This document shows, piece by piece, positions 1 through 64,000 of a stretch of 64,000 bases of DNA. The position numbers and the translations under genes are program-made. How positions within the stretch are numbered: position 1 is the first letter of the stretch; every line of letters begins with the position of its first letter. Source of the DNA: Synechococcus sp. MU1642 (lineage in GTDB: Bacteria > Cyanobacteriota > Cyanobacteriia > PCC-6307 > Cyanobiaceae); assembly GCF_020514115.1 (NCBI RefSeq), contig NZ_VTKZ01000003.1, positions 1 to 64,000 of the forward strand, given 5' to 3'. The notes below the pieces were generated by a model. The model had not been told where the DNA came from and made no database searches. It was given only the letters and a program-made list of their open reading frames with translations.

Positions 1-358
1 GTCTTGTTTTCGCGAGCCTTTGTATCACGCTACCAAATTTTCCCATCAGCCTTATTATGATCTCTTTTACATATATTTATCTTGAATAATAAGCCATTGC
101 CTCCTTCAGTAGTATCTAGATAAGTTGAATGCATAGTCGCTTATTAACCCATTAGTTTTACTTCGTGGCTAATAATCTTTCATTCTACTCAAACTTGGCT
201 GAATTATTTTGCCATCGCTTATCGATGCTATGGCTTTCAGCATTTTTCAAGATTATCATTAAATAGTCCTCTTGTTCCTAACTGGATCTGTCTTTTATCT
301 GTTATTACTCATTATCAACTCTAGATCTCCGACTAACTCGATGTTATCATTCTCTTAG
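1..358. other. AT-rich stretch without a supported gene
   Basis: Very AT-rich sequence with stop codons in all frames. One plus-strand frame is open from the left edge to a TGA at 83-85 (27 codons ending YIYLS) and could be the tail of a gene that begins outside the window, but this is too short to judge. I see no tRNA, clear hairpin or promoter. Confidence 0.5.
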
Positions 359-1144
359 ATGAACCTTCAACCTGTGCCAAAGTTGTTTTGTGTTTATGCC
401 AATATTTATATTGATAATCAGGAGAGGTGCCAACGAATGTGGGATAGTTTCTTTTCTATATATCCCTTTTTAGATGGTGTTGAATGGTATGTTAATCTTC
501 GCGGTTCATATGCAAAGTCTGTCGGAGAACGTCTCGCCAAGCATTCTCATATATTTGTGAGCTATTATCAGGGAGATTGGATTAACCTAGCCCATAAATT
601 CACTATAGATTATCGTTTTAGATATGAATATGTTTTAATCTGGTTGGAAGATCATATCTGCATGAATCCATCGATAATCCCTGACGTATGTCTAGACATG
701 CACCAGACACTTTCTGATTCTCTCTATTATTCATGCTTCCAGTTTGGGAAATATAGAGAGATGCACTATGACCTTACTGAGCCATGTCTTGAGACTAACC
801 TTATCTATGTCTATGATCGTTTAAATGGGGTTCAAGTATCAAGTACTGCTGATCCTTTTCTTTTCTCTGTTTGTTCCATTACTTCCCTTAGGGTATTTGA
901 GTTTATAACCCGACAACGCTACAACTATCAGTACGGATACGAGGATATTCTTGAAGCTCCCTTTGCTTGCGAAGTAGATTCCTCACATAATTGGTTGAAG
1001 CCATTTAGGTCTTGTCTTCCTAAAATTGAGCTATTTGCGTCAATAGATGATGATCATGGGGTGATTGGAAGCTGTCTTATTGCAAGGGGTTTATATCAAA
1101 ATCGCTTAGGTCAAAGGCTTTCATATGCCGACAAGAATGAGTAG
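359..1144 (+). CDS. Hypothetical protein, possibly GT-A-type glycosyltransferase-like
   Basis: A 261-residue protein starting at ATG 359 that I do not recognise by family. Near residue 95 the stretch VLIWLEDHICM places an acidic pair after a hydrophobic strand. This resembles the strand plus Asp/Glu motif of GT-A glycosyltransferases and the FEDDL and VEDDH motifs of other proteins here (15745-16668 and 58156-58842). No signal peptide or membrane helix is evident. The gene is strongly AT-rich, unlike the block right of the tRNA, which suggests acquisition from elsewhere. It is followed by about 120 AT-rich bases and a convergent gene. The glycosyltransferase reading is inference from one motif and the neighbourhood. 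Confidence 0.55.
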   Translation: MNLQPVPKLFCVYANIYIDNQERCQRMWDSFFSIYPFLDGVEWYVNLRGSYAKSVGERLAKHSHIFVSYYQGDWINLAHKFTIDYRFRYEYVLIWLEDHICMNPSIIPDVCLDMHQTLSDSLYYSCFQFGKYREMHYDLTEPCLETNLIYVYDRLNGVQVSSTADPFLFSVCSITSLRVFEFITRQRYNYQYGYEDILEAPFACEVDSSHNWLKPFRSCLPKIELFASIDDDHGVIGSCLIARGLYQNRLGQRLSYADKNE

Positions 1145-1264
1145 ACATTATTCTGTCTTGATTGCTAACATTGAGTTCCTCTTATTGAATTCCTTTCTTG
1201 CGTTTTAATGTGTATTCGCCTTTATTCTGTCTTACTATGATCAATATGTTTCTATATGCTCATT

Positions 1265-2947
1265 TTATGGCCTATCTAGTAGATATCTCATTACGTACTC
1301 GTTGTATCTATTGGTTACTTCGATAGCCCTTTGAACTTCCAATATATTAGCCTTATATAGATTCTCAGAGCATAGAATTAAATTGCACAGATTATTGTAG
1401 TATTCTTCAATGTCTTTTGACAGATTTTTTTCACCTATTACTTGTGAGATATCATTGGGTGAGTTCACAACTGATGCTATTCCAGCATTTGCACATAGTG
1501 TTACCGCTTCCCCGCTGCCAGATGTGAGTGGAGGTACACATAATATGGTTCGTATGGGAGATCTAGAAATTTTCTCTAAAAAACTCTCTAATCCATTGAT
1601 AAACGGCAACTTTAGAATTCTATCTCCAAAGTAGTGCTCTAGGTTGTCATATAGTATCTCATTTTCAGCTGACTCTACCCAGCCGACAATTGTTACACCT
1701 GTCTTTCTTGTTTTTGATTTTAGTATTCTATCTATTGTGTGTCTATCATTTTTACTATAGAAGCTTTTTGCATTTTTGGTTCCAATTAGTATGATTTCGC
1801 TTGTCAATTCTGGTTGTGTCTCTATAAATCTATCTCGATCACTAATTGACCTATTTACTGCCAAACTTGATCCTTTGTAAGGCAAATCTATATATGGACA
1901 GCCCCAGGGATAAATCGGTTTGTTAGAGAGTGTTTGTTTTGGCGAAGGACTCAATACAGCTGTTATGAGGTCAGGTAATTCTCTCACTCGGTTATTTACG
2001 CATGGCAATACTACATAGTTGCGACACGATTTGTATTTTCTTAGGTAGTAAAAGAATGGTACGCCTGTTACGCATGCAATTGAAAATGTTGCAACTGGCG
2101 GTTTTATAGAGGTGATTTCTGACCCGATTCTTTTTATGTTACTCCGAAGTGTTTTGCCGATATCGTTGTCGTTTTTTAGGTTAATTATCTGTATCCGATT
2201 GTGTAGTTGATTTATTAGTGGATGTTTTCTTAGGAGATATTTAATAGCATTCATTAATGTCTGCTTGAAGTTTTCGCCATATTTTTTGTGCATCAAAAGA
2301 AGTGGATCGCCGGATGGCCACCCATTCCCACCCAGTGGAATATTATGTATAAATAATCTTGTTCGATATCCCATTGATAAAAATGTCCATATGTACATCC
2401 CTAAAAGTCTAAAATGTGAGTCAAGGTCAAAGTCCTCAAGAGGTGGTGTATTAAATCTATTTAGGTGTATATCAATGTATTCATTTCCAACCTCTATTTT
2501 TGATTGCTCGATCTCTAGTCCTGTACTGAATTTTTCTCCAAATCCTATTTTTCCACTATCTCTACTCTTGCTTCTCACCTTTTGTGTTTTTATCATGTTG
2601 TCCCAGATTAAATGGTGGAGTGCAATTCTTTCTTGCTCTCTCCCCATTAGAAGTAGGTCTAGTTCAAGTAGTTTGTCTATAGAGGTTGATGCTATAAAGC
2701 TTGACGATATGTATTTTGAGAAAAATCCCCTTATTTCATTCCTTTCAGATATTCGAATTCCGTTTAAATATCTTTTTTCGTACTCCCATAAATTGTAATA
2801 TTGCGGGAATCGACGCTCTATTTCCCCTAGTTTATGTTCTGCTTTTTCTATTGCCATTTTATTGCAGTAATTGTCGAACTCAGTGATGGCTATGATGAAT
2901 TCTCTTGACTCTTTATTATTTAATTCCGAATCTTGATGGCTTGACAA
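1265..2947 (-). CDS. Hypothetical protein, possible GT-B glycosyltransferase
   Basis: A 560-residue soluble protein with no family I can name. The first 180 residues are charged and helical, with KxExR-type spacing. The C-terminal half alternates strands and helices (EIILIGTKNAKSFY, then TIVGWVESAEN, then TILCVPPLTSGSGEAV, then AGIASVVNS). This is reminiscent of the nucleotide-sugar-binding domain of GT-B enzymes, where a Gly-rich stretch precedes an acidic residue. The longest reading starts at TTG 2947; an ATG at residue 31 is an alternative. It is AT-rich like its neighbours and divergent from the gene at 3008 with only about 60 bases between. Function is unknown and the GT-B idea is weak. 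Confidence 0.55.
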   Translation of the reverse strand: MSSHQDSELNNKESREFIIAITEFDNYCNKMAIEKAEHKLGEIERRFPQYYNLWEYEKRYLNGIRISERNEIRGFFSKYISSSFIASTSIDKLLELDLLLMGREQERIALHHLIWDNMIKTQKVRSKSRDSGKIGFGEKFSTGLEIEQSKIEVGNEYIDIHLNRFNTPPLEDFDLDSHFRLLGMYIWTFLSMGYRTRLFIHNIPLGGNGWPSGDPLLLMHKKYGENFKQTLMNAIKYLLRKHPLINQLHNRIQIINLKNDNDIGKTLRSNIKRIGSEITSIKPPVATFSIACVTGVPFFYYLRKYKSCRNYVVLPCVNNRVRELPDLITAVLSPSPKQTLSNKPIYPWGCPYIDLPYKGSSLAVNRSISDRDRFIETQPELTSEIILIGTKNAKSFYSKNDRHTIDRILKSKTRKTGVTIVGWVESAENEILYDNLEHYFGDRILKLPFINGLESFLEKISRSPIRTILCVPPLTSGSGEAVTLCANAGIASVVNSPNDISQVIGEKNLSKDIEEYYNNLCNLILCSENLYKANILEVQRAIEVTNRYNEYVMRYLLDRP

Positions 2948-3007
2948 ATTTCTATTTGATTTACTATAATAATTTTAACATAAACCAGTTTTTCGTCAAA
3001 GGTGCAT

Positions 3008-3943
3008 ATGGATATTTATGATAAATACCTTCGTCTTCCTAGAGTTGCAAAAAAGACGTATGTAAGCTCATACCCGCTGATTTCGCCGTATACATTTATG
3101 GCAGAACTCTCTGATATGTCATTGATGAGAGGTGATGACACCTTCTTTGCACGTAATTATTCTCCATTAAATTTAGATCATATTGAGGATGGGACTATTA
3201 TTTACTGCGTGACAGATCTTGCAAGACACTTATATGATGCTCTAAAGAAAGTACAGAAGCGTGTAGTTATTATTTTCGGACGAAGTGTTTATTCCGTAAG
3301 TGACGATTATTCTCTCTTTTTTGATGATTGCAATGTTGCACATATCTTTGGCCAAAACTGCATTACCTCGGATCCTAGATTTACCAAAATTCCATTAGGT
3401 CACGAGAATAAGCATTTCGGTTCATTGTGTCATCCATCCAACTCCGTTGGACTTATTCAGCGAATGATTGAGGAGCAGACCACTAAGCCTAAACAAGTCT
3501 CCGAAGAGTTATTTACTTCTTTTTCTGTGGCTACTAATCCTGTCGAACGTAAACGTTGTCTTCTCAGCGCTATACGAGCACCTTACACTCGTATTGCCAA
3601 TATGATCATTGACACATCTGACGAATATCAACAATTGCAATTTTATAATCAGATTCGGCGTGCCCGTTTTGTTCTTTGTCCGTGGGGAAACGGTGTTGAT
3701 ACACATAGATTTTGGCAGACTCTTTATATGGGTTCTGTACCCATTACTAGAAGAAATCCTGCTCTTACGGACTTTTTAGATACAGGTGCTTTATTTATTG
3801 ATTCCTGGGAACAGATTCTAAGCTACGAGACTCTTCTTGATATGTACGATCAAACTGTTGTTGGCCGTGTCAATCAAGATAAAATATTTTTTGAGTATTG
3901 GTCAAATGTTTTTTATAGCAAGATCAAAGAGCTTGGTTTTTGA
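3008..3943 (+). CDS. Exostosin-like glycosyltransferase
   Basis: A 311-residue protein whose C-terminal part resembles the exostosin/GT47 region. About residues 215-245 read FVLCPWGNGVDTHRFWQTLY then GSVPIT, the pattern in which a short CP-x-G segment is followed by an acidic/aromatic helix and a G-x-x-P-I/V turn. It probably transfers a sugar to a surface glycan, but donor and acceptor cannot be read. I chose ATG 3008 rather than GTG 3002 because AAAGG lies just upstream with TGCAT as spacer. It is AT-rich like the rest of the left flank. The family call rests on this one motif region. Confidence 0.6.
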   Translation: MDIYDKYLRLPRVAKKTYVSSYPLISPYTFMAELSDMSLMRGDDTFFARNYSPLNLDHIEDGTIIYCVTDLARHLYDALKKVQKRVVIIFGRSVYSVSDDYSLFFDDCNVAHIFGQNCITSDPRFTKIPLGHENKHFGSLCHPSNSVGLIQRMIEEQTTKPKQVSEELFTSFSVATNPVERKRCLLSAIRAPYTRIANMIIDTSDEYQQLQFYNQIRRARFVLCPWGNGVDTHRFWQTLYMGSVPITRRNPALTDFLDTGALFIDSWEQILSYETLLDMYDQTVVGRVNQDKIFFEYWSNVFYSKIKELGF

Positions 3944-4422
3944 CGAGCTACCTTTTTGATTCGTTCTTGGTCTATAGCTCTATTTTATGCTTTGTTTTTG
4001 TGCTTACACCCATTGAAATGCATATTTCTTTGTCCTTTTCTTAGTTATTATAATTAGAGTTCTATTTCTTTGATTTCTTTCAGTTTCCATTTGATCTCCT
4101 TAATTGCAGGCTTTTACTCTTCTATATTTGATTTATTACTCTTTTACTCCTTAATTCTCTTCTCGTTTCTATCCTGTGCGTATCTTTATTTTTCCGTGGC
4201 AAACATCCTTTGTGATATTCTACGTCGGTCTTTGGACTTTTGGATACCTTTATTACGCTTCTTGCTTTGTTAAGCATGGTGACATCTCGTAATTATTCAG
4301 TGTTGTTGCCACCTGACTGATGTTATGGGCCGCTTTATCTTTATATCGCTAGCTACAGCCCACTCCCGCTCTGTGCTTGCCGCTTATTCACACCCCAACC
4401 TGTACTGTCTTTTCTGCATGGA
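3944..4422. other. AT-rich stretch without a supported gene
   Basis: No convincing gene. A TTG-initiated frame at 4070-4273 would encode 67 very hydrophobic residues, as expected by chance from T-rich DNA. Base composition shifts toward higher GC from about 4300 as the tRNA is approached, so this stretch marks the boundary between the AT-rich flank and the rest of the window. Confidence 0.5.
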
Positions 4423-4452
4423 TTGACCTATGGGCCCTCGATGCTGCATGAT
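4423..4452 (+). promoter_or_regulatory. Putative sigma-70-type promoter of the tRNA-Gly gene
   Basis: TTGACC at 4423-4428 matches five of six bases of the -35 consensus. CATGAT at 4447-4452 matches four of six of the -10 consensus with an 18-base spacer. Transcription would start near 4459, giving a leader of about 30 bases before the tRNA. Assigned by eye. Confidence 0.4.
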
Positions 4453-4489
4453 TACGGGGTCGTGAGGGGTATCTCCCAAGCGCCCTAAC

Positions 4490-4561
4490 GCGGATGTAGC
4501 TCAGTGGTAGAGCATCTCCTTGCCAAGGAGAGGGTCGAGAGTTCGAATCTCTTCATCCGCT
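4490..4561 (+). tRNA. tRNA-Gly (anticodon GCC)
   Basis: A full cloverleaf can be drawn. The acceptor stem GCGGATG/CATCCGC is perfect over seven pairs. The D arm is GCTC/GAGC. The anticodon stem TCTCC/GGAGA encloses loop TTGCCAA with anticodon GCC. The T arm is GAGAG-TTCGAAT-CTCTT, with one G-U pair. The discriminator base is T at 4561, as usual for bacterial tRNA-Gly, and CCA is not encoded. It reads GGC/GGT codons, which are abundant in the glycine-rich gene at 24264. It lies at the edge of the AT-rich flank, and tRNA genes are common integration sites, but I see no repeat of its 3' end in the window. Confidence 0.97.
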
Positions 4562-4684
4562 TTCTTTTGTACGGCCTCTGGTCGCTTGTATTAGCACCAT
4601 ATTTCCCTTGCATCTCCCTAATCCAGTCATGCTTTGCGTTAGATGCTTTTGTCAAGCCGTGTGGGTACGTAACCTTCCGCGTGG

Positions 4685-6034
4685 GTGAGTGACTTGCGCT
4701 CACTTCTTTTCCGGGCTCTGCTTCTTGACTGGTTCGGTCAGGCTCTGATCCTTTCCCTCTTCCTCTTTATTCCCTCCTTGACAGCCGGCGCTCAAGGTGT
4801 GAGCAGTTCTGACGAGCAGTGGTCTTGGTTTGCGTTTGTGCTTGTTCTTTATCCCATTTTGGGATGGTTATTCGGTAGCTATACCGTTCTTCGTTGGAAA
4901 CGGCTGGTTTTGCCGGTGCTTATACAGCGCCTTTTGATTACTGCTTTCGCCACATTTATTGTCCTTTCGACAGCTCGTTGGTTCATCAACCCTGTTGATG
5001 CTGTTTGGATTGTGGACAATCAAATTCAGTTTCTTTGGATTGGGGGGACCACGCTCTGGGCGTTAATTGTCCGTGTTGGCTTGCGTCGTGGTTTTTTACT
5101 GCCTGTGCAGCCTCGTATTCTGCTTCTTGCTCAGACTGAAGAGCTTAAGAATCTTTTGGCAGCCTGGGCCAGGGTTCAACATCGACAGCATCTACTACCG
5201 GTTGCGGGATCTTCCTTCGTCCAGCATCTCCAAAATACTGAGGAGCCGCTTCTTGTTGCTTTCAGTCAGTCCGCGCTTCAGGATCCTGCTTTGCCTCCAT
5301 TAATCGCCAGTCTTGAGATGCATGATCCACGCCAGGTGCGTGTGCTTTCTGTTCTGAGCTTGTTTGAGCAGCAGCAGGAGCGTTTACCACCTTTTTTGAT
5401 GCCCGAAACTGTTCTTGCTTATGACGATTTGCCGTGGGCTGCCACCTTTAGTGTGCAAGCCCAGCTCAAGCGCATGGCAGATCTACTTGTATCGGGCGTT
5501 TTGCTTTTGCTTACCACTCCGTTTGTTCTTCTTTCGGCGCTGTTGATTTGGCTTGAAGACCGCGGCCCTGTGTTTTACGCCCAGCAGCGGAGTGGATGGT
5601 TGGGCAGGCCGTTCACTGTATATAAATTGCGCACTATGTCTGTGCAGCCTGTTGATGCTCCGGCCCGCTGGACACAACCGGGTGATCAGCGTATTACTGC
5701 TGTGGGTGGCTTGTTGCGGCGTGTTCGAGTCGATGAACTCCCCCAGCTACTCAATGTTATTAACGGCGAGATGAGCTTGATTGGTCCTCGACCAGAGCGC
5801 CCCGAATTGGAAGAGGAGCTTGAGCGGCGTATTCCTCATTATCGAAAACGACACTGGATGCGTCCGGGATTAAGTGGTTGGGCCCAAGTATGCGCTCCTT
5901 ACGCGAGCAGTATTGAGGATGCAGAGCTCAAGCTTTCCTACGACCTTTATTACTTGCGAAATTTCAGTTCTTGGCTTGACCTCCTGATTTTGTTTCGCAC
6001 CGTAAAGACTGTGCTTAAGGCTGGCGGGCGTTGA
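4685..6034 (+). CDS. Polyprenyl-phosphate sugar-1-phosphate transferase (WcaJ/WbaP type)
   Basis: An integral membrane enzyme that would move a sugar-1-phosphate from a UDP-sugar to undecaprenyl phosphate, the first step of lipid-linked glycan assembly. The 449-residue protein has several N-terminal membrane helices, a soluble middle, and a helix near residues 265-290. The bacterial sugar transferase domain follows: YKLRTM near 315, DELPQLLNVINGEMSLIGPRP near 349-370, and MRPGLSGWAQV near 400. The Asp-Glu of DELPQ and the Arg-Pro of GPRP are the usual catalytic signature. Length and order match the WcaJ/CpsE class with its N-terminal membrane region. The start is GTG 4685. The sugar is not predictable from sequence. 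It probably primes the polysaccharide made by the island. Confidence 0.9.
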   Translation: MSDLRSLLFRALLLDWFGQALILSLFLFIPSLTAGAQGVSSSDEQWSWFAFVLVLYPILGWLFGSYTVLRWKRLVLPVLIQRLLITAFATFIVLSTARWFINPVDAVWIVDNQIQFLWIGGTTLWALIVRVGLRRGFLLPVQPRILLLAQTEELKNLLAAWARVQHRQHLLPVAGSSFVQHLQNTEEPLLVAFSQSALQDPALPPLIASLEMHDPRQVRVLSVLSLFEQQQERLPPFLMPETVLAYDDLPWAATFSVQAQLKRMADLLVSGVLLLLTTPFVLLSALLIWLEDRGPVFYAQQRSGWLGRPFTVYKLRTMSVQPVDAPARWTQPGDQRITAVGGLLRRVRVDELPQLLNVINGEMSLIGPRPERPELEEELERRIPHYRKRHWMRPGLSGWAQVCAPYASSIEDAELKLSYDLYYLRNFSSWLDLLILFRTVKTVLKAGGR

Positions 6035-6700
6035 TATTGAGGGATTGCTCAGATGTTTGTAATCCAGATATACCCCATTCGCGAATCCTTCTGATCCGTT
6101 AAATCTCTTTTGGTCTAGTTTCCCAGATAGTATTGTTTCTCGCCAGGGTTTTTAGATGGCGACCTTCAGAATATTTTGCTAAAGCTATATCGTTGTCTTT
6201 GCTGTTATTCCTCTCTAGATTGGCTTATTGAAATTGGCGCACGACTAATGCGACAATTCCCCGTCCCTGAATGTACAAGTTGATGATTTTTGTTCTTTGG
6301 CCACTTTGTCATTTCTAGCCCGGACCTCTTTTGCCAAGTTCCACTGCGAGTTTTTATGGTCTGATTAGGTGAATCCAATCATGTGTCCGACTTGTTGCGG
6401 GTGTTATCATTTTCCTGCTCTATTAGTAGTCCTAAGCTTGTCTGGGTTTATTTATAGATTCTTTTTGATATCCACTCTGTATGCGTCCATCAAGTTTAAA
6501 TCTACTAAGGTTTGGTTTTCCTTTTGAATTTTTCTCCAGGCTGTTCCCGCTACCGCCACCCTTTTCTATGATCTTCTTTTGACTGCTTGATATTCCAGGG
6601 TTGCTCTGTCGGTATTGCTGATTAATTAATGCTGTAGAAACGCTGTTTTTTCAATTTATTTGTTACTTGCTCTATGGCAGCATCTTGCTGGATCATTTTT
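6035..6700. other. 666-base AT-rich intergenic region, no gene seen
   Basis: All six frames are interrupted often and no tRNA, strong hairpin or repeat unit is apparent. It is the longest gene-free stretch in the window and lies between convergent genes, so it has no obvious regulatory role. A decayed gene or the scar of a deletion or insertion would fit, but nothing identifiable remains. Confidence 0.6.
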
Positions 6701-7720
6701 TCACTGATCTAGGCCACGTGGCTTTTCTGAAGAAGCGAATTCAGCAACGGTACTAACCAATCCTTGTGTTAGTGGAATTTGTGCTTGCCAGCCCATGGCA
6801 GAGAGTCTGCTTACATCTAGTTGTTTCTTAGGAGTGCCATCAGGTTTACTGTTATCCCAGTGAACCGTTCCCTTGTAGCTCACTGCATCGGCCACCTGTT
6901 CAGCTAGCTGGCGGATGCTTACATCCACGCCGGTCCCGACGTTTAGAAAAGCCAGTGGTTTGCCCTCGTCGTCTCTAGGAGCTTCTTCGCTGAGTGCCGA
7001 CCAGTGTTGCAGGGCGAATACGCAGGCTTCGCCAAGATCGTCAGAGTGAAGAAACTCTCTTAAGGGTTTGCCTGTGCCCCAGCATGTCACAGAGGTTTCG
7101 CCGCTTTTCTTCGCACTGTGGAAGCGTCGGATTAAAGCCGGAAGTACGTGGCTGTTGCTCGGGTGGTAGTTGTCGCCCGGCCCGTAGAGATTCGTAGGCA
7201 TCAGGCTGATTGCATCAAAGTTGTGCTGCAGGCGCAGCGCTTCGCAGAGCTTGATCCCGGCGATCTTGGCGATCGCGTACCAGGCATTGGTGGGCTCCAG
7301 GGCGCCCGTGAGTAGTGACTCCTCTCGAATCGGCTGCTCAGCGAACTTGGGGTAAATGCAGCTACTTCCCAGAAACAGCAATCGCCGTACGCCTGTCCGC
7401 CAGGCTGCTTCGATCACCTGGGTTTCGAGTCGCAGGTTTTCGAGCAGGAAATCTGCCGGCCGTCTGCGGTTGGCTTCAATTCCCCCCACGGTTGCGGCAG
7501 CTAGCACCACCACATCTGGCTTGTGCTCACTTATCCAGCGATGCACGGACGCGTCATCGAGCAGGTTTAACTCCTGCCGGTTAGGGGTAAGCAGCTCGCC
7601 GCCTTGAGCTGGATTGCCATAGCCGTTGCGTTGGAGGGCCCGCACGATGGCACTGCCGGCCATGCCCCTGGCGCCGGCCACAAAAAAACGATCGCTCGGC
7701 TGGATCAGTCGCATCGCCAT
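6701..7720 (-). CDS. fcl: GDP-L-fucose synthase
   Basis: Bifunctional NADPH-dependent epimerase-reductase turning GDP-4-keto-6-deoxy-D-mannose into GDP-L-fucose in the cytoplasm. The 339-residue protein has the Rossmann motif VAGARGMAG (Gly16, Gly19, Gly22), the SSCIYP segment at 119-124 with the catalytic Ser and Cys, and Tyr148-x3-Lys152 (YAIAK) of extended short-chain dehydrogenases. Start ATG 7720 is preceded by AAAGGAACG, one of the few clear ribosome sites here. It lies seven bases after gmd on the same strand, so the two are almost certainly one operon supplying fucose to the island. Confidence 0.95.
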   Translation of the reverse strand: MAMRLIQPSDRFFVAGARGMAGSAIVRALQRNGYGNPAQGGELLTPNRQELNLLDDASVHRWISEHKPDVVVLAAATVGGIEANRRRPADFLLENLRLETQVIEAAWRTGVRRLLFLGSSCIYPKFAEQPIREESLLTGALEPTNAWYAIAKIAGIKLCEALRLQHNFDAISLMPTNLYGPGDNYHPSNSHVLPALIRRFHSAKKSGETSVTCWGTGKPLREFLHSDDLGEACVFALQHWSALSEEAPRDDEGKPLAFLNVGTGVDVSIRQLAEQVADAVSYKGTVHWDNSKPDGTPKKQLDVSRLSAMGWQAQIPLTQGLVSTVAEFASSEKPRGLDQ

Positions 7721-7727
7721 CGTTCCT

Positions 7728-8825
7728 TTATTCCCTCGGTCCCACCACCTGGAAGCCCTTGCGCTTCAGGTAGGCCTCCTTACGTGCTTCTTGTCGGTCG
7801 TGATCGATCATCTCGTTCACCATCTCTTCCAGGCTGGTGCTGGGTGTCCAGCCCAGTCTCTCTCTTGCTCTGGTCGGGTCACCGAGCAGGGTTTCCACTT
7901 CAGCCGGGCGGAAATAGCGCGGGTCGATCCGCACCACCACCTCACCATTGTCACTGCGGCGCCCCACTTCCTCAACGCCTTCTCCCACCCATTGCAATGC
8001 TCCCCAGCCCAGGGCGCTGGCCGAGAGTTCGATGAAGCGGCGTACTGATTCCTGGCGGCCGGTTGCAATTACAAAATCCTCGGGTTGCTTCTGTTGCAGC
8101 ATCCGCCATTGCATCTCCACGTAGTCGCGTGCATGGCCCCAGTCGCGTAGGGCATCGAGGTTGCCCATAAAAAGACACTCCTCGAGGTTCGCATCGATCC
8201 GGGCTAGGCCTCGGGTGATTTTGCGAGTCACGAAAGTTTCACCCCGGCGCGGTGATTCGTGGTTGAACAGAAGGCCGTTGCAGGCATACATGCCGTAAGC
8301 CTCCCGGTAGTTAACCGTGATCCAGTAGGCGTAAAGTTTGGCTACTCCGTAGGGGCTGCGCGGGTGGAAGGGAGTCGTTTCCCGTTGGGGGATCTCCTGC
8401 ACCAGGCCATAGAGCTCGGACGTTGAGGCCTGGTAAATGCGGGTTTTGTCGACCAGTCCGCAGATACGCACTGCTTCAAGGATGCGCAGTGTGCCCAGGG
8501 CATCCACGTTGGCGGTGTATTCCGGTGCCTCGAAGCTCACCGCCACATGGCTCTGGGCGCCCAGGTTGTAAATCTCATCGGGCTGAACCTGCTCAATGAT
8601 TCGCTGCAGGTTGCTGCCGTCGCTCAGGTCGCCGTAGTGCAGCGTCAGGCGTGGATCCAGCTCATGCGGATCCTGGTACAGGTGATCGATCCTTGTGGTG
8701 TTGAAGCTGCTGGCCCTGCGCTTGATGCCATGCACGGCGTAGCCCTTCTCCAACAGCAGCTCCGCCAGGTAGCTGCCGTCCTGGCCGGTGATGCCGGTGA
8801 TCAGGGCGTTTTTCCGGTTGCTCAT
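7728..8825 (-). CDS. gmd: GDP-mannose 4,6-dehydratase
   Basis: Converts GDP-D-mannose to GDP-4-keto-6-deoxy-D-mannose, the substrate of the next gene, fcl. The protein has 365 residues, normal for the family. It carries GITGQDG at 11-17 (nucleotide binding), STSELYG near 134-140 (catalytic Thr/Ser-Glu) and Tyr159-x3-Lys163 (YGVAK). I chose ATG 8825 (MSNRKNAL), where family proteins usually begin. ATG 8834 is equally possible, but the longer open frame to 9035 would run through the start of the divergent gene at 8892. No GDP-mannose-producing gene is in the window, so GDP-mannose must come from elsewhere. Confidence 0.95.
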
Positions 8826-8891
8826 GGTTTTCATTGTCGCTGTTGATCGCTGCAAGTCCCCGTAAACTCTCCTCAAAACAGTGGTGGCGGC

Positions 8892-10559
8892 ATGCGCCTG
8901 GCGATTCATGCCCCCAATCTCGGACTGAGTCTTCCGAATCAGCCTTTCGGTAAGGATGTGGCCAACCGAGGCCTCTACACCGCCTTGGCAAGCCATGGAG
9001 GCTTTGATCAGATCAGCTTTTGCACGGCGGAGCATCCCACGCCGGCCAGTCTGCAGCAGCAGTTTGGAGCTGCACCAGGCGCTGCCCGCCTCAGCGTTTC
9101 GTCACTCATCCAAACGGATTCAGCTGTCCAGGCCGGCACCCTGCTCCGCGGTCAGCCCTATCTCTCCGAACTAGCCTGGGAGCGAGGACATCGTCATGGC
9201 CATCAGGCCTACAGCCTGGTGGGGATGATCCATACCTTGGCTCCTCCCAAAGTGCGCGAGCTGATCGGTGAGGTTTTGCTGGCTCCTGTGCAGCCCTGGG
9301 ATGCCCTTATCTGCACCTCACCCGCAGTGCGTCAGTGCCTGGAGGGCTTGCTGGATCGCTGGCAGGTGCACCTCAACCAGCGTTTCGGTGGAACCCGTGC
9401 ACCGCGCCCCCAGTTGCCCTTACTGCCATTGGGTGTCGACCAGGCGGCTCTCATCGAGCAGCGAACCGATCAGCGCTCCCGTGATTTCCTACGCCGCCAC
9501 CTTCGCCTCACGGAGCATGACGTGCTTGTGCTCTGGCTGGGGCGGCTCTCGTTTTTTGAGAAGGCCTACCCCCAGGGCATGTTCATCGCCCTTCAGAAAG
9601 CGGCACAACGCTGTGGAAGGCGCCTCCATTTCGTCATGGCGGGCTGGTTTCCCAACGGCGAAAGCGACCATAGCTACTACCAGGAGGCGGCCCAGTGCCA
9701 TGCCCCGGACGTGCCGGTGCACTTTCTTGATGGCAAGAACCCGGAGGTGGTCCGCTGCTGTTGGGCTGCGGCGGATCTTTTCATTTCCCTAGTAGATAAT
9801 CCACAGGAAACTTTCGGTCTGGCGCCGGTGGAGGCGATGGCGGCTGGGTTGCCTGTTGTAGTGAGCGATTGGGATGGCTACCGATACACAGTTAAAGATG
9901 GGGGGGAGGGCTTCCGGGTGCCGACGTTGGCCCCCCCCTATGCAAGGCAAGGTGAAGAGCTAGCCCTAAAGCACGATCACGGCCTGCTCTCCTATCAGGA
10001 CTATGTCGGCGCAGTGGCACAGCATGTGGCGGTCGACACCGAAGCGGCGGCTGCGGCCATTGTGCGCCTCGCTGAAGACCCAGCCCTGCGTCAGCGTATG
10101 GGTGAGGCTGGCCGGCTCACCGTGCAGCAGCGTTTCGACTGGCCAGTAGTAGCGCGTCTGCACCACCAGCTCTATGCAGAACTGGCTGAGCGTCGTCTTG
10201 CCGGTCAGGAACGCCTCGGCTTGGAAGCTCAGCACCCTCTGCGGGGCGACCCTTTCCGCGATTTTGCGCCGTTTGCCACGGCCTGCCTCGGGCCTGAAAC
10301 CAAGCTGCGCCTGGCGATGCCTTTGCCTGTGTTAGGTAACCGGCTAAGCAACCTCACATGTCTGGATCGCTTCTACGGGCAGCTCCATGCGAGTCCAGAG
10401 GATGTGCAGCGACTGCTGGTCCAGCTTCAAAGTGAAGGAGCCCAATCCTGCTCTCTGGAGAGATTGCTAAGCGCCTGGCCCGTCGAGCAGCACGATGACC
10501 TAAAGCTGTCGCTCACCTGGTTGGCGAAACTGGGCTTCATTCACTGGTCTCACCCCTAG
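8892..10559 (+). CDS. GT4-type glycosyltransferase with C-terminal extension
   Basis: A retaining GT-B transferase of 555 residues. Residues about 210-340 carry the GT4 signature: [15 protein letters not shown], then ADLFISL, then [19 protein letters not shown] with the conserved Glu-x7-Glu near 305-320. The first 60 residues lack the usual Gly-rich acceptor loop. About 110 residues after the GT4 domain form an extra helical C-terminal segment of unknown role. It resembles the protein at 20108-21685 throughout the middle ([18 protein letters not shown] and [24 protein letters not shown]), so the two are paralogues. It opens a same-strand series with the methyltransferase eight bases downstream. 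The start lies 66 bases from the divergent gmd. Confidence 0.85.
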
Positions 10560-10567
10560 GCAGCGCG

Positions 10568-11266
10568 ATGACTCAGGCGGAAAATCCCTACCGGCAGGAT
10601 GTGTTCCTTGAAGATCTGAGGCAGCAGAAGGATCGTGGACAGCAGCGTATCTGGGCTGAACACCAGGAGATGCAACTTTCGTTTCTGCAGCGCAGTGGCC
10701 TTACAGCGTCTTCAACAGTGCTCGATATCGGCTGCGGTCCAATGCGGCTCGGTTCGGCTCTGATTCCCCTGCTCAACGAAGGTTGGTATTACGGACAAGA
10801 TATCAACCCTGGCACTATCGCCTTTGGTGAGGAGGTACTGCGTGAGGCCGGTATTTCGGAGCAGGCTCCCTATACGCTTTTCGCCTCCGAACAGTTCGAG
10901 TTCACATCGGTCGATCGCCAGGTGCAGATCGCATTTGCCAATTCAGTATTTAGCCATCTCACCCTCAATTCGATCTTCACGGCCTTGCTGCAGCTGCAGA
11001 CCGTGCTAGCTCCGAATGGCGTTCTTTATGCAACGTTCTTCGCGCTGGAGCCCGGTCGCCTTTGGCTCAAGCCCCATCCGCGCAACAAGTGGGGGCGTCA
11101 GTTTGAGACCTTTCCCCATCAGGATCCCTACCACTACCCTCTACCTCTGTTGCAGGATCTGGCGCGTCAGGCCGGGTTTCGCCTGGACGTAGTCGATGAT
11201 TTCGGCCACCCCACCCAGACCATGGGCAGATTCCATCGGCCAAGGTGGCGGCGCTGGTTCTGCTGA
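10568..11266 (+). CDS. SAM-dependent methyltransferase
   Basis: A class I methyltransferase of 232 residues. VLDIGCGPMRLG near residues 50-61 is the SAM-binding motif I, GQDINP near 79 is the acidic motif II region, and FANSVFSHL near 120 is the motif IV region. Similar proteins in glycan clusters methylate sugar hydroxyls, so this one may cap or decorate the glycan; that is inference. It starts eight bases after the GT4 gene and stops two bases before the next ATG, so it is in an operon with both. Confidence 0.8.
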   Translation: MTQAENPYRQDVFLEDLRQQKDRGQQRIWAEHQEMQLSFLQRSGLTASSTVLDIGCGPMRLGSALIPLLNEGWYYGQDINPGTIAFGEEVLREAGISEQAPYTLFASEQFEFTSVDRQVQIAFANSVFSHLTLNSIFTALLQLQTVLAPNGVLYATFFALEPGRLWLKPHPRNKWGRQFETFPHQDPYHYPLPLLQDLARQAGFRLDVVDDFGHPTQTMGRFHRPRWRRWFC

Positions 11267-11267
11267 T

Positions 11268-12092
11268 ATGCGCATTGGTCTGCTGTCCACCCTCAGGGAT
11301 GAAAGTCAGGCCCTGCCCCGTTTTTTCGGGTTGCTTGAAGCGATCGAGGCCGACCCCAGAGTGGAGCGTCTGTTCTGCAGTTTTTATGAGAACGACTCAA
11401 GCGACGACACCTCCCAATGTTTGGCTGCTTGGCTGAGGGATCGCCCGGGCCTCCTCCAGAGCGAACGGTTGGGTGCTCCCCGCCTGCGAGGTCGCGAGAT
11501 CAGCCGCACCATGCGCATGGCGGATGCGCGTAACAAAGCTCTGGCCGGTTTCGCTGATGAGCGCCTCGATTGGTTGGTTGTTATCGATGCCGATCTTCAT
11601 GCCAGTCCTAGGCACATCTGGCAGTTGATAGACGTGCTGCAGCATGACCGCGGCGTGGCCATGGCCTGTGCCAGCGCCCTGCAGAACCTGCCCGACATCT
11701 TCGGGCGCAGCTCCTGGAGCTACTACGACAGTTTTGCTTTGGTTGATCAAGGCGGACGCCAGGGTATGACGGGTGCGCGCGTCCCTTTCTGGGATCTTGA
11801 TGACCGTGCAGCCTGGATGGCCGGTCGACCGGTGTCTGTTCGATCTGCGTTTGGCGGAATTGCGGTTCTGCCTATGGAATTGCATCGGCGTTATCAGCTG
11901 CAATGGCAGGGCGATCAGGGCTGTGAGCACTGGGCGTTCTGTATGGCAGCTGGACAGGCGGGGCGGGTTTTGGCCTGTCCAGATGTCATGCCGTTGGTGA
12001 TTCATGAAAACGATTCGATCGCCTGGCATCCCACTTATCCCGACCGTCGTCGCCAACAGTTGAAGGCGTTTTGGCGCAACGCGTTGATGTGA
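11268..12092 (+). CDS. GT-A glycosyltransferase (Anp1/CAP59-like)
   Basis: A 274-residue protein starting at ATG 11268, one base after the methyltransferase stop; this start begins MRIGLLSTLRDES. The fold is GT-A: SFYENDSSDDT near 40-50 is the first strand-acidic segment and WLVVIDADLHAS near 100-110 carries the DxD (Asp-Ala-Asp) for metal and nucleotide sugar. GGIAVLPM near 200 and a late CEHWAFCM are as in Anp1/CAP59-type mannosyltransferases. Family assignment between GT2, GT62 and GT69 is uncertain. It completes a three-gene transcription unit with a GT4 enzyme and a methyltransferase. Confidence 0.75.
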   Translation: MRIGLLSTLRDESQALPRFFGLLEAIEADPRVERLFCSFYENDSSDDTSQCLAAWLRDRPGLLQSERLGAPRLRGREISRTMRMADARNKALAGFADERLDWLVVIDADLHASPRHIWQLIDVLQHDRGVAMACASALQNLPDIFGRSSWSYYDSFALVDQGGRQGMTGARVPFWDLDDRAAWMAGRPVSVRSAFGGIAVLPMELHRRYQLQWQGDQGCEHWAFCMAAGQAGRVLACPDVMPLVIHENDSIAWHPTYPDRRRQQLKAFWRNALM

Positions 12093-12127
12093 TCGCTTAT
12101 CCGCTCTAGTGCCCCCACACTCGGTTT

Positions 12128-12316
12128 GTGTACAACATCGGCATTCAGCGTTGTATGAGCGCTAAGGGTCTCACCGTCGTTGGCAGCCGTTCAAGGCGCG
12201 ATGGGCTGAAAGTTTTTGGGAGGTTTGGATGGGGTGCCCTGGCGGCAGCTTTGGATCGATTCGTTCTTTGGCTATCCCGTTTGCATCAGAGCCAAGATGA
12301 TTTAAGCCGACGTTGA
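12128..12316 (+). CDS. Short open frame of 62 codons, doubtful
   Basis: A GTG-initiated frame ending one base before the next gene's GTG, which hints at translational coupling. The peptide is basic with no recognisable motif and no clear ribosome site. It may be a small leader gene, the remnant of a longer gene, or chance. Confidence 0.2.
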   Translation: MYNIGIQRCMSAKGLTVVGSRSRRDGLKVFGRFGWGALAAALDRFVLWLSRLHQSQDDLSRR

Positions 12317-12317
12317 G

Positions 12318-13565
12318 GTGCTCGGCAGACTGTGTCGATCAACTGCGAGCCATGCTGAGTTGTATTACTTGAATCAGAAACGCACTACGGCCTTTGTGGG
12401 TTTGGCCCCAGCCCCGTGGACGGGGTGGGGAATCTATGCAAAGCAACTTTGCATGGCCTTAGTGAGTGAAGGCTTGGCCTGGCCCCACACTCCATTTGGT
12501 GCAGGGAAGACCCCAGCTTGTGGTTATGACTGGTCTCTTCTGTCTCGTCAGATCAATGCGGCCAGCTTGGAACTGTTTGGTGTCTTGCCGCCAAAAGAAT
12601 ACGATCAAGAACTGATTTATGATTATATATTTCATGGCTTTGGCAATGGCTTAAATGACGCTAATAATTTGCCGCTAAATGGAAAGAAAAAGGTTGCAAT
12701 TGGTTTCTTCGAAGTTGCCAATCTTGATCATGATCTTGTTAATTATCTTGATCAATTTGATTTGATTGTTGCTGGGTCAACCTGGAATAAAAATATCTTG
12801 CTTCGGCACGGTCTGTCTCGTGTTGTGAGAGTGCTTCAAGGGGTAGATACGGCTGTATTTAATCCGATCCCGGTGCCGCGCCTTATACATGCGAGTGTTG
12901 TTATTTTTTCAGGGGGAAAACTTGAAATTCGCAAAGGTCAAGATATTGTTATCCAGGCATTTAAGAAGCTGCTTGCGATTTGTCCAGATGCTCTTCTCAT
13001 TGCTTCTTGGTGTAATGAGAGCGCTTCACTGTCGAGCATTTCTATGTCTCCCTATGTCTCAGGCGCTCCAGCTAAGGGTGATGCTGATTCGATTGGGAAT
13101 TGGTTGGAGTCCCAAGGTGTTCCTCGTAGGAATTTCGTTGTTCCAGGTATTTTGAACTCAGCTCAACTGGCTTCTTTGCTTAAGCAGGCGGATCTTGCTG
13201 TTTTCCCTAATCGCTGCGAGGGGGGTACCAATCTTGTTGCGATGGAAGCTATAGCCTGTGGCATTCCAACGGTGCTGTCTGCTAATTCAGGTCATCTTGA
13301 TCTGATGTGTCTTGGCTGCCCTGGAGTATTGCCGTTGCCAAGTAAGCATCCATTGAGCCTCCCCTTATCTGATTATGAAAATTTTCGGGCTTGGGGTGAG
13401 TCTGATCCCGATTATTTGTTGGGAATTTTTGTTGAGTTCTTGGAATCTCGTCTGCAGTTAAGGAATTCTCATGTGCAGGAGAACTTTGAAATTCTGGACG
13501 CATTGAGTTGGCGATTCAGCTTCAAAACGTTGTTTTCAGTTTTGGAGTCACTCTCTCCTTCTTAA
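12318..13565 (+). CDS. GT4-type glycosyltransferase
   Basis: A 415-residue GT-B enzyme. The N-terminal acceptor loop reads APAPWTGWGIYAKQL near residues 31-45. The donor domain has VVIFSGGKLEIRKGQDI near 195 and NRCEGGTNLVAMEAIACGIPTV near 300-320 with the GT4 Glu-x7-Glu pair. The start is uncertain: GTG 12318 gives about 25 residues before the first strand, and TTG 12369 would place the strand nearer the N-terminus. The coding sequence becomes noticeably more AT-rich from about 12600, unlike the upstream operon, which hints at a mosaic origin. It converges on the next gene with an 18-base overlap. Confidence 0.8.
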   Translation: MLGRLCRSTASHAELYYLNQKRTTAFVGLAPAPWTGWGIYAKQLCMALVSEGLAWPHTPFGAGKTPACGYDWSLLSRQINAASLELFGVLPPKEYDQELIYDYIFHGFGNGLNDANNLPLNGKKKVAIGFFEVANLDHDLVNYLDQFDLIVAGSTWNKNILLRHGLSRVVRVLQGVDTAVFNPIPVPRLIHASVVIFSGGKLEIRKGQDIVIQAFKKLLAICPDALLIASWCNESASLSSISMSPYVSGAPAKGDADSIGNWLESQGVPRRNFVVPGILNSAQLASLLKQADLAVFPNRCEGGTNLVAMEAIACGIPTVLSANSGHLDLMCLGCPGVLPLPSKHPLSLPLSDYENFRAWGESDPDYLLGIFVEFLESRLQLRNSHVQENFEILDALSWRFSFKTLFSVLESLSPS

Positions 13566-14747
13566 AGGAATTTGTTCCAGTTCTTTTTTCATGGTTTGAA
13601 CAACTCCTGTCCAGTCCCCATCGAAGCGTTGACGGAAAAGCTTCAGGCTGGAGTACCAATCTGTGCTTGTTCCCTCAAGCCCCCATCGCCACTCTGGGAT
13701 CCAGCGCAAGGCAACCCAGGTGGGTATCCCCATGGCACCTGCGAGATGGGCAACGCTGCTGTCTGAACTGATCACAAGATCGCAATTCGCAATTACAGCT
13801 GCTGTGTCGCAAAAATCCATTGACTTACTTACTGCCTTTTGACCACTGACGAAATCGAGTCCTTGGTCTGTTTTTAGTTGGTCACTTGCTTGCCCCTTTT
13901 GGATGGAGACGAATTCCACTTTGTCGATTCCTTGGAGACCAAGCCATTCCCGGAATGGTAATGAGCGTCCTCGTGAATAAAGGCTGTGCTCATGATCTGG
14001 GTTCCCTTGCCAGTGCAAGGCAATCAGTAGATGCTCAGGTTTGCGTTTTAGTTTATGTCTCCATCTGGCGATCGAATCAGCACTGGCTTTCACATAACCG
14101 CCTGTGAGGGGAATCTTGTCATTGATGCAACCCATCAGTGGTCCGAGGTTCATCAGTGGTAGCCAAACGGGATTGCGTTTTTGTTGCTCTTCCAGGTCGA
14201 GGCAATCATCTACTTGGTGCAAGCCAACTGAATCCCGCAAGAGCCCTACGAGCGGGGACTGGCTAAGAACTGTCACATCAACGCCTTCGTGTTGCAAAGC
14301 GAGTGCATATCTCACGAACTGTAAGGTGTCGCCCAGGCCTTGTTCGCTCATCAGTAACACCGGTCGTTCCCGGTTTGGCACCGCGACATGAGCTGCCCCG
14401 AAAGCCTCCGCAAAAATAGGGTAATTACCGGGTTTTCTTTTAAAGCGTTGGTTGTAGAGAAACCATCCAAGTTTCCATTCCCCTTGAAGGAGTAGATCCT
14501 GCGACAGGTTGTTGCGGGTAGCAATGCCTGTTTCGGCTGAGTGTGGAAGAGAAAGGCAACGCTTATAAGCCTTGATGGCTGCTGAAATTTTCCGCTGCTG
14601 ATGCAGCCCAATTCCCAGGTTGAACCAGCCGATGGCCTGATCTGGTTCAAGCATTAATCCCTTTCCGATTAAGCGTTGGGCAAGGGCTGGATTGGTGGCG
14701 AGCAAGCCGCCCCCCTGATTCATCCAATCGTCTGCTCTCCAGCTCAT
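13548..14747 (-). CDS. TPR protein with GT9-like C-terminal domain
   Basis: A 399-residue protein: two or three tetratricopeptide repeats (about residues 15-95, with IGWFNLGIGLHQQRKISAAIKAY), then a GT9 heptosyltransferase-like module. Markers are LLMSEQGLGDTLQFVRYAL near 130, LIALHWQGNPDH near 240, and SSDSSVAHLAGAMGIPTW near 325, the GT9 donor-site region. The end motif (LFRQRFDGDWTGV) is shared with the proteins at 30844 and, more weakly, 39591. The start is ATG 14747, which overlaps the upstream stop as ATGA and so implies coupling to the GT90-like gene. Family members are thought to transfer sugars to glycans or proteins; the substrate is unknown. Confidence 0.8.
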   Translation of the reverse strand: MSWRADDWMNQGGGLLATNPALAQRLIGKGLMLEPDQAIGWFNLGIGLHQQRKISAAIKAYKRCLSLPHSAETGIATRNNLSQDLLLQGEWKLGWFLYNQRFKRKPGNYPIFAEAFGAAHVAVPNRERPVLLMSEQGLGDTLQFVRYALALQHEGVDVTVLSQSPLVGLLRDSVGLHQVDDCLDLEEQQKRNPVWLPLMNLGPLMGCINDKIPLTGGYVKASADSIARWRHKLKRKPEHLLIALHWQGNPDHEHSLYSRGRSLPFREWLGLQGIDKVEFVSIQKGQASDQLKTDQGLDFVSGQKAVSKSMDFCDTAAVIANCDLVISSDSSVAHLAGAMGIPTWVALRWIPEWRWGLEGTSTDWYSSLKLFRQRFDGDWTGVVQTMKKELEQIPLRRRE

Positions 14748-15715
14748 CCTTTTAACCAATGTTGGGCATAGCGCACGGTGGCTGCGCAAAGGTCGTGATT
14801 GAGATCGGCAACGATTTGCTTCCCTAGTTGTTGACCAGCGGCCGCAATGAACTCACAGTGCTGCCTATTGCGGAGGCACCAGTGAATTCGCTCATGTAAG
14901 TCGCTGAGGTCGGGAGCAATTGGAACCATATGCTTCCAAGGAATCATTCGCTTGTGAAACCACTGCTGGCGATGGCTTGTTACACGGAGTACACAACATC
15001 CTGAGAGCAGTTTCCAGAGCAGTCCCCAGGAATTGACATTACCGTCAATATCTATCAACCATGCATGCAGGCTGGCATGCCAAGGCCCCACGGTCGGGCT
15101 CAGTAATCCTTTATGGCGCAGCTGTTCGCGGACGGCTCTCAGGCTCACATCGTTAAGACACTGAACAATGTGATTGAAGCGGGCATCCAAGTGCGCCTGT
15201 TTGGAGAGGCTGTTACAGCACAGCTGATAGCGCAGGTTGTATTGCAAGTTGTCCGGCGTGATGTCTTTGCTTCCCGTCGTTGAACCTCGCCAAAACACCA
15301 CAGGAATTCGGTTGCGCCACGCAGGAAGGGGGTTCGTTCTTAACTGCTTGCGGAACTCCTCATAACCGTTGGTTCCCAGGCAGTAGGGGTCTGGAATGAG
15401 CGGTGATGACTCCAGGTCAGCTCCTACTGGTGCGTCCATCCGCAGGCAGCTAACGCCAGGATCTTCATCATGCAACTGGATCCTGATGTGCTCGCCGCTG
15501 AAGCGTGGTGCGAGGAGGCATGCCATTTGTTGGGCCATGCGGAGCTGAATTTCCAGCCGTTTGCCAAGCTTCAAATCCACCTGCCTGATGCGGGCAATGC
15601 TGCGGCTGGCGTGGGCAATCTGCACATCGAGCCAGGGCTCCGAAGCAGTGCTGTGAAGTTCTAGACCACCCGTGTCAACCTGACTCGGAAAGGGGTGAAG
15701 CCACTTGCCTGCCAT
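14744..15715 (-). CDS. GT90/CAP10-like glycosyltransferase
   Basis: A 323-residue protein of the Glyco_transf_90 (lipopolysaccharide-modifying, CAP10) type. VVFWRGSTTGS near residue 138 is the usual F/W-R-G-S-x-T/S-G element. DARFNHIV, then DIDGNVNSWGLLWKLLSGCCVLRV near 235-258, is the strongly conserved C-terminal block (x-D-G-x-x-x-S-x-x-x-x-L-x-S-x-S/C-x-x-L). Such enzymes add xylose or glucose to glycans or proteins. I chose ATG 15715; a longer frame to 15829 would overlap the divergent gene. Its stop is fused to the next start (ATGA). Confidence 0.85.
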   Translation of the reverse strand: MAGKWLHPFPSQVDTGGLELHSTASEPWLDVQIAHASRSIARIRQVDLKLGKRLEIQLRMAQQMACLLAPRFSGEHIRIQLHDEDPGVSCLRMDAPVGADLESSPLIPDPYCLGTNGYEEFRKQLRTNPLPAWRNRIPVVFWRGSTTGSKDITPDNLQYNLRYQLCCNSLSKQAHLDARFNHIVQCLNDVSLRAVREQLRHKGLLSPTVGPWHASLHAWLIDIDGNVNSWGLLWKLLSGCCVLRVTSHRQQWFHKRMIPWKHMVPIAPDLSDLHERIHWCLRNRQHCEFIAAAGQQLGKQIVADLNHDLCAATVRYAQHWLKG

Positions 15716-15744
15716 GGGAAAATAAGAGCCCAAATGGGACGTTG

Positions 15745-16668
15745 GTGCGGATACTGCTTGCGATTGTCCATTATTGGAATCCTGAGGGAGGAGGTGCCCA
15801 CGCTTCTTTGAGGCCCGACCCAAGGCCAAGGATCGAGGCTTTCCAGCAGCAGTTGCTTGCCTTGCAGCGTTTGGGAAATCGGCAGGCTCAGCTCAATATG
15901 GCTTCAATGAGCGCCGATTCTGCCAACAGGCAGCTGCAGCATCAGATTGATATCAAAGTAATCACTGACGGTGAAAATCATGTGCTTGATCGTCTTGATT
16001 CTCACTATCGGGGGTTGTTTCAGATGGTAATAACCAAACCATCAAGTCCAAAGCATTTGGGTTTTGAGGCGCAGCGTTTTCTCGCTAGTCGCCTGGATCA
16101 AAACTATGACTTTTACGGTTATTTCGAGGATGATCTGATTATTCACGACCCATGGTTTTTTCGAAAAATTGACTGGTTCCGCACTAACGCTGGAGATGAT
16201 TGTCTTCTGCTGCCGCATCGTGTTGAGTTTGCGCGGCATCCCAGTGAAGTGGACCGCTTCTTTATTGACGGGCCAATGGCAGAGTCCGATCTTCGCTTTG
16301 TGATCCCTGAGCCTGGCCCTAGCTTTGCTGCCCCTTATCCTGGGGGTACAGTTTATTTTGAGTCACCTAAAAACCCTCATTCTGGCTGTTTTGTTTTGAG
16401 CCAAGTGCAACTGAAGGCTTGGACGACCAGTAGCCATTGGTTGGATGGAGATGCGTCCTTTGTTTCACCGCTTGAGAGTGCGGCAACGCTTGGCATTGCC
16501 AAAACCTTTCGCCTCTACAAACCTGTGATGGCAATGGGGTCATGGCTTGAGTTGCAGCACTGGGGCCGTTCTTTTCATAGTTTGTTGGGTAATGTGGTTT
16601 CGTTTCCCTCTCAGGATGACGAGCAAGACACCAGCGAGGACATAATGTCTTCCCAATTGCAAAATTGA
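15745..16668 (+). CDS. GT-A-like glycosyltransferase, paralogue of 44286-45158
   Basis: A 307-residue protein. YGYFEDDLIIHDPWFF near 119-134 holds the acidic cluster, LLPHRVEF follows near 155, and NPHSGCFVLS lies near 211. The same three landmarks in the same order occur in the protein at 44286-45158 (GYMEDDLLLSDPEFF, FLPHRCEQ, NPHSGCYFLS). I chose GTG 15745 over TTG 15742 because the paralogue begins MKVLLAIPH, matching VRILLAIVH here. It is divergent from the GT90-like gene with 29 bases between, and its 3' end overlaps the next gene by 58 bases. The GT-A role is inferred from the acidic motif after a hydrophobic strand. Confidence 0.7.
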   Translation: MRILLAIVHYWNPEGGGAHASLRPDPRPRIEAFQQQLLALQRLGNRQAQLNMASMSADSANRQLQHQIDIKVITDGENHVLDRLDSHYRGLFQMVITKPSSPKHLGFEAQRFLASRLDQNYDFYGYFEDDLIIHDPWFFRKIDWFRTNAGDDCLLLPHRVEFARHPSEVDRFFIDGPMAESDLRFVIPEPGPSFAAPYPGGTVYFESPKNPHSGCFVLSQVQLKAWTTSSHWLDGDASFVSPLESAATLGIAKTFRLYKPVMAMGSWLELQHWGRSFHSLLGNVVSFPSQDDEQDTSEDIMSSQLQN

Positions 16669-17675
16669 GTCTGCTGAAGAATGGTTAAATACTTCTCATA
16701 GCAGTTATTTGGTTGACGTAGCTCGTTCCAGCGCTCGTCGGGGATTTGATTTAGAATCAGTGTGGCATTTGACCCCATCACGGCGCAGAGGTGCGCGAGG
16801 GCAGTATCTATCGTGATAATCCTTTTATTAATGCATTTTTGAGTCAGGCCTTGAAGTCCTATCTCCCGTGGATCTAGGCATTCCACGCCAAGCCCCCTGA
16901 GTATGGCTTTTTCTTCGGATTTCCAGTCACTTATATCGATCACGACTGATCCGGGGTGGATCTGTTGCATTGTTTTGTAATAGGTTAGTACTAGAGGAAA
17001 TGGGACGGAACGGAGATAGGCAGATAGTGGATTGTCTTCTCCCTTGGCTCTCCAGCAACACAAAGTGCCTTGTGTAGCTTCTTGGTCATACTCATCGTTT
17101 GTGATCCATGTGCCGTAATGGATAGGTCCATAGTGTCTACATATCCACTCCCTAATCGCCATGCCTTGCACCGCTCGCGGATGAATGCTGCTTTGCAGTG
17201 AAAGTTGGGGAATTAACTCGATCAGGGGAGCGAGAGCTTGTTCGCGCTCAGGGGTCACTTGGAGAATTAGTGGGTGCGCGTCAATCCGGCTCCATTCCAG
17301 CAGCATGCTGATCGCCTCGAGATGATCACCAATACCGCCTAACAGGCTCACGACTGCGGGCATGCCCATGCGGCGAGCATGATCCATCTGTAAATCCGTG
17401 AAGGTCTGCACATCCGGCGGAATTAGTTCGGCATATGGGTTCCTGGCTCCTTTGAGGCGTGCCAGCCTGAATTTCCATTGACGTTCCGTCGCATCCTGCA
17501 GATTCCGATTCCCTGTGCTGAGGAGCTGTTGCACCGCGTCGGTGAGTCCTAGGCTTAATGCCTGATGTCCGAGCTCAAGATCGCCGGGGGTGCGGGCGAG
17601 TTTGTTGTTTACCCACTGCTGAGCCTGATCCAGGTCATTGCAGAACAGGGGCCAGGGAGAATGGGCGCCAGTCAT
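16611..17675 (-). CDS. GT9-like (heptosyltransferase-fold) protein
   Basis: A 354-residue protein. After about 95 helical residues comes VVSLLGGIGDHLEAISML near 115-132, the GT9 G-x-x-G-D element. It ends with ITIDTALAHLCAVMGSNATLIL near 300 and a terminal CNWEDI, both as in the TPR-GT9 proteins here. The helical N-terminus resembles a shortened TPR region. I chose ATG 17675 because longer frames run through the divergent gene at 17687, whose start is only 11 bases away. Its 3' end overlaps the convergent gene at 15745-16668 by 58 bases, the largest such overlap in the window. The substrate is unknown. Confidence 0.7.
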   Translation of the reverse strand: MTGAHSPWPLFCNDLDQAQQWVNNKLARTPGDLELGHQALSLGLTDAVQQLLSTGNRNLQDATERQWKFRLARLKGARNPYAELIPPDVQTFTDLQMDHARRMGMPAVVSLLGGIGDHLEAISMLLEWSRIDAHPLILQVTPEREQALAPLIELIPQLSLQSSIHPRAVQGMAIREWICRHYGPIHYGTWITNDEYDQEATQGTLCCWRAKGEDNPLSAYLRSVPFPLVLTYYKTMQQIHPGSVVIDISDWKSEEKAILRGLGVECLDPREIGLQGLTQKCINKRIITIDTALAHLCAVMGSNATLILNQIPDERWNELRQPNNCYEKYLTILQQTQFCNWEDIMSSLVSCSSS

Positions 17676-17686
17676 CAGGGTTTCAG

Positions 17687-18883
17687 GTGCGACTGCTGTT
17701 GGTTCATCAAAACTTTCCAGGCCAGTTTCGCCAGTTGGCGCCTCACCTTGAAAGCCGAGGACATGAGCTCGTTGCCATATGTAGTCACCAACGCCCCGTT
17801 GCTCTAAGGGGAAAAGTGCTGAGGTATGTCGAGCCCGAAAAACTTTCAGGATTGCCTCTTGGCACACAACTTTGGCACGATGGTCAGCAGCGCTCCGCTG
17901 CTGTTGCCGGGTTGGCCAATTGCCTGGCGGCGGAGGGCTGGAAGCCTGATCAAATCCTGGCTCATTCCGGTTGGGGAGAAACCTTGGGACTTTCAGCGAT
18001 CTGGCCTGATGTTCCCCAGATTCTCTGGCCCGAGCTCTGGATTCGTCCCGAGCATGGTGGTTATGGTGTTGACCCTCTGAAACCAAGGGTCACGCTTGAA
18101 AGCCAATTGGATCAGCTGGGCCGTAATGCCATGACCCGTGCGGCTCTGGCTGATGCCACGGCCTGGGTGATGCCCACGGAGCACCAGGCCAACAGCCTGC
18201 CCAGTGAGTTTCGTGACCAGCGGCTGCATGTGATACATGAAGGGATTGATACCCAGTTAGCCCAGCCGAATCCTGCGGTGACGTTTGCATTGCGCAGCAT
18301 CACAATTGATCGTTCGGTGCCCACAATCACACTAGTTAATCGCAACTTGGAGCGTTTGCGTGGATTTGATGTATTCATGCGTGCGCTCCCCACCATTCTT
18401 TCCAATCAGACGAATGCCCGGGTCTTGATTGTTGGTGATAACGAATCTGGCTATGGCGGAGAGGGAGGATCAATGTCTTTGCGTGAGCGCATGCTCAGGG
18501 AACTTGAGGGCAGATTGGATTTAGACCGCATTCATTTTCTCGGCCGGATACCCCATCCTCAGCTGATGGCAGTGTTGCAGGCAAGTTGGGTTCATGTTTA
18601 CCTCAGTTTTCCTTTTATTCTTGGTTGGAGTCTGATTGAGGCGATGGCCTGTGGTTGTTGCATTGTGGGCAGTCAGGGTATGCCCGTCTCCGAAGTGATT
18701 CAGGATGGGGTTGAAGGTGTAATGATCCCCATGAATTCTCCTGAACTTTTGGCTGACAAAGTCCTTCAGTTGTTGTCTAATCCTGAAGCGCGTGTTCGCT
18801 TCGGGAGAGCTGCCAGGAGGCGAGCGCTCCTCTATGACCAGCGCTTAACTCTGAATCAATTGTCAGAATTGTTGAATGCATGA
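17687..18883 (+). CDS. GT4-type glycosyltransferase, paralogue of 22904-24130
   Basis: A 398-residue GT-B enzyme. It starts at GTG 17687 (VRLLLVHQNFPGQFRQLAPHL), the Glyco_trans_4-like N-terminus in which NFP-x-Q-F-R forms the acceptor loop. The donor domain shows VNRNLERLRGFDVFMRAL near 220 and VHVYLSFPFILGWSLIEAMACGCCIV near 303-328. The matching protein at 22904 shares NFPAQFRRLAP, SRGFEEYRGF and YLTVPFVLSWSLLEAMAAGC, so the pair arose by duplication. The LGWSLIEAM form is the variant in which Ser-Leu replaces the usual Gly-Leu before the second Glu. Confidence 0.85.
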   Translation: MRLLLVHQNFPGQFRQLAPHLESRGHELVAICSHQRPVALRGKVLRYVEPEKLSGLPLGTQLWHDGQQRSAAVAGLANCLAAEGWKPDQILAHSGWGETLGLSAIWPDVPQILWPELWIRPEHGGYGVDPLKPRVTLESQLDQLGRNAMTRAALADATAWVMPTEHQANSLPSEFRDQRLHVIHEGIDTQLAQPNPAVTFALRSITIDRSVPTITLVNRNLERLRGFDVFMRALPTILSNQTNARVLIVGDNESGYGGEGGSMSLRERMLRELEGRLDLDRIHFLGRIPHPQLMAVLQASWVHVYLSFPFILGWSLIEAMACGCCIVGSQGMPVSEVIQDGVEGVMIPMNSPELLADKVLQLLSNPEARVRFGRAARRRALLYDQRLTLNQLSELLNA

Positions 18884-20059
18884 TGGGTAATCTGTGTGAT
18901 TTTTGCGGAGAAGTATTTCCTCAATTTGTTGCGCAGAGAGTTGCACGTCGAATTGTTCCCTAGCCCGTATGAGGCCCTTCTTTTGTAATGCATTGAGCAA
19001 TCCAGGATCATCAAACAGTCGCTTAATTTGTGTCGTCAGGCTATGTGCATTGCCTGCTTCAAATTGAAGTCCGCTTTTATTGTCTTCAAAGACTTCGCTT
19101 GCACCGCCTACCCCGCTGCTAAGAAGGACTAGTCCACTCGCCATCGCCTCTACGGCAACAATGCCAAAGGCTTCAGGGTGCATGGAGGGAAATACTGCAG
19201 CGTGGTGAAGGAGAAAGAACCGCGCAAGTTGATCGCGCGTCAATTGTTTGTAAAATGTAATTAAGTTATTGATTTTATTATCGACGCAAAAGGATTTCAT
19301 TGCTTTTACATAGCTCTTCTGGAAAGGTGCTCCGGCCAGACTTGCGCGAATGGGGTATCCCTGTTGATGTAGCTGGGCTATTGCTTCTAGGAGCGTGTGA
19401 GGTGCCTTGCTCTCCATTAGCAATCCTGCAAAGCAGAGATGCAGGGGTTTCCCCTTTATTCGGCAGGGAGGGTTTGGAGGTGCCCGGTGGATAGCCTCTG
19501 GGCCAAATAAATCAGTTCTTGCACCTGGGTACACAATTGTTGCGTTGGTTGCGCGGATACCTTCTTTGATCAGTCTGGTTTTAACTGCATGACTTGCTGC
19601 CAGAAGCTGGTAATTTTCGATGTTTGGTTGTTGTTCGACTGCATAAGGGCTTTGGACGAATCCGACGTGATGCAAAACCGGCAAGGTCCGATCTAGTAGC
19701 CAGTGGAGAAGCCCGACTCCGAGGAGATCAATATTTCCAAGAAGAATGCCGTCCCAGCGGTCTTTGCCCAACCACCGCTGAATTACAGCCTGATTGTGTA
19801 TGTCAACAGCGTTTTGCTCTGATGCGTTCTGCATCAGGTGCACGCCATCGCTGAAGTCTCCCTTCAGTAAGAGTTCGCGCGCAACGGGTTCTCCGCTGGG
19901 GCCGGTGGTGGAAGCTCTCCCTAGATAACTGGCGTCATTGCAGATCACCTGCAGTTGATGCCCCCTCTGTTTGAGCCCCCAGCAGAAATCCGCCATACAG
20001 CGCCCATAGCCTCCCAGCTCCTGTGGTGGGTACAGGTTGGTGATCAACAGCAACCGCAT
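18863..20059 (-). CDS. GT4-type glycosyltransferase
   Basis: A 398-residue GT-B enzyme. The N-terminus MRLLLITNLYPPQELGGYGR has the classic Pro-Pro then Gly-Gly acceptor loop. LCFAGLLMESKAPHTLLEAI near 210-228 and FPSMHPEAFGIVAVEAMASGLVLL near 300-323 form the donor site with Glu-x7-Glu. Length and order are typical of mannosyl- or glucosyl-transferases of surface polysaccharide clusters. It overlaps the preceding convergent gene by 21 bases. Its ATG lies 48 bases from the divergent gene at 20108, for which the longer reading would run through this N-terminus. Confidence 0.88.
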   Translation of the reverse strand: MRLLLITNLYPPQELGGYGRCMADFCWGLKQRGHQLQVICNDASYLGRASTTGPSGEPVARELLLKGDFSDGVHLMQNASEQNAVDIHNQAVIQRWLGKDRWDGILLGNIDLLGVGLLHWLLDRTLPVLHHVGFVQSPYAVEQQPNIENYQLLAASHAVKTRLIKEGIRATNATIVYPGARTDLFGPEAIHRAPPNPPCRIKGKPLHLCFAGLLMESKAPHTLLEAIAQLHQQGYPIRASLAGAPFQKSYVKAMKSFCVDNKINNLITFYKQLTRDQLARFFLLHHAAVFPSMHPEAFGIVAVEAMASGLVLLSSGVGGASEVFEDNKSGLQFEAGNAHSLTTQIKRLFDDPGLLNALQKKGLIRAREQFDVQLSAQQIEEILLRKNHTDYPSCIQQF

Positions 20060-20107
20060 CTGCGCCGACGGAAGGCCATAGGCTTCCCATTCAAAGGCAA
20101 GACACCG

Positions 20108-21685
20108 GTGGGTACACTCCCGGCACTGATTACAAGTGGCGACCTCCTTCCCGGAGGTGGGGCCCTGAATGGCCGCCGTTGGGCGGGCCAGCAGCTCCTC
20201 AAAAGCTGGGCAGCGCGCTCAGGCCACAGGCCCATGGCACTGGCTAGTCCCAGACCACAGGCACTCCAACAGTTGCTTCCTTTGTTGCGAGATCAGGGTT
20301 TTGAGGGTGAGCTCAATGGCTTGGATCTTCTTTCCCCGGAGGGTGTAATTCCATGGGGTGGCTTGTTTCTGCCAGACCCCTCCATTGCTCGCTGGGCTTT
20401 ATGGAGGCAACCAGTTGGGGCTTCTGCTTTTTCGCTGATCGGTCAGATTCACACCCTTTCCACTCCTGCTGCGCTGGCTCACCTCCAAGACCTGGCGAGT
20501 GAGCCAGTACATCCTTGGGATGCGTTGATATGTTCCAGCACGGCTGGGCGTTCTGTTGTTGAAGCTGTTCTCAACAGCAGGGAAGAAGCTCTTGCGGAAA
20601 GGTCCGGAGGAGATGTGTCGCGTCTTAGAGCATTACGACCTCAGCTTCCGGTCATCCCCCTGCCGCTACCCGATAGCGCTATGGCTGTGCCAGCACTCGA
20701 CAAACGGCAGGCGAGGAAGGCCCTGGATCTTCCAGAAAAAGCGTCAGTAGTGCTTTGGCTGGGACGACTTTCGGTTTATACAAAGCTCGACCCATGGCCG
20801 ACATACGCAATCCTGGAGCGAGTGGCTCAGCGGCTCAACAATCCACTTGTATTGCTGGAGTGTGGGCCCGATGACAAACCCTCACAGGAGCAGGCACTCC
20901 TTTCCTTGCGAAAGTGCTGTCCACATGTGCACTTCAAGCGCATGGGTGGTGATGAGCCGGTGAGCGAAGAATCCAAAAGGCAGGCGCTTTCCGCAGCTGA
21001 TCTTGCTTTGTCTCTGGTTGATAACACCCAAGAAACCTTCGGACTTTCTGTTGCTGAAGCGATGGCAGCGGGTTTGCCAGTCGTTGCCTCAAATTGGAAC
21101 GGTTACCGCGACCTGGTTCGGCACGGTCTTGATGGGTTTCTCGTTCCTAGTCGTTGGGCGTCTACGGCACCATTAGTTTCAGCACGTTTGGGTTGGCAGC
21201 AGTTTTCCGGGATTGAGAGTTTTCCTGTCGTGGCTGGTGCTCTGGCTCAGTTGGTACAGCTTGATGCTGATGCGGCAGAAAAGGCCCTGGTCTCTCTCCT
21301 GGCTAGCCCTTTGCTACTTCAGCGGATGGGTCGATCCGCATCAGCACGAGCCAATGAATTGTTTGCAGAGCATGTGGTGATGGATCAATACGAGGCATTG
21401 TTCGCCGAGCTTGAGCTGCGCCGCCTGGCTGCACCTGCGGAAGCTGGTAGTGGTCGAGCTATGCCAGCAAGCTTGGATCCGGTGCAAGCCTTTCAGGCTT
21501 ATCCGAGCCATCCCTCCCAACCTTCTGCTGGAAAAGAACCAGCCTCGGAACTTTTGGACCGGTTGCCCAAAAGCTTGTGCGAGGCTCGAGCGCCGTTATG
21601 GCGCCTTCTCAATGAATCCGTTCCTGCTGGCTTAAAGGGGGATTTGCATTCGGATTTGCTGAAGAAGCATCCTGTTCTCCCATGA
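20108..21685 (+). CDS. GT4-type glycosyltransferase with C-terminal extension, paralogue of 8892-10559
   Basis: A 525-residue GT-B enzyme. The start GTG 20108 (VGTLPALITSGD) is chosen by aligning GGALNGRRWAGQQLL to [13 protein letters not shown] of the paralogue at 8892 and because upstream starts would overlap the divergent gene. [18 protein letters not shown] near 216 and [25 protein letters not shown] near 300-325 are the GT4 donor site. About 100 further residues, rich in Ala/Ser/Pro, form a tail more degenerate than in the paralogue. The stop overlaps the ATG of the small membrane protein (ATGA), so the two are probably translationally coupled. Confidence 0.85.
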   Translation: MGTLPALITSGDLLPGGGALNGRRWAGQQLLKSWAARSGHRPMALASPRPQALQQLLPLLRDQGFEGELNGLDLLSPEGVIPWGGLFLPDPSIARWALWRQPVGASAFSLIGQIHTLSTPAALAHLQDLASEPVHPWDALICSSTAGRSVVEAVLNSREEALAERSGGDVSRLRALRPQLPVIPLPLPDSAMAVPALDKRQARKALDLPEKASVVLWLGRLSVYTKLDPWPTYAILERVAQRLNNPLVLLECGPDDKPSQEQALLSLRKCCPHVHFKRMGGDEPVSEESKRQALSAADLALSLVDNTQETFGLSVAEAMAAGLPVVASNWNGYRDLVRHGLDGFLVPSRWASTAPLVSARLGWQQFSGIESFPVVAGALAQLVQLDADAAEKALVSLLASPLLLQRMGRSASARANELFAEHVVMDQYEALFAELELRRLAAPAEAGSGRAMPASLDPVQAFQAYPSHPSQPSAGKEPASELLDRLPKSLCEARAPLWRLLNESVPAGLKGDLHSDLLKKHPVLP

Positions 21686-21945
21686 TGAATTTTTCTTTCC
21701 TCGTGCGTCTGCGCCACTGGTTCATCGTCAGCCGTTGGCAGAGATGGCTATTTCCAGTGTTGTGTTGCGTTCCCTATCTGGCAATCCTTTGCTGGCTGTT
21801 GATGTGCGGTCTCTACTGGGTCGCTCAGGTGCTTTTGGCGCCTCTCCTAATGGGTGCTGTACTCGCCGCTCTTACGCTTTGGTTGGCCCGCCAAGAATTC
21901 AGAACTCAGTTGCCTGGTCGTAAGATTTCTAGACGCATCGACTGA
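21682..21945 (+). CDS. Small two-helix membrane protein
   Basis: An 87-residue protein with a basic N-terminus, two probable membrane helices (about residues 23-45 and 47-68) and a basic tail (RKISRR). No family is recognised. It starts in an ATGA overlap with the upstream GT4 gene and stops three bases before the next GTG. It is therefore embedded in an operon between a transferase and the duplicated unknown protein. A membrane anchor or partner for the neighbours is possible but unsupported. Confidence 0.6.
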   Translation: MMNFSFLVRLRHWFIVSRWQRWLFPVLCCVPYLAILCWLLMCGLYWVAQVLLAPLLMGAVLAALTLWLARQEFRTQLPGRKISRRID

Positions 21946-21948
21946 TCT

Positions 21949-22890
21949 GTGTTCGAGCTTCCCACCAACCCTTGGACTCTTGCTGACCTCTCTGCTGGAT
22001 CGAGCAGAGATGTACTTGCTAAGTTCTGGCTTTCGGCTCCGGAAGATTTGCTTCCAAGCCTTTGGTCATCACCTGTTGGTGAATCCACCAAGCAACTGGT
22101 GCGACAGCTTGATCCTCAATATGTGTTCACTTCTGATCAAATAGCCCTGCGTAACGCCATAGGTAAGCGGTTTCAGGGCGGATTTCAGGCACCGATGGCC
22201 GTTCAGTTGTTGATCGTCAACTTCCTTTATTCCCCTCCTGGCCTTCTGCGTATTCAAAATCCAGAGGCCAATCTCCCGGGCTGGTTGCTGCCAGATTATC
22301 AATCGCTGTATGAGTCCGTTCCTTCAATGCCCGCAGCAGTGGCAGCGCCACCCGCCCCGGTTCCTGCCAAGGCCCAGCAGGTCCCTGAAACTCATCTCCC
22401 CCAACCTGATTTCGGGCTTTTTCCAACCACTCTCCAGGAATTGGTTGGTAACCGCATACAATTAAACCGTCTCCTAGGGCTGTCTAATCTCTATTACATA
22501 GATCCTGAAGATCAGGAAATTCTTCAGGAGCTACGCCAAGTGCGTCTTTCTTTAATTGAGGCTATCGGGCGTTGTCCTGAATCCGAGCTTGAGCAGCTAT
22601 GGGCAACCGATTTGGGTGATCGTTACTGGGCATTGGTGCGTTCCGGCATCCAAAAAGAGTCACTTACACCCGAAGAAGAGCGAAGAAAGCAGGCAGTCAT
22701 ACAAGCTCTTAATCCTGCGGCAGGTGGAGGGTTCGGCAGGCCTGGTGCTGTTAACGCCTTCCTGACTGCCATGGTTCTGTTCGAGCCTGGCACTATGCAG
22801 GTTGATGGTGCAGAGCAAAAAATACCGGGCTGGCTTCTTCCGCAGTATCAGCAGGTCTTCGCTGAGTCTCTCCCAGCCCAGTCAGCTTGA
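21949..22890 (+). CDS. Unknown protein with internal duplication
   Basis: A 313-residue soluble protein without a family I recognise. Two copies of one module are visible. FLYSPPGLLRIQNPEANLP then GWLLPDYQSLYESV (about 90-124) recurs as VLFEPGTMQVDGAEQKIP then GWLLPQYQQVFAESL (about 275-309). Each copy is preceded by a helical part with a conserved Asn/Arg (LRNAIGKRF, then GGGFGRPGAVN). An Ala/Pro-rich linker at about 125-145 separates the halves. The start is GTG 21949, three bases after the membrane protein stop. It sits between that gene and a GT4 gene 13 bases downstream, so a role in glycan assembly is plausible by context only. Confidence 0.65.
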   Translation: MFELPTNPWTLADLSAGSSRDVLAKFWLSAPEDLLPSLWSSPVGESTKQLVRQLDPQYVFTSDQIALRNAIGKRFQGGFQAPMAVQLLIVNFLYSPPGLLRIQNPEANLPGWLLPDYQSLYESVPSMPAAVAAPPAPVPAKAQQVPETHLPQPDFGLFPTTLQELVGNRIQLNRLLGLSNLYYIDPEDQEILQELRQVRLSLIEAIGRCPESELEQLWATDLGDRYWALVRSGIQKESLTPEEERRKQAVIQALNPAAGGGFGRPGAVNAFLTAMVLFEPGTMQVDGAEQKIPGWLLPQYQQVFAESLPAQSA

Positions 22891-22903
22891 TGCAGGGATC
22901 CAG

Positions 22904-24130
22904 ATGAGGATCCTATTTTCTCACAACAATTTTCCTGCTCAGTTCCGTCGACTCGCCCCTGCTCTTGCAGAGCAGGGGCACGATGTTGTTTTTTTGGCGC
23001 AAAACCGTGAGTGGCATGCTCCTCCGAATGATGGCGTAAGACTCAAGCAGTACTCGATTCATCGTCATGGTGGAGGAGAGGCTCTGCATCCTTACCTTCG
23101 GCGATTCGAATCCTGTGTTCTTCAGGGTCAGGCGGTCTATCGAGCTTGTGAGGACTTGAAGCAGGAGGGATGGGAGCCTGACTTGATTATTAATCATGTC
23201 GGTTTTGGAAACGGTCTCTACTTGAGTGATGCTTTTCCTCTGGCCCGAAGGATCGGTTTGTTCGAGTGGTACTACAACGCAAGTGGTGCCGATGTGGATT
23301 TTCTGCGCCGTGGACCGCTTGAGCCAGATAGGGCTCTGCGTTTGCGCACTTGGAATGCTCAGACGTTGCTTGAAATAGCTGACTGTGATTACGGCGTTGT
23401 GCCTACACACTGGCAGTTGAATCAGTTCCCGCCGCATCTGCGCTCTCGACTAAGTGTGATCCATGAAGGTATTGATGTAGATAATCTTTCCTTGCTAAAA
23501 ACAACTCCACGGATAAGGCCCTCGTGTCTGCCAAGTGGTTCTGAGGTTGAAGTCCTTACTTATGTGAGCCGTGGATTTGAGGAATACAGAGGTTTTCCGC
23601 AGGCGATGCAGGCAATTGCTTTACTGCAAGCCCAAAGGCCCCAATTGCATGCCTTGATTGTGGGTTCCGATGTTGTGGCTTATGGCGGTTCGCGCTCTGA
23701 TGGCCGTAGTTGGGGAGCGTGGGCTAAGGAAGATATCGGCCTCGACCCTCAGCGCACCCATTGGTTGGGTGCTCTTCAGACTGAGGAATACCACGATGTA
23801 CTTGCTATCAGTGATGTGCATCTCTATCTCACGGTGCCCTTTGTGCTGAGTTGGAGTCTCTTGGAGGCTATGGCTGCTGGTTGCGCGCTTGTTTGTAGTG
23901 CCACGCCTCCTGTGGAGGAAGTGCTAGAGCACAAAAGCTCGGCCCTCCTGGTTGACTTTTTTTCCCCCCAGGCGCAAGCAAAGGCCCTTGCTCTTCTGCT
24001 TGACAATTCAGATCTGCGTTTTGCCTTGGCTGCCGATGCCAAGAAGAGGGCGTCCGCATATCAGTGCGGGGATGGCCTGAAAGCCTGGATGCGACTCCTG
24101 TCTGGATACAGTGATCAAACCGCACCCTGA
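22904..24130 (+). CDS. GT4-type glycosyltransferase, paralogue of 17687-18883
   Basis: A 408-residue GT-B enzyme starting at ATG 22904 (MRILFSHNNFPAQFRRLAP), with an AGGGA-like site just upstream. The N-terminal domain has LINHVGFGNGLYLSD near 100, probably part of the acceptor pocket. The donor domain shows YVSRGFEEYRGFPQAMQAI near 222 and YLTVPFVLSWSLLEAMAAGCAL near 310-332. Family relatives of this N-terminal type occur near surface-protein genes, but the substrate is unknown. It is the last gene before the beta-roll gene. Its stop codon lies in the loop of a small hairpin (24122-24136). Confidence 0.86.
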   Translation: MRILFSHNNFPAQFRRLAPALAEQGHDVVFLAQNREWHAPPNDGVRLKQYSIHRHGGGEALHPYLRRFESCVLQGQAVYRACEDLKQEGWEPDLIINHVGFGNGLYLSDAFPLARRIGLFEWYYNASGADVDFLRRGPLEPDRALRLRTWNAQTLLEIADCDYGVVPTHWQLNQFPPHLRSRLSVIHEGIDVDNLSLLKTTPRIRPSCLPSGSEVEVLTYVSRGFEEYRGFPQAMQAIALLQAQRPQLHALIVGSDVVAYGGSRSDGRSWGAWAKEDIGLDPQRTHWLGALQTEEYHDVLAISDVHLYLTVPFVLSWSLLEAMAAGCALVCSATPPVEEVLEHKSSALLVDFFSPQAQAKALALLLDNSDLRFALAADAKKRASAYQCGDGLKAWMRLLSGYSDQTAP

Positions 24131-24136
24131 GGGTGC
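24122..24136 (+). other. Perfect 6-bp hairpin around a stop codon
   Basis: GCACCC pairs with GGGTGC across the loop TGA, which is the stop codon of the upstream GT4 gene (24128-24130). No T run follows, so this is not a standard intrinsic terminator. It could slow terminating ribosomes, protect a processed 3' end or be chance. Confidence 0.4.
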
Positions 24137-24155
24137 AGGGGTTGCTTCATTGAGG

Positions 24156-24162
24156 TATAAAT
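24156..24162 (+). promoter_or_regulatory. Putative -10 element of the beta-roll gene
   Basis: TATAAAT lies about 100 bases before the start codon, with no good -35 hexamer at the right distance. Transcription from it would give a leader of about 95 bases holding the two hairpins at 24184-24218. The flanks GAGGTAT and ATGCCTC could themselves pair. Assigned by eye. Confidence 0.4.
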
Positions 24163-24183
24163 ACGATGCCTCGTACCAACTTG

Positions 24184-24218
24184 GTGCGTAGCGCACGCCG
24201 CCCCCATGGTGGGTGCGG
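24184..24218 (+). promoter_or_regulatory. Tandem hairpins in the 5' leader of the beta-roll gene
   Basis: GTGCG/CGCAC encloses TAG at 24184-24196. Directly after it, 24198-24218 folds into an 8-pair stem with one mismatch and a TGG loop (CCGCCCCC against GGGTGCGG, plus A-T). A GAGGAG sequence follows at 24223-24228, but 36 bases before the ATG, too far to serve it directly. Such 5' structures are known to stabilise mRNAs of abundant surface proteins; that role here is inference. Confidence 0.45.
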
Positions 24219-24263
24219 TTGTGAGGAGACCAATCAACTCACCCACCACACGTCTGAGTTCTC

Positions 24264-26480
24264 ATGACCTCGAGCTACAACTCCATTCAAGGGACAGACT
24301 CCGCGAACACCCTCATTGGTTCGACTGGAGCTGATTCTTTTGTTGCCCTTGATGGCAACGACAACGTTTTAGCGGCGCAAAGTAACGACATCGTTGATCT
24401 TGGCGACGGTCAAGATTCCGTGAGCTTCAACGAAGACGCAGATGGCGCAACTATTTATGGCCGCGGCGGTAATGACTCCTTAGGAATTACCGTTGCCTTC
24501 GATTCTTCTACTGCTTCCGGCGGTGAAGGTAACGACACCATCTGGCTCTCCCGTGGTGCATCCCAAGTTGTCTATGGCGATGCGGGCAATGACAGCCTTG
24601 AGATCAAAATGGGTCTCACCAATGCTTCCGTTTACGGCGGCAATGCCTCGACAGCTACCTCTACAGACGGAAACGATTCAATCGTTCTGTCCTCCTCCGT
24701 TTCTGCCAGTTTTGTTCAGGGCAACGGCGGCAATGACACCATGTACGTCGGCAGCTCCGTCTTCGGCGGTAGCAGCATCTACGGCGGTCAGGGCGTTGAC
24801 TTGATCTCGGCTGTCGGCAGTGTTGTCGGTTCGACTGTGGGCGGCAACCTTGGTACAGATACTCTCGAATTCGAAAACGTCGTTAAGGGCTCTGCCATCT
24901 ACGGCGGTGGCGGTTTCCAGTACGACACCTCTCTGGATGGTGCTGACAGCATCAGCTTGGGTTCCAAGCTCAGTGCCAGCAGCTTGATTCAGGCCAATGG
25001 TGGTAACGACACCATCTACATCGCGGACGACGTTCTCGGCTCCACCGTTTATGGCGGCCAAGGTACTGACACCATCCAAGGTGCGGCTGCTACCTCTACC
25101 CAGTCGTTGTCTGGTTCCCTGATTGCAGGTAACCGCGGTAATGACAAGATCCTGTTCAACAGCACTTACTCGATCTTCAATACTGAGGTTTACGGTTCGG
25201 ATTCGACAGGAACCCTGTCTGGAAATGATTCGATTCAGCTGGCAGGTAACACTGTCCAGACCTCAACCGTTTACGGCGGTGCAGGTAACGACACCATCTT
25301 CGTTGGTAACTACACCACGCCTGCTAGCGCACAAATCCTGAAAGTTGATGTTGGTGCCTTCGCTGGCGCTGACTCCATCCAAGTTGGTGGCTCGTTCGTT
25401 TCTTCCACTGTCAATGCTGGTGCTGGCAACGACACGATTGCTATCAAAGCGACAACCGGTACTTCCTCTTCGACTGCTACTGAGTTCTACGCAGGCGCGG
25501 GTGCTGACTCTGTGTTGATCGCAGATGGTCAAAACCTGACCATCTACGGTGACACTTCTGCAGCAGATACAGCAGGTGGTGCTGACTCGCTTCAGATCAC
25601 AGATCTGACTTCTTCCACCGTTTACGGTGCAGCTGGTGGTGACACCCTCAATGTTGCTGCCGTAAGCAACTCCCGCATCGATTTGGGAGCCGGTACCAAC
25701 TACGCAACTGGCGCTGGTACTTACACCAGTTCCACCCTGATCGGTGGTGACGCAGTCGACAAGCTGTTTGTCCACAAATTCACCGGTGGTGGTCTTGTTT
25801 CTGCTGGTGCAGGCGCTGACTCCATCGTCTTTAACGGCTCAGTCACTGGTAAGGATGCAACTACCAAGGCAACTGTCCTTGGTGGTACTGGTGCCGACAC
25901 TCTCGATTTCAACGGCGCTATTTCCTACGCCACCATCCTTGGTGGTACTGACTCCGCCGGTCTGATCGAGGCCGCTGCTGTGAGGACTTCCACGCTGCGC
26001 GGTGGTACTGGAAACGACACGATTTCCTTCTCCGGCAAAGTCACTAGTGCACTTGTGGCTGGTGGCAGCGGTGCTGACTCCTTCAGCTTCTCTGGCCAGA
26101 CCTCAACTGACATCCTTGCTGGCGCGGGCAACGACTCCGTTGTCTTCAGTGGAACTGTCGCTAATGCTTCCACTACTTACTACTTCGGTAAGACCGACGG
26201 TAAGGACACCCTTGCCTTCGGAGCATTCACTTCAGCTGCCAACGTCGTCGTCGCTGTCGATGCTGCCTATGGTGCAACCTCAGGTATCCAGTTCAGTGGT
26301 GACCTTGATGCTGGAACAGGTACTTCCGGTACCATTACCTTCAACAATGCTGAGGCTGGAGTTGCAACAGGTACTTTGTTCCTGAACAACGTAACCGGCT
26401 CCAGTGAGGCAGCAGGTGCAGGTCTGACCAGCATCACCTTCGTGACTGTTTCCACGGCTACCATCACAGCCCTTGGCTGA
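24264..26480 (+). CDS. Secreted RTX-like beta-roll repeat protein
   Basis: A 738-residue protein built almost entirely of repeats with the core G-G-x-G-N/A-D-T/S-I/L (for example YGDAGNDSLEI, QGNGGNDTMYV, YGGQGTDTIQG, AGAGNDTIAI, GGTGADTLDF). These are the nonapeptide-type calcium-binding units of RTX proteins, spaced about 25-45 residues with VYGG/IYGG blades between. It has no N-terminal signal peptide and no cysteine, is rich in Gly/Ser/Thr/Ala/Asp and is nearly devoid of Arg. This fits calcium-dependent folding after type I secretion. The last 60 residues are less repetitive, hydrophobic/Thr-rich and end ITALG, a plausible C-terminal secretion signal. C- and T-ending codons (AAC, GAC, GGC, GGT) suggest high expression. 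The secretion genes lie downstream at 32631-37589. An S-layer or SwmA-like surface protein is the best guess. Confidence 0.88.
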   Translation: MTSSYNSIQGTDSANTLIGSTGADSFVALDGNDNVLAAQSNDIVDLGDGQDSVSFNEDADGATIYGRGGNDSLGITVAFDSSTASGGEGNDTIWLSRGASQVVYGDAGNDSLEIKMGLTNASVYGGNASTATSTDGNDSIVLSSSVSASFVQGNGGNDTMYVGSSVFGGSSIYGGQGVDLISAVGSVVGSTVGGNLGTDTLEFENVVKGSAIYGGGGFQYDTSLDGADSISLGSKLSASSLIQANGGNDTIYIADDVLGSTVYGGQGTDTIQGAAATSTQSLSGSLIAGNRGNDKILFNSTYSIFNTEVYGSDSTGTLSGNDSIQLAGNTVQTSTVYGGAGNDTIFVGNYTTPASAQILKVDVGAFAGADSIQVGGSFVSSTVNAGAGNDTIAIKATTGTSSSTATEFYAGAGADSVLIADGQNLTIYGDTSAADTAGGADSLQITDLTSSTVYGAAGGDTLNVAAVSNSRIDLGAGTNYATGAGTYTSSTLIGGDAVDKLFVHKFTGGGLVSAGAGADSIVFNGSVTGKDATTKATVLGGTGADTLDFNGAISYATILGGTDSAGLIEAAAVRTSTLRGGTGNDTISFSGKVTSALVAGGSGADSFSFSGQTSTDILAGAGNDSVVFSGTVANASTTYYFGKTDGKDTLAFGAFTSAANVVVAVDAAYGATSGIQFSGDLDAGTGTSGTITFNNAEAGVATGTLFLNNVTGSSEAAGAGLTSITFVTVSTATITALG

Positions 26481-26512
26481 TCGCCTCTCCTGTTAACGGT
26501 TAAAAGTAAACT

Positions 26513-26538
26513 GGGGTCCTTCGGGGCCCCTTTTTTTT
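26513..26538 (+). terminator. Intrinsic terminator with UUCG tetraloop
   Basis: GGGGTCC (26513-26519) pairs with GGGCCCC (26524-26530), seven pairs with one G-U, across the loop TTCG closed by C-G, a very stable tetraloop. A run of eight T follows. It lies 32 bases after the beta-roll stop and should end that transcript, isolating the abundant message from the GT41 gene. Confidence 0.93.
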
Positions 26539-28702
26539 GTATCAACAACTTTCAGCATGGCCTGATCAACTCAATCGAGAAGACCTGATCAACTCCAATG
26601 AGTTGAGGGACGATCAGAAAGCAGCAGGTTTGTATCGGTTGGGGGATGTTGAGCGCGCCGAGTCGTTGCTAATCGCTTTTCTAGCTGATCTTTCGAAATC
26701 AAAGCAACTTTCCCCCCTGGCTCTCCTTGCTTGGATTCGTCTAGACAGTCGCGAACTCTCTGGATTTCTGTCCGTTTTCCGTACTTTGCAGCGTAATTGG
26801 CCAGATCAGCCTGAAGTTAGAGCATTGATGTTCAGTTTTTTACTAGTGAAAGGTCGTGGGCATACCATCAAAACTGAACCTTCCCAATGGCTGACTCTTT
26901 CAGACCCTCAGCTGCGTCAGTTTTTCCAAATTTTGCATGCAGAATGGTTGATTGTTGGAGGTCGTTTTCCGGAGGCAAGATCATGGTTGGATAAGTCTCT
27001 GCAAGAAAAATCCCTCGAAGCTTCTATCCTTGTGGCTCGATGTGAGAAGGCAGAGGGGAATCTTGTTACTGCATTGAGTAGTTTTACAGACCTTTTAGAG
27101 CGTGCTCCTTCGCATTTTCAGCTATGGCTCTATGCCTTAGAAACTGCACTTGATGCCAGGCATTCCGAAGCTGTACTGGCGTTAGCAAGGCAGGCAATGG
27201 AGAGGTTTGGTGAAAATCATCGCCTCCTGCAACATCTGACTCCGATCAAAATGTTGCAGAGACAACCAGGGCTAGCACGACGCAGTGCTTTATTGCAGCA
27301 ACTCTGGACAACCACTTTGCAATTGCCCTTCACTCGTCTAGGGAATCAACTTAACTCCTATGAGCATAATGGTGATACTCATTGGTTGAAATATCTCAAA
27401 CCTTCTATTCTTGCAAATCCCCTTTCGGCACAACAGGAATATAGTAACTATATGCTGCAGTTGGCCAGCATTGAATCAACTAAGTATGAAGAGGCGAATC
27501 AAAGGTATATTTCTGCATTGCGACAGTGTGATCAATTTCAGCGATGTCGTGATGTAGGTATTACTACATCTCAGCTACAGCTCCGTCCAGCAAAAAGTTT
27601 GCGTATTGGATGGATCACTGGTGACCTTTCTCCTCACCCCGTGAGTCGCTTTCTTCTCGGTTTTTTTAATGCGTTTGAAAATGAGACGGCCCAGCATCAA
27701 CATCATCTAATCAATGTAATAGATCATGGTCCGCAATCATGCACTGATTGGTTTGAGCCTTTACAGTCCATAAATTTGACCGATATCTCTGCATTTTCGG
27801 TTGAACGTAAGGTTGATGTTGTGAGGGATTTGGATCTTGATCTTGCGATTGATTTATCTGGTTGGACCTCAGGTCATTTCCTCGCCGGCTTTCTAGCTAA
27901 ATTGGCACCTGTGCAATGCAGCTACCTCGGATTCTTTGCATCCACTGGGATTCAAGAGATCGATTATTGGCTCGGTGATTGGAGTTTGTTCCCTAAGGAC
28001 TATGTTGGCTGGCATACAGAGACTCTTTGGAGGCTTGATCGTCCGTTCCTTGCATGGCAGCCTGTCGATCCATTACCGGAAGCTACGGCTGATGTGACCT
28101 CAGCCCCATCTGGTCCGATTCGCTTTGGTTCCTTTAATCACAATCGCAAGCTTTCTGACAAAACTCTGAGGCTTTGGGGAAGAATTCTTGATTCTGTTCC
28201 TGAATCTACTCTGGTCTTGAAGGCCACTACTTCTTCGGATCAGCCCACTCAGCAGTTGCTTCGGCGTCGAATGCTTCGTGTTGGTCTTGACCCTGAACGT
28301 ATAACTTGGTTACCCCTCACAGCCGGTCATACCGAGCACTTGCAGCAATATCAGCATATTGATATTGCTTTGGACCCTCTACCCAATGGGGGATGTACCA
28401 CTACATGTGAGGCGTTATGGATGGGAGTGCCCGTGATTACAACAGCTGGAGATTCTTATGTCAGTCGTATGAGTACCGCTGTATTGAATGGGTGTTCTCT
28501 GCACGATTGGGTCGCGACGAATGAGCGCTCCTATCTGAACTTGGCAATTAAGCACGCTACTAATCTTAAATACCTCCGTGCGAATAGAGATCTCTGGCGA
28601 CATAAGATTCAAAATAGCCTGCTTGGTGATGCCGCTGATCTAATGCACCATCTCGAGCAGGCCTTTACCGAAATGGTTAAGGCAAAATTTAATAGGGGTT
28701 AA
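26537..28702 (+). CDS. O-GlcNAc-transferase-like (GT41) protein
   Basis: A 721-residue protein in this reading. About the first 330 residues are helical, with weak TPR-like repeats (for example RAPSHFQLWLYALETALDARHSEAVLAL). The GT41 catalytic region follows: RIGWITGDLSPHPVSRF near 355 with the conserved His-Pro, APVQCSYLGFFASTG near 457, RFGSFNHNRKLSD near 528 with the Lys matching the UDP-contacting Lys of human OGT, and ALDPLPNGGCTTTCEALWMGVPV near 610. GT41 enzymes glycosylate protein Ser/Thr. The start is unresolved: TTG 26537 lies in the T tract of the terminator and no ATG follows in frame for a long way, so TTG about 26603 is an alternative. It follows the beta-roll gene, a candidate acceptor. 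Confidence 0.85.
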   Translation: MYQQLSAWPDQLNREDLINSNELRDDQKAAGLYRLGDVERAESLLIAFLADLSKSKQLSPLALLAWIRLDSRELSGFLSVFRTLQRNWPDQPEVRALMFSFLLVKGRGHTIKTEPSQWLTLSDPQLRQFFQILHAEWLIVGGRFPEARSWLDKSLQEKSLEASILVARCEKAEGNLVTALSSFTDLLERAPSHFQLWLYALETALDARHSEAVLALARQAMERFGENHRLLQHLTPIKMLQRQPGLARRSALLQQLWTTTLQLPFTRLGNQLNSYEHNGDTHWLKYLKPSILANPLSAQQEYSNYMLQLASIESTKYEEANQRYISALRQCDQFQRCRDVGITTSQLQLRPAKSLRIGWITGDLSPHPVSRFLLGFFNAFENETAQHQHHLINVIDHGPQSCTDWFEPLQSINLTDISAFSVERKVDVVRDLDLDLAIDLSGWTSGHFLAGFLAKLAPVQCSYLGFFASTGIQEIDYWLGDWSLFPKDYVGWHTETLWRLDRPFLAWQPVDPLPEATADVTSAPSGPIRFGSFNHNRKLSDKTLRLWGRILDSVPESTLVLKATTSSDQPTQQLLRRRMLRVGLDPERITWLPLTAGHTEHLQQYQHIDIALDPLPNGGCTTTCEALWMGVPVITTAGDSYVSRMSTAVLNGCSLHDWVATNERSYLNLAIKHATNLKYLRANRDLWRHKIQNSLLGDAADLMHHLEQAFTEMVKAKFNRG

Positions 28703-30854
28703 TGTCTTGCCTTAGAGTCTTGTAAATCTTCTCTAGCTCACTGCTTAGTCTCGCTCCATCTGCAAGTTTAGATCTCTCCAGAATTTTTCTTAATTGCAAT
28801 CTTTTTTTGCTGGTTCTTGGCCCTTGTGATTCAAGGTTTTTTGCGATGTTCACGAATTGATCGTTGTTGTTTGCGACCCAACGCTCACATCCTGCATAGT
28901 GCAGCAGGCTCGCTGATAGTCGACCAACCATTCCTTCTCCTCTCATGCTGACAACTGGCACCCCCATCCACATGGCTTCCGCTGTTGTGGTTGCCCCGCC
29001 ATAGGGAATAGGATCCAGGGCTACATCCATGTGACGATAAAGCTGTAGGTGGTTAATTCCCCCTTCAATCCAATCCAGCAGGATTAAGCGATCAGTTGCG
29101 AGTCCTGCCTTTTTAAAACGACTGCGTATCCGGTTTTTTTCTGCCGCTTCATGGAAGCTGATACTTTTGAGTATTAGTTCAGCATTTGGGCAGGAACTCA
29201 TCACGGCGCAGAATAGATCAATACTTGCATCACTAAGCTTGCGTGCGTGGTTAAAGCTGCCGAAGCGAAAGCGCTCACAAGGCTCACGCACTGGCAATGG
29301 AAGGGTTCCGCACGGATCAAATACCATGTATCCACCTTCAATGTTAATTAGTCGATGGGCCTTATTATCTACTTGCGATAGCCCATCAAACAACACCTTG
29401 TCTCCTAGCCATCCATCAATGCACTTGAGATAGGTTGGTGCTGGGAAACCTAAGTAACTTAATTGGATAGGAGCTGGTCGATGGACAAGAATTCCTATTC
29501 GTGATCCACTTGTGTATCCCCCTAACTCCACCAGTACATCCAAACGTAGGTCAGCAATTAATCTTGCCGATAATGCATCGTTGTGAAATTTGCAATCTAG
29601 CCAGTGATCACAATGTTCTTTAAGATGCTCGCTGACCCAATCATGGTGATGCCCGCAATTAATTCCCCAAATCTCAAAGTCATTACAATCATGATTTTTG
29701 AGAATTGGGAGCAAAAAACGTCCAACAGGATGGTTGCAGAAATCAGCAGATAAGTAGCCAATTCTTAGTCGCCGTCCTGTGTGGGGTTCTAGAAGCAAGT
29801 CTGGCCAAAGAGGTCCGTAACTTTTCTTCTTCTGCCCGTCCTCCCAATGCTTAGCCCACTCGAGTCGCCTTTCGCATAGCTCGTCTGATTGTGTTTGGCT
29901 TAGACTTAAGAATTGGCGATTGAAGAGTTGTTCGCTGCTCTTTATGTCAGTATCAAACCCTCGAAATGCGCATATTTTTCGAGCAGCTTCTAAATTACAC
30001 ATTTCACATAGAGCTTGCTCTAGTGCCAGCCACAGATTGTTGTCATTTGGGTTGTATTGCAGCCCTCGCTTCAAAATCAGCGCGGGAGCTACCGTGAACT
30101 TCAGGCTCTTGAGGCTGGCGGCCCAATTCAGCCAGTGTTCAGGCTTTCCTGGAGAGTCTCCAGCAAGCTCTGCCAGGATATGACTAGCTGTCACGCAGTC
30201 GCCTTCAGCCATCCTCAAATCTGCTACTGCCTTGCGGATATCAGGATGCTTTTGCTGAAACTTGCTAAGAGAATCAACCAAGGTTTGCGCGGCTTGGAAT
30301 TCGCCCTGTTGCTTAAGGATGGTCAAGAGATTGGCCTTGGCATGGGGCTGGTCTGGATTGATTGAAAGCACTTTCCGATAGCAGTCTTTGCTTTCTTCGA
30401 GCTTTTCTGCGCGGGCATGAATAAGCCCCAGGCCCATCCAGCTTTGGATACGACTTGTATCTGATTGGACAATTGCCTCGTAAACGACGATTGCTTCAGC
30501 TGTCTCGCCTGCCATAGCGAGAGTCTCTGCTAGCGATTCTCGAAGCTCTGTATCGGTAGGTTCTGCATTTAGTGCGTGCCGTAACCAATGCAGTGCTGCT
30601 GCGCTCTCACCCGTTTCCCTCCAGCAGTTGCAGGCATTGAGAATCAGCTTCCGCTGACCCGGCATTCGCTTTAAGCAACGGTGATAATGTGAGCTGCCTT
30701 CACGAAGTCTCCTTTGGCTGCGGAGCAACGCTCCGAGATTGACCGCAACATCGGGATCATCTCCCTGCTCAAGGAGAATCCGGTACGAGAATTCTGCTTC
30801 GACCAAGCGCCCCTCTGAATGGGCCTGCAGCGCTTTTGTTTTTATGTCTTCCAT
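28689..30854 (-). CDS. TPR plus O-GlcNAc-transferase-like (GT41) protein
   Basis: A 721-residue protein. Residues 1-300 hold about seven tetratricopeptide repeats (DVAVNLGALLRSQRRLREGSSHYHRCL, RIQSWMGLGLIHARAEKLEESKDCYRKVL). The catalytic half has RIGYLSADFCNHPVGRF near 365, RPAPIQLSYLGFPAPT near 465, FRFGSFNHARKLSD near 535 and ALDPIPYGGATTTAEAMWMGVPVV near 620. The NHP His and FNHxxK Lys match the OGT family. I chose ATG 30854. It converges on the other GT41 gene with a 14-base overlap. Its first codons overlap those of the divergent gene at 30844 by 11 bases. The two GT41 proteins differ enough to suggest separate substrates. Confidence 0.88.
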   Translation of the reverse strand: MEDIKTKALQAHSEGRLVEAEFSYRILLEQGDDPDVAVNLGALLRSQRRLREGSSHYHRCLKRMPGQRKLILNACNCWRETGESAAALHWLRHALNAEPTDTELRESLAETLAMAGETAEAIVVYEAIVQSDTSRIQSWMGLGLIHARAEKLEESKDCYRKVLSINPDQPHAKANLLTILKQQGEFQAAQTLVDSLSKFQQKHPDIRKAVADLRMAEGDCVTASHILAELAGDSPGKPEHWLNWAASLKSLKFTVAPALILKRGLQYNPNDNNLWLALEQALCEMCNLEAARKICAFRGFDTDIKSSEQLFNRQFLSLSQTQSDELCERRLEWAKHWEDGQKKKSYGPLWPDLLLEPHTGRRLRIGYLSADFCNHPVGRFLLPILKNHDCNDFEIWGINCGHHHDWVSEHLKEHCDHWLDCKFHNDALSARLIADLRLDVLVELGGYTSGSRIGILVHRPAPIQLSYLGFPAPTYLKCIDGWLGDKVLFDGLSQVDNKAHRLINIEGGYMVFDPCGTLPLPVREPCERFRFGSFNHARKLSDASIDLFCAVMSSCPNAELILKSISFHEAAEKNRIRSRFKKAGLATDRLILLDWIEGGINHLQLYRHMDVALDPIPYGGATTTAEAMWMGVPVVSMRGEGMVGRLSASLLHYAGCERWVANNNDQFVNIAKNLESQGPRTSKKRLQLRKILERSKLADGARLSSELEKIYKTLRQDINPY

Positions 30855-32631
30855 CGCGAGCAAATCGCAGTCAAGTCCCAACGCCGCATCTTATGGAGAA
30901 GCACAAGACTGGATGCGCTCCTTCGAGCGTCTTGGAAAGGGTGAGCTGAGCCCTGATCAGGCTATTCAGCAGGCTAGCCAGGCAATTCTTGCAACTGGCC
31001 TTCTGCAGTGGTCCATGCCATTTGCACTGGGCTTGTGGATGAACAAGCGATATGTCGACGCTCTTGAGGTCTTGCAAAGGCCCGGTGTCGAGTCGTCTTG
31101 TGGTCATATGGCCTATTTTCACATCCTGATGGGAATGGTGGCCAGACAGGTCAAAGGGAAGCATCAACTTGCTTGCATGTCCTATCAACGTGCACTACAA
31201 ATTGAACCCGATCGGCATGATGCTCTTTATAATTTGGCAAATCTTATCAAGGATGATGCGCCTGAGGAGGCTGATAAATTATATAGACGCAGTCTGATTG
31301 TTAATCCTGAGTCGGCTCCAGTGTGGCATAATTTAGGAGCAAATTTAACTTCGCTGAATCGACCTCTCGAGGCTATTAGACCTCTGAAAACAAGTTTGCA
31401 AATCGATGCACTTAATCCTGAAGTGTGGTGCAATTTAGGATTGGCTTTTTACGCTGCTGAAGATTTTGTGAGGGCTGAGCGCTCCTTCCGCCACACCATT
31501 GCTCTTGATTCCAGGCATTCGCCGGGATATCAAAACCTCGGTAACACTTTAATTAATGTTTTAAAGGCTGAAGAAGCGATAGAAATACTTGAGAAAGGTC
31601 TTGAACTTGATTCGAGTTCAACGCATTCGTTGTGGAATCTATCGTTGGCTTATCTACTTTTGGGTCGTTATAAAGACGGTTGGCGTTATTACGAATCGCG
31701 ATTCAATTGCCCGGATTTTAAGGATGTGAAGCCACCAACATCCGGCCCTCCTCTTCAAAGTCTCGCTGAGGCTCCAAGAGCTGGTGAAGAGTCTTTGGTT
31801 GTGTGGGGTGAGCAGGGGTTAGGAGATGTTATTCAGTTTTGTAGATATCTCCATTTGCTTGAAGCAGCTTCCATCAATTTTGTCTTTATGGTTAGGTCTT
31901 GTCTGGTCTCTCTAGTCAGGGATTGGACTGGTTATGGAGAGAGAGTTCAGCCTTTTGATGGTTGCTACCGTGATGATGATTCAAGGTCACATGTGGCACT
32001 AATGAGCCTACCGGCCCTTTTCTCAACTGAGTTGCACACAGTGCCATCACATGTGCCTTATTTACGCACAACTCAGCGCTGTCCTGAACACCTGCAAGTT
32101 GAGCCGCCTCCGGGGGGAATGAGTGTAGGTTTGGTATGGGCTTCTAATCCAGACAACAAAGCGATGTATCGCAACAAGAGTATGCCGCTTACTGTTTTGA
32201 TGCCTATCCTCACAGATTTGTTGCACTTAGGTCTCATTGAACTTCATTCATTGCAGTTCGGTCAAGATGCGGATCAGTTAGAGCCCTGGCTTGACGTCGA
32301 TGGGGTTAAAGATTGGCATTTAGATCTAAACGACTTTTCTGATACTGCTCATCTTGTACAACAGTTAGACCTTGTTATTTCCGTTGATACGGCTGTCGCT
32401 CACCTGGCAGGAGCTCTAAATTGTCCGACATGGTTACTTCTTCCTCAAAATGCTGATTTTCGTTGGCTGAAGGGCAGGTCAGATTCTCCCTGGTATCCCT
32501 CCATGCGTCTTTTTCGTCAACGTCAGCAGGGTGATTGGTCCGGTGTTGCGGAGGATCTCCGCATTGCATTTGAGGACTTAACCTTGCTGGATTTCAGGGC
32601 TCTGGCAAACGATCTTCCTGCCTATAAGTGA
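30844..32631 (+). CDS. TPR protein with GT9-like C-terminal domain, first gene of the secretion operon
   Basis: A 595-residue protein. Residues about 85-300 carry six or more tetratricopeptide repeats (ALYNLANLIKDDAPEEADKLYRRSL, PGYQNLGNTLINVLKAEEAIEIL). The GT9-like part starts with SLVVWGEQGLGDVIQFCRYL near 315. It continues with SVGLVWASNPDNKAMYRNKSM near 422, SVDTAVAHLAGALNCPTWLLL near 512 and the end motif MRLFRQRQQGDWSGV. I chose ATG 30844, which overlaps the divergent GT41 start; ATG 30913 is an alternative. Its stop overlaps the ATG of the PpiC-like gene (TGATG), so this transferase is translationally coupled to the secretion machinery. This is the best direct hint that the secreted protein is glycosylated. 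Confidence 0.85.
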   Translation: MSSIASKSQSSPNAASYGEAQDWMRSFERLGKGELSPDQAIQQASQAILATGLLQWSMPFALGLWMNKRYVDALEVLQRPGVESSCGHMAYFHILMGMVARQVKGKHQLACMSYQRALQIEPDRHDALYNLANLIKDDAPEEADKLYRRSLIVNPESAPVWHNLGANLTSLNRPLEAIRPLKTSLQIDALNPEVWCNLGLAFYAAEDFVRAERSFRHTIALDSRHSPGYQNLGNTLINVLKAEEAIEILEKGLELDSSSTHSLWNLSLAYLLLGRYKDGWRYYESRFNCPDFKDVKPPTSGPPLQSLAEAPRAGEESLVVWGEQGLGDVIQFCRYLHLLEAASINFVFMVRSCLVSLVRDWTGYGERVQPFDGCYRDDDSRSHVALMSLPALFSTELHTVPSHVPYLRTTQRCPEHLQVEPPPGGMSVGLVWASNPDNKAMYRNKSMPLTVLMPILTDLLHLGLIELHSLQFGQDADQLEPWLDVDGVKDWHLDLNDFSDTAHLVQQLDLVISVDTAVAHLAGALNCPTWLLLPQNADFRWLKGRSDSPWYPSMRLFRQRQQGDWSGVAEDLRIAFEDLTLLDFRALANDLPAYK

Positions 32632-33362
32632 TGTTATTTCACCAAATACTTAGCGATGCTGATGTACTTTCTTTGGTCCGGCGCATGGAGATGGAGCCCA
32701 AACTCCTCCGCCGTCATCTTGAAGAACAGATAGTTGCATTAGTTCCTCTCGAGGAGTCCTGGCTGCAAGAGACACGTTGCGACTTTTTGAACGGTCGCAC
32801 GGAGGAAGATTATCTTCAAGAGAACGGTTGGACTAGTAATGATCTTGAGCTTCATTTACGTAGGCCTGAAGCGTTGCGACGTTTTGCTCACCAACGTTTT
32901 GCTCCAGGTCTTGAAGAACGATTTCTTGCGTCTAAGGGCTCCCGTGATCTCGTGATCTACTCCTTGTTACGAGTTAAGGATTACGCACTTGCGCGTGAGC
33001 TGTGGATTCGTCTTGAGGAAGATGAGACTACTTTCGCAGAGGCTGCCAGAGCCTTTGGTGAAGGTCCCGAAGCAGACAGGCAGGGAGTCATTGGCCCAAT
33101 TCCGATCGGTGCGCTTCAGCCGGCCCTTCTGCAGGATATTCTTCGCGGACTAAAAGCCGGTGAACTGTCACCTCCTATTGGTCTAGGCGAATGGCAAATT
33201 CTTCTACGTCTTGAGAAGCTGACCCCGACCCGTTTGGACGACCAGGTACGTGAACAGATGATTCAGGAGTCGCTGGATCAGTTCTTGGACGAGCGTGTAA
33301 TGAAGATCAGGGCTGGCGAGGGTGACTCCTTAGACCCCTTTCACTACGATCATGAGTCATGA
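32631..33362 (+). CDS. PpiC-like peptidyl-prolyl isomerase of the type I secretion operon
   Basis: A 243-residue protein with a helical SurA-like N-terminal half and a parvulin (rotamase) domain at about 110-210. Motifs are TTFAEAARAFGEGPEADRQGVIGPI, then LQPALLQDILRGLKAGELSPPI, then EWQILLRLEKLTP. No signal peptide or membrane helix is seen, so it probably acts in the cytoplasm. I recall PpiC-like genes beside type I secretion ABC genes in cyanobacteria, which suggests a chaperone-like role on the substrate before export. It starts at ATG 32631 inside the upstream stop and ends in an ATGA overlap with the ABC transporter. Confidence 0.85.
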   Translation: MLFHQILSDADVLSLVRRMEMEPKLLRRHLEEQIVALVPLEESWLQETRCDFLNGRTEEDYLQENGWTSNDLELHLRRPEALRRFAHQRFAPGLEERFLASKGSRDLVIYSLLRVKDYALARELWIRLEEDETTFAEAARAFGEGPEADRQGVIGPIPIGALQPALLQDILRGLKAGELSPPIGLGEWQILLRLEKLTPTRLDDQVREQMIQESLDQFLDERVMKIRAGEGDSLDPFHYDHES

Positions 33363-36352
33363 CCCAACAGTCCTCTTCCACTTTCGAGGCTTTGCTTCGC
33401 CGCTTCGTCGCTTTCAAGGATTTGGGCGATGAACGTTTGAGTTGGCTTGCCAAGCGCGCGCGTCCTTTCCACTGCACTGTCGGCCAAGAATTGCTCCGGC
33501 CCGATCGAATGCCGGAATACTGCTTTTGCATTGTTGAGGGTCGGGGCAGACTTCTTCACGACGATCCGGGTCTACGCAGGCCGGTCACCTTGGCCTACTC
33601 ACAGCCTGGAGATCTGGTTGGCTGGGCAGGTTTGGTACGCCGTGATCCCTGCGAGTGGCTTACAGCAGCAACGCCTCTCAAATTGATTGGTTTTGCTGCC
33701 GATGACTTTTACACACTGGAGTCAGAGTCTGAGGCTTTTTCTCGCTGGCTTGCTGCCAGTAATTCACCAGCTGAATTGATGTCAGTTCTGGGACCTGCCT
33801 TGCGGGCACGTGTCGTGGCAGAGCCAGCAGAACGAGAAGTCCTTCGGCAACTTCTGCCTGGTTTGCAAGTTGTTGATGCCGTCAATCAGCGCAAACTTCC
33901 TGATGATGATGCCGTTTGGCTTTGGAATTCTCAGCCTTTACAGGGAGATCCTGTACCTGTGGGTCAACCTGTAGATCCAGAGCGTTTGGCCTCTCTTCCA
34001 GCTGGAGATCCTCTGAGGCTTATTCGCGTAGACCGGCAACTGTGGACGCAGTGCCTCGAGTCTGATGTTGCGCACTCTTCCGAAAGTACAGATATCTCCG
34101 CAGATTTGGATGACGATGATCGTTACTCAGATCTGTTGCCTCTTCCTCAAGGGGAACAAGGTATGCCAGATCCACCCCTCGAAGGATCGTCCTCAACTCG
34201 CCGCAAGAAATTCGTCCAGGTCACTGGCGAAGGTCCAGTTGGTCAAACAATGGCATGTTTAGAAATGTTGGCACGCCATCACAATGTGCCTTTTCGCCGA
34301 GATGTGATCGAGCGCGCAGCGAAAGATAACCTTCGCGGCCAACGCGCTACGAGCCTTGAGTTGGTAGGCAACCTCTCAACATTAATGAACTTCACTGGGA
34401 CTTTGGCCGATTTGCCCGAAGCCCAGGTCATTCGTGCTTCTTTCCCTTGCATTGCTGTTCTCTGTGGCCAACCTTCGCTGATTCATGAGATCCGCAGCGG
34501 TGAGGTTTTCGCGGTGATACCCGAATATGGGAGCGTCCGTCTTCCCCTATCAGAGCTTTTGGGCGATGAAGGCGGTGTGAGGGTTTTGCTGCTCAATCCG
34601 GGTCGAGACGCTCAACGCCGCAAGCTTGGACTCTCCTGGTTTTATCCGCAGATTCGGAAGTATCGACGCAGCCTAATTGAAGTGCTGGTTGCTTCTCTTG
34701 TTCTACAGCTGCTTAACTTGGCCCAGCCGCTGGTTATGCAGCAGATCTTCGACAAGGTTATTGGTCAGCAAAACCTTGATACTCTGTATACCCTTGGTCT
34801 TATTTTGCTGCTCGTCAGCCTTTTTCAGGGCCTACTGGGTGCTGTGCGTACCTATTTATTTGCTGATACTACCAACCGAATTGATATCACCCTTGGTGCT
34901 GAAGTGATCCAGCACCTCCTGCGCTTGCCCCAACGATATTTCGATCGTCGCCCTGTTGGTGAACTGCAAACACGCTTGGCCGAGCTTGGAAATATACGCG
35001 GCTTCCTTACAGGCAGCCTTCTCACCCTTGGGCTTGATGCAGTTTTTTCCATCATCTATATCGCGGTGATGGTTGTGTACAGCGGAGTGCTTACTGCGGT
35101 TACTCTTGGCGTGATTCCCCTTTTTATTGCTCTCACTTTTATTGCCTCACCGGCGATTAAGGCTCAGTTACGCAAAGCTGCTGAAAAAAATGCTGCTACC
35201 CAGGCTCTGCTGGTGGAATCTCTGAGTGGAGTTCAAACCATCAAGGCGCAGAATGCTGAAAATACTGTGCGCTGGCGATGGCAGCGCCGGTACTCATCAT
35301 TTATGAGTGAGAGCTTTAAAAGTTTGCTAATTGGTATATCAACGGGCACTACAGGTCAGTTCCTTAGTCAACTTAGCGGACTAATAACCCTTTGGGTTGG
35401 CGCCTACCTGGTTATTAAGGGTGAGCTCACAATTGGACAGCTTATTGCTTTTAGAATTATATCTGGGTACGTTGTAGGTCCTCTAATCAATCTCGCCACT
35501 AGCTGGCAAACTTTCCAAGGAGTGGCACTATCGATTGAACGTTTAAGTGATGTTGTTGATGCCCAAGCGGAGGGCTCTGATAACGAACTTGATCAGCTGC
35601 CACTTCCACCCGTAGCAGGTGAGGTTGTTTTTCAATCTGTTGATTTCCGCTTTGGTGATGGGACACCTCTTGTGGTTAGAAATGTTAGCTTTTCTGTTCC
35701 GGCTGGTGCATTTATTGGAATTGTTGGACGAAGTGGGAGCGGAAAAAGCACGATTATGAAACTGTTGCCTCGATTGTATGAACCTGAAAAAGGTCGCATC
35801 TTGATAGATGGATACGATTTGGCCAAGCTTCAATTGGGATCTGTACGGCGCCAAATAGGCATCGTTCCTCAGGACAGTCTTTTGTTTGAGGGATCCGTAC
35901 GTGACAACATTGCACTTACAGCTCCGGATGCCACTAGCGCTGAGATTGAAGCCGCTGCAAGAGTTGCTTGTGCTCATGACTTCATCATGGAATTGCCCCA
36001 GGGATATGCCAGCTCTGTAGGTGAGCGCGGCAGTGGGCTCTCAGGTGGTCAGCGTCAGCGCATTGCAATTGCACGCGCAGTGCTGCAACGTCCAAATCTT
36101 CTTATTCTCGATGAGGCCACCAGTGCACTTGATTACCTCACTGAGCGTCAAGTTTGCCTCAATCTCAAAAAGGCTTTTGAAGGATCCACAGTGTTTTTCA
36201 TCACCCACCGCTTGAGTACTATTCGTTCGGCTGACCGCATTCTGATGATGGATTCTGGTTCTTTGGTTGAGGAGGGAACGCATCAAGAGTTAATTCAACA
36301 GCAGGGTCGCTATTTTGCTTTGTATTCACAGCAGGAGGCCGATCTTGACTGA
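33359..36352 (+). CDS. Type I secretion ABC transporter with N-terminal cNMP-binding-like and C39-like domains
   Basis: A 997-residue HlyB-type exporter. Residues about 8-130 resemble a cyclic-nucleotide-binding beta-roll (VGQELLRPDRMPEYCFCIVEGRGRLL, then YSQPGDLVGWAGL). About 130-270 is an acidic linker. About 280-415 is a peptidase-C39-like domain (GPVGQTMACLEMLARHHNVPF). By eye its catalytic Cys position appears to be Gln, so it is probably non-proteolytic as in HlyB. Five or six membrane helices lie at about 440-700. The nucleotide-binding domain has Walker A GRSGSGKST near 790, signature LSGGQ near 893 and Walker B LLILDEATS near 914. It should export the beta-roll protein with HlyD; no TolC-type gene is in the window. 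Confidence 0.93.
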   Translation: MTQQSSSTFEALLRRFVAFKDLGDERLSWLAKRARPFHCTVGQELLRPDRMPEYCFCIVEGRGRLLHDDPGLRRPVTLAYSQPGDLVGWAGLVRRDPCEWLTAATPLKLIGFAADDFYTLESESEAFSRWLAASNSPAELMSVLGPALRARVVAEPAEREVLRQLLPGLQVVDAVNQRKLPDDDAVWLWNSQPLQGDPVPVGQPVDPERLASLPAGDPLRLIRVDRQLWTQCLESDVAHSSESTDISADLDDDDRYSDLLPLPQGEQGMPDPPLEGSSSTRRKKFVQVTGEGPVGQTMACLEMLARHHNVPFRRDVIERAAKDNLRGQRATSLELVGNLSTLMNFTGTLADLPEAQVIRASFPCIAVLCGQPSLIHEIRSGEVFAVIPEYGSVRLPLSELLGDEGGVRVLLLNPGRDAQRRKLGLSWFYPQIRKYRRSLIEVLVASLVLQLLNLAQPLVMQQIFDKVIGQQNLDTLYTLGLILLLVSLFQGLLGAVRTYLFADTTNRIDITLGAEVIQHLLRLPQRYFDRRPVGELQTRLAELGNIRGFLTGSLLTLGLDAVFSIIYIAVMVVYSGVLTAVTLGVIPLFIALTFIASPAIKAQLRKAAEKNAATQALLVESLSGVQTIKAQNAENTVRWRWQRRYSSFMSESFKSLLIGISTGTTGQFLSQLSGLITLWVGAYLVIKGELTIGQLIAFRIISGYVVGPLINLATSWQTFQGVALSIERLSDVVDAQAEGSDNELDQLPLPPVAGEVVFQSVDFRFGDGTPLVVRNVSFSVPAGAFIGIVGRSGSGKSTIMKLLPRLYEPEKGRILIDGYDLAKLQLGSVRRQIGIVPQDSLLFEGSVRDNIALTAPDATSAEIEAAARVACAHDFIMELPQGYASSVGERGSGLSGGQRQRIAIARAVLQRPNLLILDEATSALDYLTERQVCLNLKKAFEGSTVFFITHRLSTIRSADRILMMDSGSLVEEGTHQELIQQQGRYFALYSQQEADLD

Positions 36353-37589
36353 TCACGATAAGTCGCTGCCCCCCGAAATTAAGATTTGGGAGGGAAGTTC
36401 AGCCTATGTCGAGCAAGGGCGCCATTGGTCTTCTGTGTTGATATGGTTGTGCGCCATCCTCTTTGGTGGCTCTTTGACTTGGGCCTTTATGGCAAAAATT
36501 GATCAAACAGTAACTGTCCGAGGTCGGCTTGAGCCATCAGGATCGGTGCGCGAGGTTGATTCTCCTAGTGCTGGTGTAGTAAGTAAGGTTTTTGTTAAAG
36601 ATGGAGATGAGGTAAAACAGGGTCAATCCCTCTTTGATGTTGAGGCAAAAGGACTCGCCAGTCGTCGAGAAGCGCTTGAAACTACACTCTCATTGTTTGA
36701 GCTACAGGCTCGTACGCTCAAGATTATTTTGCGCAGCAGCGGTGATCCCTCGCGCTTTGAAGATTTGCCAGCCATACCGACCGTTGATGATCCCACTCTC
36801 AATGCGCAGTTGATCACGGCACGACAACAGAGCCAGCAATTTCTTTCTCGGCTTGAGCAAATTGCTGCGAGATTAAGTAGTCGTCGTTCGACAATGCAAT
36901 TGAAAGAGCAAATCGCTAGTGATATGAAGCCTCTCTTCGAAAGCGGAGCTATGGCTCGTAATCAATATCTTTTGCAGTTGAATCAAGTGCAGGAAACTCG
37001 TGCAGATGTTGCCTCACTTCAAGAGGAGCGCTCGAGAGTTGTTGGGCAGATTGCTTCACAGCTCAACCAGATTAACCGTCAGATGATTCAGATCCGAGCC
37101 GAGTTGGTTGGTTTAAATGAAACAATCAGCTATCGCACAGTTCGTGCCCCAATCAGTGGCAAAGTCTTTGATGTTAAGGTCTCCCCTCAGACGGTTGTCA
37201 ACGCGGACCAAGATGTATTGAGGCTTGTACCAGCTAACAAGCTGCAGGCGCAAATAGCTATTAGTGACAGAGATATTGGCTTTGTCAAAGTTGGTTTACC
37301 TGTCAATGTATCGGTAGATTCATTTCCTTCCGGTGAATTTGGATATATAAGGGGAACTCTGACTAAATTAGGTTCGGATGTTCTTCCCCCCGATCGGCAA
37401 TCGCAACAATATCGTTTTCCTGCTACGGTATCTCTCCAAGAACAATCAGTTCTTGCTGGCGAACAAAAGTTGAATCTTCAAAGCGGGATGGGAGTTTCCG
37501 CAAACATTAAACTCCGCTCACGACCTGTCATTTCAATTATTAGTGATCTTTTCACGAAGCAGTTAGAGGGAGTCAAGAGATTCCGGTAA
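36345..37589 (+). CDS. HlyD-family membrane fusion protein
   Basis: A 414-residue periplasmic adaptor linking the ABC transporter to an outer-membrane channel. It has a cytoplasmic N-terminus and one membrane helix (SVLIWLCAILFGGSLTWAFMA, about 28-48). The biotinyl-lipoyl-like half-motif GVVSKVFVKDGDEVKQGQSL lies near 78-97 and a coiled-coil hairpin at about 105-250. The second half-motif VRAPISGKVFDVKVSPQTVV and a C-terminal beta domain follow. The start is TTG 36345, seven bases after a perfect AGGAGG at 36333-36338 inside the ABC gene. The two genes overlap by eight bases. A start at 36315 would lack any ribosome site. Confidence 0.93.
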   Translation: MTDHDKSLPPEIKIWEGSSAYVEQGRHWSSVLIWLCAILFGGSLTWAFMAKIDQTVTVRGRLEPSGSVREVDSPSAGVVSKVFVKDGDEVKQGQSLFDVEAKGLASRREALETTLSLFELQARTLKIILRSSGDPSRFEDLPAIPTVDDPTLNAQLITARQQSQQFLSRLEQIAARLSSRRSTMQLKEQIASDMKPLFESGAMARNQYLLQLNQVQETRADVASLQEERSRVVGQIASQLNQINRQMIQIRAELVGLNETISYRTVRAPISGKVFDVKVSPQTVVNADQDVLRLVPANKLQAQIAISDRDIGFVKVGLPVNVSVDSFPSGEFGYIRGTLTKLGSDVLPPDRQSQQYRFPATVSLQEQSVLAGEQKLNLQSGMGVSANIKLRSRPVISIISDLFTKQLEGVKRFR

Positions 37590-37595
37590 ATTTAT

Positions 37596-38387
37596 TCAGT
37601 TATGGAAGGTTTGTGGTTTGCGTTTGCGAGTAAGTGATTCATTTTGATTGTTAAGTGCTAATGCAAGTGGTGGAAATATTATCTTTGCTCCTATTTTTTC
37701 GTATTGAGTGTTGAGTATTCCGTCGAGAGTCTCGCTGAAGTGAGTCGGAATACCTCTCCCCATTGTAATTACTTCGCTTGTAAGGGGACTGAGCTGCTTG
37801 AGCAAATATTCTGATGTTTTCGGTGTTATGCGATATGCGGGAAGTCCAAAACAACGTTTTAGCTTACACATCCGTTTCTCTGTTGAGGAATTGACCAGTT
37901 GTGTAAGTTCCGCTTCTTTGGGATAAGCTGGCTCAAATAGGCTGATCACGCCCAGTCCTGGTTGAAGTTCAGCCTGCAAAAGTGAGTCAAGATTCCATCC
38001 CAGAAGTAAAAAAGGGGGATGCTCGTCCCTTTCTTTGAGCATCGTATGCAAGTTCTGCTTCAATTTTGCCGCTAATATTGCGTCATCCTCGACAACGACT
38101 ATTGGCTTACCCAATTGCAGGCAAAAGCGCCAGCTAAGCATATGGCTGAGTGCTGATCCTATTGCTCCTGGGCTCCATCCTTTCAATACATTGTCGCTGA
38201 TTAGTCGTGATCGTTTGAATAGTTCTTTTTGCAGAGTCCCATCTACTCCCTCAAGTACACGTACATTCCAGTATTTAAGAGCTTCAGCATTCCGCTGAAA
38301 AAAGTCCTTTAGACGCTGCGGTGTTCTTGTAAGACTGATTACGCAGAGCTGATCATCGATTTGATCTTGTGAGCTAAGCCTTTGCAT
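37596..38387 (-). CDS. GT25-family glycosyltransferase
   Basis: A 263-residue GT25 (LPS beta-1,4-galactosyltransferase-like) protein. The pattern is CVISLTRTPQRLKDFFQRN near 17-35 (the family N-terminal strand followed by R-L-x-x-F), EGVDG near 48, GAIGSALSHMLSWR near 77-90 and KPIVVVEDDAIL near 95-106, with the acidic motif. It probably adds a sugar to a surface glycan. ATG 38387 gives a 14-base overlap with the upstream GT4 gene. It faces the HlyD gene with a six-base gap. Confidence 0.85.
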   Translation of the reverse strand: MQRLSSQDQIDDQLCVISLTRTPQRLKDFFQRNAEALKYWNVRVLEGVDGTLQKELFKRSRLISDNVLKGWSPGAIGSALSHMLSWRFCLQLGKPIVVVEDDAILAAKLKQNLHTMLKERDEHPPFLLLGWNLDSLLQAELQPGLGVISLFEPAYPKEAELTQLVNSSTEKRMCKLKRCFGLPAYRITPKTSEYLLKQLSPLTSEVITMGRGIPTHFSETLDGILNTQYEKIGAKIIFPPLALALNNQNESLTRKRKPQTFHN

Positions 38388-39525
38388 TGAGCACACGCCT
38401 ATAGAGATTCTCCGTTGCATCCACAGTCCGCTCCCAGTTAAATCTTTCTAGTACTTTGCGTTTCATCGCGATTGTGCGTGGGTGATGACGCCCGGCCTTC
38501 CATGCTCCAACGACCGCTTTCTGCAGGCTGCTGGCGTCTCCTGGGTCTGCATACCACGCGTCTCCCTCTAGATATTCAAGTTCGTGGCCAAATGTGCTTC
38601 CCACCAGCGGCGCACCACCGAGTGCAGCTTCAAGGCTGACGAGACCGCAGGTCTCCATCCAGCTTGGTAGGACGTGTACAGCGGCGGATGCATAGGCCGA
38701 TGCAAGTAGCGGTTGAGGGAGGTGGTCGATTATGTGAAGCCTTTCACCGCTGATGCTCTTGCATAGATCTGCGTAGGCGGGCCAATGCTTCGATCCCCCA
38801 ATTAATACGATCGGCAGATTGGTTTCGCGTAGAGCCCAGCAAAGCATGGCCTGATTTTTCGCAGGTTCGATACGCCCAGCCTGCAGAACGAAGGGAGTTT
38901 GGATTCCCGTGGCTTTACGGAAGGCATCCGGATCGGGATCCAGAAATAGCCCGGGATCAACACCGTAGTGGGCTATTTCAAAGGTTTCGCCATGCCATTG
39001 CAGGTCATGTCGGACGGCTTGCAGTTCCAGCCAGCTGTTTGGCAGCAAGCCGTCAACCTGAAGAAGCAACTCCTTGATGACGCTTCTGTTCACTGGCCAA
39101 CTCTCGTCTCCATAGCCTTCTGCATTGACTGACCCCTTTGGCAAGCGGACAACCAACTCGCGGTTACGCAGTTTCTCGAGAAGCGAATCCACCGTTGCGG
39201 CTGGTGCACCATCAATGGCTTGCTGGAGCACGCTCATTGTTCCCCGACTTCCCCAGAGCGCTTTGGCTAGCGAAATCCAGATAGGTGAGACCACCACTGG
39301 TACGCCTGCTTGTTTGCAGCTGGCAACCTGCTGCCGGAATGAACCCTCCACCCTGCAGTTGAATAGATGGACCAGATCGAAGCCCCTTGCATCTGGTTGA
39401 TCTGCGTTGATTGCCTGCACATGATGGCCACGCTGGACTAGGCGTTTTGCGGTCTCACGTATCTGGACACCATCACCCCCACCCCATTCGCCTGCGGTGC
39501 CGTGATTGACGAGGAGGATTCGCAT
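38374..39525 (-). CDS. GT4-type glycosyltransferase
   Basis: A 383-residue GT-B enzyme. MRILLVNHGTAGEWGGGDGVQIRETAKRL has the Gly-rich acceptor loop. FVLQAGRIEPAKNQAMLCWAL near 217-237 and VLPSWMETCGLVSLEAALGGAPLV near 300-323 hold the donor-site Glu-x7-Glu. GT4 enzymes with the PSWMET-CGLVSLEA form are common in bacterial capsule clusters. It is followed by the GT25 gene with overlapping ends, so both are one unit. Its ATG lies 65 bases from the divergent TPR-GT9 gene. Confidence 0.87.
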   Translation of the reverse strand: MRILLVNHGTAGEWGGGDGVQIRETAKRLVQRGHHVQAINADQPDARGFDLVHLFNCRVEGSFRQQVASCKQAGVPVVVSPIWISLAKALWGSRGTMSVLQQAIDGAPAATVDSLLEKLRNRELVVRLPKGSVNAEGYGDESWPVNRSVIKELLLQVDGLLPNSWLELQAVRHDLQWHGETFEIAHYGVDPGLFLDPDPDAFRKATGIQTPFVLQAGRIEPAKNQAMLCWALRETNLPIVLIGGSKHWPAYADLCKSISGERLHIIDHLPQPLLASAYASAAVHVLPSWMETCGLVSLEAALGGAPLVGSTFGHELEYLEGDAWYADPGDASSLQKAVVGAWKAGRHHPRTIAMKRKVLERFNWERTVDATENLYRRVLNAKA

Positions 39526-39590
39526 TCCGAGAGTTTCTCATGGCAACTTTGTGGTGTCTGCTAAGGCTTTGACAGAGATGGATTTGGACG

Positions 39591-41174
39591 ATGTCATTCA
39601 GCTCTGATCTCGAACGCCTTGAGCAGTCGGGTCAGTGGTCGCAAGCCCTTGAGATGCTTCGGCAAAAGCTCAGCTTTGGCGCGGCCGTCGATGCTGATCA
39701 TCTGCATTCCATGGGTCGCCTTTACCAACGCCTTGGGGTGCTCCCGCGTGCTGAACGGGCCTATCTGGCTTCCCTACGTTTGGACCCTGACCGGCCCCTC
39801 ACATGCAACAACCTGGCCCTGCTGGCTCTTCATCAACTTCAGGCTGTCCGTGCTGACGAATGGCTGATGCAGGGGCTGGCTTTAGCCAGAACATCCCACG
39901 AACAGGATCTTTTGCATGCCACCGGCTGCTCTCTGAGGTTGTACCAGTTGCGACATATGGATGCACTGAAATTTGCAGATCGACAGCTGAGCCTTCAAGA
40001 GACCGTGATGGCGCGTACGAATCGGGCCAGTTGCTTGCATCGACTTGGCCGTCTTCAGGAAGCCGTTTCTAATCAGGAACGGGCGATTCGTCTTCACTTA
40101 AATGCTTTTGCGCCTGATCGTGAACGTTCCTCTTTGCTGTCGCTCATTGGATTGGTCTGTGGCGATTTGCAGCAGACTTGCATGCTGCAGCTCATGTTGA
40201 TGACTCAGGGTATTTTCAGGCTTTGTGTTCATCCCGGTGATGTGGAGGGCCTGAAACTGCTGCTGGCAGGTCAAACGGCGGATCCCACTTACTGGCTCGA
40301 GCCTGTTCGCCAGCATTCACGCTGGGATGGTGCTGACACTTCGGAGTTGCTGGTCTGGGATGACCAGGGATTTGGTGACACTCTGCAGAATCTTGCTTGG
40401 CTGCCCAACCTCGCTTCAAGGGTGCAACGCCTGCACCTCTGGCTCCGCCCTTCACTGATACCTCTGGTAAGGCACCGCTTCTTTTTGCCAAGTAATTGTG
40501 AGCTTGAGCCGATGGGTCCTCAGAGCAAACCATGGGCTATGGGTATTCCACAGGTCGGCACTTACTACCTCCCGATTGTAATGAAGGCCTGGACGAAGTC
40601 TGCACGTGATGGTGGCCGGCCTTTTATGCACAGGTGGACCCGTAAAGAGAGGAAGGGGGCTCCGCGAATTGGTCTGGTGTGGAGCGCCGGGCGCCACAAG
40701 GCACCTCAGCCGGAGCGCAGTGCTCGGGTGCGTGATGTGCCGCGGCAAGACTTCTTCCGGTTGGCCCAGCAGTGGAGGGAGCATTACATGGCCAGCTTGG
40801 TGAGTCTGCAGTTGGAAGGACACAACGAGGCGCCGGCGCGGAGCCTGATCGAGCAAGGTGTACTTGAGCATCCGTTGCAATCGACGGATTGGCTGCAAAC
40901 CGCAGAGGTGCTCGAGTCCATCGATCTGCTTGTGAGCGTTGACACTTCGGTAGCTCATCTCGCTGGCGCCCTTGGCATTCCCGTAGTGCTCATGCTCAGC
41001 GCTCCGGCTGATTGGCGGTGGGGTCAGAGTGCTCGAAAAACCTTTCTTTACGACTCGATGCGGATTGTGCGCTGCGGTGTGTCGGGCGATTGGTCACAGG
41101 CCCTCGAGCAAGCAGATCTTGAAGTGAAGGGCTGGTTCGGTTCAATGCCCTCAAATCATCATTTCGCCAGCTAG
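39591..41174 (+). CDS. TPR protein with GT9-like C-terminal domain
   Basis: A 527-residue protein. Residues 1-190 hold four or five degenerate tetratricopeptide repeats (DHLHSMGRLYQRLGVLPRAERAYLASL, VMARTNRASCLHRLGRLQEAVSNQERAI). The GT9-like part begins LLVWDDQGFGDTLQNLAWL near 252. It continues with RIGLVWSAGRHK near 360, SVDTSVAHLAGALGIPVVLML near 450 and SMRIVRCGVSGDWSQ at the end. It shares the layout of the proteins at 13548 and 30844 but is the most divergent of the three. A basic insertion (HRWTRKERKGAPR) precedes the second half-domain. It overlaps the next convergent gene by 24 bases. Confidence 0.8.
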   Translation: MSFSSDLERLEQSGQWSQALEMLRQKLSFGAAVDADHLHSMGRLYQRLGVLPRAERAYLASLRLDPDRPLTCNNLALLALHQLQAVRADEWLMQGLALARTSHEQDLLHATGCSLRLYQLRHMDALKFADRQLSLQETVMARTNRASCLHRLGRLQEAVSNQERAIRLHLNAFAPDRERSSLLSLIGLVCGDLQQTCMLQLMLMTQGIFRLCVHPGDVEGLKLLLAGQTADPTYWLEPVRQHSRWDGADTSELLVWDDQGFGDTLQNLAWLPNLASRVQRLHLWLRPSLIPLVRHRFFLPSNCELEPMGPQSKPWAMGIPQVGTYYLPIVMKAWTKSARDGGRPFMHRWTRKERKGAPRIGLVWSAGRHKAPQPERSARVRDVPRQDFFRLAQQWREHYMASLVSLQLEGHNEAPARSLIEQGVLEHPLQSTDWLQTAEVLESIDLLVSVDTSVAHLAGALGIPVVLMLSAPADWRWGQSARKTFLYDSMRIVRCGVSGDWSQALEQADLEVKGWFGSMPSNHHFAS

Positions 41175-42215
41175 CGCGAGGCTGGTACCCGCAAACCGTT
41201 CCTGGGTGAGGAGGTCAATCGCTTGGCGCTTCCGCCACAGCATCTCGTACAGCCATAGCCTTTGAGGTGAATGAACTTGCAGCGACATTTCGCTACGTAC
41301 CCAGTGATGGGCCTTAGCTACCAAGTTCTCTCGCGTGGTCTGGTCGTAGGCCAGTCTGCGGGCATGCTCTACCACCTGCTCCGGCGATTCGGTCAGCACA
41401 CTTAGGCCGCGAATTGCTTGTGTTCCATAGAGCTCAGGCCCGCTAACAGTGGCCACCGACTCGGCCGCGCACTCCATCAGCTTGATTGGTGTTTTACAGG
41501 AATTCGCTAAGGATCGGCTTAGAGGAAGCAAGGCTAGTTGGCACTGCCCCATCGTCTGTCTGTAGCTCTTGTAAGTGAGCAGATGAGCGAAGCGAATCCG
41601 CTCTTGCGGAAGGGATGAGGCCAGCTCACGATCAGCAAGAATGATCAGCTCTAAACGGGGATCCTCCGCCAGCCAACGCTTTAACCCGCCAAGCATCCTG
41701 CGTTGGTCTGCCTCCCGGTTTTGATTGGCAATGAACACCCGTAGCGGTCCTGATTTGTGTTTGGCCATCTGCAGAGCAGGGATTAGGGCAACCGCGTTTT
41801 CGAGTACCAGCGTCAGTGGGTTCTGCCTTCGCAATGCATCGGCCAGGTTGGTGCAGGAGGTGTGTAAGCCATGGCACAACCGCAGTGGCGCCAGATCCTG
41901 ATCTAAGAGGCGCTGACGAGGACCGGCCGGAAACAGATCGGGATGATCGTCCCACTCCGTCAGAAGCAGGCAGCCCCTTTTACGCAACCACTGCAGGTGC
42001 TCCCACTGTTGCTGGCGGCTCTGCGGAAGTGGCCGTTGCCAGATCACCAGGCTGTGGGGGCGGATGCAGTCGTTGAAGAGGAAGGGCCGTTCGTGGATCC
42101 GGCAATCCACCCCAAGGGCCTGCAGTGCCGCAAAGGGTTCTCGGATGCGTACTTGATCGTGGGGGCCTGGGCTGTTTACCAGCACCTCGATTTGCAGAGG
42201 CCGATCGGTCAACAT
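41151..42215 (-). CDS. GT-B glycosyltransferase (GT4-like)
   Basis: A 354-residue protein. The N-terminal half has EVLVNSPGPHDQVRIREPFAAL near 8-30, LVIWQRPLPQSR and LTEWDDHPDLFP near 85-97. The donor half has LRVFIANQNREADQRRMLGGL near 177 and PIKLMECAAESVATV near 253. The latter is a divergent form of the GT4 Glu segment (K-x-x-E-C/A). WDDHP is seen in related cyanobacterial transferases that I recall only as glycosyltransferase group 1. Its start lies 23 bases from the divergent GT9 gene. Confidence 0.72.
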   Translation of the reverse strand: MLTDRPLQIEVLVNSPGPHDQVRIREPFAALQALGVDCRIHERPFLFNDCIRPHSLVIWQRPLPQSRQQQWEHLQWLRKRGCLLLTEWDDHPDLFPAGPRQRLLDQDLAPLRLCHGLHTSCTNLADALRRQNPLTLVLENAVALIPALQMAKHKSGPLRVFIANQNREADQRRMLGGLKRWLAEDPRLELIILADRELASSLPQERIRFAHLLTYKSYRQTMGQCQLALLPLSRSLANSCKTPIKLMECAAESVATVSGPELYGTQAIRGLSVLTESPEQVVEHARRLAYDQTTRENLVAKAHHWVRSEMSLQVHSPQRLWLYEMLWRKRQAIDLLTQERFAGTSLALAGEMMI

Positions 42216-42238
42216 GGCGTGCCGGACATAAACAGACC

Positions 42239-43369
42239 ATGACGGGCATGCAGCGCTACAGCGGCGAGCATCTGGGCTCGGCTCCCCATATCGTCGTGCT
42301 CGGTTCCTGCAAGGTGGGTAATTTCGTTGTGAGCACGCCGGTGTTGCGTGGTTTGCGTGCCCGCTTCCCTGATGCGGTGATCGGCTTCATCGGCAGTGAG
42401 GTCACTGCTGATTTTGAAAGTGCCTTGCCCATGCTGGATTGGCGCTGTAGTTGGGATGATCCCCGTCCAGGCTCCGGATTGATCCTGCATCAGACATTGG
42501 CCGAACGGATTGAATGCCATGGCTCTGTGCAGCTGGCGCTCAATCTTGATGGTTTCAACCCGCTTACCTGCAGCCTGGTGCCTTGGTTGGAGCCGCTCTA
42601 CGTGGCGGGTGGCAGCCTCTGCGCCAATCGGCGCCGCGATTTGCCCTGGGGAGATCATCCGCGTCAGCGCTTCCTGGCGGATCCCGATTGGGACAGCCCG
42701 GCGTTCCAGCAGCGCTACGCCCATGTGTTCGGAAGTAATTACATCGCCGAACTCTTCTGCCAGCTCGCCTGGGTCCAGGACCATGTGGATCCCACAGCGA
42801 TTGAGCTTCCTTCTGCTGAGCCTCCCTTTGCTGTGCCAGATCTGCTGATCCACTGCACCACGGCTCGGGCCGCCAAGGTCTGGCCCTTCAGCTACTGGCG
42901 GCAGGTTTTGGAGGCTGCGGATTCTTATGGTTGGACAGTGGGGTTAGTGGGCAGCCCGCCAGCGGCCCAGAAGGAGGCATACAACGCGGGCGATGGCGAG
43001 GACAGCTTGCTGCAGAGCTCCGGGGTGGTTGATTTGCGCGGTCAAACCAGCCTGATGCAACTGGCCGGCGCCTGCCGTAAGGCAAAAGCGGTAATCAGCG
43101 TTGATGCAGGCCCTCTGCACATCGCTGCCGCTGTCGGGACTCCCACCTACGCGATTGTTGGCAACGATGACGAGGGCGTTGGAGCCAGCCCTGTGCGTCT
43201 TTGGATGCCTCGCTGCAGCAATGTGACACGCAGCATCAGCCCTGTCTCTTGCGACGCCTGTGCAGACAACCGATTTCGCAACGACGGTTGCCTGATTGAA
43301 AGTCACGCGTGCATGGCGGCTATTCAGCCGTCTGCGGTGATCAGATGGTTGAAGGTTCAGCTTTCTTGA
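42239..43369 (+). CDS. GT9-family (ADP-heptose:LPS heptosyltransferase-like) glycosyltransferase
   Basis: A 376-residue GT9 protein without TPRs. VLGSCKVGNFVVSTPVLRGLRARFPDAVIGF near 20-50 is the family N-terminal strand-loop with the catalytic-region Gly. LLIHCTTARAAKVWPFSYWRQVL near 200 is the P-loop-like sugar-nucleotide region with the K-x-W-P signature. ISVDAGPLHIAAAVGTPTYAIVG near 287-309 is the classic D-x-G-x-x-H motif, with the family His. A C-terminal CDACADNR-x-C-type Cys cluster is typical of some GT9 enzymes. ATG 42239 is chosen to avoid overlap with the divergent gene. It probably acts on an LPS or capsule core. Confidence 0.85.
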   Translation: MTGMQRYSGEHLGSAPHIVVLGSCKVGNFVVSTPVLRGLRARFPDAVIGFIGSEVTADFESALPMLDWRCSWDDPRPGSGLILHQTLAERIECHGSVQLALNLDGFNPLTCSLVPWLEPLYVAGGSLCANRRRDLPWGDHPRQRFLADPDWDSPAFQQRYAHVFGSNYIAELFCQLAWVQDHVDPTAIELPSAEPPFAVPDLLIHCTTARAAKVWPFSYWRQVLEAADSYGWTVGLVGSPPAAQKEAYNAGDGEDSLLQSSGVVDLRGQTSLMQLAGACRKAKAVISVDAGPLHIAAAVGTPTYAIVGNDDEGVGASPVRLWMPRCSNVTRSISPVSCDACADNRFRNDGCLIESHACMAAIQPSAVIRWLKVQLS

Positions 43370-44283
43370 CGGAGGGCATTGGCCATTGATGAGGCGCTGC
43401 GGAGGTGTTGACTTAAATGGTCCGCTAAATCTCTGCTGTGCAGGAATTTCCAGCAAGCATGGCTACCTACGGCCATCGGATTATAAGTCGTTTCAGTTGC
43501 AAACGCTTGGGCGATTTCTAGGGGTGGAAGTGGCTTTAGCTGGGGGACATACCGGCTGAAGAAAACATCCTCTGCTTCGATTTCGGGGCTGTTTTCCCCC
43601 CATTTTTTGCATGCTTGGGCCATTACAGTTCGATGACGTATGGACAAGCCTCCGTTCCCATGTAGGTGAGGGTAGGTGTCTGGATGGGGAGAGTTGTGAA
43701 TTGGTGTTTCGATTTTAAAGAACCGATTAATGTGTCCGCTTTTGTCTCTTTTCTCAAAGTATTCAGAGTGTTGTCTTGGTAGAAAAGGTGCGCCTAGATA
43801 GCAGAATTGGAAGAAGAATGGTTCAAGTGGTTTGGCTAGCAGTGCATCGGTTTGGATGATTAAAAGCTCTTCGTGAGGTAGTGCACTCCAAAAAGCTGTG
43901 GTTTTCAACATGCGATTGAAGCTGCTGTAATTGCTGAGATTTGTTCCTGGTAATAAGTCTTCGACGCATAAAAAGTGCGCCTCAAAATCTGGCGCGTGTT
44001 GATGAAGGTATGTACTGGCTTTAGAGAGATTGGCCCGGTCTGTAATGAGTAGTATTTCTGTGCCTTGAGGGCACATAAGCCATGTATTCAAAACCGTAAA
44101 AAGCCATTGATGGTCGATACGATTCTCGATCAATACAGCTGCTCTCTCACTGGGTTTTTGCGAAAATGCAAGGCCTTCGTGGCAGATGGGTAAAAGAATT
44201 TTCTCTAAGACAAATTTGCAATGTTGAAGCCACTGGTGTTCTCGGTGCTCAAGTATCAGTTTGAGTTCGTCGATGTCGTTCAT
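43357..44283 (-). CDS. DUF5672-like putative glycosyltransferase
   Basis: A 308-residue protein. Residues about 45-60 contain AAVLIENRIDHQWLFTVLNTWL, then LLITDRANL, then ELLIIQTDALLAKPLEPFF near 137-155 and HGNGGLSIRHR near 207. This is the DUF5672 pattern (E-x-R then Q-x-D-x-x-L then GNGG-x-S-x-R), a GT-A-like family in glycan loci. The Q-T-D of IIQTDA is the likely metal site. It overlaps the convergent GT9 gene by 13 bases and starts three bases before the stop of the gene at 44286, so the three genes 43357-45906 are one unit. Exact activity is unknown. Confidence 0.75.
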   Translation of the reverse strand: MNDIDELKLILEHREHQWLQHCKFVLEKILLPICHEGLAFSQKPSERAAVLIENRIDHQWLFTVLNTWLMCPQGTEILLITDRANLSKASTYLHQHAPDFEAHFLCVEDLLPGTNLSNYSSFNRMLKTTAFWSALPHEELLIIQTDALLAKPLEPFFFQFCYLGAPFLPRQHSEYFEKRDKSGHINRFFKIETPIHNSPHPDTYPHLHGNGGLSIRHRTVMAQACKKWGENSPEIEAEDVFFSRYVPQLKPLPPLEIAQAFATETTYNPMAVGSHACWKFLHSRDLADHLSQHLRSASSMANALRQES

Positions 44284-44285
44284 AC

Positions 44286-45158
44286 TTAGGAAAAAGTGGC
44301 TCCCCGTTCAAAGGCATGACGCTGCCAGAGTTGATCCTGATGGCGCACCATGAGAAAACGGAAGTGTGCTGGTATTGGTTTCATAATCTTGAGTACAGGC
44401 AATAACATTCCGCTTCCAGCCTGCTCCAGGGGGCCCGATAGCTGGAATGGGGCAATCCACTCATGATCAGTCCAATACTTAAGAACCTTCACAGCTTGCC
44501 TGCTGCTGAGGAAGTAGCAGCCGGAATGTGGATTGGTGGCTCGGTAGAAGTGGCGTTCCCCCAGAGGCCAGGGAATGCTGAGCATTTCACCGGTATCCCA
44601 GAACAGATCCGGTCGGCCCCCATCCGGATCTCCCGAGAGGATCACATCGCCTTGACCAGGGATTTGTTCGCAGCGGTGTGGCAGAAAGGCGTAGCCGCCA
44701 TCGCTGCAGCGATCCAGATAAAGGATCTTGGCGAAGAATTCTGGATCGCTCAGCAGTAAGTCATCTTCCATGTAGCCCACCAAGTCGTACGTATCGGCTT
44801 GCTCCAGCAGGTGGCGTGATGCCACCAGTGGCACTTGGCTGTAGTCGCTAACGCCGGGATCCAACCGTTCCAGTCCAGGATCATCGGGCAGGTCATCCGC
44901 CAGGCTGGCGTCAGGAGGCGTGAATAGTCGAATAGTGAGCTCCACGCCGTCGGTGCTCGCCAGTTCCCGGTTCACCACCGGTTGATTTCTACCCAATGAG
45001 GCGTGTATCCAGTGGCGGCGGCGGTGGAGGTTCAGGTTGCCGATCGTTGCTTTAAGAAGCGCCTTCTGTTTCAGGCCCCGCTTCGCTTCTGTTTGAGATG
45101 AATAGAGCGACCCTTCCTTGGGAGCAAACACATGCGGAATCGCTAGCAGTACTTTCAT
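44286..45158 (-). CDS. GT-A-like glycosyltransferase, paralogue of 15745-16668
   Basis: A 290-residue protein. Landmarks are VGYMEDDLLLSDPEFF near 120-135, AFLPHRCEQI near 157 and NPHSGCYFLSSRQ near 213. These match the gene at 15745 in order and spacing, and both start (M/V)(K/R)(V/I)LLAI. I chose ATG 45158; TTG 45161 lies directly before it and a GAGGAG site is upstream. It sits between the DUF5672-like and sulfotransferase genes with gaps of two to four bases. The two copies lie about 28 kb apart in opposite orientation, which would favour recombination between them if their nucleotide identity is high. Confidence 0.72.
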   Translation of the reverse strand: MKVLLAIPHVFAPKEGSLYSSQTEAKRGLKQKALLKATIGNLNLHRRRHWIHASLGRNQPVVNRELASTDGVELTIRLFTPPDASLADDLPDDPGLERLDPGVSDYSQVPLVASRHLLEQADTYDLVGYMEDDLLLSDPEFFAKILYLDRCSDGGYAFLPHRCEQIPGQGDVILSGDPDGGRPDLFWDTGEMLSIPWPLGERHFYRATNPHSGCYFLSSRQAVKVLKYWTDHEWIAPFQLSGPLEQAGSGMLLPVLKIMKPIPAHFRFLMVRHQDQLWQRHAFERGATFS

Positions 45159-45162
45159 CAAC

Positions 45163-45906
45163 TCAGCTCCTCAACCAGTCACTGCAATCCCAGCCCAGTA
45201 GGTTTTCCAACTGGCCAATCTCCTGCCAGAAGATCTGGCGCAGGCGCTCACGACACGCGGGGGACATCGCGTGGTCGTAGTCACCGTTGTGGCGTTCGAG
45301 CGGAGTGATGGCTTGGCGCGGAGGAATGCTGAGATGCTGCCAGATCTCGTCGAGGCAGGTCTGGGGGCTGAGGCGCAGTTGTTCTTGTCGGAGTACCAGT
45401 ACCTGCTCTCGGCCAAAGAAACGCCAGAGCCGTCTGAGTTGGGCGCTGTAAAAGCCCCGATCGATGTACGAGAAAACCCGGTGCTGGAATGGCAGGGCTT
45501 CGCGGCATCGGGCCTCCTCCTGTTCCAGCGCTAGGGCGAAGGGCAGCGGATCGTCTCCACGATGGTGTTCCATTGCCCAGTGTGAGTAAGCCCGCTCAAT
45601 TGGATTGCGGAGTATCACTATCAGGCGCATTGCGGGGTTGTAGCGCCAGATGCGCTCCGCTGCAGGATCCCAGTAGAGGCTGATCGGGGTCGCTTCTCCC
45701 CAAAGCTGCTCAGCATTTGCGTCTTTGAAATGGTGATGCAGTGCGTTCAGGTCTGGCTCAGGCCAGGCCTGCGTCTCATCATCGAAGAAGTGGAGTTCTT
45801 TAGCCGCCGGCAGGTGAATCTCTGGGTGTTGGCGCAGATAGGCCGCAAGAGCTGTCGTGCCGCTTTTCTGGGCACCGCACACCAGAAAGCACAGCCTTTT
45901 ACTCAA
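45163..45906 (-). CDS. Sulfotransferase (PAPS-dependent)
   Basis: A 247-residue sulfotransferase-1/heparan-type enzyme that would move sulfate from PAPS to a sugar hydroxyl. CGAQKSGTTALAAYLRQHP near 10-28 is the 5'-phosphosulfate-binding loop (K-S-G-T-T). IVILRNPIERAYSHWAMEHHRG near 102-123 is the 3'-phosphate-binding R-x-P-x-x-R-x-x-S element. It heads a unit with the GT-A-like and DUF5672-like genes (four- and two-base gaps). A second sulfotransferase-like gene is divergent 79 bases away. Together they imply sulfated glycan, a common feature of marine surface polymers. Confidence 0.9.
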   Translation of the reverse strand: MSKRLCFLVCGAQKSGTTALAAYLRQHPEIHLPAAKELHFFDDETQAWPEPDLNALHHHFKDANAEQLWGEATPISLYWDPAAERIWRYNPAMRLIVILRNPIERAYSHWAMEHHRGDDPLPFALALEQEEARCREALPFQHRVFSYIDRGFYSAQLRRLWRFFGREQVLVLRQEQLRLSPQTCLDEIWQHLSIPPRQAITPLERHNGDYDHAMSPACRERLRQIFWQEIGQLENLLGWDCSDWLRS

Positions 45907-45985
45907 GATCTGATAAGGGCTGAGCGGACTCTAGGGCTCCTGATAGCCCCGCTTAGGCTGATTTTCGGTTGGGGATGTTGTTTAG

Positions 45986-47023
45986 GTGTTTGTCACTGGT
46001 TGTCACCGCTCCGGCACGTCCCTGTTGGCTTCCTTGATGCATGGTCTGGTGACCGGCGAGGACCCTAGGCAGCGTCGTGGTGATCTGGAACTGAAGCTGG
46101 AGAACCCACTTGGCTTTTTCGAAAGCCAGCGTCTTGTGGAGACCAACGACGCTCTGCTTGGAGCTGTGGGCTGCCAGTGGGATCGACCTCCGCTTCTCCC
46201 TACCTGCTGGGACCAGCCTCCTCTGCTAAGTGCGCTTCAACCTCACCGAAGCAGACTCTCTGTTTATGCCCTTGAGCACTCATGGGTTGATAAAGATCCG
46301 CGGTTGTGTGTGACATATTCCGCTTATTTGCACATTCTCCTGCGTCGCATACCCCTTGTCGTTGCCCTCCGCGAACCGTTAGCGGTAGCCAAATCACTTC
46401 ATGCCCGCAATGGCTTCAGCCTGAATCGTGGTCTTGTGTTGTGGTGGATCTATAATCATCACATTGCTTCACAGCTGTGTTCAGAGGACTTGTTGCTCCT
46501 TTACAGCGATTTGCTGGCTTTTGATGATCAATCCCTGCAGCAGCATCTAGGTCCGTTTCTCGAGCTTCACAAGCATTCAAGGCCATCAGAAGATCAGACT
46601 CGGGCTTTAGTAACAACGCTGATTAGGCCGGAACTTAATCGAGCCGAGGCTCCGATTAATGCTGAACGTCGAGCTCTCATCCATCCATTGCTTCTGAAGA
46701 TTTGTGAGCATACTTATTCAAATATTATTAAGGCTGCGGACCAATTAATAAGTTACAAAGAGCATTTTAATTCTTTGCCCCGAGAAGTCTTAGAGTGTTC
46801 TATGCGTGATCAACTTCTGCCTGAAACTGAGGTTAGATTGCTCCAAAATCGTTTTCATTCTATTGAGAATGACATGAAAAAGATTGTCTCCTCCTTGGAG
46901 CAACGAGAGCTCGAGTGCATCTCGTACCAGAGAAAGCTCAAGGACCTTCAGAATTCCCATAGTTGGAGGATCACAGCTCCTATGCGTGCTTTAGGTGACT
47001 TCTTTCGGGCTGCATCTAGGTGA
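45986..47023 (+). CDS. Sulfotransferase-like protein with coiled-coil tail
   Basis: A 345-residue protein. VTGCHRSGTSLLASLMHGL near 3-21 is the 5'-phosphosulfate loop, with His-Arg in place of the usual Gln-Lys. VVALREPLAVAKSLHARNGFS near 126-146 is the 3'-phosphate region. Residues about 270-325 form a coiled coil (LLQNRFHSIENDMKKIVSSLEQREL). The tail SHSWRITAPMRAL is the S-x-S-W-R-x-T-x-P-x-R motif I recall at the ends of coiled coils of bacterial glycan-synthesis proteins. The start is GTG 45986. It may be a sulfotransferase tethered to an assembly complex, but loss of the Lys means activity needs testing. Confidence 0.75.
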   Translation: MFVTGCHRSGTSLLASLMHGLVTGEDPRQRRGDLELKLENPLGFFESQRLVETNDALLGAVGCQWDRPPLLPTCWDQPPLLSALQPHRSRLSVYALEHSWVDKDPRLCVTYSAYLHILLRRIPLVVALREPLAVAKSLHARNGFSLNRGLVLWWIYNHHIASQLCSEDLLLLYSDLLAFDDQSLQQHLGPFLELHKHSRPSEDQTRALVTTLIRPELNRAEAPINAERRALIHPLLLKICEHTYSNIIKAADQLISYKEHFNSLPREVLECSMRDQLLPETEVRLLQNRFHSIENDMKKIVSSLEQRELECISYQRKLKDLQNSHSWRITAPMRALGDFFRAASR

Positions 47024-47120
47024 TCCCGCTTCTGCCAAAAAATATAGGACTAAGACAAGATCATTGTCCAAAATTTTGGTCGTCATTTATCGCCCTTAGC
47101 TTTGGGGGTCGATCCACATA

Positions 47121-48431
47121 ATGGCCAATCAGAATGGCTCTGCCTCCTTCCCTGATTGGGGGGGAGCATCCAGGGTCCTTCGGGCTTGGAGAGAAAGTGG
47201 ACCGTGCGCAGCGGACTCCGTTCTTGCCGATGAAATTCAAACCCAGTCCGGTGGATTTTTACTTCAAGAACTTCATCATCGTTTGCATCGAGATCAAGGT
47301 CCCAGGCTGCTGATTGATGGATGTTGGTTGAGTCGACCCCATGGCGGTATCACGCGTGTCTGGCAGCAGATTCTTTCGACATGGCAGTTGCCTGGGTTGA
47401 TAAATGCTGAGTCACCTGTAGCTGTTATTGATCGAAAAAGTCACTTCAGTCTCACCAGTTCCCTCTTATCACTTGAGGGGCAAGAGGTTGATCCTCTTGA
47501 TCCTCAGGCAGTAGCAGATTTGTCAGAAGAAAACAGCTCTTTGGTGAATCAGTGGAAGGCCGATGTGTTTTGTTCTAGTTGGATTAGTAATTGTGGCTCT
47601 AATCGCCCGGCTTGTCCCGAACTTGCTTTGGTACATGACTGTTTGCCGGAGCGTATTCGGCCTGATCAACCAGAACTGATGGCTCTACGTCGCCGGTGGT
47701 GGCAGAAGGCAGTTACTCATCTTGCTGTGTCTTCGGCTACTGCTGAGGATCTCGCTTATTTGTTGCGGAAGCCTGATCTTCAACTCTCCTGGTGCCACCT
47801 TGCTCCTGCGGAGGTATTTCATCAAACTCATGATTCACCTAGCGAAGTGTCGCTCTGGCGCCGTCTTCAACAGGAGGCAGGCTTACCTGAAGCGTTCGTT
47901 CTCTTGCCGGCAACCAGTGCAATTGGCAGTTACAAAAACCCTGAGTTCGTGGCTCAGGCTCTCGCCGATCCAGATCTGCTTTGGCTGCCGCTAGTGCTTT
48001 GCGGCATTGCCGCAGAGCAGCGGGCCCAGGAGCTGGAGGTGCGCTTTCCCCATCTGCGTGGGCGGATTACGGCAGCCGGGTTTAGCGATTCCGAGCTGGC
48101 GACGGTTTACTGCCAGGCTCTTGCTGTAGTGATTCCTAGTCGAATTGAGGGTTTTGGTTTGCCTGCAATCGAGGTTATGGCATCTGGCGGTTTGTCTTTG
48201 GTGGCTGATGCCCGTGGTCTGCGGGAGGCTGGGGCTGAGGCGGCCCTTCGGTTTTCCCTGCGCAAGCCTGAGCAGCTCAGCGACCTTTTGAAGGTTGTGG
48301 CAAATACTTCATCTCGTAAATGGTTGCAGCGCAAGTTGCAACCGCGTGTGCGCTCACGCCTCGCTCGTCTCAATCCTGACCTTATCGGTTTGTCCTTGCT
48401 CGCTCAGGCACGAAGGGCCCTGCTTGTTTGA
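47121..48431 (+). CDS. GT4-type glycosyltransferase
   Basis: A 436-residue GT-B enzyme. LLIDGCWLSRPHGGITRVWQQIL near 61-83 is the acceptor loop with Gly-Gly. LALVHDCLPERI near 170 is the VHD region seen in mannosyltransferase-type GT4 enzymes. VLLPATSAIGSYKNPEFVAQAL near 257 and VIPSRIEGFGLPAIEVMASGGLSLV near 334-358 are the donor site with Glu-x7-Glu. The first 50 residues are an extra Gly/Ala-rich segment. It lies upstream of another GT4 gene and the ABC exporter pair on the same strand. Confidence 0.85.
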   Translation: MANQNGSASFPDWGGASRVLRAWRESGPCAADSVLADEIQTQSGGFLLQELHHRLHRDQGPRLLIDGCWLSRPHGGITRVWQQILSTWQLPGLINAESPVAVIDRKSHFSLTSSLLSLEGQEVDPLDPQAVADLSEENSSLVNQWKADVFCSSWISNCGSNRPACPELALVHDCLPERIRPDQPELMALRRRWWQKAVTHLAVSSATAEDLAYLLRKPDLQLSWCHLAPAEVFHQTHDSPSEVSLWRRLQQEAGLPEAFVLLPATSAIGSYKNPEFVAQALADPDLLWLPLVLCGIAAEQRAQELEVRFPHLRGRITAAGFSDSELATVYCQALAVVIPSRIEGFGLPAIEVMASGGLSLVADARGLREAGAEAALRFSLRKPEQLSDLLKVVANTSSRKWLQRKLQPRVRSRLARLNPDLIGLSLLAQARRALLV

Positions 48432-48592
48432 TCCAGGATCTGTTGGCTCTGTCTCAAAGGTAGGAAGAGGTTCACAGATTACGTTGACTTTGGTCGGTTC
48501 ATCCCTTGGTCTAGGTCGTACTCGGCCAGAGGTGATGGGACTGGAGAATAAGTGCCTTGTTACTTCCTAATGTTTCGGGGGGCAGTTGATCG

Positions 48593-49753
48593 GTGGCCAT
48601 TCAGCAAATACTTCGGGAGTGGCCACCTGGCTATGGCGGAGTTGAAAGGGTGGCCCACGAGCTGAGTCTTTGCTGGGGCGGAGTTACGTACAGCCTCGAT
48701 GTGCAGGGTCAGGCATGTTTGCGTCAGGATGCGCTACCGGTGACTTACATACGCAAGCGTTTGCGCTCGGTCGGGGTTGGCGGGCGCTTGCACGTGCCGT
48801 TGCCGAGCCGGCCACTCATATCTCTATTGGCTTCTTCTGATCCGCTTCATGGTCATTTGCCCTCTCCGGGGGTTCTGCTGCTGTTGGTTCTGGCACGCTT
48901 GTTAAGGCCTCGCCGCGTTGTGACGGCCCATTGGCATTCTTTTCTCGAGAAAACGCCCGGTTTAAGCGGCCTTTTGTTTGGGTTGTACCAGTGGATCGCT
49001 TTGCGGGTTCTCCCCCATCTGTCCGCAGTGGTCACCACATCTCCTGTGATGTCTGCTGAGCTGCAGCGTTGCGGTTGTTCCCCTGCCCAAGTGGTGGTGT
49101 TGCCCTGTTGTTTGAGCGCAAGCCAAGAACAAGCGGCCATGGCTTTACCTTTACCTGTGATGGAAGAGGGTGACCCATTACGAGTTCTTTTCATCGGTCG
49201 CCTCGACAGCTATAAACGTCTTGACTGGCTGCTTAAAGCATTGGCAGCCTTGAGGTCACCCTGGCGGTTGTCGGTGGTTGGGGATGGACCTAACCGCAGT
49301 CGCTTTGAGTATTTGGCGCAGAGGTTGTTCTTCAGCCAGCTTCGATCGGATTCAAAGTTGGTGCAGTTTCATGGGCGCTTGCCTGAGCGGGAAAAACAGG
49401 CCCAGATTTCTGCTTCAGATGTGTTGGTGTTGCCCTCCGACCGCAGCAATGAGGCTTTTGGCATCGTGCAGTTGGAAGCGATGGCGGCCGGCAGGATTGC
49501 CTTGGCTTTTGACCAGCCGCGATCGGGGATGGGCTGGGTCGGGCAGCTGTCCGGCTTGCCCTGGTCGCAGTCGCCCGAAGGGTTGGTAGAAGTGTTGCAG
49601 CGGTTGGCGGATCAGCCCCAGTTGCGCAACCTCATGTGTCTGAAGGCTCGGGACCGCTACACCACCTTGTTTGCTCGTTCCGTTTGGCTGCAGCAGTTAA
49701 CCAAGTTCGGAGACCGGTTGAAAACAGGTATGGTCCGTTCATGGACAGAGTGA
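48593..49753 (+). CDS. GT4-type glycosyltransferase
   Basis: A 386-residue GT-B enzyme starting at GTG 48593. QILREWPPGYGGVERVAHELSL near 5-25 is the acceptor loop. RVVTAHWHSFLEKTPGL near 102 is the central region. LRVLFIGRLDSYKRLDWLLKAL near 197-218 and VLPSDRSNEAFGIVQLEAMAAGRIAL near 281-306 make the GT4 donor site. It lies ten bases before the ABC exporter genes. In this arrangement such enzymes commonly finish or cap O-antigen-like chains before export; that is a family-level inference. Confidence 0.87.
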   Translation: MAIQQILREWPPGYGGVERVAHELSLCWGGVTYSLDVQGQACLRQDALPVTYIRKRLRSVGVGGRLHVPLPSRPLISLLASSDPLHGHLPSPGVLLLLVLARLLRPRRVVTAHWHSFLEKTPGLSGLLFGLYQWIALRVLPHLSAVVTTSPVMSAELQRCGCSPAQVVVLPCCLSASQEQAAMALPLPVMEEGDPLRVLFIGRLDSYKRLDWLLKALAALRSPWRLSVVGDGPNRSRFEYLAQRLFFSQLRSDSKLVQFHGRLPEREKQAQISASDVLVLPSDRSNEAFGIVQLEAMAAGRIALAFDQPRSGMGWVGQLSGLPWSQSPEGLVEVLQRLADQPQLRNLMCLKARDRYTTLFARSVWLQQLTKFGDRLKTGMVRSWTE

Positions 49754-49763
49754 AGGGTCATTG

Positions 49764-50573
49764 GTGATCAATCAGCAAGATCTCCCCCCTTTAAATGAAC
49801 GCCCGGTAGTGCTTGAGCTTGAGAATGTCTGTTTGGACATTCCTGTTTTCACGACGGAAACCCGTTCTCTCAAAGCATCCCTGATTCGCTCCGTCACTGG
49901 AGGTCACCTGAGTCGCAGTCGAGGAGGTGCAGTGATTACTGCTCTTCATGGGGTGACTTTGAACGTCCATCAGGGGGGGAGGGTGGCCCTTATCGGTCAT
50001 AACGGTGCTGGAAAATCGTCCTTCCTGCGGCTTGTTTCGGGCATCTACAAGCACACTTCCGGCCACTTCAAGGCCCATGTGCCTGTATTTCCGATGATTC
50101 ACAAGGGATTTGTTACGAGTCCGGAGCTCAGTGGCCTTCAGGCGATCAAGGCTCACTATCTGTTGGCGCACGGTCATCTCCGTGGCTTCGGGGAGTTCTG
50201 CGAGGACGTAATTGATTTTTCTGGTCTAGGCGACTTCATCCATTTGCCGGTGAAGACCTACAGCCAGGGCATGGCAGCGCGTCTTTTGTTTGCCGTACTT
50301 ACTGGAGGTAGTCACGAGTGCCTAGCTATGGACGAGGGGTTAGGCGCAGGCGACACCAGTTTTTACGAAAAAGCCCAGGAGCGCATGACCCGCTTTCTCA
50401 GTTCAGCTGGCACCTTGTTGCTTGCTTCCCACTCAGACGAGTTGTTGCGACGTTTTTGTCGCCGCGGTTTGGTGTTCGACAGTGGTCGCGTGGTGTTTTC
50501 CGGGCCTCTAGACGACGCGCTGGAGTACTACCACCGCACCCATTGTTCTTCCTCCATGAGGATGGCGTCATGA
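49764..50573 (+). CDS. Polysaccharide ABC exporter, ATP-binding subunit (Wzt/KpsT type)
   Basis: A 269-residue ATPase for ABC-2 export of O-antigen or capsule. Walker A is GHNGAGKSS near 75-83, signature YSQGM near 167 (in place of LSGG, as in the Wzt/TagH family), Walker B ECLAMDEGLGAGD near 185, and an H-loop SHSDELLRRFC near 216. The 270-residue size means it lacks the C-terminal carbohydrate-binding domain of long Wzt, so it resembles KpsT/TagH or short Wzt. I chose GTG 49764 because AGGG lies five bases upstream. Its stop and the next ATG overlap (ATGA). Confidence 0.92.
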   Translation: MINQQDLPPLNERPVVLELENVCLDIPVFTTETRSLKASLIRSVTGGHLSRSRGGAVITALHGVTLNVHQGGRVALIGHNGAGKSSFLRLVSGIYKHTSGHFKAHVPVFPMIHKGFVTSPELSGLQAIKAHYLLAHGHLRGFGEFCEDVIDFSGLGDFIHLPVKTYSQGMAARLLFAVLTGGSHECLAMDEGLGAGDTSFYEKAQERMTRFLSSAGTLLLASHSDELLRRFCRRGLVFDSGRVVFSGPLDDALEYYHRTHCSSSMRMAS

Positions 50574-51391
50574 CCCAGGTCAGTTTTTGCCCTCAGGGCA
50601 TCGCCCACTCCTCCGTTCGCTCCACCGTGAAGGATGCCTGGCGAATGCGTCGTGCCTGGTGGTTTACCGCCACTGCCCGCACCCGCGCACGTTTTGCTCG
50701 TACGTTCTTTGGCAGCTTCTGGTTGGGACTTTCCAATCTGCTGTCGATTGCAGCTCTTGCGCTGGTCTACGGCACCGTGTTCAAGGTGCAGGATTTCAGC
50801 ACTTATGTGGTGTATCTCGGTATTGGTTTGGTGGTGTGGAACGCCATTAGTGCGGCGATTGGTTCGGCACCCAATTTGTTTGAGCACAACCATTCTCACG
50901 TACACAACACAAATCTGAACCCGATCTTTTTTGTGCTTGAGGAGTGGGCTTTTCAGGTGCAGACATTCCTTCAATCGTTTGCATTAGTGTTGCTTGCTTT
51001 GAGTTGGTTTCAGCGTAATTTGCTACTCAATTTATTTGTCTATGGTTGGTTTCCACTGCTTAACTTATTCTTATTCTTGTTCTGGCTGCCGATGATTGTT
51101 TGTCTCCTCGGTGCTCGTTACCGCGACTTTTATCAGCTTGTTCCTATTGTGTTGCAGCTGGTATTTCTACTCTCTCCAATTCTGTATCGCAAAGATAATC
51201 TTGGGACGATGGCTTGGACTGCCAACTTAAATCCCCTTTACCGTGTGCTAAGCCCAGTGCGTCACTCTCTAATGACTGGGGAATTTCAATGGTCTGTGGG
51301 TTTGTTGTTGCTAGCCCTCAATATTATTGGTTTGTGGGTTGCGTTGAATTGGTTGAACCGTGAACGCCCTTACATTCCTTTTCTGATCTGA
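50570..51391 (+). CDS. Polysaccharide ABC exporter, membrane subunit (Wzm/KpsM type)
   Basis: A 273-residue ABC-2 permease with six probable membrane helices (about residues 40-60, 68-92, 115-140, 150-178, 185-205 and 240-262). The conserved region LNLFLFLFWLPMIVCLLGARYRDFYQLV precedes LVFLLSPILYRKDNLG. This layout (R-F-x-D then L-x-x-x-S-P-I-x-Y) is the signature of Wzm/KpsM proteins. ATG 50570 overlaps the ATPase stop, so the two are produced together. No O-unit flippase or polymerase is seen in the window, so this is the export route for lipid-linked chains made by the neighbouring transferases. Confidence 0.93.
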   Translation: MTQVSFCPQGIAHSSVRSTVKDAWRMRRAWWFTATARTRARFARTFFGSFWLGLSNLLSIAALALVYGTVFKVQDFSTYVVYLGIGLVVWNAISAAIGSAPNLFEHNHSHVHNTNLNPIFFVLEEWAFQVQTFLQSFALVLLALSWFQRNLLLNLFVYGWFPLLNLFLFLFWLPMIVCLLGARYRDFYQLVPIVLQLVFLLSPILYRKDNLGTMAWTANLNPLYRVLSPVRHSLMTGEFQWSVGLLLLALNIIGLWVALNWLNRERPYIPFLI

Positions 51392-51434
51392 CCCTCTCTA
51401 TTCCTACGGATAGTTGCGCCGCTAGCTCATTGTT

Positions 51435-52535
51435 GTGACCCAGCTGATCAACTTGCTGTCTTGGCAGCCCGGTCATTCCGGCTTTGGAAGCTACGTGCAG
51501 AGGGTTGTGCCAGGAGTAGATGGTCTTCGCCTTCAGTTAGGGCTCGGAGGTCAATTGGAGTTGGTGCCCCCTGAGCAATGGTCACCTGAGCCGCCTGCCC
51601 GGGCGCCGGGGCTTCCCATGCGTTTTCTGCAGCGCTACAGCCTGGTGCAGCACGGAATTGACCTATCGGCTTTGCTGCAACGCGAGGGGATCAAGCGAGC
51701 TCAACTAGAGGCGATCTATTCGCCCTTCTTTGATGCCCTGCTCTGTTGGCCTGAGGTACCTCAGCTGATTACATGCCATGACCTCACACCACTGGTCGCT
51801 TCCAACAGCCGTAAGGCTTGGTTGCGATATCGCTTATGGCAGCCACGCCACTGCCGGGCTGCTACCCGGCTGATCGCGATTAGCCACTACGTGGCCAACG
51901 AGCTTGTGGAGTTTGGAGTGGAGTCGGATCGGATCGAGGTAATTCCGAATGGAATTCAGATCCTCCGTCCCCCTGTTCTCGAGCCTTCGAGTCATGACCT
52001 CGTGGCCCTGGCTAGGCATGACCTGAATAAGAACTTGCCAGCTCTATTCCGGGGCATCGATCAGCTGCAACGCCAGTGGCCAGAATGGAATGGAACGCTG
52101 CGGATCATCGGCCGAGTCGGTCCCCAGACATCAATGGTGCATCGATTGCACAAGGGTTTGCCTCGCCCCGAGCAGGTCGAGCTGATTAGTGCATTGCCGC
52201 ATTCTGAGTTGGTGGCTGTGGTGCGTGCTTCGATGGCTCTGGTTTCAGCTAGTACTGAAGAAGGTTTCGACTATCCGGTCTTGGAGGCGAAGGCTGAAGG
52301 TATTCCAACGCTGATCACGGACATACCCGTACACAGGGAATTTCATTCCGAGAGTTCCATGTTCTTTCCCGTTGATGACAACGGCAGGTCTCTGGCACGA
52401 TTAGTTATTGATTTGTGCCGAGACCCAGCCCTCTGGGGGCAGTTGTCGCTGCGCGGCTTAGAGCTGGCACGATCTCTCAGTGTGGAACGTCAGGTTGATG
52501 CGATCAGCGCCCAGATCAGAGCCTTGGCACGGTAG
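51435..52535 (+). CDS. GT4-type glycosyltransferase
   Basis: A 366-residue GT-B enzyme starting at GTG 51435. NLLSWQPGHSGFGSYVQRVVPGV near 5-27 is the acceptor loop. LITCHDLTPLVA near 118 and RIEVIPNGIQI near 170 are typical of mannosyl/glucosyl GT4 enzymes. LVALARHDLNKNLPALFRGI near 190-210 and VSASTEEGFDYPVLEAKAEGIPTL near 271-294 are the donor-site strands. It follows the Wzm gene by 43 bases and probably belongs to the export-linked unit. It overlaps the convergent gene at 52516 by 20 bases. Confidence 0.86.
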   Translation: MTQLINLLSWQPGHSGFGSYVQRVVPGVDGLRLQLGLGGQLELVPPEQWSPEPPARAPGLPMRFLQRYSLVQHGIDLSALLQREGIKRAQLEAIYSPFFDALLCWPEVPQLITCHDLTPLVASNSRKAWLRYRLWQPRHCRAATRLIAISHYVANELVEFGVESDRIEVIPNGIQILRPPVLEPSSHDLVALARHDLNKNLPALFRGIDQLQRQWPEWNGTLRIIGRVGPQTSMVHRLHKGLPRPEQVELISALPHSELVAVVRASMALVSASTEEGFDYPVLEAKAEGIPTLITDIPVHREFHSESSMFFPVDDNGRSLARLVIDLCRDPALWGQLSLRGLELARSLSVERQVDAISAQIRALAR

Positions 52536-54093
52536 TGCTGAGGTTTGTATGGATGTCCTCGCTGAGCAGCTCGCAGAGACCAGCCCTGAAGGCGATCTTG
52601 ATCTCCTCTTGCAGTACCTGGTAACGCTGGATACGTTCCCTACGGATCTGGTTGAGCATTAACTCCGCGCCTTCGGTGCTGAGGTCTTGGAGCTTCTGTT
52701 GCAGCCGCAGGGCCACCAGTCTCATCGCACTGGCCCAGTCGCTGGTGTGCAGAGTGGAGCAGAGCAACACGTGCTCCTGGAAGTCATGCATCGCCTGAAT
52801 CTCGCGGTGGGAGCCAATCGGGCTGGCTAGGGCCGGCAGCCCTAGACAGGCGGCATCGAGGACGGGAATGCCGAATCCTTCCACCAGAGAAGGGCTTATC
52901 AGAGCAAGTGCATTCAGGTAGAGGTGTCGTTTGGTGGCTTCATCTACATATCCGGTAAAAATCACGCTTTTGTGTTTCCTCACTAGATCGTTCACTTCCC
53001 TGCTGTAGGCATCATTTTGTGGCTGACCAGTGATGCAGAAGTTCACCCCCATTCGCTCAATGTCCGATTCCATGTACGCCCGAAGGGCGAAGAGAAGATT
53101 TTTATGGGGTACCACCGAAGAGTTGAAGAGCAGGAACTGAGAGGGCGTCAGCACATGCAGCTGCTTTTGGTTGCTTGAGAGCACCTTCAGGTCGCTGGTG
53201 CGAGCCTCCCAGTCGAGGGCGTCGCCTGGGAACTGCAGTGAGGGGGGTTGGGTTAGAACCCGCGTGGGGGTTAGCTCTTTAGTGTTTTTGCAAGCCGAAA
53301 GCAGGCCGGCATTGAATTTCTGCTCAGCGTCTTTGGAGACGTAGATCCGGCGGGCACTGATGGTTGCTAGCAGGCGGCGGCTGAAACTGGGTAGGTGGTC
53401 GAGGGTGCGTCCGTATTCCAATGGGATCAGATCGTGCACTGTCTGCAGGAAGATCGGAGTGTTCAGTGGCTGCAAGTTGAGGGGGCTGGTTGTAATGAAG
53501 CCATCGAAGCCATTGAGGTCGATTTGCAGTGTCGGGCTGGTACGTTTCCTGGCCAGGCTGAACGAGTCACGAAAACAGTGTCTCGCGCAGATCACTCCAT
53601 CTATGTCACGCAGATAGGCCAGCCTTTCGCAGCGTTGGTAGGGACTGTTTAGTAGTTGATTGGCTGGAATCTTGGTCAGTTGACTAGTACTGACCCGCCG
53701 GCGCGGAAACAGTGATTGCCTTTCATACCGGATCTGATCGAGCCATCTCAACCACCTGCCCAGCCGCGGAAAGTTGAGCAACCAGCGTTTCAGAGCGGAA
53801 TTGATTCTGAATTGGGATTCACCGCTATTAAGCTGATCGAGCAGGCGAGCTGTAAATACGGTGCGACGCACCGCTTGCGGCAACCATGCTCGCGACAGCA
53901 TGTCTTGCATCGGCGGGGCGACTTCGCTCAGTAACCAGACCTCTGCTCCAGCCTGTTTGAGCGATCGCAGCAGCCCCTTGCTGAACACAGCGATGCCACG
54001 ATGTTCGCGTTGCTCGAGTTCGTAGCCGCACACCACCAGCTTGAGCCCTTTTAAGGGCTGATCGGTGGTGCAATATCGATGAGTAGAGCACAT
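52516..54093 (-). CDS. GT4-type glycosyltransferase with long N-terminal region
   Basis: A 525-residue GT-B enzyme. KLVVCGYELEQREHRGIAVFSKGLLRSL near 17-45 is the acceptor loop. A long insertion (about 60-230) separates it from FLQTVHDLIPLEYGRTLD near 245, the VHD region. FLLFNSSVVPHKNLLFALRAYM near 330 and ISPSLVEGFGIPVLDAACLGLPALASP near 410-436 carry the GT4 donor site, with Asp in place of the second Glu (VLDAAC). ATG 54093 overlaps the upstream stop (TGATG), so it is coupled to the GT2 gene. The Asp replacement may reduce or alter activity. Confidence 0.82.
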   Translation of the reverse strand: MCSTHRYCTTDQPLKGLKLVVCGYELEQREHRGIAVFSKGLLRSLKQAGAEVWLLSEVAPPMQDMLSRAWLPQAVRRTVFTARLLDQLNSGESQFRINSALKRWLLNFPRLGRWLRWLDQIRYERQSLFPRRRVSTSQLTKIPANQLLNSPYQRCERLAYLRDIDGVICARHCFRDSFSLARKRTSPTLQIDLNGFDGFITTSPLNLQPLNTPIFLQTVHDLIPLEYGRTLDHLPSFSRRLLATISARRIYVSKDAEQKFNAGLLSACKNTKELTPTRVLTQPPSLQFPGDALDWEARTSDLKVLSSNQKQLHVLTPSQFLLFNSSVVPHKNLLFALRAYMESDIERMGVNFCITGQPQNDAYSREVNDLVRKHKSVIFTGYVDEATKRHLYLNALALISPSLVEGFGIPVLDAACLGLPALASPIGSHREIQAMHDFQEHVLLCSTLHTSDWASAMRLVALRLQQKLQDLSTEGAELMLNQIRRERIQRYQVLQEEIKIAFRAGLCELLSEDIHTNLSTTVPRL

Positions 54094-55034
54094 CAGCGGC
54101 AGTCCTCCTTGGCATCCAGTTGATCGCGCAGCCGCAGTCGTTCTTCCCGCAGCGAGAGCAGTACCGCCTCTTGCTCTTTGAGGCGAAGGCGCAGCTGTTT
54201 CGCGTTGCCGCACTCCTGCTGGAGTTCATCGCGCAATAGTTGGGATTCACGTTGCTGTTGTTGTAAAAGCACGCGCAACTGTTCTCCTGTGGCCTGATCT
54301 AGGAAGTTCCTCGTGCGGGCGCGTAAGCGAAGCTCATCAGCGCTGTTACCGGCTTGAAGTGGATCTTGGCTGCGTGTGGTTTCCGCGTCGTGAATAGCGC
54401 TGGCGTCGCTGCAGAGCCACACTTCCTGGCCAAGATGCTGTTGAACGTCGAGGCAGAGCTCAACGTCTTCGCCATTCACTAGGTACTCCGAGTTGAAGGG
54501 GTGCCGCAGGAAGGCATCGCGATCTATCCATTGCAGAGCACCGGTGACCGCTGCCACCGGTGCAGAAGGAATCAAACCCTCTGCGATTCTTGCCACAGGC
54601 AAAACACGATCCAGCAGGTGATAGCTAGAGCAGCGCAAATCAAAGTTGATGCCGGCATGGCTGAGGAAGCCCTGGTTATCACGTAATAGGGCTCCCACCA
54701 ATCCCACTTTGGGTCGACTGCTCAAAAGCTGAATAGCCGCATCAACGCAGCCAGGGTCGAGAATCAGGTCGTCATTCGCCAACATCAAAACTTCTCCGCC
54801 TGACAAAGCGGCAAGGGAGTTCATGTTGGTGGCGAAATGGTACGGAACTCGCTGAGCGATGTGAAAGTCGTAGCGGCTGCTGTTGCGGATCTGTGCTTCC
54901 TCCACATCACTGCCATTCCACGAGCAGAGGATCTCGACATCAATTGGCGCTAGGCCGCAGGCAGTGTCAAGGCTGTCGCAGAGGCGATTAATCAGCGCTG
55001 CTGTCCTTGAAACCACTAATACGGACAGCCGCAT
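54093..55034 (-). CDS. GT2-family glycosyltransferase with C-terminal coiled coil
   Basis: A 313-residue GT-A enzyme. RLSVLVVSRTAALINRLCDSL near 2-22 is the first strand. SGGEVLMLANDDLILDPGCVDAAI near 79-102 contains the N-D-D form of the DxD. GALQWIDRDAFLRHPFNSEYLVNGEDVELCLDV near 170-200 holds the acceptor-side ED motif. Residues about 252-313 form a Gln/Arg/Leu/Glu-rich coiled coil. The layout is as in rhamnosyl- and fucosyl-transferases of O-antigen clusters. I chose ATG 55034 (TTG 55037 precedes it). It is coupled to the GT4 gene. Confidence 0.85.
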   Translation of the reverse strand: MRLSVLVVSRTAALINRLCDSLDTACGLAPIDVEILCSWNGSDVEEAQIRNSSRYDFHIAQRVPYHFATNMNSLAALSGGEVLMLANDDLILDPGCVDAAIQLLSSRPKVGLVGALLRDNQGFLSHAGINFDLRCSSYHLLDRVLPVARIAEGLIPSAPVAAVTGALQWIDRDAFLRHPFNSEYLVNGEDVELCLDVQQHLGQEVWLCSDASAIHDAETTRSQDPLQAGNSADELRLRARTRNFLDQATGEQLRVLLQQQQRESQLLRDELQQECGNAKQLRLRLKEQEAVLLSLREERLRLRDQLDAKEDCR

Positions 55035-55270
55035 CAAAGAAGCTGAATTTTCTGGACTGTATCAATGGCTCGAACAGTGGGATCTCAACAGCTCTAACGA
55101 GCCCCGCGCCTGGATGGCAGGGTCGCTGCTCTGGATGCTCAATGCTCGGGTGAGCTGCTCCAGCTGCACCTAATGCTGAAGGCCTGTCATTGGACGTGCT
55201 TGTTCGGATGGCCGCAGTATTTCTGCTGAGCAGGCTCAGTAGGCTGCTCTCATATCGATTTGCTGTATCC

Positions 55271-58105
55271 ATGCTCAAGCTGCTGCTGGGTGACCCCAAT
55301 GCCCGCAAGCTGAAGCGCTTCCAGCCGATCGTCTCTGATATCAATCTGTTGGAAGAGGAAATCGCGCCTCTGTCCGACGACGAACTTCGTGGAAAAACAG
55401 TTGCTTTTCAGGAGCGACTTGCCAACGCTGGAAGCCTGGTCAACCAGCGTCCGATCCTGGATGAGATCCTGCCCGAGGCCTTTGCGGTGGTCCGTGAGGC
55501 CGGCAGGAGAGTGCTTGGTATGCGTCATTTCGATGTGCAGCTGATCGGCGGCATGGTGCTGCACGAAGGCCAGATCGCCGAGATGAAAACCGGCGAGGGC
55601 AAGACCCTGGTAGCGACCCTGCCCAGCTATCTCAATGCTCTCACCGGGCGCGGCGTTCATGTGGTCACAGTCAACGACTATCTCGCCCGCCGTGATGCTG
55701 AGTGGATGGGCCAAGTGCACCGCTTCCTCGGTTTATCCGTGGGCCTGATTCAGCAGGACATGCGCCCGGAGGAACGACGGCGTAACTACAACTGCGACAT
55801 CACCTACGCCACCAACTCTGAGCTTGGTTTCGACTACCTGCGGGACAACATGGCCGCCGACATCAGCGAGGTGGTGCAGCGGGAGTTTCAGTACTGTGTG
55901 ATTGATGAGGTGGATTCGATCCTGATCGATGAGGCCCGCACTCCGCTGATCATTTCCGGTCAGGTGGAGCGGCCCCAGGAGAAATATCAGCAGGCGGCCC
56001 AGGTGGCTCAGGCTCTTGAGCGTGCTGCCGAAATGGGCAAGGACGGTGTTGATCCCGAAGGGGATTACGAAGTCGATGAGAAGCAGCGCAGCTGCACCCT
56101 CACAGATGATGGTTTTGCCAAGGCTGAGCAGATGCTTGGAGTTCAGGATTTGTTTGATCCGCAGGATCCCTGGGCCCACTACATCACCAATGCTCTTAAA
56201 GCCAAAGAGCTGTTCGTGAAGGACGTGAACTACATCGTTCGCGATGGCGAAGCGGTCATCGTTGATGAGTTCACCGGCCGTGTGATGCCTGGTCGCCGTT
56301 GGAGTGATGGACAGCACCAAGCCATCGAAGCCAAGGAAGTGCTGCAGATTCAGGCCGAAACCCAGACTCTCGCCTCGATCACCTATCAGAACTTCTTCTT
56401 GCTTTATCCCCGATTGGCGGGCATGACCGGTACGGCCAAAACTGAAGAAGTGGAATTTGAGAAGACCTACAAACTCGAGACCACAATTGTTCCCACCAAT
56501 CGGATGCGTGCCCGTCAGGACTGGGCTGATCAGGTTTACAAAACAGAAACCGCCAAATGGCGGGCTGTTGCCAACGAAACTGCCGAGATCCATAAGAAAG
56601 GCCGGCCGGTGCTCGTGGGCACCACGTCCGTGGAAAAGAGCGAGTTGCTCAGTTCTCTTCTTGCTGAGCAGGAGATCCCTCACAACCTGCTCAATGCCAA
56701 GCCGGAGAACGTCGAGCGTGAATCAGAGATCGTGGCTCAGGCCGGTCGTGCTGGAGCCGTCACCATCGCTACCAACATGGCGGGCCGGGGCACCGATATC
56801 ATCCTTGGTGGCAACAGCGATTACATGGCCCGCCTTAAGTTGCGGGAGGTTCTGCTGGGCCGTCTAGTGAAGCCCGAGGACGACCACAAGCCCCCGGTGC
56901 CTCTACAGCGCAGTTCTGCAGCGGGAGGTTTTGTCGATACTGCTGCGCCAGCGCTGCCCCGAAGCGGTGAGAGCCTTTATCCTTGCCTCCTCACCGACGG
57001 CACCGATCAAGACCTGGGTCAGTTGGCCCGTGATTTGGTCAAGGCTTGGGGCGATCGGACGCTGAGTCTGATGGAGCTGGAGGAGCGGATTGCCGCTGCT
57101 GCTGAGAAAGCGCCCACCGAGGACCCTCAGATCCAGGCCCTGCGCGAGGCGATTGGACGAGTAAAGGCGGAATATGACGCTGTGGTAGAGCAGGAGGAAG
57201 CCCGCGTACGCGAGGCCGGCGGCCTACATGTGATTGGTACCGAACGGCATGAGTCCCGCCGGGTGGACAACCAGCTCCGGGGTCGTGCCGGTCGTCAGGG
57301 CGACCCTGGCTCCACCCGCTTCTTCCTGTCTTTGGGAGATAACCTGCTGCGCATCTTCGGCGGTGAACGCGTTGCCGGCCTTATGAATGCCTTCCGCGTT
57401 GAGGAAGACATGCCGATCGAATCCGGCATGCTTACCCGCTCCCTGGAAGGGGCCCAGAAGAAGGTCGAGACCTATTACTACGACATTCGTAAGCAGGTCT
57501 TCGAGTACGACGAGGTGATGAACAACCAGCGCCGGGCGGTGTATTCCGAGCGTCGTCGGGTGCTGGATGGCCGTGCATTGAAGAAGCAGGTGATCGGCTA
57601 TGGCGAGCGCACCATGGCCGAGATTGTTGAGGCCTATGTGAATCCGGATCTTCCACCGGAGGAATGGGATCTCGACCAACTGGTGGGCAAGGTGAAGGAG
57701 TTCATTTATTTGTTGGAAGACCTCACCCCCGAGCAGGTGCAGGGCCTTGGGATGGAAGAACTTAAGGCCTTCTTGCAGGAACAACTTCGCAATGCCTACG
57801 ACCTCAAAGAAGGTCAGATCGAACAGCAGCGTCCAGGCTTGATGCGGGAAGCTGAACGCTTTTTCATCCTTCAGCAGATCGATACTCTCTGGCGAGAACA
57901 TCTTCAGGCCATGGATGCCTTACGCGAATCGGTGGGTCTGCGTGGCTACGGACAGAAAGATCCTTTGATTGAATATAAGAATGAGGGCTACGATATGTTC
58001 CTGGAGATGATGACAAATATGCGACGAAATGTGATCTATTCAATGTTTATGTTCCAGCCTGCCACTTCGTCTGGAAAATCTGCTCCTAATGAACCTGCTA
58101 ATTGA
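55271..58105 (+). CDS. secA: Preprotein translocase ATPase SecA
   Basis: A 944-residue motor that drives preproteins through SecYEG across the plasma and thylakoid membranes. MKTGEGKT near 105 is Walker [16 protein letters not shown] near 210 includes Walker B (motif II). [13 protein letters not shown] near 452 and [14 protein letters not shown] near 501 are helicase motifs. [30 protein letters not shown] near 655 is the family signature. A roughly 100-residue insert with Pro/Ser (about 540-600) is as in marine Synechococcus. The C-terminus lacks the SecB/zinc Cys motif, as usual for cyanobacteria. I chose ATG 55271 ([10 protein letters not shown]); upstream frames have no homology. Confidence 0.97.
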
Positions 58106-58155
58106 TTTCTCTTATTTTTGAGTGCAAGTCATTTTTGTAGGTTGGCCTGATTTAA

Positions 58156-58842
58156 ATGAAAAAAGAATTTACTGTTTTTTTTAGGACGTCGAGGCGATGC
58201 GGCAAAAATCCATTTGCAAGAATTGATAGTTCTTTAACTCTTAAATCATTACTCAAAAGCTTTAAGGATTCGGAAATAGTATGCATTTGTGATAATGTTA
58301 GCGATGCTCAGTATGGATATTTTGCATCAACTCTTCCATTTGTTTATAGAACATCTAGGGGCAATTGTGGCTCTTTTCGTCTCTCTCTGAGGCTTGCGTC
58401 CTTGCATCCCGCAAAAATATTTTATTTCGTTGAAGATGATCATCTGCATCTTCCTGGACAAAAAAAGTGGCTTCGGCAAGGTTTGAATCATTTTGATTTT
58501 GTAAGTCTTTATGATCATCCTGATAAGTATCTTGCGGAAATGTATGCTGGTCTAACCAGAAGAATCGTTCTTACCTCTGTAGGGCATTTTGCAAGTGTTC
58601 CAAGTACGGTAATGACTTTTGCGTGTCGTGAAAAGACCTTGGCTTCGTCTGCAAAAATTATGCTCAAAGAAAAGTTTACTGGAAATGCTTTGTCTTGGCC
58701 TAATGATCATGATTTGTTCTTGGAGCTGAAAAATAGGGGGTATACTCTTGGTACATCTATACCTGGACGCTCTACGCATTGCGAAGCTAAATTACTGTCT
58801 CCTGGGGTTGATTGGGATTCATACCTTGATGCGCTTCGTTAG
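58156..58842 (+). CDS. AT-rich gene for a glycosyltransferase-like protein
   Basis: A 228-residue protein, much more AT-rich than the neighbouring core genes. KIFYFVEDDHLHLPGQKKWL near 92-111 has a hydrophobic strand followed by an acidic triplet (E-D-D), as in GT-A enzymes and in the proteins at 359-1144 and 15745-16668. RGNCGSFRLSLRLA near 70-83 precedes it, and WPNDHDLFLELKNRGYTLG near 175-193 may be the acceptor-side motif. It starts at ATG 58156 after about 50 AT-rich bases. It separates secA from cysE, which I expect to be adjacent or nearly so in relatives. An insertion by transfer is the simplest reading. Confidence 0.6.
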   Translation: MKKEFTVFFRTSRRCGKNPFARIDSSLTLKSLLKSFKDSEIVCICDNVSDAQYGYFASTLPFVYRTSRGNCGSFRLSLRLASLHPAKIFYFVEDDHLHLPGQKKWLRQGLNHFDFVSLYDHPDKYLAEMYAGLTRRIVLTSVGHFASVPSTVMTFACREKTLASSAKIMLKEKFTGNALSWPNDHDLFLELKNRGYTLGTSIPGRSTHCEAKLLSPGVDWDSYLDALR

Positions 58843-58983
58843 TGCGTATTGAGAATTATCGCTAGCGCAAGATTTTTTCGAGTAAAAATTAAATAGTTTT
58901 AGCTTCGATTCGTTCGTTTGGTAGTTAAATAGGAGTTATTATTTTACCTTGAGAGTGATTTTTATCGTTGTCTTGTTTTATGT

Positions 58984-59733
58984 TCAGCTTTGCTCCCCTA
59001 AAAACTCAAGGATCTCCCGGTCTTTGAGGCTCTGGGCTTTGCCGCTGCGTGCTTCGCTCAGAGTGCTCCCGTTGGCGGCGGCCATGGTTCTGAGGTTGTC
59101 CTGAAGGCTGCGCACCTGGCCCTCCAATTGGTCGATGCGTTCCATCAAATTCCGGATCACATTGGCTTCGGTGTCAGGGAGTGCCGAATGGGCCAGAGGA
59201 TTGATGCGCACTCCGCTCTGGTGAATCACGCGTCCTGGAATGCCCACTACCGTGCAGTCGGCTTCGACGTTGCGCACCACTACGGATCCCGCTCCCACAC
59301 GGGTGTTGGCACCCACGTCAATTGCACCAAGCACCTTGGCACCAGCTCCGATGACCACATTTTTCGCGAGTGTGGGATGGCGTTTGCCGTAATCTTTTCC
59401 TGTTCCCCCCAAGGTGACGCCCTGGTAGAGCAGGCAGCGATCGCCCACTTCGGCCGTTTCACCGATTACGACACCCATGCCGTGGTCAATGAACACCCCT
59501 TGCCCGATCTTGGCGCCTGGGTGAATCTCTATGCCAGTCAGGCTCCGGCCCAGTTGGCTTAAAAGCCGGGCTGGCAGCTTCAGGGGGAGCCCTGAACGCC
59601 ATAGCCGATGACTGAGGCGGTGCAGGGTCAACGCCTGGAAGCCCGGATAGCAGAGAAGAATTTCCAGCGGCCCACGGGCAGCAGGATCACGTTCGCGGAT
59701 GATCGCGAGGTCAGCACGGATGTGAGCAAACAT
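58984..59733 (-). CDS. cysE: Serine O-acetyltransferase
   Basis: Makes O-acetyl-L-serine from serine and acetyl-CoA for cysteine synthesis. The 249-residue protein has the N-terminal helical domain ([21 protein letters not shown] near 5-25), then the left-handed parallel beta-helix ([34 protein letters not shown]) near 80-115 and [23 protein letters not shown] near 130-152. The catalytic His sits in IDHGMG with the acetyl-CoA-binding loop after it. It has an extra C-terminal tail with a coiled stretch. It follows the GntR gene by 11 bases and is probably co-transcribed with it. Confidence 0.95.
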
Positions 59734-59744
59734 CGCAGAGAGGG

Positions 59745-60746
59745 TCAGCTGGCGGCCGCTGGGGTCTGCAGGCCAATTTCCTTACGGAGCAAATCGATCG
59801 TATCGGCGCTGAGGTAACTCTCGGCGCAATGAACCTGGGGCATGCGCATAAGTTGGGCCCGGTTCTGACGCAAGCTCTGCTCCACCAGGGGCAGGCTGGG
59901 CCGGTCGCAGAGCACGTGGCTGGAGGCCCGCAGCAGGGCCAGTAGCCGGCTGCCCACATCTGGTGTGGCGGTCATTAGCAGCATTTCATTGCCGCGCATC
60001 GAGTGGAGAATTACCTCCGCAGCTCGCAGAATGCCAGGGCTGATGCTCACCAGGCCCACGCAGCTGCCTGGTCGCAACTCTTTGAGCATGGCCAACTCTT
60101 GGCGGAAGTCGTTGAGGTCAACAGCTACGGCGCGAACGCTGTGCTTCTTGGCGAGATCCTCCACCGGTTGGAGGAAATAGCGGCTGGTCACCACCGTGCC
60201 GTTGCTTGAGTTCTCCAGAACGCTTTCCAACTCTTCCATCGGCACCACCTCTACCGGCACGTCGAGGCAGGGTTCCAGTTCCTCGGCGATCAACATCGAG
60301 GCGCCGATGTCTTCCCGGGGGGTGCTGACCAGCACGCGCGCGCCGCAGCGCAGGCGCCAGTCGATCTCTCGGGTCAGCAGCTCGCGGGTTTGCTGCAGGG
60401 TGCAGCCCGCATTAAGCAGGCCGTCAACGCATTTGCGGACTTCACGGTCGAGGTCGGTGACGCCCCGATTGCGGATGTGCGGCGGCGTCTTGATTTCCCG
60501 GGGTTTCTGCTGGTCGCGCACGTAGATGCCGGAGCCGGCCATGGCCTCCACTACGCCATCGGTTTCCAGCTGGCGGTACACCTTGCTGATCGTGTTGCGA
60601 TGCAAGCCGGTCTGCATGGCCAACTGGCGCGTGCTTGGCAATCGATGCCCCGGTGGGTAATGACGCGCTGCGATGGCGAAACAGATCTGGTTGTAGAGCT
60701 GCGTCGATGCCGGTATGTCGCTTTCCTGTTGGATATGGAATCGCAC
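59745..60746 (-). CDS. GntR-family transcriptional regulator
   Basis: A 333-residue regulator. [75 protein letters not shown] (about 2-76) is the winged helix-turn-helix. The following 250 residues are an effector/oligomerisation domain with alternating strands, unlike the FadR or UTRA domains I know. I chose GTG 60746 (VRFHIQQ), since 42 more residues in the longer frame are low-complexity and overlap the divergent gene. It lies divergent from the hydrolase with 49 bases between and upstream of cysE. Targets are unknown. Confidence 0.88.
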
Positions 60747-60795
60747 GCCGGTGGGACAGGTTGGAATGCGGCCACCATAAGGAGCGAATTGCCTG

Positions 60796-61593
60796 GTGAC
60801 AATTGGGGGTGTGTCCTGTGGACTTGTGACAATTTCCAACTCCCCCTCCTCTGACTGGGTTGAGCTCGCCAATGGTTATGTGCCACTGCGCTGCTGGTGC
60901 GCGGAGCCGCAGATCAACGCGAACGATATTGAATTGAAATCGTTAATAAAACGTGCATATATCGTGCTGCCTGAGGTCTTCGGTGTGAATGCCTGGGTGC
61001 GCAGCGTCGCCGATCGCTTGGCCGCCAAGGGTTATCCGGCTCTGGCTGTCCCCTTGTTTGCCCGCACGGCGCCAGATTTGGAGTTGGCTTACAAAACATC
61101 CGATCTGGCCCAAGGGCGACGCCATAAAGAGGCAACCACTGCCGATCAGATCCTTGCTGATGTCGCCGCAGCGCTCACATGGTTTCAAGCCTGTCACCCA
61201 CAAGTGGCTATTCATGTGGTGGGGTTCTGCTTCGGTGGGCACGCCGCGTTTCTGGCAGCCACGTTGCCTGGGGTTGAGAAGGTCTTTGATTTTTACGGAG
61301 CAGGCCTTGTCCAGATGCGGCCCGGGGGCGGTCAGCCCTCTTTAAACCTGTTGCCTGAGGTCCAAGCGCAGCTCACCTGTGTGTTCGGCACGGCTGATCC
61401 CTTAATCCCAATAGAGGACCGAGAGGCGATTCGTGAAGCCCTGCGCAATGCCGATCCTGCTGGCCAGCGCTTGCGATTTGTGGAGTATGCCGGAGCCGAC
61501 CATGGCTTCATGTGCGAAGCCCGTAGCAGCTTCGATCCTCAGGCCTCAGCCCAGGGATGGCGTCTGCTGCTTGGTGAAGCTCCTTTGGTTTAG
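60796..61593 (+). CDS. Dienelactone-hydrolase-family alpha/beta hydrolase
   Basis: A 265-residue alpha/beta hydrolase. The triad is Cys144 in GFCFGGH (the family nucleophile), Asp201 in GTADPLIP and His236 in [17 protein letters not shown]-type [13 protein letters not shown] near 56 gives the Glu partner of the nucleophile. Substrates in cyanobacteria are unknown; the name comes from the chlorocatechol-pathway enzyme. GTG 60796 gives about 20 residues before the first strand, so GTG 60826 is possible. It converges on infC with a four-base overlap. Confidence 0.87.
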
Positions 61594-62243
61594 CTGTGGG
61601 GGCTGGCCATCTTGTCGGCGGTAGGCCGCGGCGGTGAAGGGATTGTGCGCACAGCCTTGTTGGCGGCTTGTTCCTTTTCCTCCTTCTTCACCAACGGTGT
61701 TTTGCGCGGGGTGAGGAACATGATCATGTTGCGGCCCTCCCGCTTGGGCGCCTGCTGAATCTCGGCCTTTTCCTCTAGGTCCTTGGCCATCCGCCGCAGC
61801 AAGGTTTCCGCCAGCGCCGTGTGCTGAATCTCGCGGCCGCGGAAGATCACGGTGCACTTCACCTTGTCGCCCGCCTTGAGGAAGCGTTGAGCCTGACCGA
61901 TACGCACGTCGTAGTCGTGCTGGTCGATCTTGTAGCGCATTTTGACCTCTTTAACTTCGGTCTGGTGCGACTTCTTTTTGGCTTCCTTCGCTTTCTTTTC
62001 CTGTTCGAACTTGAACTTGCCGTAGTCCATGATCCGGCAGACCGGCGGATCAGCCTTTTCGCTCACCAGCACCAGATCAAGTTCCCGGTCACTGGCCACA
62101 TCCAGGGCTTCTTCGCGGCTGATCACGCCCAGCTGAGCGCCGTCTGAGTCGACCACCCGCAACTGGGGGTAGTTGATCCGGTCGTTGATGTTGGGCAGCT
62201 CCCGAACCGGGGCACGACGGTCAAAACGGGGACGTGGTGGCAT
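61590..62243 (-). CDS. infC: Translation initiation factor IF-3
   Basis: A 217-residue IF-3 that binds the 30S subunit and checks start-codon pairing. The N-terminal domain has [30 protein letters not shown] near 18-47. The linker has [20 protein letters not shown] near 73-92. The C-terminal domain has [33 protein letters not shown] near 105-137. A proline/lysine tail of about 40 residues extends past the E. coli length, as in cyanobacteria. It starts at ATG 62243. It is followed by the hydrolase on the opposite strand and preceded by miaA. Confidence 0.97.
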
Positions 62244-62300
62244 TCAGGCGGTAACGGGGACAAGTACAGACAACTTCGATCAATACAACGTCTGCATCTT

Positions 62301-63251
62301 TCACATTAGATGTTGCTCGATCAACGTCATCGCATCCGTCAGCGTCGCCTGGTCGGCCAGCCAGTGGGGATTGTGCTGACGCCGGAACCAGGTGCGTTGG
62401 CGTTTGGCGAACTGACGGGTGCGTTGGCTGGTGACCCGCACTGCATCGGCTGGAGTGAGGCTGCCGGCCATCACCTGCAGCGCCTCGCCATAGCCGATGG
62501 TCTGGAGCAGAGGCAGATCAGCGCCATAGCGCTCGCTTAGGCGCCAGGTCTCCTCCACCAGCCCATCGCGGTAAAGCTGCTCGGTGCGTTGCTGGATTCG
62601 CTGGCGCAGGTTGGCAGGGTTGAGGCCTAATTCCAGCACCCGCCAGGGCGGAGGGTTGGCTGTGGCCTGGCGGCTCATCGGTTGCCCGGAGGCATAGAGC
62701 ACCTCCAGGGCGCGCACGGTGCGCACCGCATCGGCTGGGGCGATTTTGGCGGCGGCTTTGGGGTCGGCGGCTTGCAGCAGAGGGTGGCAGATGCTCTGGC
62801 CCAGTGCCGTCAGCTGCTGGCGCAGTTGCGGTTGGGGCGACACGGCCGGAGGCTGCAGGCCACTGGTGAGGGCCTTGAGGTACAAACCGCTGCCGCCCAC
62901 CAGCATGGCCACGCCCCGCTGCTCCAGAGCAGCGTTGATGCAGGGGGTGGCGATCGCCTGAAACTCCTGCAGCGTGATCGGTTCATCGGGCGTGCGCAGG
63001 TCCAGCAGATGGTGCGGCACCCGCGCCTGTTGCTCCGCCGTCGGCTTGGCGGTGCCCAGATTCATCTCCTTGTAAAGCTGGCGGGAATCCACGTTGATCA
63101 CCGCTAGATCCAGTTGTTCAGCGATCTCAAGCGCCAGGGCGGTTTTGCCGCTGGCGGTGGGCCCGAGCAGGCTGATCACCAGGGGATTGGAACTGTTCAA
63201 AAGGGTGAGGGGGGGGTGCAGCCCGGCTTGGAATGGGCGCTGAGAGGCCAC
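62301..63251 (-). CDS. miaA: tRNA dimethylallyltransferase
   Basis: Adds a dimethylallyl group to A37 of tRNAs reading UNN codons. The 316-residue protein has the P-loop GPTASGKT at 30-37, [18 protein letters not shown] near 55-72 (the D-S-x-Q-x-Y element) and [17 protein letters not shown] near 112-128. Its C-terminal part has a Gly-rich YGEALQ and Arg-rich end. The start ATG 63251 adds about 22 residues before the P-loop strand, so a later start is possible. It lies 57 bases upstream of infC, on the same strand. Confidence 0.95.
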
Positions 63252-63354
63252 TGCGAGCCTCTATAGACAGCCAGTGGTAGATTGACATTGTCAGGTGTGG
63301 TTTAAGGCCGTTGCGCCCGCCAATGACCCGGTTTCCTGGCTTGAGACTTTCTGA

Positions 63355-64000
63355 ATGAGCGACGCTTCCAAGGTCCAGAACGCCTACGGCGCCGAGCAGA
63401 TTCAGGTGCTGGAGGGGCTTGAGCCCGTTCGCAAGCGCCCGGGCATGTACATCGGCTCCACCGGGCCGCGGGGCTTGCACCATCTGGTGTACGAAGTTGT
63501 TGATAACTCGGTTGATGAAGCCCTTGCGGGCCATTGCGACCGCATTGTTGTGATTCTCGGTGAAGACGGCTCCGCTTCGGTGAGCGACAACGGCCGCGGT
63601 ATCCCCACCGATGTTCACCCCCGCACAGGTAAGAGCGCTCTAGAGACAGTGCTCACCGTGCTGCATGCCGGCGGCAAGTTTGGTGCCGGCGGTTACAAGG
63701 TGTCCGGCGGTCTGCACGGCGTTGGTGTCTCGGTGGTCAACGCCCTGAGCGAATGGGTGCAGGTGACGGTGCGCCGACAGGGCCAGGTGCATCGCCAGCG
63801 TTTTGAGCGCGGCGCGGCCATCGGTGCGCTGGCGTCGGAGTCGCAGCCCGCAGCGGAGTCCGGCGCGACCGGCACCACCGTCTGTTTTAAGCCCGACCTT
63901 GAAATTTTCACCGGCGGCATCGTTTTCGACTACGCCACCCTCTCGGCCCGTTTGAGGGAGCTGGCCTACCTCAACGGCGGCGTGCGCATCGTTTTTCGTG
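63355..64000 (+). CDS. gyrB: DNA gyrase subunit B (5' part)
   Basis: The first 215 codons of gyrase B, cut off by the window edge. It begins ATG 63355 ([22 protein letters not shown]). It shows [11 protein letters not shown] near 28-38, [15 protein letters not shown] near 46-60 with the ATP-binding Asn/Glu region, [10 protein letters not shown] near 75-84 (Asp-x-Gly-x-Gly of the GHKL fold) and [15 protein letters not shown] near 118-132. It is an ATPase subunit of the negatively supercoiling enzyme. The gene is divergent from miaA with 103 bases between, the likely promoter region for both. Confidence 0.97.

Follow-up and report, generated by a model that had tools for sequence, protein, structure and literature searches.

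The window examined here is a stretch of 64,000 nucleotides from Synechococcus sp. MU1642 (contig NZ_VTKZ01000003.1, positions 1 to 64,000). It holds a glycosylation cluster in which glycosyltransferase genes surround the gene for a 313-aa protein with two related modules, with genes for an RTX-like protein and its presumed exporter further downstream:

17690 to 18883, plus strand: GT4 glycosyltransferase of the PF12000 type (Pfam); the listed open reading frame starts at 17558, and relatives adjoin a second stand-alone type of module protein
18863 to 20059, minus strand: GT4 glycosyltransferase (Pfam, similarity); the orthologue is fused to module copies in genomes G053 (one copy) and G095 (three copies)
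19955 to 21685, plus strand: GT4-type protein with an Ala/Pro-rich C-terminal tail (listed open reading frame; the true start is probably later)
21682 to 21945, plus strand: 87-aa protein with two hydrophobic stretches, by eye (open reading frame, locus comparison)
21949 to 22890, plus strand: double-module protein, 313 aa, GTG start (open reading frame; no enzyme domain found)
21997 to 22317, plus strand: module copy 1, without the first helix of the full module (jackhmmer profile, predicted helices)
22318 to 22428, plus strand: Ala/Pro-rich, predicted flexible linker (AlphaFold2 model, composition)
22429 to 22884, plus strand: module copy 2, the full module (jackhmmer profile, predicted helices)
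22904 to 24130, plus strand: GT4 glycosyltransferase, PF12000 N-domain plus PF00534 (Pfam, locus comparison)
24264 to 26480, plus strand: RTX-like repeat protein, presumed secreted substrate (HemolysinCabind at 22.4 bits against a cut-off of 23; NF046115 far below cut-off)
26537 to 28702, plus strand: GT41 glycosyltransferase with one weak TPR match (Pfam, locus comparison)
28689 to 30881, minus strand: TPR plus GT41 glycosyltransferase (Pfam, locus comparison)
33359 to 36352, plus strand: ABC exporter of the type I secretion kind, cNMP_binding plus ABC_membrane plus ABC_tran (Pfam, flank comparison)
36315 to 37589, plus strand: HlyD-type membrane fusion protein (Pfam, flank comparison)

A preliminary description had set the 313-aa protein in a transferase operon beside a two-helix membrane protein. 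Pfam identifies the surrounding transferases as glycosyltransferases, and the membrane protein corresponds to the 87-aa product, whose two hydrophobic stretches were recognised by eye. In the protein encoded at 19955 to 21685, a possible docking tail of about 40 residues, again delimited by eye, follows the Ala/Pro-rich linker.

Two copies of one module

The motif reported earlier to recur about 185 residues apart was found as LPGWLLPDYQ at residue 109 and IPGWLLPQYQ at residue 292, a spacing of 183 residues, and the linker described as Ala/Pro-rich has Ala or Pro at 16 of 33 positions (residues 124 to 156). Residues 1 to 129 align with residues 151 to 313 at a Smith-Waterman score of 136, with 33 of 99 aligned residues identical, a score reached by none of 2000 shuffles (mean, 29.2; standard deviation, 5.0; maximum, 62). 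Copy 2 alone, used as a query against frames of the fetched loci, retrieved copy 1 at an i-E of 1.4e-10 as well as frames of other loci, and profiles of the two copies built from 12 orthologous proteins matched each other with 99.5% probability (E = 3.8e-23).

An AlphaFold2 model, computed from 47 two-copy rows of the fetched loci, has a mean pLDDT of 86.4. The predicted helices of copy 1 (residues 16 to 29, 32 to 39, 42 to 52, 62 to 75, 84 to 93, 105 to 108, and 114 to 122) recur in matching order in copy 2 (residues 189 to 208, 211 to 218, 221 to 231, 241 to 254, 267 to 277, 288 to 291, and 297 to 305), which has two extra helices absent from copy 1, a first helix at 169 to 184 and a short one at 162 to 166. 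By sequence, the 313-aa protein is two diverged copies of a helical module of ~130 residues joined by an Ala/Pro linker; the alignment score and the predicted helix order both bear out this earlier view, and neither membership of a known enzyme family nor a difference in fold between the halves, which had been named as grounds for giving it up, was found. The pseudo-dimer that structure prediction was expected to reveal or dismiss is not supported by the model. Because pLDDT falls below 50 at linker residues 130 to 146 and pTM is 0.55, the relative position of the two domains is not fixed in the model, which suggests beads on a flexible string, each half being confidently predicted and their arrangement left undefined by the linker.

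The protein had been called unrecognised, a label that holds: Pfam and NCBIfam searches returned no family, no glycosyltransferase domain, and no TPR family, and the PDB sequences contained no credible relative. Weak matches to MphA (0.08, NCBIfam) and to a macrolide phosphotransferase (0.41, PDB) were rejected as noise, and profile matches of the module to designed helical repeats in the PDB (E = 0.004) were rejected as repeat artefacts, as no single stretch passes. Fold searches of the two-module model against the PDB were likewise negative, with a best Foldseek E of 1.9 and a best VIA Z of 5.8 (karyopherins), the latter within that tool's own common range for helical models; HMW1C was absent among the matches listed.

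A family of free and enzyme-fused modules

For the search among cyanobacterial genomes that had been proposed as a check, we used a module profile of 50 copies (A1; cut-off E ≤ 0.001), matched over the ~133 positions of the module (R...W, LPxWLL). Both window copies, themselves rows of the profile, match it (122 and 166 bits). It found the module in 32 of 291 genomes, one match being false (ribosomal protein L18 in G215) and another weak (G061, E = 4e-4), though within a GT2 protein. A protein search hit 15 of 59 related genomes, 12 of which belong to the genus of the window (its own genome counted), and jackhmmer over the loci fetched by then converged at 111 rows, query included. None of the 50 copies matched NCBIfam at E 0.01; in Pfam the best E was 0.0098, to an unrelated family, and neither a TPR nor HMW1C_N was among the 15 families listed at E ≤ 1. 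No plasmid copy was found in 72,556 records, and among the papers that searches of open-licence PMC listed, no title or displayed opening of an abstract described this module.

The window protein belongs to a picocyanobacterial family (f1) of free double-module proteins of two types, with open frames of 303 to 424 aa; one frame of 716 aa (L094) belongs to a gene that probably starts later. Outside this family, the protein search and the module profile together gave 48 frames; all were retrieved, and 47 were counted after removal of the ribosomal L18 match. A glycosyltransferase or methyltransferase domain is present in 45 of the 47, on the evidence of Pfam in 23 and of similarity to the GT41 proteins of the window in 22. 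The other two are L080, whose residues 1 to 388 resemble a GT-A enzyme by eye, and a frame at 3804 to 5465 of locus L036, which is 93% identical to the final 555 residues of L081, a GT4 protein with three modules, and is therefore taken to be a truncated GT4-module protein. The module recurs in two positions, either singly, immediately ahead of a GT41 catalytic domain (19 rows aligned), or as one to four C-terminal copies. At locus L036 (genome G053), four of five neighboring open reading frames within 12.3 kb carry it (1, 3, 1, and 1 copies): a GT2-GT4 protein, a module triplet with a GT4 relic, a methyltransferase, and a GT2-GT41 protein, with a 277-aa frame that has no module between the first two.

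The four groups of copies (free copy 1, free copy 2, copies before GT41, and tail copies) match one another in all six profile pairs, with probabilities of 98.5 to 100%. These comparisons give good support to a single family that takes in both free halves and the modules attached to GT2, GT4, GT41, and methyltransferase enzymes. In a quick tree of 109 copies, which rests on few columns and has many unresolved forks, 22 copies from before GT41 fall on one side of a single branch (support, 73), and the first copies of both free types, together with one of locus L042, form a group of 21 rows (support, 90); since the first copies of both types group together, the doubling looks old.

The giant multidomain glycosyltransferases of other cyanobacteria bear the same module, in one to five copies and in frames of up to 3268 aa, with Pro-rich linkers between those tail copies that were read by eye. 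They carry it in cis on one or several enzymes, whereas in the window it is free. One module-bearing glycosyltransferase frame in genome G056 (L035, 2276 to 4108) appears by eye to pass into an unrelated frame shortly past the module and so looks truncated; an intact relative lies ~9 kb away.

From this distribution we propose, with a probability of about one-half, that the window protein works in trans as a non-catalytic docking or scaffold component of machinery for protein glycosylation. The module family is well supported, and docking is the function that we infer for it. The protein probably holds such sugar-attaching enzymes, or their target protein, together during glycosylation of a secreted surface protein.

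The module beside GT41 catalytic domains

An alternative that we regard as unlikely is acceptor recognition, in which the module would present a protein or glycan acceptor to the glycosyltransferases, as the all-alpha domain (AAD) of HMW1C-type enzymes does in cis. N-glycosyltransferases (NGTs) are described as having this distinct domain in place of the TPRs of O-GlcNAc transferases (OGTs) (PMC10507012, PMC3983070); in AaNGT, by the account in PMC10507012, it recognises the acceptor peptide, with Arg177 and Asp215 recognising the acceptor Thr. The HMW1C-like enzymes, also GT41, have their all-helical domain directly before GT-B, the position that the module takes in the 19 aligned proteins. 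The AlphaFold2 model of one such protein (L047, 593 aa; pLDDT, 87.4; pTM, 0.86) superposes end to end on 3q3e and 8p0q; over the HMW1C/NGT structures, residues 1 to 593 are matched, with 507 to 529 residues aligned, an rmsd of 3.8 to 4.3, and Z of 31.9 to 32.9. Because the catalytic part comprises residues 225 to 593 (369 residues), at least 138 helical residues match HMW1C/NGT.

Structures with TPRs also match. XcOGT, T. terrenum OGT, and SPINDLY give the best Z (34 to 37), above HMW1C, and animal OGT gives about 28 to 31. These TPR O-GlcNAc transferases and SPINDLY, GT41 enzymes of protein glycosylation with a helical repeat region, span a Z of 27.9 to 37.0 for the module+GT41 model, but no Pfam model identifies the module as a TPR. 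Their coverage is 416 to 463 residues for SPINDLY and human OGT, starting at residue 46 or later, 456 for T. terrenum OGT, and 448 to 480 for XcOGT. The window's own GT41 enzymes carry TPRs (one of them weakly) and the module is separate, whereas 12 of 13 module+GT41 frames scanned with Pfam have no TPR at E ≤ 0.001.

Sequence homology of the module to HMW1C_N was looked for with PF18071 and by profile comparison and was not found. The GT-B parts of the module+GT41 protein and the HMW1C-like enzymes are related (profile probability, 99.8%), and only GT-B aligned confidently; the module and the HMW1C_N helical domain gave a probability of 0.1 to 0.7%, and the helical part of HMW1C-like enzymes has no detectable sequence similarity to the module. 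PF18071 matched in none of the 59 related genomes, the window's own included, in none of 14 control genomes, and in 3 of 386 genomes of the phylum, one of them above cut-off (G380). Since the profiles are dissimilar and the two-module model found no PDB fold, we see in the AAD a possible structural counterpart and not a proven relative; the modelled link between the two is suggestive only. The free protein also differs from HMW1C-like enzymes in having no catalytic domain, two module copies, and no equivalent of the second helical stretch that, in fused proteins, separates the module from GT-B. Judging from numbering only, AaNGT residues 177 and 215 probably fall after the module, in the region that is absent from the free protein. 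Binding of enzymes is favored over binding of acceptors because methyltransferases and GT2 enzymes carry the module too, and because tandem copies occur in tails remote from any catalytic domain.

Three other proteins of ~600 aa with a GT41-like catalytic half were observed at L106 (7352 to 9202, minus strand) and L105 (7660 to 9438 and 4373 to 6175). The first two match HMW1C_N weakly (~22 bits), and the third is 63% identical to the one in L106; a cyanobacterial branch of HMW1C-like enzymes is possible. In genome G174, the gene for such a protein lies ~10 kb from that for a giant module protein.

Gene partners and a proposed docking role

Type-1 loci, to which the window belongs, usually have the order two-helix protein, module protein, GT4 (PF12000), RTX-like protein, GT41, GT41. 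The stop codon of the module gene lies −4 to +18 bp from the aligned GT4 start in 12 of 12 loci; in a thirteenth, L042 (G032, 7122 to 8035), the module gene is split into two frames and the adjacent GT4 aligns in one piece. In 8 of 13 loci, among them that of the window, a two-helix gene immediately precedes the module gene; in L029 the match lies at a greater distance, and L032, L033, L034, and L042 gave none. RTX-like matches, which rest on repetitive sequence searched without a low-complexity filter, occur in all 13, with L032, L033, L034, and L042 not in the usual order. Among the downstream flanks of six genomes, the exporter (68 to 78% identity), HlyD, and PPIC genes are kept in five; the sixth (G032) has a partial exporter match (54% over 724 residues) and an HlyD match of 33%, and no PPIC match is listed. 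In type-2 loci, the gene beside the module gene is similar to the GT4 gene at 17690 to 18883 in 8 of 8 cases, in L045 by a 60-bit match alone.

The two-helix gene and the module gene of the window share a reading frame, with one TGA stop and one further codon between the former and the GTG of the latter (21943 to 21949). A read-through fusion of the two products was considered and rejected; L030 and L037, the loci compared, do not keep the frame, which is accordingly taken as chance. In L034, a contig titled Crocinitomicaceae (Bacteroidota) carries a picocyanobacterial module-GT4 pair with RTX-like genes; the contig was possibly misassigned in a metagenome bin.

The module protein could instead be a dedicated partner or activator of the adjacent GT4 (22904 to 24130), serving its folding or activity with no wider scaffold role, a reading suggested by the overlap or close spacing of the two genes at all 12 loci and by the pairing of the second stand-alone type with another PF12000-type GT4. 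Co-occurrence within the genus agrees: closely related copies of this GT4 are present in 5 of 34 genomes (G006, G009, G021, G032, and the window's), exactly those with a type-1 module protein, at 43 to 60% identity for the other genomes and at least 331 bits, with the remaining genus matches at 40% identity and 267 bits at most and the 43% line chosen after the list was seen. We nevertheless consider this quite unlikely, since elsewhere the module is attached to GT2, GT41, methyltransferases, and a different GT4 type and hence is not specific to one enzyme. The docking reading has points against it as well. No PF12000 domain, the type of the closest gene partner, turned up in the 26 fused frames to which Pfam was applied. 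Outside the genus, seven genomes have the GT4 at 43 to 46% identity, and protein and profile searches found a free double-module protein in none of them, so this type of GT4 needs no free module; four of the seven (G052, G053, G056, and G058) have fused modules. Genes of one cluster may also travel together without their products touching.

A second GT4 of the window ties the cluster to the fused modules. The protein encoded at 18863 to 20059 is this genome's best match to the three-module GT4 L081 of G095 (260 bits, next best 42; 39% identity), and its type bears one module in L036 of G053. At E 1e-40, this type is found in 6 of 59 genomes, with the module in 5 and without it in G044 (33%).

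The preliminary description had suggested a new adaptor or carbohydrate-binding repeat. The adaptor half of that suggestion gains from the fusions to glycosyltransferases and methyltransferases and from the coupling to the GT4 gene; carbohydrate binding, for which one could cite the location in a glycosylation cluster and the conserved Trp and Tyr, is very improbable, as nothing else points there: Pfam and NCBIfam give no CBM or lectin match, the prediction is all helical, and in our judgement the conserved W, P, R, and G look structural.

In the docking reading that we prefer, a putative cytosolic, non-catalytic protein would use two modules on a flexible linker to bind the GT4 encoded at 22904 to 24130 and other enzymes of the cluster, as the equivalent in trans of what fused modules would do in cis. 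The enzymes would be kept together while a protein acceptor, most likely the downstream RTX-like protein, is glycosylated, and the glycosylated protein would then leave through the type I ABC/HlyD exporter. GtfB, of the GtfA/GtfB pair, is a non-catalytic, GT-like partner of a GT4 that glycosylates a large exported surface protein. The module protein would likewise be a non-catalytic partner of a GT4, but it is predicted to be all helical and has no glycosyltransferase domain. We also entertain, tentatively and as somewhat unlikely, a broader scheme of docked assembly lines, comparable to the joining of modular synthases by docking domains, in which the module repeated on neighboring GT2, GT4, methyltransferase, and GT41 enzymes of a cluster would connect them by module-module or module-enzyme contacts and picocyanobacteria would have split the line, keeping the module as a free two-headed connector.

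To our knowledge, the wiring of island glycosyltransferases and giant surface proteins has not been worked out. The glycosyltransferases of genomic islands in marine Synechococcus have been suggested to help avoid grazers and phages (PMC2441476), and giant surface proteins have been suggested to serve motility and grazing evasion (PMC4949707). With these findings, an unannotated family shared between picocyanobacterial glycosylation clusters and large glycosyltransferases from other cyanobacteria acquires a testable role. Should the module dock enzymes, the decoration of large secreted surface proteins ahead of export would have an explanation, and the construction of glycosylation pathways would gain a modular handle.
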